Below, one piece after another: positions 1-34,257 of a DNA stretch of 34,257 bases. Under the pieces are notes generated by a model, which saw only the letters and a list, made by a program, of their open reading frames with translations, made no database searches and was not told where the DNA came from. The first letter of the stretch is position 1; every line of letters begins with the position of its first letter. Source of the stretch: Deltaproteobacteria bacterium (GTDB taxonomy: Bacteria > Myxococcota_A > UBA9042 > DTJE01 > S145-11); NCBI GenBank assembly GCA_015493765.1, contig WGCQ01000022.1, forward strand, positions 1 to 34,257, given 5' to 3'. The position numbers and the translations under genes are program-made.

Positions 1-212
1 GAACCGTAGGCAATGCGATAGAAATTTCGCCTGGCCTTGCCCTGCCTGCCTGCGCCTTCCGTCAGGTTCAACGGGATCGACAATGCGGCACGTTGCAGTT
101 GCGAAACCACGACGCCAAAGGGGGCTTGCACGTGATTTGCCAGTTCGATGCAGACCGTGGCCGCCCGGGTTGCGACCGCGAGTGCCTGAAATTTCGAGGA
201 TTTGTGTTTCAT
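1..212 (-). CDS. four-helix-bundle (23S rRNA IVP-type) protein, N-terminal part
   Basis: This gene is cut by the window start; 70 codons are visible. It begins at an ATG (212-210) six bases after a strong AGGAGGT ribosome binding site. The visible protein starts MKHKSSKFQALAVATRAA and contains the family hallmark QLQRAALSIPLNLTEGAGR, the second-helix signature of the S23/IVP four-helix-bundle family (about 115-130 aa in full). Members of this family are encoded in 23S rRNA intervening sequences or scattered in multiple copies in some genomes; their cellular role is not established. The gene reads away from the T2SS operon, and its upstream region is duplicated as an inverted, decayed copy (349-366). 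Family assignment is confident; function is unknown. Confidence 0.85.
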   Translation of the reverse strand, partial: MKHKSSKFQALAVATRAATVCIELANHVQAPFGVVVSQLQRAALSIPLNLTEGAGRQGKARRNFYRIAYG

Positions 213-215
213 AAA

Positions 216-366
216 GACCTCCTGAAGGTGTGTCAAAGTTGAGGTCTCCAAAGTCCCGATTTGCAGCGATTGACAAGGGTTGCAAAGCAACCGCGCAGCG
301 GCCTGCCCTTGCAATCGCGGCAAGAGGGACTACTTTTTTGATTTTTTAGACACACCCCAGGAGGTC
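216..366. repeat. imperfect ~150-bp palindrome / inverted duplication upstream of the four-helix-bundle gene
   Basis: The outer arms 216-234 and 349-366 are inverted copies of the promoter-proximal stretch and ribosome binding site of the four-helix-bundle gene (GACACACC..AGGAGGTC). Further inside, GTCCC (253-257) pairs with GGGAC (326-330), the arm around 268-279 (CGATTGACAAGGG) pairs with CCCTTGCAATCG near 306-317, and GGTTGC-AAA-GCAACC forms a hairpin at 278-292. After the right arm comes GAAACAC (367-373), matching codons 2-4 of the neighbouring gene, with the ATG lost. It looks like a decayed inverted copy of the gene's 5' end. Confidence 0.6.
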
Positions 367-442
367 TGAAACACCGTCACGGTCAACCAAAGGCAGGCGA
401 GGTCGCCTGCGCTCCACGGCTTCCGCTACCACCACTAACCAG

Positions 443-515
443 ACGGTCACGGCCACGGCCAACGGCCTCGGTCAACGGCCACGGCCACGGACACGGACAC
501 GGCCAACGGTCGTGG
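443..515. repeat. degenerate CGGCCA/CGGACA hexamer tract
   Basis: This is a run of imperfect hexamers (ACGGCC, ACGGAC, AACGGC variants). Such runs could encode alternating Thr-Val/Ala or Gly-His peptides, but no frame has a plausible start. It lies just after the decayed second copy of the four-helix-bundle 5' end, so it may be the leftover of a low-complexity C-terminal tail. A 16-base stretch, CGGTCAACGGCCACGG (469-484), recurs inverted at 14872-14887, beyond the other end of the T2SS operon. Confidence 0.5.
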
Positions 516-739
516 TGGCATGTCCAGTCAAAACAGAGTGTCAATTTGTCACTCCACGGTGCAGTTTGGGCATCCCTGGCAACATAAAACCCTTTGTTTA
601 GTGCAGACTTGGAAACACAGGCGTTATGGTCCAAAAATTGCATATCATCTCCATGGCGTTGTTTGGGCCAGCCTGGATACAAAATGATATAACCGGGTGG
701 TGCTGGTATAAGATACCTGATGTAAGGCTGTTGAGGCTA

Positions 740-1687
740 ATGGTAAGAGATTTTTTGAAAAAAAACCTGTGGTTGATCAACGTGTTTGCCATTGGTTTGA
801 TCGCATGGATGGCTGGTGCAGTGGCGGCGGAAGTCACTGCTGGCGTACTGACCAGGGAACAAAAGGTTCCACCGGTACATTTCAGAATGCCTGTGGTTCA
901 TACAGGTAAGGTTATGGGTGCCGACATGCTCAGCATACTGAACGATCGCAATCCGTTCAATGCGGACCACCCGAAAACCGCGGATGACCAGGACCAGACA
1001 AAGGATGACGACACGGGTCCGGATCAAGCCGGCCCTGCTGATGCGGCTGACCTGGGTGTAAAACTTCTGGGTGTGTTATACTCGCCGAATCCTGCCTGGT
1101 CCCTTGCAACCATACGGTTTGGTGCGGACACAAAACTGGTGAGAGAGGGCGTGTCCATCATGAATGGGGCTGCCACGGTGAAACACATTGCACCACGGTA
1201 TATCGTGGTCACCAGAAACAAGCAGGACTACATAGTAAGGCTGTGGGCAAAGAAGGATAATGCCAACACTCGCAGGCCAAACCGGTTCGCCCGTCGTTTC
1301 AGACACAGAGGCCCGGTGCCTTCTTACATGCGAAAGAGTTATAGCAAATGGGTACGCAAGGTGGGGCCTTATGAATACCAGGTTGACCGAGACATGTTGA
1401 TGCAAAACCTGCAAAACCTGTCCGCATTGGGCATGCAGGCCCGGATCATTCCGAACTACCGTAACGGGCACTACGAAGGGTTCAGACTGGTCGGCGTCAG
1501 GCCCAACAGCCTCTATGCGGCCTTAGGGATCCGCTCCGGCGACGTGATCCAACGGGTCAACGGCATGGACCTGAATTCCCCAAACAAGGCCTTGGAACTG
1601 TTCAACCAGTTGCAAAGCAGTTCGTCCATATCATTGGACCTCACCAGGTACGGAAAAAAGATCACCATGAATTACAAGGTAAAATAG
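740..1687 (+). CDS. gspC: T2SS inner-membrane protein GspC
   Basis: GspC links the inner-membrane platform of the type II secretion system to the secretin GspD. The chosen ATG at 740 gives a 315-aa protein with a short cytoplasmic N-terminus, one membrane segment (about residues 10-30, LWLINVFAIGLIAWMAG), a periplasmic homology region (DLGVKLLGVLYSPNPAWSLA and following) and a C-terminal PDZ-like domain (about 235-315, RLVGVRPNSLYAALGIRSGD). The same frame is open upstream to 626, but those 38 residues are not family-like and would precede the membrane anchor unusually; a weak GAGG lies before 740. It is the first gene of the operon, and gspD follows one base after its stop. Confidence 0.88.
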   Translation: MVRDFLKKNLWLINVFAIGLIAWMAGAVAAEVTAGVLTREQKVPPVHFRMPVVHTGKVMGADMLSILNDRNPFNADHPKTADDQDQTKDDDTGPDQAGPADAADLGVKLLGVLYSPNPAWSLATIRFGADTKLVREGVSIMNGAATVKHIAPRYIVVTRNKQDYIVRLWAKKDNANTRRPNRFARRFRHRGPVPSYMRKSYSKWVRKVGPYEYQVDRDMLMQNLQNLSALGMQARIIPNYRNGHYEGFRLVGVRPNSLYAALGIRSGDVIQRVNGMDLNSPNKALELFNQLQSSSSISLDLTRYGKKITMNYKVK

Positions 1688-1688
1688 T

Positions 1689-4196
1689 ATGAAAAAACTC
1701 CTGTTGTCATCGCTGATCATTGGATTTTTGCTGACTTCTGGCGTTGTATATGCGAAAAAGGGTAAAACACAGGGCGCCAAGGTACATCCGATAGTGATAA
1801 AGACCAATGTGGGTCAGGCAAAACCGCCGGACATCGGCAAACAAAAACAACAAAAGGCTTTGAAAGTAAAGGCCAAGAGCCCAAATGCCACCAAAACTGC
1901 CAATCAGGGTGTTCCCCCGGACGTGGTCACGTTTAAAACAAATTTTGAAAAGGATGTGAAGTGTCGTGCCCTGCCACTGAATGCAAAAGTAAACATCGAT
2001 TTCGAGGATGCGCCGCTGTACGACGTCCTGAAGTTCATTGCGTGCATCACCCAACGCAATTTTATCATCGGGGGGCAGGGGGCATCGATCAAGCGGGGCA
2101 AGCAGATCACGATCCTGTCCACCGGGGCGGTTACGGTGTACGAGGCGTACAAGGCATTCCTGAGTGCATTGCACGTAAACAACATGACCGTGATCCCCAA
2201 GGGCAAGTTCTGGGAGGTCGTGCAACTGGGCCGAACCAGACAGGCGTATCCACTGGTGAAAGGCAAGGTGCCTAACGAGGACCGGATCGTGACACACATA
2301 TTCCAGCCCAAGCACGTGGATGCCGCGGACCTGGACAAGGTGTTGGAAAATTTCAAGACCCAGGTGGGTGAAATCCTGGTTTACGAGCCCACGAATACGC
2401 TGATCGTCACGGACTTGGCCAGCAACGTGCGCAGGCTGGGTGAGTTCATCCAGCAACTGGATGTGCCCACGGGCAAGGAAAAGATATGGGTCAGGCCGGT
2501 ACAGTACGCGGATGCTGGTGACCTGGTAAAGACGATCCAGGAGTTGTTCGGTAAAAAGGGACGCAGCCGGAGGACGAGGATAATCACCAGGGGCCGGCGA
2601 GGTGTTGCAGGTGGTGGCATCGTCGGCGCAGGAGGTGAACTGACCTCGGTAATGGCCGACGAGAGGACGAACCAGTTGATCGTGGTGGCAACGCCCAGCA
2701 TGTACATGAAAATTGACAAGCTACTGAGGAAACTGGACGTGCCCGTGGAGGGCGAAGGCCAGATCCACGTGTATTACCTGGAAAACGCGGACGCGGAGGA
2801 CGTGGCCAATGCACTGAGCGGGCTCACGGGCAGGCACACGTCCAGGCGCAGGCGTGGCAGGCGAAGGGCCGGGTCCGCAGCGTCCTTGTTCGAAGGCGAG
2901 GTAAAAATCACCGCATACAAACCCACGAATTCATTGATCATCGAGAGTTCGTTAAAGGACTTCCTGGCCGTGAAAAAGGTGATCGAACGCCTGGATGTGC
3001 GGCGCAAGCAGGTGTACGTAGAGGCGATGATCCTGGAAATCAGTTCGAACAAGAGCAACCACTTCGGCCTGTCCGGCAGCGGCGGCAAGGTCTTCAACCT
3101 GGGGGGCCACGACGTACCGTTTTTGATGGGCATGGGCGGCCTGGGCATGTCGTCCCTGGACATGAAGCAACTGCAAAAAGGTGGCGTGGCCCTGGGTATG
3201 CAGGGACCGCTGTTGGATGTGTCAACCGGCTCCACCGGTGGCACCCAGACATCCACGGTCATGGCGATCCCGACCTACGGCTTCATACTGCAGGCCCTGT
3301 CACATTCGTCCAGGGTCAACATCCTGTCCACGCCCCACATCCTGACCATGGACAACCAGGAGGCCGAGATCGTGGTGGGCAAGCAGATACCCTACCAGGC
3401 GACCAGTTACGGCGGCCTGGGCGGCCTGCTGGGGGGATACGGCGGATATGGCGGCATAGGTTCCAGCCTGCTGGGCCGGACCGGTGTCACAGGCACCACG
3501 GGGACTACGTCCAACCTGGCCAGTACGGCCTTGTCCTCGCTGGGCATGCTGGGTGGTTATGGCGGCTATGGCGGCGTGGGCTACGTGCAGCGCCTGGACG
3601 TGGACCTGTCGCTGAAGATCACGCCCCAGATCAGCGAATCCAATTACGTGCGCCTGAAGATCGATGAAAACGTGGAGGACGTGGAGAGCATGGACCCGTT
3701 TTTGGGACCCACCACCAGCAAGCGCAAGGTCACCAACACCGTGGTTGTGAAGGACCAGCAGCCCGTGGTGATCGGCGGCCTGATCCGGGACGTGGAAACC
3801 AAGGGCGTGGAAAAGGTGCCCGTACTGGGCGACATACCCGTATTCGGCGCACTGTTCCGCAAGACCGTGGTGACCAAGGAAAAGCGCAACCTTATGATGG
3901 TGATTATACCTTATATTATAAATGACCCCTCGGACCTGCGCAGGATATACGAAAAGAAACAGGAGGAGATGAGGGAATTTGCCCGCTACATGTCAACCAA
4001 GGAAAAATTCTATACCACCGGACTGGATTACCGCAAGAAAACCGGCCTGCTGGAACAGATCAACCTGGAGATCGAACGTGCCAAGCAGGCGGAAAAATTG
4101 CAGGAGGAAACCAGGGCCAGGGACGTGGATATAGTGGGGCCGCCGGAGACCCATGACCTGGACTATAACCCTTTGAAAAACAAGGATAAAAAATGA
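1689..4196 (+). CDS. gspD: T2SS outer-membrane secretin GspD
   Basis: GspD forms the multimeric outer-membrane channel of the T2SS. The 835-aa product has a signal peptide (MKKLLLSSLIIGFLLTSG, cleavage probably after VYA near residue 22), a Lys-rich linker, an N0 domain (from about residue 95, VNIDFEDAPLYDVLKFIA), three N1-N3 type repeats (about 200-450), and the secretin core with VNILSTPHILTMDNQEAEIV and the VPVLGDIPVFGALFR signature near 715-730. Two unusual inserts are visible: a basic RRRRGRRR stretch in the N3 loop (about 386-394) and a Gly/Tyr-rich segment (about 574-632) inside the core. The C-terminal tail (about 760-835) is charged and probably a pilotin or S-domain equivalent. The stop overlaps the gspE start (ATGA). 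Confidence 0.96.
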   Translation: MKKLLLSSLIIGFLLTSGVVYAKKGKTQGAKVHPIVIKTNVGQAKPPDIGKQKQQKALKVKAKSPNATKTANQGVPPDVVTFKTNFEKDVKCRALPLNAKVNIDFEDAPLYDVLKFIACITQRNFIIGGQGASIKRGKQITILSTGAVTVYEAYKAFLSALHVNNMTVIPKGKFWEVVQLGRTRQAYPLVKGKVPNEDRIVTHIFQPKHVDAADLDKVLENFKTQVGEILVYEPTNTLIVTDLASNVRRLGEFIQQLDVPTGKEKIWVRPVQYADAGDLVKTIQELFGKKGRSRRTRIITRGRRGVAGGGIVGAGGELTSVMADERTNQLIVVATPSMYMKIDKLLRKLDVPVEGEGQIHVYYLENADAEDVANALSGLTGRHTSRRRRGRRRAGSAASLFEGEVKITAYKPTNSLIIESSLKDFLAVKKVIERLDVRRKQVYVEAMILEISSNKSNHFGLSGSGGKVFNLGGHDVPFLMGMGGLGMSSLDMKQLQKGGVALGMQGPLLDVSTGSTGGTQTSTVMAIPTYGFILQALSHSSRVNILSTPHILTMDNQEAEIVVGKQIPYQATSYGGLGGLLGGYGGYGGIGSSLLGRTGVTGTTGTTSNLASTALSSLGMLGGYGGYGGVGYVQRLDVDLSLKITPQISESNYVRLKIDENVEDVESMDPFLGPTTSKRKVTNTVVVKDQQPVVIGGLIRDVETKGVEKVPVLGDIPVFGALFRKTVVTKEKRNLMMVIIPYIINDPSDLRRIYEKKQEEMREFARYMSTKEKFYTTGLDYRKKTGLLEQINLEIERAKQAEKLQEETRARDVDIVGPPETHDLDYNPLKNKDKK

Positions 4197-5929
4197 GTAC
4201 CGGGGCTCAAGAGGCAAAAAGTACAGCCAGCCAGGCATTGATCGAACGGATCATGCTGGAACACCAACTGGTGACCGAGGAGCAGTTAAAGGAGGCCAAG
4301 GAAAAGCAAGCCGCAGGCGAGGGCAGGCTGACCGAGATATTGATCCGTGAACAGGTGATGGAGGAATCCCGGTTTTTGAAGACCCTGAGCGTGATCCTGG
4401 ACATCCCGGTCATGGACGAGTTGCCCGTGGATGACGTGGACGTGGAGCTGGTCAGGGAACTGCCCATTGCCTTTGCCAAGCAAAACAAACTGCTGCCCTT
4501 GTACTTGCAGGACGAAAAACTGGTGGTGGCCGTGGCAGACCCGTTGAACACGACCCCCCTGGACCACCTGGCCGTGATGATGGACCGCCGCGTGGAGCCG
4601 GTGCTGGCCCCGGGACAGAAGATCATCGACGCGATCAACCAGGTCTATGACCGTATCAGCGGCCTGGAAGGCACGGCGGGCGAGGTGTTGCAGGACGAGG
4701 ACCTGGGCAGCCTGTCCAGGGAGATCGAGGAAACCACCAAGGACGTGCTGGAGATGATGGACGAGGCACCGGTGATCAGGCTGGTAAACCAGGTCCTGAT
4801 CCAGGCGGTCAAGGAACATGCCTCGGACATCCACGTGGAGCCCTTCGAACAGGACGTGGTGGTCCGGTTTCGCAAGGACGGGGTGCTGCACGAGATACTG
4901 AGGCTGCCCAAACGGCTGCATGCCTCCATTGCCTCCCGTATCAAGATCATGGGCAACCTCAACATCGCGGAAAAACGCCTGCCCCAGGACGGACGTATCC
5001 GTCGGGTGGTGGCAGGCAAGGAAATCGACATCCGCCTGTCTACCGTGCCCACCAGCTTCGGCGAGCGCCTGGTCATGCGTATCCTGGACAAGGCATCCAC
5101 CGTGCTGGACCTGGAGCAGTTGGGCCTGCAGGGCCGGGACCTGGAGGTGGTAAACGAGATGATTCACCGTCCTCACGGCATCGTACTGGTCACCGGGCCT
5201 ACAGGCAGCGGCAAGACGACCACCTTGTATGCGGCCCTGACCCAGATCAACACACCGGACAAGAACATCCTCACGATCGAGGACCCGGTGGAATACCAGT
5301 TGAACGGGATTGGCCAGATGCAGGTGAATACGAAAACGAATTTTACGTTTGCCAGCGGGCTGCGTGCCTCGCTGCGCCAGGACCCGGACGTGATCCTGGT
5401 GGGGGAAATCCGTGACAAGGAGACCGCCGAGATCGCAATCCAGGCCTCCCTGACCGGCCACCTCGTGTTTTCTACGCTGCATACGAACGACTCGGCCAGC
5501 GCATTTACCCGGTTGACCGACATGGGCGTGGAGCCGTTTTTGATCGCGTCGTCGATCCTGTCCGTGATTGCCCAGCGCCTGGTACGCAGGGTGTGTCCGG
5601 TGTGCCGGTCACCCTACCGACCCAGCCAGGAGGAACTGCGGTCACTGGGGCTGACGGACCCGCGGCCCGGTGATACGTTTTTCAAGTCCAAGGGGTGCGA
5701 GGAGTGCCTGGGCACGGGGTATGCAGGCCGCGTGGCGATCTACGAGATCCTGATGGTGGATGACAAGATCCGGGAACTGATCATGCAGCGGGCCGATGCG
5801 TCCACGATCAAACACGAGGCGATCAAAAAAGGGATGCATACGCTGCGCATGGACGGGCTCGAAAAATTCAGGCAGGGCATAACCACCGCGGAGGAGGTCA
5901 TGCGCGTGACCCAAGGGGATGAGTCATGA
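4193..5929 (+). CDS. gspE: T2SS assembly ATPase GspE
   Basis: GspE is the cytoplasmic hexameric ATPase that powers pseudopilus assembly. The 578-aa protein has an N1E domain (about 1-150), then the N2E and C-terminal ATPase domains. The Walker A motif GPTGSGKT is at residues 335-342, the Walker B region RQDPDVILVGEIRD near 395-405, and the His-box region LVFSTLHTND near 425. A zinc-binding tetracysteine loop typical of GspE is intact: C468-x2-C471 and C502-x2-C505. The start ATG overlaps the gspD stop by four bases, and the end overlaps the gspF start likewise, so expression is translationally coupled. All catalytic motifs look intact. Confidence 0.97.
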   Translation: MSTGAQEAKSTASQALIERIMLEHQLVTEEQLKEAKEKQAAGEGRLTEILIREQVMEESRFLKTLSVILDIPVMDELPVDDVDVELVRELPIAFAKQNKLLPLYLQDEKLVVAVADPLNTTPLDHLAVMMDRRVEPVLAPGQKIIDAINQVYDRISGLEGTAGEVLQDEDLGSLSREIEETTKDVLEMMDEAPVIRLVNQVLIQAVKEHASDIHVEPFEQDVVVRFRKDGVLHEILRLPKRLHASIASRIKIMGNLNIAEKRLPQDGRIRRVVAGKEIDIRLSTVPTSFGERLVMRILDKASTVLDLEQLGLQGRDLEVVNEMIHRPHGIVLVTGPTGSGKTTTLYAALTQINTPDKNILTIEDPVEYQLNGIGQMQVNTKTNFTFASGLRASLRQDPDVILVGEIRDKETAEIAIQASLTGHLVFSTLHTNDSASAFTRLTDMGVEPFLIASSILSVIAQRLVRRVCPVCRSPYRPSQEELRSLGLTDPRPGDTFFKSKGCEECLGTGYAGRVAIYEILMVDDKIRELIMQRADASTIKHEAIKKGMHTLRMDGLEKFRQGITTAEEVMRVTQGDES

Positions 5930-7188
5930 GCATGTTTGAATACAAGGGCCTGAACAGCAAGGGCCGGGACGTCAGTGGCGTGATCGAGGCGGACGGACCG
6001 GTGGACCTTAAGGCCAAACTGGCAAAGCAACAGATCTTTTTGACAGGTTACAAGGAAACGGTCCAGGGCGGCTCCGGCAGGGTTGCAGGCGCATCCAAGG
6101 AGGAGGGCGGACTGTTATCCAAGGAGGTCAACCTGAGTGACCTGCTGGACCGGGTGAAACTGATGGACATTGCGGTGATGGACCGCCAGATGGCCGTGTT
6201 GTTGAGGGCCGGCATATCCATGGGAGAGGCATTGCAGGCCCTGGTGGACCAGCAGGAAAAGCCGTCCATGAAAAAGGTCCTGACCACGGTGAGGACCAGG
6301 GTCAACGAGGGCAAGAGCCTGGCCGAGGCCATGGAGGAACACCCGAAGGTCTTTCCTGCCCTGCACGTGAACATGGTGCGCGTGGGCGAGGCCAGCGGTA
6401 CCCTGGACCTTGTGTTTGAACGCCTGGCCGAATTTACGGAATCACAGGTACAATTGCGCTCCAAGGTGATTGCGGCCATGATCTATCCGTCCTTGATGCT
6501 GACCGTGGCAGTCCTGATCATATCCGGGATGATGCTGTTCTTCATCCCGAAGATAACCGGCATGTTCAAGGAGGCAGGCGTGGAACTGCCTGCAATCACA
6601 CAGGCACTCATATTTGTTACCGATATTTTCACATCGACCTGGTACATCATCCTGCCGCTGCTGGTGGTCGGGTACATCCTGTTCAACCGGTGGAAGGTAA
6701 CGGATGCGGGCCGGCTGAAGTACGACGCCTTCAAACTGAAACTGCCGGTGTTCGGCAGGATCGTACGGCTGGTGGCGGTGTCCAGGTTTGCGCGTACCCT
6801 GGCCACGCTGCTGCAAAGCGGGGTCCAGATCCTGCCGGCCCTGGACATCGTGAAGGCCATCGTGAACAACGCGGTGCTGGCCGACGTGATCGACAAGACA
6901 AAGGACGAGGTGCGCGAGGGTAACAGCATTGCGGGGCCGCTGCGCCAGTCGGGCCATTTCCCGGCCATGGTGGTCCACATGATCGCAATCGGTGAGCGCA
7001 CCGGCGAACTGGAGCAAATGCTGGGCAGTGTGGCCCAGGCGTATGAATCCGAGGTGGAAAACAAGATAAGTACCCTGACATCGGTCCTGGAGCCGGTGAT
7101 GATCGTGACCATGGGTATAATCGTTGGTTTTATGGTCTTTGCCCTGCTGATGCCTATGCTGAAGATGGGGCAGGCCGTGACCATGTAA
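5926..7188 (+). CDS. gspF: T2SS inner-membrane platform protein GspF
   Basis: GspF is the polytopic platform protein that contacts GspE and the pseudopilus base. The 420-aa product begins MSMFEYKGLNSKGRDVSG, the usual GspF N-terminus, and has two T2SSF domains (about 85-205 and 285-410). Three membrane segments are evident: about 185-210 (VAVLIISGMMLFFIP), about 225-250 (WYIILPLLVVGYILF) and the C-terminal one near 390-412 (VMIVTMGIIVGFMVFALLMP). The start lies in an ATGA overlap with gspE. Confidence 0.96.
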   Translation: MSMFEYKGLNSKGRDVSGVIEADGPVDLKAKLAKQQIFLTGYKETVQGGSGRVAGASKEEGGLLSKEVNLSDLLDRVKLMDIAVMDRQMAVLLRAGISMGEALQALVDQQEKPSMKKVLTTVRTRVNEGKSLAEAMEEHPKVFPALHVNMVRVGEASGTLDLVFERLAEFTESQVQLRSKVIAAMIYPSLMLTVAVLIISGMMLFFIPKITGMFKEAGVELPAITQALIFVTDIFTSTWYIILPLLVVGYILFNRWKVTDAGRLKYDAFKLKLPVFGRIVRLVAVSRFARTLATLLQSGVQILPALDIVKAIVNNAVLADVIDKTKDEVREGNSIAGPLRQSGHFPAMVVHMIAIGERTGELEQMLGSVAQAYESEVENKISTLTSVLEPVMIVTMGIIVGFMVFALLMPMLKMGQAVTM

Positions 7189-7198
7189 AGGAGGCATT

Positions 7199-7615
7199 AT
7201 GGAACAACGTGTACGTCAAACGGCCAAGGCGACCCTGAAGGGCGCGGCAAGGGGCTTCACGCTCCTGGAAATCATGGTGGTGATCGCAATCATCGGCATG
7301 CTGGCCACTGCCGTGAGTGTGTCGGTGATGGCCTATATGAAAAAGGCCAAGGTCAAGACTTGCAAGATCCAGTTGAACACGCTGGCACAGGCCTTGAACC
7401 AGTACTACCTGGACGAAAACGACTATCCGTCCAGCCTGGATGACCTGACCAAGGGCAAGGACTCGCTGGTCAAGCCAAAACAGTTGAAAGACCCATGGGG
7501 CCGGGAGTTCCAGTACAATTCGAACCCCAGCGGGGATTCGGATTTTACCCTTTGCTCGAATGGACCGGACAAACGTGAAGGCACGGAAGACGACATCTGC
7601 TACAAGACGCAGTAA
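7199..7615 (+). CDS. gspG: T2SS major pseudopilin GspG
   Basis: GspG is the main subunit of the periplasmic pseudopilus. The 138-aa precursor has a prepilin signal with the cleavage site G19|F20 in RGFTLLEIMVVIAIIGML, including the conserved Glu at mature position 5, then the hydrophobic helix and the GspG domain (LNQYYLDENDYPSSLDDL, LKDPWGREFQYN, SNGPDKREGTEDDI). The acidic C-terminal loop matches the calcium-binding loop of the family. A strong AAGGAGG (7188-7194) precedes the ATG. Processing needs a prepilin peptidase (GspO/PilD), which is not in this window. Confidence 0.96.
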   Translation: MEQRVRQTAKATLKGAARGFTLLEIMVVIAIIGMLATAVSVSVMAYMKKAKVKTCKIQLNTLAQALNQYYLDENDYPSSLDDLTKGKDSLVKPKQLKDPWGREFQYNSNPSGDSDFTLCSNGPDKREGTEDDICYKTQ

Positions 7616-8279
7616 TGGCAGGCCGGGAAATGCCGGGTTTACCCTGCTGGAACTGCTGGTTGTGATACTGATCATGACCATGGCCGGTACACTGCTGTCC
7701 GTGGGCATATCCAGTATCCGGTGGGCGAATCTGAGTACCCAGTCCAGGCGCATGAAGGCCATGGTGCGGTATTTGTACGAAAAGGCGGTACTGACGAACC
7801 ACGTGTACTCACTGACCATAGACCTGGACAAGGGCAGATACTGGGGAGAGGTTCAGAACACCTCTGACCCGTGTCATAAGTACTTGATGGCAAACGAGGA
7901 ACAGAAGAAGGAGGCGGATAATTCACCGAAATACAACGAACTTTCGAAACAAAAGGCGTTGCCGGGCGATACGGACAACGAGGAAGAGGGACCTGAGGTC
8001 CGCAACAAGGGGTTCGGGCATTCCAAGGACCTGCTGTTGAAACAAACGAAACTGCCCGAGGGGCTGCGTTTCGACGGCGTGTTGTGCGAGCACTTCGACG
8101 GACTGGAGGACAGCGGCATCGTGAGGATACATTTTTTCCCGAACGGTTACGTGGAGCATGCCTTTATTTACCTGGCAAAGGGCGATGACGTTTATACGAT
8201 AGAAACCCTGCCGCTGAGGGGCACCGCGGAGGTCAACAAGGAAAAATTAGGGGAGGACGAATTTGCGAAAGCGCGCTGA
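7560..8279 (+). CDS. gspH: T2SS minor pseudopilin GspH
   Basis: This is a minor pseudopilin precursor of 239 aa. The prepilin cleavage signal is GNAGFTLLELLVVILIM, with cleavage after G26. The post-signal domain is longer than usual for GspH and holds a charged, low-complexity insert (about residues 115-160, rich in Glu, Lys and Asp). No start codon in this frame lies after the gspG stop, so translation must begin inside gspG, at ATG 7560 or GTG 7575. The overlap with gspG is about 40-56 bases, with no clear ribosome binding site, which points to translational coupling. The assignment to GspH rests on operon position and the pseudopilin signal; the C-terminal domain is divergent. Confidence 0.85.
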   Translation: MDRTNVKARKTTSATRRSNGRPGNAGFTLLELLVVILIMTMAGTLLSVGISSIRWANLSTQSRRMKAMVRYLYEKAVLTNHVYSLTIDLDKGRYWGEVQNTSDPCHKYLMANEEQKKEADNSPKYNELSKQKALPGDTDNEEEGPEVRNKGFGHSKDLLLKQTKLPEGLRFDGVLCEHFDGLEDSGIVRIHFFPNGYVEHAFIYLAKGDDVYTIETLPLRGTAEVNKEKLGEDEFAKAR

Positions 8280-9168
8280 ATCGGGCTTTACACTGCTGGA
8301 GGTGATGGTCGCACTGGCGATCCTGGCCATGGGCCTGGGTGCGATCACCTTTGCAAACAACACCAGCATGCTGCAGCTCGCGGCCACGAATCGAATGATC
8401 GAGGCGTCCTTCCTGCTGGAAGGCGTGGTGGAGGACATCCAGTCGTATTACGAAAGCAAAGGCTTCCCAACGAATTCGCTGGAGGGCAGGGAGTGCGAAC
8501 TGCCGCCCGACATGCAGGACGACTTCGAGTGCCACTATGACCTGGATGCGATCGAACTTACGCCAGATGCGATTAGTGCGCTGGCCAAGGCAGGCACCCA
8601 GTCGCTGATGGATACGCTGCAAGGCCAGATGGGTATGCAGGGTGCCCCTGGTGCAGGTGCAGGCACTACGGGTCCGCTGTCCGTAGAAAACCTGAATATT
8701 CCCCAGGCAGGCCAGGGAAAAAATCAACAGGAAAACCCGACCCAAAGTACAAAGGAAACAAAAAAATCGATCCAGGACCAGTTGCAGCATGCGAACCTGT
8801 CAAAGTTGGCCTTGCTGGCACCCTTGTTTGGTCCGCAGGGGCCTCAGATCATGGCCTTGTGCGGCGTTAACATGAACGCCATTGTGCTGGGCCTGGGCGC
8901 GATGATGAATTTTCTGCCCATGGTGGTGCAGAAGATCGGCGAACGGGTCAGGAAACTGACCGTGCACCTGGAGTGGAAGGAAGGCCCCAAGGAGGGCAAG
9001 ACCCTGACCGTTGAAACGTTCATCGTTTCCCTGCCCGAGGAGGAGGTGCAACGCCTGAAAGAGATGCAGGAGATGCAGGAAGCGGGCCAGGAAATGATGC
9101 AGCAGCAAGGTCCTACGTCCTCGGCACCGAGGTTGATGGGGGGCAAAGGCGGTGTCCATGCAAAATAG
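8263..9168 (+). CDS. gspI: T2SS minor pseudopilin GspI with a long insertion
   Basis: This is a minor pseudopilin that forms the pseudopilus tip with GspJ and GspK. It starts at a TTG (8263) after a GGGAGGA ribosome binding site and overlaps gspH by 17 bases. The prepilin signal ESGFTLLEVMVALAILAMGL lies almost at the N-terminus. At 301 aa it is more than twice the usual GspI length (about 120-130 aa). The family-like C-terminal strands (RKLTVHLEWKEGPKEGKT, about 231-258) come only after an extra segment of about 120 residues rich in Gly, Gln and Ala with a hydrophobic part (MNAIVLGLGAMMNFLPMVV). A Met/Gln/Glu-rich tail (about 270-301) follows. Confidence 0.87.
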   Translation: MRKRAESGFTLLEVMVALAILAMGLGAITFANNTSMLQLAATNRMIEASFLLEGVVEDIQSYYESKGFPTNSLEGRECELPPDMQDDFECHYDLDAIELTPDAISALAKAGTQSLMDTLQGQMGMQGAPGAGAGTTGPLSVENLNIPQAGQGKNQQENPTQSTKETKKSIQDQLQHANLSKLALLAPLFGPQGPQIMALCGVNMNAIVLGLGAMMNFLPMVVQKIGERVRKLTVHLEWKEGPKEGKTLTVETFIVSLPEEEVQRLKEMQEMQEAGQEMMQQQGPTSSAPRLMGGKGGVHAK

Positions 9169-9895
9169 GCGCGAGCAGGGATTTACATTGCTGGAGATGC
9201 TGGTGGCCCTGGGGATCCTGGGCCTGATGAGCATAATCATATTCAGCGTGTTTACACTCAGCGCAAAAGCGAGCGCCAGGATGGACCGAATCGAGGAACG
9301 CCATCATACCGCGGTCGTGGCGCTGCGGTGGCTGACCAGGGACCTGGCCTGTGCGTTTGTCAGCAATCACATGAACATCAGGGACCCCCAGTCCAAGACC
9401 CTGTTCGAGGGTGAATCGGACCACATCCTGTTTACGTACCTGGGACACGAGCGCCTGGTGTCAGAGGCCAAGGAATCGGACGAGGGCGTGGTGGAGTACT
9501 ACCTGCAACAGGGCGATGGCGAGGGTATGGACCTGGTGAGGCGTGAAAAACCGATCATCGACATGGACCCGGACAAGGGTGGACGCGTGGCTGTGGTTGC
9601 AACGAACGTCAAGGAATTTAAATTGAAGTACTGGGATAGCAAGCAGGAGGAATGGAAGGACGAGTGGCAGGTGGACATGGAGGATGCCTTGAAATCAGGG
9701 GTCGGGGGCAACCTGACGGGACCTGCGGCAGTGGGTACGGGCAGGCTCGTGCAGATGGCCAAGGAAAAGGCATTAAAGCGCTTTAAACTGCCGCCCAGGG
9801 TGTACATCAGGCTGGTGCTGACGGATGACGATGGGAACGAGTATCCGTTCGAGACACAGGCGAGGATACACATGCTGTATCCATTGAATTTTTAA
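9158..9895 (+). CDS. gspJ: T2SS minor pseudopilin GspJ
   Basis: This is a minor pseudopilin of the GspI-J-K tip complex. The prepilin signal REQGFTLLEMLVALGILGL sits at the extreme N-terminus. Two starts are possible, GTG 9152 and ATG 9158; ATG is preferred because AAAGGCGG lies at normal spacing before it. The mature part contains the GspJ-like WLTRDLACAFVSNHMN region and ends ARIHMLYPLNF. It overlaps the end of gspI by 11 bases. Its 245-aa length is normal to slightly long for the family. Confidence 0.92.
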   Translation: MQNRREQGFTLLEMLVALGILGLMSIIIFSVFTLSAKASARMDRIEERHHTAVVALRWLTRDLACAFVSNHMNIRDPQSKTLFEGESDHILFTYLGHERLVSEAKESDEGVVEYYLQQGDGEGMDLVRREKPIIDMDPDKGGRVAVVATNVKEFKLKYWDSKQEEWKDEWQVDMEDALKSGVGGNLTGPAAVGTGRLVQMAKEKALKRFKLPPRVYIRLVLTDDDGNEYPFETQARIHMLYPLNF

Positions 9896-9914
9896 GGTTT
9901 TTGGAGGCGATTTT

Positions 9915-11162
9915 TTGAGACCTGACATGCAAAAAAGGTCCAACCGGCAGGTGCGCAAGGCAAAACGGGGCGTGGCGTTGATTATCGTGCTGACCTCCCT
10001 GGCTATACTGGCCGCCTTTTCGTCCGAGTTGTCATACCGGGCCTACGTGGATGTGAGGACCGCAAAAAACCTGGAACGCCAGGTTCAGGCGTATTTTCAT
10101 GCGCGTTCGGCCATGGAGATTGCGAGGCTGGTGATCACCAGCCAGAAATTCGTGCAGCAGATCCTGGGCGTCATGGGTATGGGAGGTGCACACATCAGGG
10201 TCGAGGTGTGGCCTTTTGCATCGAAATTCGTGGAGGTGTTCAGCACGGGGCAACTGGCATTTGCCGGAGTGCCCGTGCTGCAACTGAAGGACCAGAAAGG
10301 GGTCGGTGTGTCCGAGGGCGGATTCAAGGTGGTGGTCACACCCGAGGATTCCAAGGTAAACGTGACAAAGGTCCTGCGTCCCACGGACAGGCACAATTTG
10401 CTGTTGAAGATGCTGGCGCTGCTGCAGGCCGCTGACATACCGGGTTACGGGGTCGAGGACCGCAACAGCACGGACTTGATTGCCAACATCATCGACTGGG
10501 TGGATGCGGACGATAACAAGACGGACATTGACTCGAACGGGAAGATCACCGAGGGCACGGGCGCAGGGGAAAACGTGCCGTATGACAAGTACGGCTACAA
10601 GGTCAAGAACGCCAAGTTCGATTCCGTGTCCGAACTGCACCTGGTGGACGGTATGACGGACGAGGTCTATTGCAAATTGTCGAAGGCCATTACCGTGTAC
10701 AAGACGGACAAGGTAAATGTGAACGAGGCGGACCCGTTGCTGCTGAAGGCGTTGATATGCAATTCACTGTCCGGTGTGGACCCTGCCGTGGCTTGCGGGT
10801 ACGGTGCGGGCACGGGCGTGGGACCGGGACCAGGGGCCATGGGCATGGCTGGGTCCCCCGTGGATGTGGCCGTGGGTCTCATAGAAATGTGCCGGCAGAT
10901 CAAAAAGGCACTGTACATGCCACCTTTTGCCAATCCCCGGGCCTTCGTGAACCTGCTCAAGAGTCTGCCCGAACCGCTAAACCAGATGTTGCCGATCGAC
11001 GGACGCAGGCTTTTGTCCCAGATAGGGACCAGCAGCAGGGTACTGCGCATAAAGGCCACTGGATGGGTGCACGGCACCGGTTATACCATGGAAACAGTGA
11101 TAGACACGTTGGGCGACAATTACCTGTACTGGCGCGAGTACGGTTCCAGCACGCAGGAGTGA
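9915..11162 (+). CDS. gspK: T2SS minor pseudopilin GspK
   Basis: GspK caps the pseudopilus tip. It starts at TTG 9915, seven bases after GGAGG (9903-9907); the ATG at 9927 would be too far from that site. The signal is KRGVALIIVLTSLAILAAF and lacks the Glu at mature position 5, as is typical of GspK. The 415-aa protein has the GspK domains with IANIIDWVDADDNKT, KFDSVSELHLVDGMTDE and KVNVNEADPLLLKALI, the helix-hairpin-like region that follows the acidic metal-binding loop. A Gly/Pro-rich linker (about 295-315) interrupts the C-terminal half. The gene is followed after one base by gspL. Confidence 0.94.
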   Translation: MRPDMQKRSNRQVRKAKRGVALIIVLTSLAILAAFSSELSYRAYVDVRTAKNLERQVQAYFHARSAMEIARLVITSQKFVQQILGVMGMGGAHIRVEVWPFASKFVEVFSTGQLAFAGVPVLQLKDQKGVGVSEGGFKVVVTPEDSKVNVTKVLRPTDRHNLLLKMLALLQAADIPGYGVEDRNSTDLIANIIDWVDADDNKTDIDSNGKITEGTGAGENVPYDKYGYKVKNAKFDSVSELHLVDGMTDEVYCKLSKAITVYKTDKVNVNEADPLLLKALICNSLSGVDPAVACGYGAGTGVGPGPGAMGMAGSPVDVAVGLIEMCRQIKKALYMPPFANPRAFVNLLKSLPEPLNQMLPIDGRRLLSQIGTSSRVLRIKATGWVHGTGYTMETVIDTLGDNYLYWREYGSSTQE

Positions 11163-11163
11163 T

Positions 11164-12690
11164 ATGGCGCACAGGAGATTAGGCATAACCTGGAATGATG
11201 AACGGGTGAACGTGGGCGTGGTGGAGGCGTCTTTCAGGCGTTTCGAACTAACCGGTTTGTACAGTCTGGCCCGTGAGACAGAGGACGGCTCTCGACTTAC
11301 GGTGGCCCAGGCGATCGAGCGATCGCCGATCGGCAAAATCACCCCCGCTGATACGATTGTGGTGGCGTTTCCGGGCCACAAGGTGATGTACGAGACCATG
11401 GAACTGCCATTTCGGGAACCCAGGCGGGTCAATGCCGCGCTGCCCTTCCAGATGATGGACGCCATTCCCGTGCCCGTGGACCAGTTGCTGGTGGATTATC
11501 ACGTCCTGGAATACAAGGGCAAGGGTATGCGTGTGTTGGCGGCTGCAGCGGCAAAAAAGGGGGTCGCGGATTTCCTGGAGGCTGCGGCGCAAGAGGGGCT
11601 TGACCCTGCCGTGGTGATCCCGGAGGGCTTCGAGACCGCTGTAATCGGCCGTACCATGCAACTGCAAGGCACGAACATGGCCGTGCTGGTCGAGGGCAAT
11701 CACATGGAGATGGCCTTGTTTCGGGACCACGTGATGGTAAACGTGAGGGTGGTTGAACTGGAGCAGGCACATGAAACCGACCAGGAACCGTCATCGGAAC
11801 TACTGCGCGAGGTGATGCTGTTTGCTGCGGCTGTGTCTGACTTTACGGGCCACAACCTGGACGGCATATACCTGATGGGTGATGCTGGCGAGCCGATGCG
11901 TGATGCGGTGGCACAAACCGTTGGGGTGCATGCCACCGTATTGCGACCGGATGACATGGAGTTCTTTGCGGGTGTTGAGGAGGTGCCCGAGTCGCAATCA
12001 GTTATGCGTGCCATGCTGCTGGCGGCATTCCCTGAGGTCATGTCCCTGCGTGATACGGTAAACCTGCGCAAGGGCGGTTTTGCATCCGCGGCACAATACA
12101 GTCTTCTGAAAGGTAAGCTGAAACTGGTTGTGGCCACTGCGCTTACCTTTTTCGTGTTGCTCGGTGTGCGCTCCTACCTGCATTACAACACGCTGAAAAT
12201 GCGCTACGATGCAGAAGTTGCCCAGGTCAGGCAGTTGTCCAAGGCCCTGCTGGACAAGGAATATGAGGACCCGGACAAGGTGCTTGGTATGATGAAACAC
12301 CAGATTTCATACAAACTGAACGTCATGCCAAGGTGCCCGGTTCACAAGGTTATGGGCAAGGTATTCCAGGGCATAGTTGATGCGGGCATGGCATCGCAGG
12401 ACTCCATACAGATAGGTAGTGACCAGGGAATACCCTTTGCAATAGAGATCGAATCCCTGCGCATGGACGAGACCCAGGGATATGTCAGGTGCCAGTCCGA
12501 TACTATCGAGACCATGGAGCAGTTCATCGAGGGGCTGCGAAAGGACGATTGTATCGCGGATGTAACCACCGAAACCACGGAAAGGATTAGTTTCCGCAGG
12601 CACGAGGGCTGGCAGCGCTTTTCCCTGAGGTTCACTTTGAGGCAGAAACCGGAGAAGCAGAAAGGCAAAAGCAAGGGGCAGAAAAAATGA
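11164..12690 (+). CDS. gspL: T2SS inner-membrane protein GspL
   Basis: GspL recruits the GspE ATPase to the inner membrane and pairs with GspM. The 508-aa protein has a large cytoplasmic actin-like (PilM/FtsA-fold) domain (about 1-300; the start RRLGITWNDERVNVGVVEAS is typical), a single membrane segment near residues 318-338 (LKLVVATALTFFVLLGVRSY) and a periplasmic ferredoxin-like domain at the C-terminus. Its start is one base after the gspK stop and its end overlaps gspM by ATGA. The C-terminus is Lys-rich. Confidence 0.93.
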   Translation: MAHRRLGITWNDERVNVGVVEASFRRFELTGLYSLARETEDGSRLTVAQAIERSPIGKITPADTIVVAFPGHKVMYETMELPFREPRRVNAALPFQMMDAIPVPVDQLLVDYHVLEYKGKGMRVLAAAAAKKGVADFLEAAAQEGLDPAVVIPEGFETAVIGRTMQLQGTNMAVLVEGNHMEMALFRDHVMVNVRVVELEQAHETDQEPSSELLREVMLFAAAVSDFTGHNLDGIYLMGDAGEPMRDAVAQTVGVHATVLRPDDMEFFAGVEEVPESQSVMRAMLLAAFPEVMSLRDTVNLRKGGFASAAQYSLLKGKLKLVVATALTFFVLLGVRSYLHYNTLKMRYDAEVAQVRQLSKALLDKEYEDPDKVLGMMKHQISYKLNVMPRCPVHKVMGKVFQGIVDAGMASQDSIQIGSDQGIPFAIEIESLRMDETQGYVRCQSDTIETMEQFIEGLRKDDCIADVTTETTERISFRRHEGWQRFSLRFTLRQKPEKQKGKSKGQKK

Positions 12691-13328
12691 AACAGGTATC
12701 GTGGGACATTACAGGTGCGCTCGACCGTTTATCACAGCGTGAAAAAGTCTTATTCGGGGTGTTGATTGGCGGTTTTCTGGTGATCCTGGTGGTGATTTAC
12801 CAGTTGCTGGTGGGCGGTGTATTTTCCGACCTGAAAATGGACAAAAAACAATTGGAAACCAAGGTGGAAGAAATCCGTAAAATGGCACCTAAGTACCTGA
12901 AATCCAAACAGGAATACAAGGCGCTCATGGACCAGGTCAAGGCCAACACCATGGCGTCCATCCGGATCCCCCTGAATGAGATCGCCAAGACCATCGAGTA
13001 CCAGGGCGACATCAGGGGTGCAACAGGTAACAGGCTGGCTGACATCATATCCTTCGAGGGTCAGACCGTGACGACACCTGTGTTTTTGCGGCCCCGCTCG
13101 AAACGCGCAAAAAAGCATGCCAAGCCCGACCTGGTACGCATTGAGCAGACTGCAAGATTCCGCGAGGTACCTGTAAAGGCCCTGCTGGAATACCTGGACA
13201 AGATCGAACATTCGGACAAACTGATGTGGGTATCCAAAGTGGAGATGACCAGGCGTTTCAATAACATGGCGCACGTGAGGGCCTCGATCACCGTGGCCAC
13301 GTTGCAGTTGCCGTCGGAGGCGCAATGA
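12687..13328 (+). CDS. gspM: T2SS inner-membrane protein GspM
   Basis: GspM is the partner of GspL in the inner-membrane platform. The 213-aa protein has the usual layout: a short cytoplasmic start containing LSQREKVLFGVLIGGF, one membrane segment (about residues 22-44), a charged helical/coiled-coil stretch (about 50-90, QLETKVEEIRKMAPKYLKSK) and a small periplasmic domain. The identification depends on topology and position between gspL and gspN, since GspM sequences diverge strongly. The start overlaps the gspL stop (ATGA). Confidence 0.88.
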   Translation: MKQVSWDITGALDRLSQREKVLFGVLIGGFLVILVVIYQLLVGGVFSDLKMDKKQLETKVEEIRKMAPKYLKSKQEYKALMDQVKANTMASIRIPLNEIAKTIEYQGDIRGATGNRLADIISFEGQTVTTPVFLRPRSKRAKKHAKPDLVRIEQTARFREVPVKALLEYLDKIEHSDKLMWVSKVEMTRRFNNMAHVRASITVATLQLPSEAQ

Positions 13329-13373
13329 TCGGGTATCACGTTACGGTACGGACGTAGTTGAACAGGTGACGAC

Positions 13374-14783
13374 ATGAACAAGGCAGTACAACAGAAGTTG
13401 ACCATGGTCGGCAGGATCAGCGGCTACGTGCTGTTGGCCCTCGTGGTGTTCGTGGTGGGGTTCAGGGTGTCATTTCCTGCTACCGTAATCGCGGATTTGT
13501 TGGAACAACAGGCAGATCGCGCCGGAATACACCTGAAACTCGGGGATGCATCCTTGTCCGGTATAGCAGGGCTGTCGTTGCAGGACGTGGAGGTCGGCAC
13601 CAGGCAAGGGGATTTCCGCATGCACTTCGATCGCCTGGACGCCAGCGCCGGGTTGTTTTCCCTGGCCGCCGGCAAGCCACACATCAGTTTGGAGGCCCGT
13701 GCAGGCAATGGACACATCGGCCCGGTGGATGTCAAAAAAACGGCCACGGACCTGGATGTCACGATCCATGAAATCAAGGATTTCCCGTTGGACAAGGTCC
13801 CGGTCAAGGTGGGCAGGCTCATGGCCACGATAAAAAAGGGCAAGGGACATTTCAGGTATGCGATACGCGGTGGCTTGTACCAGAGCAGGGGCCAATTGGA
13901 CATGGAACTGGTGCATACCGGCCTGCTAAATCCCGCGATCAATATACCCGGATTTGGCAAATTCAAACTGACGTCCATTGACCTGGGCAGGCTGAACGTC
14001 CGCATCGAGGTTGGCAGGCGCGCTGACCTGAAGGCACTGCGCAAGTATCGCGGTATGCGATCCGTGGAGCGCGTGATTAACATCAGCCGCCTGATTGTAA
14101 ATGGCCGTGATTTGAAACTGATGGCCAGCCCCACGTCCACCGTGACAATCCCCAGGCGCGGCAGCCTGATGAACGGACAACTGAACCTGGAGATCGCGTT
14201 TCACATCATGAACGCCTTTTTTGACAAAAAAACCAAGATTGACAACAAACTGGAACAGCCTAACAAGGGGCTGCGCACGCTGTTGGCCCTGGACCCAAAA
14301 TGGAAACGTGCCTGGTACAGGGGTTTCTACGGGCTGATTTGTACCGGCCTCATGCGTCATCCCAGGTGTTTTCCGAAGCGCACCAACCAGAAGATCAGTT
14401 ATTTTCACTTGAACCGCAAGGAAACAGTGCCACCCAAGGCAGGCGGTTTGTTCGGTGGCACAGGCAAGAAACCTGGTATCCAGATCCCACCGCCCGGTGC
14501 ATTGAACAAGGGCGATACCAGGATAAAAGGTCAACAGCCTGCACCGTCCAAGTGGCACCGCATCGAGGCACAACCGCCCGCAGCCGCACCATCACCGCCA
14601 CAACCAATACGCCGAGCCCCTCCAGTAACCTCACAGGCTGTCGAGCATCAGGCAATCCGTACCATGCCACGAGTACCGATAATGCCAGTGCGCAAGGTAA
14701 TCAAGATGGACCTGGCCAGGCCAATGCTGAAGGGCCTCAAGCACCTGCCAAAACAGGATGATGACCAGGAATCCGGACCGTGA
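13374..14783 (+). CDS. gspN: T2SS protein GspN (delta-type, AsmA-like)
   Basis: This is the last gene of the operon, 45 bases after gspM and preceded by an AGGTGA site. The 469-aa protein has one N-terminal membrane segment (about 13-33, ISGYVLLALVVFVVGF) and then a periplasmic domain with the GspN/AsmA-like features VIADLLEQQADRAGIHLKLGD and SGIAGLSLQDVEVGTR. The conserved part ends near residue 345; the rest is a disordered, Pro/Ala/Gln-rich tail (PPAAAPSPPQPIRRAPP). GspN-type proteins accompany T2SS genes in Myxococcota and related phyla; their exact role is unsettled. Confidence 0.85.
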   Translation: MNKAVQQKLTMVGRISGYVLLALVVFVVGFRVSFPATVIADLLEQQADRAGIHLKLGDASLSGIAGLSLQDVEVGTRQGDFRMHFDRLDASAGLFSLAAGKPHISLEARAGNGHIGPVDVKKTATDLDVTIHEIKDFPLDKVPVKVGRLMATIKKGKGHFRYAIRGGLYQSRGQLDMELVHTGLLNPAINIPGFGKFKLTSIDLGRLNVRIEVGRRADLKALRKYRGMRSVERVINISRLIVNGRDLKLMASPTSTVTIPRRGSLMNGQLNLEIAFHIMNAFFDKKTKIDNKLEQPNKGLRTLLALDPKWKRAWYRGFYGLICTGLMRHPRCFPKRTNQKISYFHLNRKETVPPKAGGLFGGTGKKPGIQIPPPGALNKGDTRIKGQQPAPSKWHRIEAQPPAAAPSPPQPIRRAPPVTSQAVEHQAIRTMPRVPIMPVRKVIKMDLARPMLKGLKHLPKQDDDQESGP

Positions 14784-15160
14784 GTGTTTTCATGGGCTGT
14801 GGGCCGTGGCAGTGGTGGGGATTTCGGTATGATGCAGACTTCTGGTGTAAATCGTTACGAGTACCAAATGTCCGTGGCCGTTGACCGCGGCAGTTTCAGT
14901 GGCAGTAACGGTGAAGTTCCCGGGGATAACGAAAGCATTGGACCACAAGTTGATTCATCCGAACGCGTGAAAAATCTTTTTTGTGTCTGAATCGTCCTTA
15001 CAAATCAGTATTTTTTGTTGGTTTTCGGATGGATTTATTCCCATACCTTTTTCAATAACCCTGTGCCAAGCATCCAGGAAGATTTCCATGGTATCAAAAA
15101 TTTATTCAAAAAAGTGAAAAAAATTTGGACTTGATTCGATAGTTATAGGTAAGCATTCCG

Positions 15161-15467
15161 CTGGACTCGTATCAGGCGCCTGGTACGGGTCCAGGGCAGT
15201 GCGGGTTCTTTGACAGGGCAGGGGGCGAACCCGGTGGTTCGTGGCCAAAAGGCTGCGAGCCACGGAAGAAAGAGAGCGGGGCGCCTGGGACAAAGGGTGG
15301 GTAATGGCTCGTTAAACTGGCACCCGTCCCACGGACTGCTGTCCCCGGCCGGTCAGGCCAGGGGAGATGGGGCAGTCTACCCGAAAAACAAAGGAGCAGG
15401 GAAGGTGTAGCAGGCAGGATACGGACACGCAGGTATAGTGAAACGCCCAGGGGGCTGTGGTCCCTGA
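15161..15467 (+). ncRNA. candidate structured RNA, class unknown
   Basis: A GC-rich island between AT-rich flanks folds into consecutive helices. 15161-15176 pairs with 15179-15194. CGGGTTC (15202-15208) pairs with GAACCCG (15227-15233). A 13-bp stem 15234-15246 pairs with 15251-15263 around an AAAA loop. TGGGAC/GTCCCA (15286-15291, 15326-15331) encloses GGGTG/CACCC (15295-15299, 15321-15325). GACTGC/GCAGTC (15334-15339, 15372-15377) encloses TCCCC-GGCC/GGCC-GGGGA. CAGGG/CCCTG lies at 15448-15452 and 15462-15466. The 16-bp and 13-bp stems contain G.U wobbles that are paired only if the plus strand is transcribed. I recognise no known class (not RNase P, tmRNA, SRP or a group II domain V). Confidence 0.45.
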
Positions 15468-15739
15468 ATTCCACGCACCAGTCTATCCAGAATACGAAGG
15501 CAGTGGCCGTGACAGTATGTGGGTGGAGATGCGGATTTTGATTCGTTTCCAATAGGTACGCTTTTGGAATCCCAACCTATAAATATTGCGTAAATTCAAT
15601 GTGTTATATTACAAGACAAATTGTGTATGTGTAAACGACTTTACACACCCTCGGCCTCGCCTGCCTTTAGAAGCAAAATCGAGGGTTTTACATCTAAGAA
15701 CAGCAGGTTATATCTGTTTAGAAAAGTCCTGACTCTTGA

Positions 15740-15767
15740 CCCAAATTGCCTGACTAAATTCGGCAGT
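15740..15767 (+). repeat. dispersed intergenic repeat, copy 1
   Basis: This 28-base copy (CCCAAATTGCCTGACTAAAT and the following CGGCAGT) agrees at 27 of 28 positions with the copy at 24157-24187 read on the other strand. Confidence 0.6.
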
Positions 15768-15911
15768 CGTACGCCGCAAGCGGCCCATCTGCTGCGTCAT
15801 TATACCAATTTGATGCTCGACGTACTGCCTACGCCTGCGCTCAAATTGGCTCAACTTCTTCTGAACCACTTTCGGCGTACTTTGTACTCCAATTTGACAG
15901 GTATTTTGGGC
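15740..15911. repeat. MITE-like element with imperfect terminal inverted repeats
   Basis: The left end CCCAAATTGCCTGACTAAAT (from 15740) is matched by an inverted, diverged copy at the right end (AATTTGACAGGTATTTTGGG, 15892-15911), with about 16 of 20 positions agreeing. The interior has short self-complementary parts (GCCGCAAGCGGC). The left end belongs to a repeat family also present at 19441-19464 and 24157-24187. No transposase is encoded. Confidence 0.45.
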
Positions 15912-15950
15912 TGGACACAAAGATCATATTCCCCCTTGAAATACAAAAAA

Positions 15951-16051
15951 GATGGACTCGTAATAAATCAAAACCAGCAAACTAACATCTAATAAAATCA
16001 AATGGTTAGATAGGCCAAAATGACCAAAATAGGACTTTTTACGAGTCCATC
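15951..16051. repeat. 101-bp inverted repeat near the end of the permease gene
   Basis: The arms GATGGACTCGTAATAAATC (15951-15969) and its inverted partner at 16033-16051 agree at 17 of 19 positions. The interior is AT-rich. The right arm contains GGACT/AGTCC (16032-16036 with 16044-16048) followed, on the minus strand, by TATTTTGG, so it may also end transcription of the leftward permease gene. Confidence 0.45.
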
Positions 16052-16058
16052 GATTTTA

Positions 16059-17612
16059 TCAAGTCAGCACCCTCTTTTGGGTGTGCCTGAACAGGTACAG
16101 CAGGTACAAAAACACGGCCATTGCCAGGTAACCCAGTGACAGGTTGGGGTGCGGTAACAAGGCAATGCGGTCGGCATGAATAAAACCGGTGCTTGCAAGG
16201 ACCAGTCCCACGGTTGCAAAATGACCTGCACGGCCAAACCTGTTGTCGATCAAGGATGCCAGGACTGCCCCCCAAATCAGGCCTGTCACGATTGCACCAC
16301 TGGACAACAGGGCGTACCCTGGAAAGTGTATCCCCGCAGTCTCAACCAGGGCATGTGCCAGTTTTCCGTGGGGCGTCAATTTAATAGAGGCCAGCGGCTG
16401 GCTGATGTGACCAGACAAAAAATGCATCACCGTGTCAAAGGTCCCGTGTACCTGCTTGCCCAGTATATCTGCGATATGCGGGACAATGGCGATAGCAGCC
16501 GCAGGTGCATGAGATGCAGGACTGGCCGTGAATGCCTGTGCCAGAATAATGATGCCCACAAATACCAACATGGGGGCCACCGCAGCCATTGGTATCAACT
16601 TGTACAGCATGGTGACAACACCAAACACCGTGAGTAACAAGAACTCCATGCCTACCATCAGGGCGTAGCCCCACCTGGCTCCCAGTTTCTTGTAGGCTGG
16701 TTGCCCGATATAGACCGTGGTGGGAAAAGGACTCCCGAATAAGGCGCCTGTCATGGTGCCCAGGCCGTCCACAAACTGGCACCAGCCAACACTGTACGAA
16801 TCCCCCGCCGCATCGGCCGACTCGACGTTATTCATGGTTTCCAGGAAATTATAGACCTCGATGGGCAAAATAATCGTAAATATCCAGGCATTGTGCATGA
16901 TTGCGCGCAGGCCGGCAAACAGGTCGGTAATCACCAGGCCTGGCGTGTACAGACCTATGCCTGAGACATCGAAAGACGCATCACCAGTCAGGAATCCAAT
17001 GGCAGAGCCCACGATGATCGCAGCCAGCCCAGCGGGCATACCAAAAGGCAGTCTGACACGCGCTACGAGTCCTGCCAGCACAATGGCCAGGCTAACAAAA
17101 CCGACCACCGGGTGTTCGAATATTTCGGCAAACGGGACCGTGGCAATCCACACGATTGCTATGCCGCCGAGCGTGCCCAGCATGGCTGCCCTGGGTGTCA
17201 CCTTTTTGATCCACGGGCCAATCAGGCTGCCGGATGCCTCGATGATACCACCAATGAATGCCGCTGCCATGCCCACCTGCCAGGCTGTAACCGGGTTTTT
17301 TGTCTTGAAATAAACCGGTCCGATCACGGCGAACAGGTACACAAACAACACCGGTGTGGACACGCCGTACGGCAGGGCGGTTACATCATCGCGCCCCTCA
17401 CGCTCAGCCAGCCTGAGCGCCAGGTATGCGTAATACGCAAGCCCCAGCAACAGTGCTACGCCCACGCCTGGCAGAATCCGGCCGAATACGATTGCCGGCG
17501 GCATGTGAAACAAACCAGTGCACACACCGCTGATAATGATCAGGTTGGCCAGGTTGTCAGCGGTCAAGGCCCAGAATGCATTTACATCACCGCCTGTTAT
17601 CTTTAATCGCAT
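16059..17612 (-). CDS. NCS2 (xanthine/uracil/vitamin C)-type permease
   Basis: This 517-aa polytopic inner-membrane protein resembles the nucleobase-cation symporter-2/AzgA-like permeases. Hallmarks are ALTADNLANLIIISGVCTG at the first membrane segment, the RDDVTALPYGVSTPVLFVYL region, FGMPAGLAAIIVGSAIGF and SPFPTTVYIGQPAYKKLGAR in the later transport core. About 12-14 membrane segments are expected. The substrate is probably a purine, pyrimidine or related compound, but it cannot be decided from sequence alone. The gene starts 53 bases after epmA and follows it in the same direction, so it may be co-transcribed, although no link with EF-P is obvious. An AAAGGA site precedes the ATG. Confidence 0.8.
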   Translation of the reverse strand: MRLKITGGDVNAFWALTADNLANLIIISGVCTGLFHMPPAIVFGRILPGVGVALLLGLAYYAYLALRLAEREGRDDVTALPYGVSTPVLFVYLFAVIGPVYFKTKNPVTAWQVGMAAAFIGGIIEASGSLIGPWIKKVTPRAAMLGTLGGIAIVWIATVPFAEIFEHPVVGFVSLAIVLAGLVARVRLPFGMPAGLAAIIVGSAIGFLTGDASFDVSGIGLYTPGLVITDLFAGLRAIMHNAWIFTIILPIEVYNFLETMNNVESADAAGDSYSVGWCQFVDGLGTMTGALFGSPFPTTVYIGQPAYKKLGARWGYALMVGMEFLLLTVFGVVTMLYKLIPMAAVAPMLVFVGIIILAQAFTASPASHAPAAAIAIVPHIADILGKQVHGTFDTVMHFLSGHISQPLASIKLTPHGKLAHALVETAGIHFPGYALLSSGAIVTGLIWGAVLASLIDNRFGRAGHFATVGLVLASTGFIHADRIALLPHPNLSLGYLAMAVFLYLLYLFRHTQKRVLT

Positions 17613-17665
17613 ACCATTGTCCTTTTACAAAACCCAGCCCGAGCCACTCGGATTCATAGTCAAAA

Positions 17666-18751
17666 CTATATCACATTCCACGGAAAGGCCAGGCACTGGG
17701 CAATGGAATCCCTATGCGCAAGCAAGGCGACCAGCCGGTCCAGTCCCACGGCCACGCCTCCGGCCGGGGGCATGCCCTCAGTCAGGGCTGCAATAAAACG
17801 GGTGTCCACCGCAGGCAGGTCCAGTCCTTCGGCACGACGTTGCTGTAGCACATGGATAAACCGGTCCAACTGTTCATCCGGGTCCAGCAGTTCGGTAAAG
17901 CCGTTTGCCACCTCAACCCCGGCAATATACAGTTCGAAACGCTGGGCCATGCCTGTATCCGGGTCCAGGGCGGCCAGGCTGGCCATAGTGGCAGGGTAAT
18001 CATACACGAACACAGGCGCATCCCGACCCAGCAAACCGTCCCAGTCAGCCATGACCATGTTTATTGCATCCGGGTCATCCTCCATGGTGCACCGGCCGTC
18101 TGCCTGCAACAATTGCCCCACGGTTCGACGCTCCCAGGGGCCCTCAAGATCCGCACTGACGCCATTCATACGCACTTCCCGCACGTTCACACGCCTGCCA
18201 ACCCACCGCACCATTGCCTCCAGGTCATCCATGATGTCCCGATAGTCAGCGCCGGCGCGATAGAATTCCAGCATGGTGAATTCCGGATTGTGCATCCTGC
18301 CCGCCGGTTCCCGGCGAAAGGCCCTGGTGACCTGGAATATACGTTCCTCGCCGCCCGTGAGCAGTCGTTTCATGTAAAATTCCGGGCTGCTAATGAGCGA
18401 AAGCCCTTCATGCACCGGCATGAATAAATCGATATGCGGCTCCAGTCCCCCGGCCGCGGCAAGGTTCGGTGTATTGACCTCCCAAAAACGCCGCATCCTG
18501 AAAAATTCCCTTATCGCATCCAGCACCAGGGCACTTATCCGCATACAATCAGCGCGCTGCTGCATCATGGACACGGCCTCGCCGCGATCCCTCAGCGCGC
18601 CCCTGCGGACCACGGTCACTTTTCCATTTAGTACTGTTACGATGTCACCGGGCCTGGCCTGTCCCCAATCCTTCACGACCACGTTGCGAAGCCTGCCAGA
18701 GCCCCACAAAACCGCGCGGTCCCCTGCCCTTTCTAACAAACGCCCGAGCAC
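17666..18751 (-). CDS. epmA: EF-P lysine lysyltransferase EpmA (PoxA/GenX)
   Basis: EpmA is a lysyl-tRNA-synthetase paralogue that attaches (beta-)lysine to a conserved lysine of EF-P, which helps ribosomes through polyproline. The 361-aa protein shows class II synthetase motifs: FRMRRFWEVNTPNLAAAGGL near motif 1, VTRAFRREPAGRMHNPEFTM (motif 2) and GGVAVGLDRLVALLAHRDS (motif 3) at the C-terminus. It starts at GTG 18751, 12 bases after the efp stop, so both genes form an operon. An N-terminal extension of about 60 residues precedes the usual EpmA start; it may be a remnant of an OB-fold. The aminomutase EpmB is not in the window. Confidence 0.92.
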   Translation of the reverse strand: MLGRLLERAGDRAVLWGSGRLRNVVVKDWGQARPGDIVTVLNGKVTVVRRGALRDRGEAVSMMQQRADCMRISALVLDAIREFFRMRRFWEVNTPNLAAAGGLEPHIDLFMPVHEGLSLISSPEFYMKRLLTGGEERIFQVTRAFRREPAGRMHNPEFTMLEFYRAGADYRDIMDDLEAMVRWVGRRVNVREVRMNGVSADLEGPWERRTVGQLLQADGRCTMEDDPDAINMVMADWDGLLGRDAPVFVYDYPATMASLAALDPDTGMAQRFELYIAGVEVANGFTELLDPDEQLDRFIHVLQQRRAEGLDLPAVDTRFIAALTEGMPPAGGVAVGLDRLVALLAHRDSIAQCLAFPWNVI

Positions 18752-18763
18752 GGTCCGCCGACG

Positions 18764-19318
18764 CTACGCACGCTCCACGTACGCACCCGTACGGGTATCC
18801 ACCTTGATCATCTCGCCCTGTTCAATGAACAAGGGCACCTGCACCTTTGCGCCGGTCTCCAGTTCCGCCACTTTAGTGGCACCGGATACGGTGTCCCCCT
18901 TTACGCCCGGTTCCGTGTACGTGATCTTCAGTTCCACGAATATGGGCGGTTCCACTGCTGTGGGTTGGCCTTCGTACAACAGGATTTTGCAATCCATGTC
19001 CTCTTTCAAAAACAAGGCTGCATCACCCACCACTTCCTTGGGTATGCCGACCATCTCGTAGGTATTCTGGTCCAGGAAGAAATACGTGTCGCCCTGTTTG
19101 TAACTGAATGTCGCTGGCGATTGCTGAAAATCAGCAGGCTCAACCTGTTCGCCGGATTTGAAGGTCTTTTCCACCACCTGCCCTGTTTTCAGGTTTTTTA
19201 GCCGCAGTTTGGTGATTGCATTGCCCTTGCCCGGTTTGACGAACTGGTAATCCACCACCAACCATGGGGCGCCATCCATTTTCAGTTTCGTACCCTTGCG
19301 TGCCTGTGTCACATCCAT
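18764..19318 (-). CDS. efp: translation elongation factor P
   Basis: EF-P binds between the ribosomal P and E sites and relieves stalling at consecutive prolines. The 184-aa length and three-domain layout are normal. The modification loop FVKPGKGNAITKLRLKNLKT carries Lys31, the expected target of the neighbouring EpmA. The C-terminal domain holds the signature region GVKGDTVSGATKVAELETGA. The ATG is preceded by GAGGT. A likely promoter lies upstream (19402-19430, minus strand). The efp-epmA pairing is direct evidence of lysine-type modification rather than rhamnosylation (EarP) or the 5-aminopentanol form. Confidence 0.97.
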   Translation of the reverse strand: MDVTQARKGTKLKMDGAPWLVVDYQFVKPGKGNAITKLRLKNLKTGQVVEKTFKSGEQVEPADFQQSPATFSYKQGDTYFFLDQNTYEMVGIPKEVVGDAALFLKEDMDCKILLYEGQPTAVEPPIFVELKITYTEPGVKGDTVSGATKVAELETGAKVQVPLFIEQGEMIKVDTRTGAYVERA

Positions 19319-19401
19319 GGTTACCTCAAAAATACGTGTTTAATTCAATACCCAAAATCGATGGATGTGTTTGCCATTACAAAACACTCATCTTTTATCA
19401 G

Positions 19402-19430
19402 TTTATGCAAAAACATCGATAAAAAGTCAA
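19402..19430 (-). promoter_or_regulatory. sigma-70-type promoter of efp-epmA
   Basis: On the minus strand, TTGACT (19430-19425) is followed after exactly 17 bases by CATAAA (19407-19402). This gives a leader of about 75 bases before the efp ATG. No competing better match lies in the region. Confidence 0.55.
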
Positions 19431-19432
19431 GT

Positions 19433-19498
19433 CTTGCATAACCCCCAAATTACCTGACTAAATTTTTGATGTCATAAATTTGGGTATGCTAATGCAAG
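19433..19498. repeat. 66-bp palindromic intergenic element
   Basis: Nested inverted repeats are visible: CTTGCAT (19433-19439) with ATGCAAG (19492-19498), GCATA (19436-19440) with TATGC (19485-19489), and CCCAAATT (19444-19451) with AATTTGGG (19477-19484). It lies between the divergent efp and endopeptidase genes, just upstream of the efp promoter, and its left half is copy 2 of the dispersed repeat family. Confidence 0.55.
19441..19464 (+). repeat. dispersed intergenic repeat, copy 2
   Basis: This 24-base copy begins ACCCCCAAATTACCTGAC and is identical, in the opposite orientation, to 24164-24187. Together the two copies bracket the 4.7-kb block with the endopeptidase, NifX-like, ClpP and GlpD genes. 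Confidence 0.65.
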
Positions 19499-19508
19499 GC
19501 GTTACAAT
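19480..19508 (+). promoter_or_regulatory. possible promoter of the endopeptidase gene
   Basis: TTGGGT (19480-19485), 17 bases and TACAAT (19503-19508) lie immediately before the GTG start at 19515. If used, transcription would begin at or next to the start codon, giving a leaderless message. This fits the absence of a ribosome binding site. Confidence 0.35.
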
Positions 19509-19514
19509 GGATAC

Positions 19515-21299
19515 GTGAAGCGTTTCTTGATATGCCTGGTGATGGTAGCCGTGTCCTGCGGTGCCCAGATTAGACAACAAATACTGATACATATACCATC
19601 CAGGTACGTAAATACCGCACCAAAAACCTTCACGCGCAGGGCCATGGAATGGAGTATGCTGAACCCTCCCCTGGCCTGCCGCACACACCGTCATATCATG
19701 GTGGGACGCATGCATGGAAACGGCAGTTTATCCATTGGAACCGTAACGAACGGCTACATTGTAAACCCGGTAATGCTGCCACTCACTGGCCGGGACTACA
19801 GGGTCATGGACCGCCAGGCCAAACGGGCTACAAATTTCGGGGTCAGCGAAATGGTTGACCTGGTAAAAAGGACGGCAAAGTCAGTGGCTGAAACATTTCC
19901 CGGCAGTGTCATGCAGGTGGCGAATATGGCGGCCTGTGGCGGAGGCGAAATTCCATGGAGCGTATCCCACCACAGCGGCAGGGACGTGGACATCGCATTC
20001 TATCTGCTTAATCTGCAGGGCAAACAGGCGCAACTGTCGGACATGGTGGCCATAGGCCCTGACGGTACGGGCATGGACGATACGGGGCGCGTGCTTACCT
20101 TTGACCCGGCCAGGAATTGGGCCATGATCAAGGCCATTATCACGGACCCACACGTGTCCGTACAGTGGATTTTTATTGCCCATTACCTGAAACGCAGGCT
20201 GTTGCAATTCGCCATGCAACACGGTGAACCCAGGTCACTGATTATCAAGGCTTCCCAGGTGATGTGGCAGCCCCACGGGTCCAGCGCCCATTCGGATCAC
20301 ATCCATGTCCGCATATATTGCCCGGTGGATGACCTGATGGAGGGCTGTCACGACATAGGCACGAACCGGCCATGGTACGTGGACCATTCCGACCTGGTGG
20401 CTCGCAGGGTGGCTGAACTATCCGCAATCCTGCGACAACGGGCAGGGCTTGCAGCCAAGGCACAGGCGCTGGACACACTGGGAGCGATCGGTACACCCGA
20501 GGCCCACCAGGCCATTGTGCGGATGCTGGGCTCAAGGGCCATATCATTGCGCAGGGCCGCGGCGCATGCATTGTTTCGATGGGGCACGCTGCAGGCCGAC
20601 CTGGATGCCATGTTCAACACGCTGGAAGGCCGTGTGGACGGAATTACGGCCCTGTACCTGATGTATGCGCTGAAGCGTTACAAGGGGCCGGGCAGATGCG
20701 AGGCAATGTGCCGGCTGATGGGGATACACAAGGGGTGGACCGTACCGGCCGCCCTGGGATTGTGGCGCTTTCGGGCGCCTGCCTTTGCGGCCAAGGTGCT
20801 GGCCCTGCGCGGGGAAGTGCCTGCGATTCCCAGTTTAATCCGATGCCTGAAGGACAATAACGCCATGGACCGCAATGCCTGTGTCCAGGCGCTTCACAGG
20901 ATCACCAACCGCACACTAATATTCAATGCGATGTCAGTACAACCGGCAGTACTTTGGCATACATGGTCGGACTGGTATGCAGGACACCGGGACGCCACAC
21001 GCAAGGACTTGCTGGTATCCGGTTTTGCAATCAGCGGGGTTTTGCCGTATGCCTCCGTGAACAGCATGACCTTCAGCAGGTTGGACCTCGTGGCCTTGTA
21101 CAGGGAGGCACTGACCAACCCGCACCCGTATAATGCCTATTTCCTGCTGGCACGCCTGACCCACACAGGCTTGTGGCTGCCGCGCAATTCCATGCACTCC
21201 AGGCTATTTTTCCTGAACCAGAGGTTGATGAAGCGGGCTGTTGAATGGGGTCTCGCCCTGCCTCACACGCACGAAAAAACAGGACAAGAAGACCGGTAA
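19515..21299 (+). CDS. M74 (MepA-like) murein endopeptidase fused to HEAT-like repeats
   Basis: This is probably a periplasmic or lipid-anchored LAS-type zinc peptidase that cuts peptidoglycan cross-links. The 594-aa protein starts at GTG 19515 with a hydrophobic leader ending in AVSC (about residue 15), a possible lipobox. The metal-binding pattern of penicillin-insensitive endopeptidase MepA is present: H152 and D159 in HHSGRDVDIAF, and H259, H262 and H264 in SAHSDHIHVRIYCP, with the same spacing as E. coli MepA. Residues 300-470 form alpha-helical HEAT-like repeats (QALDTLGAIGTPEAHQAIVR, SLRRAAAHALFRWG), which MepA lacks, and a further C-terminal region of unknown type follows. No Shine-Dalgarno sequence is seen. 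Confidence 0.8.
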   Translation: MKRFLICLVMVAVSCGAQIRQQILIHIPSRYVNTAPKTFTRRAMEWSMLNPPLACRTHRHIMVGRMHGNGSLSIGTVTNGYIVNPVMLPLTGRDYRVMDRQAKRATNFGVSEMVDLVKRTAKSVAETFPGSVMQVANMAACGGGEIPWSVSHHSGRDVDIAFYLLNLQGKQAQLSDMVAIGPDGTGMDDTGRVLTFDPARNWAMIKAIITDPHVSVQWIFIAHYLKRRLLQFAMQHGEPRSLIIKASQVMWQPHGSSAHSDHIHVRIYCPVDDLMEGCHDIGTNRPWYVDHSDLVARRVAELSAILRQRAGLAAKAQALDTLGAIGTPEAHQAIVRMLGSRAISLRRAAAHALFRWGTLQADLDAMFNTLEGRVDGITALYLMYALKRYKGPGRCEAMCRLMGIHKGWTVPAALGLWRFRAPAFAAKVLALRGEVPAIPSLIRCLKDNNAMDRNACVQALHRITNRTLIFNAMSVQPAVLWHTWSDWYAGHRDATRKDLLVSGFAISGVLPYASVNSMTFSRLDLVALYREALTNPHPYNAYFLLARLTHTGLWLPRNSMHSRLFFLNQRLMKRAVEWGLALPHTHEKTGQEDR

Positions 21300-21319
21300 T
21301 TTGAGTAAACCCTGTTTTT
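21275..21319. terminator. possible bidirectional terminator between convergent genes
   Basis: AAAAACAGG (21275-21283) pairs perfectly with CCTGTTTTT (21311-21319) and ends in a T run on both strands. It sits exactly where the endopeptidase gene (plus) and the NifX-like gene (minus) meet. The 27-base loop is long for an intrinsic terminator. Confidence 0.4.
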
Positions 21320-21656
21320 ATTTATTTGCATCCTGAGACAGGTATGCTTCCAGGGCCTTTTGAGGGTCTTTTTCCTCGGTAAGAAAGGATTTGACCTTGA
21401 ATTCGCTCTCCAGTCGCTGCCTGCTGGCCTGACCCATACGATGTGCCACGAATACCCCCACATCGGACAGCAAGGCCGTAATCAACGATGGGTCGTCGTG
21501 GTGTGTCCTGTTGGTGGCATAGGGATTTTTCACTGTCCTCACCAGTTCGCCCTGCCTGTTGAATACCAGGTAACTTGGGGACATACCAAAGTGGGCCTTG
21601 AACAGGCGTCCCTCCGCGTCCACACCAATGGCTATCAAATTATAATCACGTGGCAT
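21318..21656 (-). CDS. NifX/NifB-type cluster-binding domain protein
   Basis: This is a small (112 aa) single-domain protein of the dinitrogenase iron-molybdenum cofactor-binding family. Features seen are the N-terminal strand NLIAIGVDAEGRLFKAHFG, with the family's typical His-Phe-Gly, the strand SYLVFNRQGELVRTVKNPYA, the HHDDPSLITALLSDVGVFVA segment and the C-terminal FKVKSFLTEEKDPQKALEAY. Family members bind or sense iron-sulfur/molybdenum clusters, or have unknown regulatory roles; there are no nitrogenase genes in the window. The start is the ATG at 21656, directly after AGGAGGAAC; a longer reading to 21674 lacks a binding site. Confidence 0.8.
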   Translation of the reverse strand: MPRDYNLIAIGVDAEGRLFKAHFGMSPSYLVFNRQGELVRTVKNPYATNRTHHDDPSLITALLSDVGVFVAHRMGQASRQRLESEFKVKSFLTEEKDPQKALEAYLSQDANK

Positions 21657-21670
21657 TGTTCCTCCTGAAA

Positions 21671-22306
21671 TCAAGCAGCCAAATCGCTGCGATGGTTGAT
21701 AATGCGTCCAATCAGGCCGTAATCAAGTGCCTCTTTCGCCGTCAACCAAAAATCCCGCCTGGTATCGTGTTCGATCTGTTCCAAAGGTTTTCCCGTGGCC
21801 TGTGCCAGGATCCCGTTCAGTAAATCCCTGGTTTTCAGGATTTCATTTGCCGTGATCTCCAATTCCGATGCCGGGCCATACACGTCCATCGGAATCAGGG
21901 GCTGATGCAGCAGGAATTTGGTCATCGGGGTGGACAGCCGGTTTTTCCGGTCAACGGCACACAGGATGATCGTGGCGATACTCGCGGTAAGACCGCTGCA
22001 GATGACCCGGACCTCCGGTTCGATGAAGTGGATCTGGTCGTAGATCGCCAGGCCTGAACTGACATCCCCGCCCGGCGAATTTATAATTAATGTCAGGGGT
22101 TCATGCTGGTCCATGCTTTCCAGGACCAGCAACTGTTCAATTACACGCCTTGCTGTTGCTGGCGTCACATCCGACGACAACAGTATGGTCCTGTTTTTCA
22201 GCATCCGCTCGGACAGCCGCTTGTCCTCGGCAGACTCAGGGCCGGCACTCATAATTTCCCTGCGTTTTTGTGGATTTGCCACTTTTTCGTAGTACTCTTC
22301 GAACAC
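21671..22306 (-). CDS. clpP: ATP-dependent Clp protease proteolytic subunit (ClpP family)
   Basis: This is a serine peptidase subunit of the ClpP family, normally a tetradecamer paired with a Clp ATPase. The catalytic triad is intact at usual spacing: Ser109 in GLTASIATIIL, His134 in FLLHQPL and Asp181 in QIEHDTRRDF. The oxyanion-region motif LIINSPGGDVSSGLAIYDQI is also normal. GTG 22306 is preferred as the start because GGAGG (22315-22319) lies eight bases before it; the frame is open to TTG 22321. The N-terminal 25 residues differ from typical ClpP. No clpX or lon lies nearby, and this is likely a second, divergent clpP. The NifX-like gene follows 14 bases later. Confidence 0.88.
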   Translation of the reverse strand: MFEEYYEKVANPQKRREIMSAGPESAEDKRLSERMLKNRTILLSSDVTPATARRVIEQLLVLESMDQHEPLTLIINSPGGDVSSGLAIYDQIHFIEPEVRVICSGLTASIATIILCAVDRKNRLSTPMTKFLLHQPLIPMDVYGPASELEITANEILKTRDLLNGILAQATGKPLEQIEHDTRRDFWLTAKEALDYGLIGRIINHRSDLAA

Positions 22307-22354
22307 AACCGCATCCTCCAATCAAAGGTCCACATATTTATAATTCCATCCCCG

Positions 22355-24037
22355 TCAACCGTCAACCGGATTTCCATTCCGCCACGCATCATGCAGGGAC
22401 AACAGTTCCTCCATGCGCTGTATTTCAAGGGCAGTTTCCTCCTGGGTCCAACCCAGTTCCCGCCCCATGACCGCAGCCACACGTTCGAAGGCCAGGTCCA
22501 ATCCCTGGCGGGTCAGGAAAAACAGTGGTGTTCGCCGCAAAAAGAAATCCTCCAGCCGGAGCGCCATCTCGTATTTGGTCGCAAACAACGCCTCAGCCAT
22601 CAGGTATGGCAGGCCCTCAACCACCGGCTGCAACAGTATGCTATCCTCCCGGGCAAGGTCAAAAACCTGGTCCGCCGCTCCACCGTACACACTCAGCACG
22701 TGAATCGCCTCTTCCGGCCTGATACCGTAGTCCTCGACATAATGAGCGGCCACCTTCCTGACCACATCCGGCGGCAAGGCCCCATTGGAATAGGGGAATG
22801 GGACTGTTTTCACCCGGGAACGAGGAATCTTGTCCTTTCCCAGATACGGAACCACCGCATCCACCATCTGCTTGCCCATGACCCTGAACGTCGTCAGTTT
22901 GCCACCTGCAATGGCACCGATTCCAGTGGGGTCCACCACGATCAAATGTTCCCTGGACACATCGGATTCGCTTTCCACATCATCCTGGTCCACCAGGGGG
23001 CGCAAGCCAGCCCAATCGGCAATGACGTCCTGATAGGTCAGGCCTGCATCCGGGAAATAGTGGTTCGCCGCATCCAGCAGGTAATCCACGTCCCGGGCGG
23101 TTACGTACACATCGGACGGGTCCCCCTTGAAATCCGTATCCGTTGTGCCAAGCACAGTCCTGTTGTGCCATGGCAAGGCAAACAAGACCCTGCGGTCCTT
23201 GGGATGCAACATGATCACCGCGTGCTCCAAAGGCAACCGTTCCCTGGGCACCACAACATGCCCGCCCTTGGTAGGCCTCATCCGTAGTTCCGATGTGAAC
23301 GAAGGCATGATACCCAGCGATTCCATGACCTTGGGTGTCCATGGCCCCGCAGCAATAATCACAAAATTTGTCCTGACCTCGAATTCCTCGTTTCCCATGA
23401 GGTCTTTTACATGCAGCCCCCGGACCTTACCGTCCTCTACATGCACCCTGCCGGCCTTCACATAGTTTAATGGTACGGCTTTGTGCCTGTATGCGTCCAG
23501 TATTACCTCGATGGTGACCCTGGCGTCATCCGTAATGGCATCATAGTACTGTACGCCCCCACGCAAGCCGTCCATCCGGATTCCCGTTGCCAGTTCGGCC
23601 ACTTCATCCCTGGAAAGTCCTTTGTGATTACGATAGTTACGAAACGCACACAACACATCATACAGCCAAAGCCCCAGTTTCAGTTTGAACAGGCCGTCAG
23701 CATCCGTCCTGAATACGGGAAACACAAAAGAAAGGGGCCTGACCAGGTGCCGGGCCAGCCTGAGCAATCGCGTACGTTCATTTACCGATTCAAAAACCAG
23801 GCCCAGGTCCAGCGTTTTCAGGTAACGCAGCCCCCCGTGTATCAGTTTGGACGACCTGGACGAGGTACCAGAAGCAAAATCGCCCATCTCAACCAGGGCG
23901 GCATTTAATCCCCTGTAAACCGCGTCCCTGAGGATACCGGCACCTGTTATACCACCGCCGATAACTACCAGGTCAAACTCGTCCGATTTCAGTCGTTTTA
24001 TCAGGCCATTACGGTTTTCCGTGGAGAATTTTACCAT
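22355..24037 (-). CDS. glpD: aerobic-type glycerol-3-phosphate dehydrogenase
   Basis: This FAD enzyme oxidises sn-glycerol 3-phosphate to dihydroxyacetone phosphate at the membrane and passes electrons to quinone. The dinucleotide-binding motif DLVVIGGGITGAGILRDAVY lies near the N-terminus, followed by the family signature ALVEMGDFASGTSSRSSKLI and HGGLRYLKTLDLGLV. The GTTDTDFKGDPSDVYVTA region and the C-terminal alpha-helical DAO_C domain complete it. The start is uncertain: ATG 24037 gives 560 aa with a normal N-terminus, whereas ATG 24046 and ATG 24079 are alternatives in the same frame. The gene lies upstream of clpP on the same strand, with a 48-base gap. Confidence 0.93.
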   Translation of the reverse strand: MVKFSTENRNGLIKRLKSDEFDLVVIGGGITGAGILRDAVYRGLNAALVEMGDFASGTSSRSSKLIHGGLRYLKTLDLGLVFESVNERTRLLRLARHLVRPLSFVFPVFRTDADGLFKLKLGLWLYDVLCAFRNYRNHKGLSRDEVAELATGIRMDGLRGGVQYYDAITDDARVTIEVILDAYRHKAVPLNYVKAGRVHVEDGKVRGLHVKDLMGNEEFEVRTNFVIIAAGPWTPKVMESLGIMPSFTSELRMRPTKGGHVVVPRERLPLEHAVIMLHPKDRRVLFALPWHNRTVLGTTDTDFKGDPSDVYVTARDVDYLLDAANHYFPDAGLTYQDVIADWAGLRPLVDQDDVESESDVSREHLIVVDPTGIGAIAGGKLTTFRVMGKQMVDAVVPYLGKDKIPRSRVKTVPFPYSNGALPPDVVRKVAAHYVEDYGIRPEEAIHVLSVYGGAADQVFDLAREDSILLQPVVEGLPYLMAEALFATKYEMALRLEDFFLRRTPLFFLTRQGLDLAFERVAAVMGRELGWTQEETALEIQRMEELLSLHDAWRNGNPVDG

Positions 24038-24156
24038 GCCTCCCATCGCGGGTGCATTATGGCAGAATAGTACGCACATTGCAAGGCATGAGGGGCCGTT
24101 TGCGGCATACTCCCTAAGGCCGCAGGCCGTGACAACGAGCCGGCAGGCGAAGTTTC

Positions 24157-24187
24157 ACTGCCGAATTTAGTCAGGTAATTTGGGGGT
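24157..24187 (-). repeat. dispersed intergenic repeat, copy 3
   Basis: Read on the minus strand, this copy matches copy 2 exactly over 24 bases and copy 1 over 27 of 28, including the trailing CGGCAGT. It lies in the short region between the divergent glpD and TPR genes, next to the sequence CTTGCATAA, which also borders copy 2. Confidence 0.65.
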
Positions 24188-24215
24188 ATCACCAGGCTTG
24201 CATAAGAAATAACGA

Positions 24216-24221
24216 TATAAT
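24216..24221 (+). promoter_or_regulatory. -10 box of the TPR protein gene
   Basis: A perfect TATAAT stands 94 bases before the ATG of the TPR gene in an AT-rich stretch. No good -35 hexamer is seen at 16-18 bases, so an activator or extended contacts may be needed. Confidence 0.35.
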
Positions 24222-24314
24222 ATCCTTCTCCTTTGGAAGACTACGGAGTCCAAGAGCGTTGAATCTAAAGGAAATCGTGCAAATGATTCACGATCCGGTC
24301 ACCGGGAGGTACTC

Positions 24315-25985
24315 ATGACCCTTCAACGAATGGTCCTTTTTTTTGTGGTGCTTTTGGCTTGGGTCGCTGCCTTTGCCGAGACATATACGATCAACCCAAA
24401 ACAGGGACCCCTCATAGATGACATGATAAAGGCTGTAGATTTACCAACCGGCTGGCAAATAACGGCCATTGAAATAAAAAAAGACCACGTGGAGCTCAAC
24501 ATACGTTCACCGCACCAAAAATCTATCAAACTGGGCCTGTTTTATCCTTCCATGGTTAAAAATCCACTGGCTAAAACAAAAAAATTCGCCATCGACAGTA
24601 TGCCACACGAAAACCTGAAAGGCATGCACCCGCTAATATCCGCAATATCCACCGCATTGAAGGCAAGGGAATCCGCGTTCCAGTGGACCAGGGAAGGCAC
24701 TAAAAACAGTGCTCTGAATACGGATAATAAATTTCTGCCGTTACTACTGAAAGCCCGAAAGATGTATGCTTACGGGAAAAAAGACAAGGCAATAGCCATA
24801 TTGAACCGGGTCGTATCCCAGGTCAAATCCCCGGGAATCATCGCGCAGGCAGGCCGCTATTTTTCAAAATTCGGTAAAAACCAGGCCGCAAAATCGGCAT
24901 TCCAAAAGGCCACCCGGATGATAACAAAACGATTACAGCAACACCCTGATGACGTACATACCATTGCAGAGGCCATTTCAGCATACGCACTCATGGGTAA
25001 AATAAAAAAGGCCATCCGCATGTATTGGCAGGTAATAACCCTGCATCCTGAACCGTTAGACAACAGGTCCTGCCTGGCGGCCAGGATAAAATCACCATGG
25101 CACAACGAGATGATTTTAAAATTTTACTACCGGGTACTGAAACGCTTTCCAAAATGCAAAGGGGTCTATTTGAATGCAATGTTGATGGCTGGCAGGAACA
25201 AATATTTTGACAAGCTGGATAAACTGGCCACACAGGCACTGAAGATTTGGCCCAATGACCAGGATATCCTGTTTACCTGGGGAAACGTTTACCACATATC
25301 AGGGAAATTCAAACGGTCTTCATCCATTTTTATCAAGCTTGCTGGCATCAACCCAAAATATCCCTCATTACTTTCCCTGTTGGGCAACAGTTTGATTAAC
25401 CTGGACTACTCCCAAGAGGTCATGTCAGAATTAAAAAGTCAGAGCAAACTCCACCCTGAAAACCTGGGCTGGACCTATGGACTGGGGGCACTGTATTATT
25501 ATCGTAAGGAATACAAAAAGGCCGTCCCCTATCTGCAAAAAACTGTCAAACAAGTACCCGGCGCAGTCAGACCCACGATTTACCTGGCCCTTTCCGAGTA
25601 TTGGCTGGGGCACAAGGCAAAGGCTCGCAAACTGCTGGACGCGATCAGTAACCTGGCATACAAGGACCCGGACATACTATTTTATCAAGCGGTCGTCTGG
25701 TCGGATAAGGACATAAAACGCGCAACAGCGGCCATGCAGAAATTCGTGAACATCCTGGACAACGAACCGTGGCGTGTCCACTGGGGCGACAAAAAGGCCC
25801 TGGCCCATAAAATTCTGGACGCATTAAAGAGAGGTGATACGGTACCACTTATTGAAAAAGGTAGTGCCTCGACAGCCTCGGTAAAGGCAAAACAAATGTT
25901 TTGGATGTGGGCAATTGGTATAATCCTGTTGCTGGTATTCGGCGTGTGGGGATACCTGTTATTCAGACCCGCAAAAAAACATTGA
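24315..25985 (+). CDS. membrane-anchored tetratricopeptide-repeat protein
   Basis: This is a 556-aa protein of unknown function, preceded by a good GGGAGGT site. It has a signal peptide (MTLQRMVLFFVVLLAWVAAF, cleaved probably after AFA), a beta-rich N-terminal domain (about 22-110), TPR-like helical pairs from about 135 to 500 (KARKMYAYGKKDKAIAILNR, GRYFSKFGKNQAAKSAFQKA, GALYYYRKEYKKAVPYLQKT) and one membrane segment near the C-terminus (about 525-548, WMWAIGIILLLVFGVWGYLL) followed by a short basic tail. The predicted topology puts the TPR domain in the periplasm, tethered to the inner membrane. It has no close functional neighbour, and TPR domains alone do not define a partner. Confidence 0.8.
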   Translation: MTLQRMVLFFVVLLAWVAAFAETYTINPKQGPLIDDMIKAVDLPTGWQITAIEIKKDHVELNIRSPHQKSIKLGLFYPSMVKNPLAKTKKFAIDSMPHENLKGMHPLISAISTALKARESAFQWTREGTKNSALNTDNKFLPLLLKARKMYAYGKKDKAIAILNRVVSQVKSPGIIAQAGRYFSKFGKNQAAKSAFQKATRMITKRLQQHPDDVHTIAEAISAYALMGKIKKAIRMYWQVITLHPEPLDNRSCLAARIKSPWHNEMILKFYYRVLKRFPKCKGVYLNAMLMAGRNKYFDKLDKLATQALKIWPNDQDILFTWGNVYHISGKFKRSSSIFIKLAGINPKYPSLLSLLGNSLINLDYSQEVMSELKSQSKLHPENLGWTYGLGALYYYRKEYKKAVPYLQKTVKQVPGAVRPTIYLALSEYWLGHKAKARKLLDAISNLAYKDPDILFYQAVVWSDKDIKRATAAMQKFVNILDNEPWRVHWGDKKALAHKILDALKRGDTVPLIEKGSASTASVKAKQMFWMWAIGIILLLVFGVWGYLLFRPAKKH

Positions 25986-26113
25986 ATACATACCTATGGG
26001 CCTTGGCACAGGTCAATCTCCATCGAAAAATGGCCTGAAATCATGATAATGCATGCAATCACTGACCTGACAGGGTCGTGAGGGGAATGGGTTGGGTCCC
26101 GAACATATTTGAA

Positions 26114-26323
26114 CAAGCCATGATTACAATCGGTCAAGCAATGATTATAACTTGATATATCATAATTATAACTGGAGATGTCATGATCTCAATCGGATAA
26201 GTTATGATTTTAATCAAACATATATCTGTCCGATTAAAAGAAGCGTATGCACAATTAAACTACTGCGTTGTCCGATTCGGACAAGGATATGTCCATGCCG
26301 GACACGCCGTTTTCTTGACTGTC
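26114..26323. repeat. degenerate tandem array, 21-bp period, about 10 units
   Basis: Five clear units run end to end at 26114, 26135, 26156, 26177 and 26198. Each has six variable bases and then a core like ATGATTATAATCGGA, whose centre GATTATAATC is a palindrome. The 21-base phase continues through five weaker units (26219-26323), which carry a different palindromic core: TGTCCGATTCGGACA (perfect apart from the central base) and TGTCCATGCCGGACA. Two helical turns per unit would place all cores on one DNA face, as expected for regulator-binding sites. Confidence 0.6.
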
Positions 26324-26402
26324 CCATGAGGCCAAAGGACGCGGAAAGTGTTTCAGATACGCGGAGTTAAGCCCATTTTAGCACAGGCGTACTATCTGAC
26401 TC

Positions 26403-26431
26403 TTGACCTTTGCGCCCTCTTTTGTTATACA
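26403..26431 (+). promoter_or_regulatory. sigma-70 promoter of the riboswitch/Ehr operon
   Basis: TTGACC (26403-26408), a 17-base spacer and TATACA (26426-26431) form a near-consensus promoter. The predicted start near 26438 lies two bases before the first helix of the fluoride riboswitch. Confidence 0.75.
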
Positions 26432-26438
26432 GTTCCGC

Positions 26439-26491
26439 CAAGGGGATGGAGTTCCCCTTTCAATTGTCCCTTTGGGGCTAATGACTCCTGT
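26439..26491 (+). promoter_or_regulatory. fluoride riboswitch (crcB motif)
   Basis: The aptamer features are all visible. The first stem AAGGGG/CCCCTT (26440-26445 with 26454-26459) encloses ATGGAGTT. A second stem GTCCC/GGGGC (26466-26470 with 26474-26478) has a TTT loop. The conserved tail CTAATGACTCCTG follows (26478-26490). The conserved pseudoknot is GGAG (26448-26451) with CTCC (26485-26488). CTCC could alternatively pair with GGAG in the leader-ORF ribosome binding site (26534-26537), so fluoride binding would free that site and turn translation on. No intrinsic terminator with a T run follows, which also favours translational control. To my knowledge the crcB motif has been reported ahead of formate-hydrogenlyase-like operons as well as fluoride exporters. 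Confidence 0.85.
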
Positions 26492-26543
26492 TTATAGTAC
26501 GAGCCATTGACCGCCGATGCGGCAATTGATTGGGGAGGTATCC

Positions 26544-26639
26544 ATGTACCGAAATCTCTGTAAATTTCAACCTGAAATATCTACACAGAATACCGGTCCT
26601 TTGTTTTTGCTAGCAAACCTCATCGGAGGGATGAAATAA
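26544..26639 (+). CDS. 31-aa leader ORF upstream of the Ehr-like operon
   Basis: A short ORF starts at ATG 26544, five bases after a strong GGGGAGG (26532-26538), and ends at TAA 26637-26639. That stop overlaps the ATG of the hyfC-like gene (TAATG). The peptide begins MYRNLCKFQPEISTQNTG and ends FLLANLIGGMK. The overlap suggests that ribosomes finishing this ORF restart on hyfC, so the riboswitch may act through it. The GGAGGG just before its last codons can also serve hyfC directly. I recognise no homology; it may be a leader peptide or a small membrane-associated subunit. Confidence 0.55.
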   Translation: MYRNLCKFQPEISTQNTGPLFLLANLIGGMK

Positions 26640-27586
26640 TGATAAAATCCATAATTTTCAATTCGTTACAGGTCATCGTGGTGATGGTATTTTCCCCTTT
26701 GGCCATGGGCGTATTGAATCGTTTGAAAGAAAACGTGCAGTCCAAGCGGGGGCCGTCCATTTTCCAGCCCTACCTGGACCTGTGGAAATTGTTTTCCAAG
26801 GATGAGGTGGTGTCGAACGAAAGCACATGGATATTCCGCGTCACCCCTTACGTGGTATTCGTTGCGCCGATATTCGTTACCCTGCTGATCCCGGTGTTGA
26901 CTGCGTATCCACTGTTCTGGGCGTTTATGGCCGACATGGTGGGGGCAGGATTTATTTTGGCGCTGGGCGGCTTTTTTTCCATCCTGGCGGCCGTGGATAC
27001 GGCGAATCCATACGGACCAATGGGGTCCAGCCGCACGCGCATGGTGGGGTTTCTGGCCGAACCCGTATTTTTGATCGTATTTTTTACGGTATCCTTTGTG
27101 GCGGACTCCACGATCCCTTACATCGTGCAACAGCAATGGGTACACCCGATGTCCAATTTCTTTGAGCCGGCCCACATCCTGCTGTTGATTGCCTTTTTGA
27201 TGCTGATACTGGCGGAAAAAGGCCGCCTGCCAGTGGACAATCCATCAGGTCACTTCGAACTGGCCATGATCGACGAGTCCAAGGGCCTGGAGTATTCGGG
27301 CCGCGCTGCCGCACTGATGAAATGGGGCGGTTGGATGAAATTTTTTGTGCTGATGAACATATTTTTGAACGTGCTGTTAACCCCTTGGGGGCTGGCCTCC
27401 ACGTGGGCCTGGGGTGACGTACTGATCGCCATTCCATTGATCCTGCTGAAGATATTCGGCTTTATCATCTTTTTGGTACTGATCGAGTCATCCCTGGCCA
27501 AATTGCGCCTGTTCCGTATCAGTGAATTCATGACTGCTGCCTTTGCCATTGCCGTGTTGGCAATGATGGCCGGGGCCTTTGCATAG
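26639..27586 (+). CDS. hyfC: HyfC/HycD-like membrane subunit (NuoH family) of an Ehr-type complex
   Basis: This is the membrane subunit that joins the hydrophilic module to the antiporter-like subunits, equivalent to NuoH of complex I. The 315-aa protein has about eight membrane segments. Conserved cytoplasmic loops are NVQSKRGPSIFQPYLDLWKL after the first segment and ILAEKGRLPVDNPSGHFELA followed by MIDESKGLEYSGRAAALMKW, which are the expected HyfC/NuoH loops with their charged residues. GGAGGG precedes the ATG, which overlaps the leader-ORF stop. It is the first of six co-directional, tightly spaced genes. Confidence 0.93.
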   Translation: MIKSIIFNSLQVIVVMVFSPLAMGVLNRLKENVQSKRGPSIFQPYLDLWKLFSKDEVVSNESTWIFRVTPYVVFVAPIFVTLLIPVLTAYPLFWAFMADMVGAGFILALGGFFSILAAVDTANPYGPMGSSRTRMVGFLAEPVFLIVFFTVSFVADSTIPYIVQQQWVHPMSNFFEPAHILLLIAFLMLILAEKGRLPVDNPSGHFELAMIDESKGLEYSGRAAALMKWGGWMKFFVLMNIFLNVLLTPWGLASTWAWGDVLIAIPLILLKIFGFIIFLVLIESSLAKLRLFRISEFMTAAFAIAVLAMMAGAFA

Positions 27587-27598
27587 GGGGAGTCCGTA

Positions 27599-28285
27599 AT
27601 GTCACACCTTATACCTGTTATCAAGAGCCTGAACGCCCTGACAGGAGGGCTGTTTATCATCACCGCGTTTGGCGTGGTGGCTGCACGCCAGGTTCGTTCC
27701 GGGCTGAAATTTTTCATCTTTCAATCCCTTTGCCTGGCTTCATCCGCCTTTTTGCTGGGTATCGCACCGTTTTCGCCCCACCTGTTCGCCGTGGGCACCA
27801 TAAACCTGGTGACCAAGGTTTGGCTGCTGCCATGGCTGCTGATTCGCATGATGCCGCGAACCACCTACACCCGGCGTGAAATAAAACAGGTGGTCAATAT
27901 ACCCACATCCCTGATGATTGCCCTGATCCTGACCGTCTTTGCGTATTTTGTTTCCCTGCCCTGGGTCCATGCCATGGCGGACAACGGCGTAGCGCGAATC
28001 AACGTGCCCATCGGTCTGGCAGGCATGCTGATCGGGGCATACACGCTGACAACGCGGCGTGAGGCGATCCCCCAGGTGATGGGCTTGCTGACCATGGAGA
28101 ACAGCGCCTTTTTCGCAGGGGTCGCAATCGCACCTGACCTGCCGGTAATAGCGGAATTGTCCCTGGCATTTGACGTCCTGTTATTCGCCTTTATCGTGGG
28201 CCTGGTGACACGTTCGGTGCATGAAAACACTGGCGGTACATTCGTCGGTCATTTGAACGATTTACGGGAGGACCCTTCAAAATGA
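27599..28285 (+). CDS. hyfE: HyfE-like membrane subunit (NuoK-related)
   Basis: This is a small polytopic subunit of Hyf/Ehr-type complexes, related to NuoK with extra N-terminal segments. At 228 aa it is the usual HyfE length, with about six or seven membrane helices. The conserved MGLLTMENSAFFAGVAIAPD near residue 160 contains the Glu found in HyfE/NuoK channels. GGGGGAG lies before the ATG, and the gene ends in an ATGA overlap with hyfF. Confidence 0.9.
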   Translation: MSHLIPVIKSLNALTGGLFIITAFGVVAARQVRSGLKFFIFQSLCLASSAFLLGIAPFSPHLFAVGTINLVTKVWLLPWLLIRMMPRTTYTRREIKQVVNIPTSLMIALILTVFAYFVSLPWVHAMADNGVARINVPIGLAGMLIGAYTLTTRREAIPQVMGLLTMENSAFFAGVAIAPDLPVIAELSLAFDVLLFAFIVGLVTRSVHENTGGTFVGHLNDLREDPSK

Positions 28286-29715
28286 TACTGATTATTATGC
28301 TCCTGCTCCCCCTAATTACAGCGCTGGTGTCAGGGCTGTTCGCACAAAAACGAGTCAACGAAATCATTACGGTGACTGGCTCGTCGGTACTGTTCGTACT
28401 GGCAGTATGGGCAGCCCACGCGGTCCTGAATGCACCGCAGCATATCCTGATCGCGCTTCCTGGCTGGATTGCCTTGGGTCCTGCCGGCGCTGTCATATTG
28501 GTGCTGATATCCCTTATTGCCCTGCTTTCATCAATATATTCAATCGGTTACATGAGGTACGATACGAACAGTCCCAGGACGTTTCACGTCAATTTCAATC
28601 TTTTCGTGTTTGCCCTGGCAGCGATCCCGTTGAGCATTAACCTGGGCATGGTATGGATAGCCGTTGAAATGACCACCCTGTTTTCCGTGCTGCTGGTCGG
28701 CTTCGACAATACGCCATCGGCCCTGGAGGCGGCCTGGAAATACATGGTTTTGACCATGATGGGCGCGGCACTGGCATTGTTCGGCATCCTGTTGCTGTAC
28801 TGGGGGGCCAGGCACGCTAACATGGGGGCATTCACCTGGTCCGGGCTGGTGACCGCAGCCCCTTCCATGCCCCCTGTATTGATTACCGCAGCATTCATCA
28901 TGCTGCTGGTCGGATTGGGTACCAAGATCGGCCTGGTTCCAATGCACACCTGGCTGCCTGATGCGCACAGCCAGGCCCCCACTCCCGTATGTGCCCTGCT
29001 GTCAGGCATTGAAACAACCGCCGTGCTGTACGTGCTGTTGCGTGTGCTGGCCGTTGTACATGCATCTAACAGCGTTCATGCATCCAACTGGCTGCTGGGA
29101 TTCGGGCTGCTTTCCCTGGGGGTACCCGCATTCTTGCTGTTACAGGTAAAGGACTACAAGCGCATGCTGGCCTTTTCCACGGTCGAACACATGGGCATCA
29201 TACTTATTGCCCTGGGCCTGGGCGGCTCAGCGGCAAACCAGGCCGCGTTCATGCAGATCATCGGCCACGCAGTCACAAAGTCGTTCTGGTTTTTCGCCGC
29301 CGGCAGTGTGTTGCTGGTAACGAATACCCGTGAAATTGCATCCGTCCACGGGTTGATCAAACGGTCACCAGGTGCGGGTATCGCCATGTTGACAGGCGGG
29401 CTGGCCATTGCCGGAGCGCCGCCTTTTATCCTGTTTTTCAGCGAGTTTTCCATATTGAAGGCAGGACTTTTGCAATCGCATTACCTGGTGATGGGGCTGA
29501 CCGTGTCTTTCATTGCCGTTGCGTTTTTTGCGATCATGAACCACGTCAGCCGCATGGTATTCGGTGGTGACCCGGACAGGTCGGGCGAAAGACTGCCCGG
29601 ATCCGTTTGGCTTACATTGGTGCTGGCCATTATACCCGTGATCGTTTTGGGGCTGTACATCCCGGATGCCTTGCATCGCCTGGTTGAACTGGCAGCAACA
29701 ATAATTGGAGGATAA
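28282..29715 (+). CDS. hyfF: HyfF-like antiporter subunit (NuoN/NuoM family)
   Basis: This is a proton-translocating antiporter-like subunit of 477 aa with about 14 membrane segments. The family's key elements are present: Glu in WIAVEMTTLFSVLLVGF, Lys in VGLGTKIGLVPMHTWLPDAH, the PTPVCALLSGIETTAVLYVL segment and the second Lys/His region QVKDYKRMLAFSTVEHMGII. The proton path therefore looks intact. It overlaps hyfE by ATGA and is followed after three bases by the large-subunit gene. Confidence 0.93.
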   Translation: MILIIMLLLPLITALVSGLFAQKRVNEIITVTGSSVLFVLAVWAAHAVLNAPQHILIALPGWIALGPAGAVILVLISLIALLSSIYSIGYMRYDTNSPRTFHVNFNLFVFALAAIPLSINLGMVWIAVEMTTLFSVLLVGFDNTPSALEAAWKYMVLTMMGAALALFGILLLYWGARHANMGAFTWSGLVTAAPSMPPVLITAAFIMLLVGLGTKIGLVPMHTWLPDAHSQAPTPVCALLSGIETTAVLYVLLRVLAVVHASNSVHASNWLLGFGLLSLGVPAFLLLQVKDYKRMLAFSTVEHMGIILIALGLGGSAANQAAFMQIIGHAVTKSFWFFAAGSVLLVTNTREIASVHGLIKRSPGAGIAMLTGGLAIAGAPPFILFFSEFSILKAGLLQSHYLVMGLTVSFIAVAFFAIMNHVSRMVFGGDPDRSGERLPGSVWLTLVLAIIPVIVLGLYIPDALHRLVELAATIIGG

Positions 29716-29718
29716 GCC

Positions 29719-31206
29719 GTGGATATTTCGCAACTTGCTGAAAATATACATGAATTTTTCCCGGCAGCCAGCCTTTTTAGCGGGCCGGAATCGTTGAATA
29801 TCACCTGTGACAAAAATGTCGCACCCGGGGTATGCGATTTGTTGTTCAACAGGGCGCACTGCTTTTTCATGGGCCTGGACTGGGGGCAGCAGGCGGATGA
29901 AATTCACGTGATTTACCTGTTTCTTGGCCCTGGCAATGAATACATAGAGGTGCAGACCGGCACGAAAAAAACGGACCCGGTATTTTACAGCGTCAGCCAG
30001 GCAGTGCACGCGGCAGACTGGTATGAACGCGAGGCAGCCCATGTGCTCGGAGTGGATTTCACAGGCCACCCGAAATTAGGGGATTTTGTCACCCATAATG
30101 ACCAGCCGCCCACCAGGGTCCTGGATGCGGAGGGCGCCTTCATCATGCCAATCGGACCGGTGTTTTCAGGCGTCGCCGAATCCATCCACTTCAGGCTGGA
30201 AACCATTGGCGAGGAGGTAATTCGCACGGTGCCGAAACTGTTTTACAAACGCCGCAATATTGAAGACCTGGCCGTGGGTCGTACGTCGGGCGACGTGGTG
30301 TTGCTGGCGGAGAGGTTCGCGGGCACCACGGCCATATCCCACGCCCTGGGCTATTGTATGGCCGTGGAATCCATATCCGGCACGGATGTACCGAAACGGG
30401 CCGTGTTTTTACGTGTTTTTTTGGCAGAGATGGAACGCATCCGGCATCACCTGGGCGTGATCGAGGGGATTTGCGCGTCCACGGGCCTGGGCGTGGCTGC
30501 CAGCCAGGTGGCGGTTTTGCACGAGGAGGCTCTGCGGATCACAGGCACTGTGACGGGTCACAGGTACGGGTTCGGTATGGTTGTGCCCGGCGGGCTCAGC
30601 CTGGACTTGCCGGATGATGCGTGTTTGACAGCCGTCAACCAGGTGGACGACATCGTAAAACGCCTGGAGGGCATTGAACGACTACTGGTTAAAACGACCA
30701 CATTTTTGGATCGCCTGGAGGACGTGGGCGTGGTGACGAAAACGGATGCCCTGGAACATGGCATGGTCGGGCCGATTGCGCGTGCTTCGGGTGTGTGCGC
30801 GGATTGCAGGCGGTCGAAACCGTACGGCGGATACGATGTGTTGAGGCCTGAAATACCCTGCGAACAGGAGGGCGATGGTTTTGCACGCCTGCGGGTATTT
30901 TTTGCGGAAATCAGGCAATCGACAGTACTGATGCGGCGGGCACTGGAAAATGCCGGGGCCGGTCCTGTGTTCTCGCGGGTTACGCCCAAGGCCGGCATGA
31001 AAACCGCGTGTGTGGAGTCACCGCGCGGCCTGGCAGTACACCGAGTGCGCGTGGACGCCGATTTCCGGGTACAGCATTACAGGGTGTTTTCACCTTCGTT
31101 TGCGAACTGGCACGGGTTTCACACGGCAGCCGAGGACTTTGCATTCCAGGACTTTCCGATCATCCTGGCAACATTCGGATTGTCCGTGGCGGAAAGTGAC
31201 AGGTGA
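29719..31206 (+). CDS. HyfG/HycE-like large subunit without the NiFe-binding cysteines (Ehr type)
   Basis: This 495-aa protein fuses a NuoC-like domain (about 1-150, with DWYEREAAHVLGVDFTGHPK) to a NuoD/HycE-like domain (about 160-495, with FYKRRNIEDLAVGRTSGDVV). In hydrogenases two Cys-x2-Cys motifs bind the NiFe site. Here the first is replaced by A201-G202-T203-T204 (ERFAGTTAISHALGYC in place of RVCGICGFAHS). The second, near the C-terminus, is replaced by DFPIILATFGLSVAESDR, aligning without gaps to the D-x-P...DPCxSCxxR pattern with Ser489 and Glu492 in place of Cys. There is no maturation tail. It should not make or use hydrogen; its substrate is unknown. Confidence 0.92.
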   Translation: MDISQLAENIHEFFPAASLFSGPESLNITCDKNVAPGVCDLLFNRAHCFFMGLDWGQQADEIHVIYLFLGPGNEYIEVQTGTKKTDPVFYSVSQAVHAADWYEREAAHVLGVDFTGHPKLGDFVTHNDQPPTRVLDAEGAFIMPIGPVFSGVAESIHFRLETIGEEVIRTVPKLFYKRRNIEDLAVGRTSGDVVLLAERFAGTTAISHALGYCMAVESISGTDVPKRAVFLRVFLAEMERIRHHLGVIEGICASTGLGVAASQVAVLHEEALRITGTVTGHRYGFGMVVPGGLSLDLPDDACLTAVNQVDDIVKRLEGIERLLVKTTTFLDRLEDVGVVTKTDALEHGMVGPIARASGVCADCRRSKPYGGYDVLRPEIPCEQEGDGFARLRVFFAEIRQSTVLMRRALENAGAGPVFSRVTPKAGMKTACVESPRGLAVHRVRVDADFRVQHYRVFSPSFANWHGFHTAAEDFAFQDFPIILATFGLSVAESDR

Positions 31207-31250
31207 TGGATGCTGGCATTCAGGACAAAGGCATCTAAAAGGATGGGAAC

Positions 31251-31943
31251 ATGAGCAGATGGGCGTTAAAAGGACTAAAAACAGGCGTGGTTACCACGTC
31301 CTATCCCGGGGGTGATGAACGGGCGTCCGGCATTTCACCGGGCTTGCCGGTGTCCGGTACCACGAACCAGGCCGTGATTGCGGCATGCCCTGTCCATGCG
31401 CTGGACAATGGGGGCGTACGGCGCAATCGTTGCATTGATTGTTACCGCTGTGCGCGGACACAGGGCGAAAACATGGCCTGGGACAGGGGATTTGAATGGG
31501 CACAGGTCAAAAAAGAGGCGGTCCTGCCCGCACCCTTCAAGCACGCGGTGAATATTCGGGTGCTGGATGCCGGCGACTGCGGTGCATGCCTGTCGGAAAT
31601 CGAACAATTGAACAATCCCTACTACAACATGCACAGACTGGGATTTTTTATCACACCGACGCCGCGAAAGGCCGATATTTTAATCGTGGCAGGCACAATA
31701 ACAAAACAAATGCGTCCGGTTTTGATGAAAACATGGGAGGCCATGCCCACGCCCAAGCGCCTGATCGCTGTGGGAGCCTGTGCATTGACCCACGGAGTCT
31801 TCGGTCAGGACAGCCCCGTATTGAGCGATATCCTGCCCGTGGACGTGGCCATACCCGGGTGCCCGCCGCCGCCCCTGGCCATTATCCATGGCCTGCTGGC
31901 CATCACGGGACGTAAACCCGGAAGCGACTGGGAGGTGGAATGA
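31251..31943 (+). CDS. HyfI-like small subunit (NuoB family) with N-terminal ferredoxin-type cluster
   Basis: This is a 230-aa iron-sulfur protein. The C-terminal half is NuoB/HyfI-like, with the proximal cluster ligands C110 and C113 in LDAGDCGACLSEIEQL, C177 in VGACALTHG and C204 in PGCPPPP. The N-terminal half carries one more [4Fe-4S] motif, C61-x2-C64-x2-C67 with C46-Pro (ACPVHAL, RCIDCYRC), as in one half of a bacterial ferredoxin or HyfH. Two clusters could thus lead electrons to the cavity where the NiFe site would have been. An AAAGGATGG region precedes the ATG, and the end overlaps hyfB (ATGA). There is no separate hyfH. Confidence 0.9.
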   Translation: MSRWALKGLKTGVVTTSYPGGDERASGISPGLPVSGTTNQAVIAACPVHALDNGGVRRNRCIDCYRCARTQGENMAWDRGFEWAQVKKEAVLPAPFKHAVNIRVLDAGDCGACLSEIEQLNNPYYNMHRLGFFITPTPRKADILIVAGTITKQMRPVLMKTWEAMPTPKRLIAVGACALTHGVFGQDSPVLSDILPVDVAIPGCPPPPLAIIHGLLAITGRKPGSDWEVE

Positions 31944-34072
31944 TGCATGCTGTGATAATCGCTGCCATCTGCCTGGGCATCATGGTTGCAGGCATGGCCC
32001 TGGTTTTATTGCTGTCCGATAAAAAGACAGCGGCAGTCATTGCATGGGTAGGTATTACGGGTGGCCTGATTGCATTGATAGCCGGTGTGTCAGGACTGGC
32101 GCAGGGCAATTTGACAGGTGTGATGCTGTGGTCCATGCCCGGTTTGGGACATTTGAAACTGTACGTGGACCGTATGTCCGCATTGTTCATACTGGTCAGC
32201 GGACTTGTGTTTGTTGCCGTGTCCCTGTTCTCTGCACAGTACATGAAGGCCTATGCCGGCCGTATCCGGATGAAGACCTTTGGCATCGAATACCTGGCCC
32301 TGTTTGCATCGATCATTGCGGTCCTGGTGGCAGGCGACGTATTTTCCTTTTTGATCGCATGGGAAGGCATGTCGATCCTGAGTTTTTTGACGGTAAACAC
32401 CCACTGCGAATCCACGCCTGCACGCCGGGCGGCCTACCTGATGCTGGCCATTGGCGAGGCCGGGACCCTGTCCGTGACCGTGGCCCTCATACTCCTGGCC
32501 AATAAGGCTGGCTCAACGGATTTCCACGCGATTGCAACGGCAATGGCGCATGTGGGCCCGGGGCTGCGCTGGACCGTGTTTTTACTGTCCTTTTTCGGCT
32601 TTGCCACCAAGGTTGGCCTGTTTCCTGTCAACACCTGGCTGCCCAAGGCCCACCCCGTTGCACCGGCAAACGTGTCCGCCATGCTTTCAGGGCTGATCCT
32701 GAACCTGGGCATCTATGGGATCCTGCGCGTAAACTTCATGCTGCTGCCCGTTAATTCGCCGGGACCCGGTATCGTGGTCATGCTGACAGGTGCCACTTCC
32801 GCTGTCATAGGCATCCTGTACGCCACGATCACAAACGACATCAAGCAGGTCCTGGCCCACAGTTCCATTGAAAACATGGGCATAATCACGACAGGCATGG
32901 GCGCTGCCATGGTATTTCATGCCCTGGGACACCCGGTTTTCGCATCCATGGCCCTGGTGGCTGCGTTGTACCACATGGTTAACCACTCCATGTACAAAAG
33001 CCTGCTGTTTCTGGGCGCTGGCAGCGTGGACACCAGGGCAGGCACGCGTGACCTGGATCGGCTGGGCGGACTGATGCGTGTCATGCCGTGGACAGGAGTT
33101 TTCATGCTGGCCGGTGTGATGGCCATTGCCGCTTTGCCGCCGTTCAACGGTTTTGTCAGCGAGTGGCTGTCCATCGAGGCCTTGCTGCGCAGCGTGGAAC
33201 TGGCATCCACGGGTATAAAACTGGCGTTCGTGCTTTCCGGTATTGCCCTGGCCTTGACAGCGGGGCTTGCAGTGACCGCGTTCGTACGGTTCTTTGCCAT
33301 GGGATTTCTGGGCATGCCACGCTCGGAATCGGCCCGCAACGCCCGGGAAACAGGTCCTCTTGCGATTACGGCCCTTGCATTGCTGGCAATCGTCAGTTTC
33401 GGGCTGGGTGTGATGCCAACTTACGTGATACCTGCCCTGGACAGGGTCAGCAGTCCCATGACCCAGGCCAGCGCAGCCACCGCCCTGGTGCCTCCGTTTT
33501 TCCGAAACCAGGCCTTTGGACACGAACTGCCTGACGGGTTTGTCCGTGATTTTCACAATATCGGAGCCCAGGTCGGGAGCACCCTGCCAGGCCGGGGATT
33601 GGTGGTTATGCACCGCGGCGGTAAATCCAATCCGGTGGTCTTTGCCATGTCGTCCTCATATACCTTTGTGATGCTGGCATTCCTGCTGGGACTGTTGTTT
33701 CTGGTGGTCAGGTTTGCCACGGCCCGACGTGCAAAAACCGTTCACAACCAGCCCTGGGACGGCGGCATCCCACGACTTTGGCCTGAAATGACCTATACGG
33801 CAACCGGATTTGCCCATCCCGTGAGGGTACTGTTCGAAACATTGCTGCGGCCCAAGGTCAGTAATCGCCGTCAAAGCATTGCCAGGCATTTTCGCATGGT
33901 TATCGAACACCGGCGTAATGAGGTTTACCTGGTTGACCGCCTTGTGCTGAAACCCGTATCCCAGGCATCGGGTTGGATTGCCAATAAACTGGCTGTCATG
34001 CATAACGGCAAGGTCAATGCCTATGCCCTGTACATTCTAATCACGATCATACTGGCATTTGTTCTCTTTTGA
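31940..34072 (+). CDS. hyfB: HyfB-like antiporter subunit (NuoL family)
   Basis: This is the largest membrane subunit, 710 aa, related to NuoL/HyfB. The proton-channel residues are present: Glu in SFLIAWEGMSILSFLTVNTH, Lys in FGFATKVGLFPVNTWLPKAH, the PVAPANVSAMLSGLILNLGI segment and KQVLAHSSIENMGIITTGMG. The C-terminal extension carries a soluble or loop region (about 575-660, PWDGGIPRLWPEMTYTATGF) and a final membrane segment, as in HyfB. It starts in an ATGA overlap with the small-subunit gene and is the last gene of the operon. No hydrogenase maturation genes or formate dehydrogenase follow within the window. Confidence 0.93.
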   Translation: MMHAVIIAAICLGIMVAGMALVLLLSDKKTAAVIAWVGITGGLIALIAGVSGLAQGNLTGVMLWSMPGLGHLKLYVDRMSALFILVSGLVFVAVSLFSAQYMKAYAGRIRMKTFGIEYLALFASIIAVLVAGDVFSFLIAWEGMSILSFLTVNTHCESTPARRAAYLMLAIGEAGTLSVTVALILLANKAGSTDFHAIATAMAHVGPGLRWTVFLLSFFGFATKVGLFPVNTWLPKAHPVAPANVSAMLSGLILNLGIYGILRVNFMLLPVNSPGPGIVVMLTGATSAVIGILYATITNDIKQVLAHSSIENMGIITTGMGAAMVFHALGHPVFASMALVAALYHMVNHSMYKSLLFLGAGSVDTRAGTRDLDRLGGLMRVMPWTGVFMLAGVMAIAALPPFNGFVSEWLSIEALLRSVELASTGIKLAFVLSGIALALTAGLAVTAFVRFFAMGFLGMPRSESARNARETGPLAITALALLAIVSFGLGVMPTYVIPALDRVSSPMTQASAATALVPPFFRNQAFGHELPDGFVRDFHNIGAQVGSTLPGRGLVVMHRGGKSNPVVFAMSSSYTFVMLAFLLGLLFLVVRFATARRAKTVHNQPWDGGIPRLWPEMTYTATGFAHPVRVLFETLLRPKVSNRRQSIARHFRMVIEHRRNEVYLVDRLVLKPVSQASGWIANKLAVMHNGKVNAYALYILITIILAFVLF

Positions 34073-34257
34073 GGGACAACGGCCTCGGACCCGAGTGGCG
34101 GGCGCCAGGACGCAGGGCGGGCTAACGCATGGGCCCTCCCCCGCCGGCACGCCGAGCCAAATCCAGGTCCTGGGACAGACCTGTTCCACCACCAAAGGTC
34201 TGTGGGGTTAAACCCCGCGCGCGCTATCTGACCACCGCGGTCGCCCTGTCAAACGTC
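34073..34257 (+). other. GC-rich end segment with competing hairpins, no gene seen
   Basis: CAGGTC/GACCTG (34164-34169 with 34178-34183) and CAGACCT/AGGTCTG (34176-34182 with 34196-34202) share bases and cannot form together. GGGG-TTAAA-CCCC (34204-34216) follows. It could be the 3' end of the operon transcript or the leader of the next gene; the window ends too soon to tell. Confidence 0.35.

Follow-up and report, generated by a model that had tools for sequence, protein, structure and literature searches.

Ehr complexes and the fluoride regulon

Classical Ehr complexes combine a large subunit that resembles those of group 4 hydrogenases and lacks the NiFe cysteines with a NuoB-like small subunit, NuoH and antiporters, and no function has been assigned to them (PMC12342949, PMC6349859, PMC10284858). 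MBS, the sulfane-sulfur reductase of Pyrococcus, has kept two of the NiFe cysteines and contains a site-differentiated proximal cluster with three Cys ligands (PMC7684303). Genes annotated as 'formate hydrogen lyase' have been listed behind crcB-motif or fluoride riboswitches (Weinberg 2010, PMC2864571; 2024 review, PMC11139923), and Na+/H+ antiporters are the most common class under these riboswitches after the exporters (PMC11139923).

A hyf-like operon with intact pump residues

The window, which is the whole stretch of 34,257 nucleotides analysed here, contains a hyfC-E-F-G-I-B operon on the forward strand (26639-34072), consisting of six open and contiguous reading frames. It begins with a HyfC/NuoH-like membrane anchor (26639..27586; PF00146, E 5.6e-31), the best conserved subunit with 60-84% to its relatives, followed by a HyfE-like membrane subunit with a NuoK-type C-terminal half (27599..28285; NF008556, E 2e-18) and a HyfF-like antiporter subunit (28282..29715; PF00361, 8e-50; NF005044, 4.7e-99). 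The next gene encodes the HyfG/EhrL-like large subunit, which corresponds to NuoC and NuoD and is without the NiFe cysteines (29719..31206; assigned by Pfam/NCBIfam and alignments). The HyfI/EhrS-like small subunit, a half-ferredoxin fused to a NuoB-like domain (31251..31943; PF01058, 3.7e-24), and a second, HyfB-like antiporter subunit with a C-terminal extension (31940..34072; NF005086, 1.1e-164) complete the operon. The gene identities given in the initial annotation (HyfC, HyfE, HyfF, HyfG, HyfI and HyfB) match the Pfam and NCBIfam families, which read in gene order NuoH, HyfE/NuoK-like, HyfF, NuoC+NuoD, NuoB and HyfB. Its statement that the antiporter subunits keep their Glu and Lys residues also holds, and alignment with relatives revealed intact pump residues in all membrane subunits: E141, D200, E207 and E218 in HyfC, E167 and E186 in HyfE, E149, K215, K293, K333 and E388 in HyfF and E142, K224, K302, K353 and E408 in HyfB.

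The former NiFe site of the large subunit

Alignment of HyfG with HycE and HyfG of E. coli placed A201, T204, S489 and E492 at the positions of the four NiFe cysteines without a local gap, exactly as had been claimed before. The cysteines are missing in 30/30 aligned members and E492 is invariant; therefore, a sequencing error, which the initial annotation had likewise dismissed, is ruled out as the source of their absence. The AlphaFold2 model of HyfG (mean pLDDT 85) has HycE as its top structural match in the PDB (7z0s_E, TM 0.89). The proton-relay Glu (E154) and His208 are kept as in the E. coli hydrogenase-3/-4 proteins HycE/HyfG, and E154, E492, W464 and H468 of the chamber are nearly or fully invariant. 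In contrast to hydrogenase-3/-4, the four NiFe cysteines are replaced and HycB/HycF, Hyp and HycI are lacking.

The locus shares the NuoC+NuoD fold as well as the E-channel and antiporter residues with complex I (NuoBCDHKLMN), but His224 and Tyr273 of E. coli NuoCD, the quinone residues, correspond to A153 and G202, and NuoE, NuoF and NuoG had no match near the operon. An ordinary complex I duplicate is ruled out by the missing quinone residues; two further NuoD copies are present in the host genome.

The combination of a complex-I-like architecture with the loss of both the quinone residues and the NiFe site is also found in MBS (PMC7684303), and the complex could accordingly reduce a small acceptor at its proximal cluster, with fluoride relief as a secondary effect, for example as an outlet for electrons while enolase is blocked by fluoride. 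Many relatives indeed have a non-Cys residue at one proximal ligand. Unlike MBS/Mbx, the window retains four proximal cysteines (C110, C113, C177 and C204) instead of three, the ligand lost in MBS is a different one, and none of the NiFe cysteines is left in the window's clade whereas MBS keeps two of four, so that we regard such a reductase as unlikely.

Graded loss of iron-sulfur ligands

All eight iron-sulfur cysteines are present in HyfI of the window. Four of them (C46, C61, C64 and C67) form an N-terminal half-ferredoxin motif for a single [4Fe-4S] cluster, which is absent from the initial annotation; the other four (C110, C113, C177 and C204) are the proximal-cluster ligands of the NuoB-like domain. 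These latter ligands had been described as kept, which is correct for the window but does not extend to the conservation of C204, replaced by Asn, Asp or Ser in 11/23 relatives. C113 is lost in 2/23, and the fluoride-linked copy of Mycobacterium branderi has lost all four proximal-cluster ligands. One of two ferredoxin clusters is gone in the core clade, while Burkholderia retains both.

This stepwise loss of cofactors, with the NiFe site gone in all members, would fit a redox-silent scaffold, in which the peripheral arm is being phased out, leaving the membrane arm to serve under fluoride stress as an Mrp-like Na+/H+ (or K+/H+) antiporter or a gated proton path that needs no electrons. That antiporters are a common class under fluoride riboswitches (PMC11139923) points in the same direction. 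On the other hand, the half-ferredoxin cysteines as well as C110 and C177 are invariant in 23/23 relatives, and together with the nearly or fully invariant chamber residues of EhrL this indicates that the peripheral arm is under selection; we therefore consider a silent scaffold unlikely.

A fluoride riboswitch upstream of hyfC

Directly upstream of the operon and on its sense strand lies a fluoride riboswitch aptamer (crcB motif, RF01734; 26433..26497), 141 nt from hyfC, which scored 44.9 bits in cmscan (E 1.7e-9) at a gathering cut-off of 34 bits. It had been overlooked in the initial annotation. The pseudoknot (GGAGU/ACUCC) pairs perfectly, and strong covariation, including the pseudoknot, was observed across 30 homologous aptamers. 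A strand further downstream (26521..26543, forward strand) is predicted to pair with the aptamer and to cover the Shine-Dalgarno sequence GGGGAGG (26532-26538). The resulting duplex has -47.2 kcal/mol compared with -35.4 ± 4.1 for shuffled sequences, with 4/500 shuffles as low, and the MFE fold of the leader has a z-score of -2.2. According to this folding prediction, the strand would serve as the expression platform of the OFF state, mutually exclusive with the aptamer fold. A search 3' of the aptamer yielded no convincing simple intrinsic terminator. The leader also contains a possible ORF of 31 amino acids (26544..26639, forward strand), read from the sequence, with a good Shine-Dalgarno sequence and a stop codon that overlaps the start of hyfC (TAATG). 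The relatives also have small ORFs between riboswitch and hyfC, but these have no common sequence, and a conserved leader peptide was therefore rejected.

A fluoride-linked clade apart from classical Ehr

A fluoride riboswitch precedes the operon in 29/29 genome loci of relatives with readable upstream DNA, which come from many phyla; 26 are above the Rfam gathering cut-off and three are just below (31-34 bits) at the expected position. The same is true for 4/4 plasmid copies of the fluoride type, in contrast to 0/17 classical Ehr loci checked (Fisher p 4e-10, counting above-cut-off matches in genomes only). Control of the operon by fluoride is thus strongly supported at the sequence level. 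Since the riboswitch heads the operon in the window as well as in every relative whose upstream sequence was readable, the complex is most likely part of a fluoride defence and not a hydrogen enzyme.

The fluoride-linked large subunits, including that of the window, form one clade (support 88/95; core 100/100) apart from the classical Ehr clade (100/98). In the broad sense, the complex is of the Ehr type, with a group-4-like large subunit without the two CxxC motifs next to small, NuoH-like and antiporter-like subunits. Compared with classical Ehr, however, the gene order is C-E-F-G-I-B instead of B-C-E-F-G-I, the small subunit carries the fused half-ferredoxin, and the C-terminal site reads S-x2-E instead of S-x2-G/C. 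The earlier Ehr-type reading is therefore right about a relative of group 4 hydrogenases and complex I that has lost the NiFe site and kept its iron-sulfur and pump parts, but not about an ordinary Ehr. Gene order, fused half-ferredoxin, tree position and above all the riboswitch define a separate, fluoride-regulated clade, to which the operon belongs with very high probability.

Recurrent neighbours of the operon are enolase, DUF190, dynamin-like and MutS-like genes, and a diphosphatase and CrcB are co-located on the Burkholderia plasmids. A conserved electron-donor gene was not found beside the operon, the neighbours being fluoride-regulon or unrelated genes. An Alicyclobacillus plasmid carries an orphan gene for the large subunit, which was set aside as a sign of independent function because HyfC fragments nearby suggest that the locus may be decayed.

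The riboswitch-associated 'formate hydrogen lyase'

The 'formate hydrogen lyase' of the riboswitch literature is almost certainly the family of the window, i.e. Hyf-like genes in the fluoride regulon. A true formate hydrogenlyase or hydrogenase is what these labels imply (PMC2864571, PMC11139923), but the NiFe ligands are present in 0/30 members, and homologues of formate dehydrogenase, HycB, HycI or HypABC were found near none of 35 copies. FdhF and HycB had no match in 593 kb of relatives' DNA or in the window, and neither HypD nor a NiFe large subunit above the family cut-off was found in the host genome (96.75% complete). The sequence refutes such an enzyme for the clade, and we rate it as extremely improbable. 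The label is wrong for this clade because its complexes are incapable of handling hydrogen and are not encoded alongside a formate dehydrogenase; with the NiFe ligands missing and the operon behind a riboswitch, this 'formate hydrogen lyase' is, at least in the clade, an Ehr complex unable to make hydrogen. Two loose ends are hereby joined, as the Ehr complexes without a role and a gene set known in the fluoride regulon since 2010 are the same object in this clade. The earlier remark that the reaction of Ehr is undescribed still applies, but a physiological setting is now available: with fluoride or HF stress, there is for the first time a condition in which to test a complex of the Ehr type.

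A proposed pump under fluoride stress

We propose, with a probability of about 50%, that the operon encodes a fluoride-responsive pump of the Ehr group that restores proton-motive force and internal pH under HF stress. HF would enter the cell and dissociate, and intracellular fluoride would stabilise the aptamer at the expense of the competing helix, thereby acting as an ON switch for expression of the operon. A low-potential cytoplasmic donor, perhaps ferredoxin, may pass electrons to the single cluster in the N-terminal domain of HyfI, from which they would reach the proximal cluster and then a putative acceptor in the adjacent chamber of the former NiFe site. The energy would travel along HyfC and both antiporter subunits and drive an outward transport of protons (or of Na+ against H+). 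Such transport would make up for the drop in pH and proton-motive force that HF causes and would power the exit of fluoride via Fluc or CLC-F in cells that have them. Ion pumping is the probable job of the complex; for a redox drive through the iron-sulfur wire in this organism, the chances are evenly balanced.

For this proposal we count the riboswitch with its covariation and predicted exclusive fold, its recurrence, the co-located genes, the only other fluoride riboswitch of the host genome, which precedes a dynamin-like GTPase, the intact pump and iron-sulfur residues, and the lack of HypD, of a NiFe subunit above the cut-off and of formate dehydrogenase or HycB near any copy. Against it stand the loss of both the quinone residues and the NiFe site, the loss of C204 in 11/23 relatives and, in M. 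branderi, of all four ligands, which would be odd if electron flow drives the pump, and the host's lack of a recognised Fluc. For this last reason, the proposed partnership with an exporter is unproven in the host, whose genome contains one untyped CLC.

The Fluc distribution also bears on a fluoride extruder, in which electrons or the proton gradient would drive F- or HF itself out of the cell through the antiporter subunits or the chamber of the former active site. No Fluc was recognised in the host or in 13/29 genomes of the fluoride-linked clade, although incompleteness of the MAGs may account for absences, and the whole operon appears from its upstream sequence to be under direct fluoride control in each lineage checked. 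Fluc is present in the other 16/29 genomes, so that Ehr is not supported as a consistent stand-in for it, and the proton path retains the same conserved residues as genuine proton pumps. To our knowledge, no anion transport by NuoL/Mrp-type subunits has been described, and an extruder hardly seems probable. More broadly, a complex-I-type defence device that expels fluoride or HF, or pumps ions without redox turnover, is rather doubtful; it would have arisen from a hydrogenase that first lost its NiFe site, with the proximal iron-sulfur cluster following in some lineages.

The pump proposal suggests that cells meet fluoride with an entire energy-converting complex in addition to channels and antiporters, and the members of the clade, which have lost redox sites to different degrees, offer a natural experiment on the functional requirements of complex-I-type pumps.

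The hyf operon is preceded by a fluoride riboswitch

The six hyf genes of the window (hyfC-E-F-G-I-B, 26639-34072, forward strand) are all open, run in the same direction and are almost contiguous (C-E 12 nt, E/F overlap, F-G 3 nt, G-I 44 nt, I/B overlap), and therefore form a single operon, whose downstream side is visible for the 185 nt between hyfB and the contig end. In gene order, the products belong to the NuoH, HyfE/NuoK-like, HyfF, NuoC+NuoD, NuoB and HyfB families, in agreement with the subunits named in the initial annotation.

Within the 650-nt gap before hyfC, we identified a fluoride riboswitch spanning 26433-26497, which scores 44.9 bits (E 1.7e-9) and has the conserved GGAGU/ACUCC pseudoknot. 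Covariation was analyzed in 30 aptamers, namely that of the window, 28 heading related operons and the second site of the host genome. Here, 95.6% of the pair cells formed standard pairs, both-sided changes occurred in 42 pair cells (shuffles, 11), and the pairing was lost once the partners were shifted out of register. A strand downstream of the aptamer that contains a Shine-Dalgarno sequence can pair with the aptamer beyond expectation (-47.2 kcal/mol vs -35.4 ± 4.1 shuffled; 4 of 500 shuffles as low), so a translational ON switch is a reasonable prediction, acting via a short leader ORF to which hyfC would be coupled. A possible leader ORF of 31 aa lies between riboswitch and hyfC (26544-26639; stop/start overlap TAATG), and its sequence is not conserved among relatives. 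The AT-rich region 5' of the riboswitch (26115-26300) carries degenerate repeats of the ATGATTATAACT/ATCGG type, perhaps regulator sites.

Riboswitch linkage is conserved in related operons

Scanning GTDB species genomes revealed 31 related loci (38-54% identity) in Planctomycetota, Acidobacteriota, Verrucomicrobiota, Spirochaetota, Campylobacterota, Actinomycetota, Nitrospirota, Chlamydiota, Myxococcota, Pseudomonadota and others; the gene order C-E-F-G-I-B is kept in almost all of them. An aptamer above the Rfam gathering score was present in 26 of the 29 loci with readable upstream DNA, directly 5' of hyfC or 5' of a short co-directional dynamin or DUF190 gene preceding it; in the remaining three (L005, L021, L027), the equivalent position gives a match below threshold, at 31-34 bits. 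None of 17 classical Ehr control loci (5 plasmid-borne, 12 chromosomal) carried a fluoride riboswitch. Counting only above-cut-off matches in the genomes and the window, linkage is 27/30 for the fluoride-type vs 0/17 for classical Ehr (p = 4e-10, shared ancestry being ignored, though members of the clade come from many phyla). Several Verrucomicrobiota and Acidobacteriota loci (L008, L015, L020, L021, L029) have an extra hyfB-like antiporter gene after or near the operon.

Four plasmid-borne fluoride-type copies, from Burkholderia multivorans, B. cenocepacia, Mycobacterium branderi and Alicyclobacillus, also have an aptamer. The surroundings of the Burkholderia copies are evidently fluoride-resistance islands, with genes for diphosphatase, DUF190 and dynamin and, in one case, also for CrcB. 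The Alicyclobacillus plasmid (L076) has a lone large-subunit gene behind its own riboswitch (6627-8329) and, 3 kb away, short HyfC-like fragments on both strands (11188-11452), possibly a decayed operon.

Genes that recur beside the operons encode dynamin-family GTPases (14 loci), DUF190 (7), enolase (6) and MutS-domain proteins (4), and several of these families are known fluoride-riboswitch genes (PMC2864571, PMC11139923). The host genome, a draft of 96.75% completeness, contains exactly two fluoride riboswitches, heading the hyf operon and a dynamin-family GTPase gene (L041, contig C66:11976-12033), the same GTPase family that recurs beside fluoride-type operons. This draft contains neither a recognised CrcB/Fluc nor HypD, and none of its proteins exceeds the family cut-off for a NiFe large subunit; its one CLC was not typed for selectivity.

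The large subunit has lost the NiFe site and belongs to a separate clade

Aligned with E. coli HycE and HyfG, the NiFe-ligand positions of HyfG are A201, T204, S489 and E492, with no local gaps, and the cysteines are likewise missing in all 30 related large subunits, which bears out the loss described in the initial annotation. The AlphaFold2 model obtained for HyfG (pLDDT 85) matched HycE of E. coli formate hydrogenlyase best (TM 0.89), followed by NuoCD. Like HycE, HyfG retains His208 and E154, the Glu through which hydrogenases relay protons to their NiFe site, but it lacks the NiFe ligands; where complex I has the quinone His and Tyr, HyfG has A153 and G202.

In the tree, a branch with support 88/95 divides the fluoride-linked large subunits (34 rows; 30-member core 100/100) from 19 classical Ehr, themselves supported at 100/98, and from E. 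coli HycE/HyfG. A true NiFe large subunit of the host's phylum (L045) joins both Ehr groups at an open fork, thus the tree fits one or two independent NiFe-site losses alike. The earlier Ehr-type assignment holds in kind, as NiFe ligands are absent, but not for classical Ehr, since the operon differs in its place in the tree, in the order of its genes and in the architecture of its small subunit. We file the operon in a clade of the Ehr kind that is very probably fluoride-regulated. Among the top matches listed from 380 genomes belonging to the host's phylum, the window HyfG is the only fluoride-type large subunit, the next-best being a NiFe type and classical Ehr; this, the distribution across phyla and the occurrence on plasmids point to horizontal spread. 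The phylum commonly has large subunits of classical Ehr (AGDT ... NLSYAGHDL), e.g. L083-L094, and these have no fluoride riboswitch.

Ehr complexes without NiFe ligands have been described (PMC6349859, PMC12342949) and were called function-unknown up to 2025 (PMC12342949). 'Formate hydrogen lyase' genes behind fluoride riboswitches are also known (PMC2864571), and a 2024 review attributes them to formate oxidation during fermentation (PMC11139923). Our search of a library of openly accessible papers found none equating the two. Formate dehydrogenase, HycB, HycI and HypABC homologues were not found near any operon copy.

A possible role in pH and energy homeostasis under fluoride

HF passes membranes, dissociates inside, acidifies the cytoplasm and lowers the proton-motive force, on which export by both Fluc and CLC-F relies. 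Among riboswitch-linked classes, Na+/H+ antiporters rank next after exporters in frequency (PMC11139923). HyfC, E, F and B keep their proton-path residues as in Hyf and Nuo, matching the intact membrane part noted before. A complex induced by fluoride that combines two subunits of the antiporter type with an unbroken charge axis would fit a role in restoring pH and membrane energy.

Redox drive is the weak link of this pump model: the window HyfI has the cysteines for two clusters, and no donor or acceptor is assigned. Beyond the features of the initial annotation, the HyfI N-terminus carries a half-ferredoxin of the pattern 'CP ... CxxCxxC', as in one half of a two-cluster ferredoxin; it is invariant in 23/23 relatives and would hold one [4Fe-4S] cluster. 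The proximal-cluster ligand C204 is lost in 11/23 relatives, and all four proximal cysteines are lost in the fluoride-type copy of the M. branderi plasmid (L082, 8309-9103) and the classical-type copy of the Allomeiothermus silvanus plasmid (L078, 8260-9132). In both copies, the NuoB-like subunit still has its fused half-ferredoxin and the operon around it is preserved, apparently yielding a complex-I-type machine without an N2-type cluster. This erosion counts towards a redox-silent antiporter, which would move ions without electron flow. On these grounds, this alternative and that of a complex which would itself expel fluoride are kept as live rivals to the pump.

The rest of the window contains an ordinary type II secretion operon (626-14783; GspC, D, E, F, G, pseudopilins, J, K, L, M), an EF-P gene adjoining a short lysyl-tRNA-synthetase-like protein (17666-19318, reverse strand; an ordinary EpmA-type pair) and a single protein with a penicillin-insensitive murein endopeptidase domain followed by HEAT repeats (19515-21299). 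At the contig end (3-323, reverse strand), a weak match to the 23S rRNA-intervening-sequence protein family was observed.
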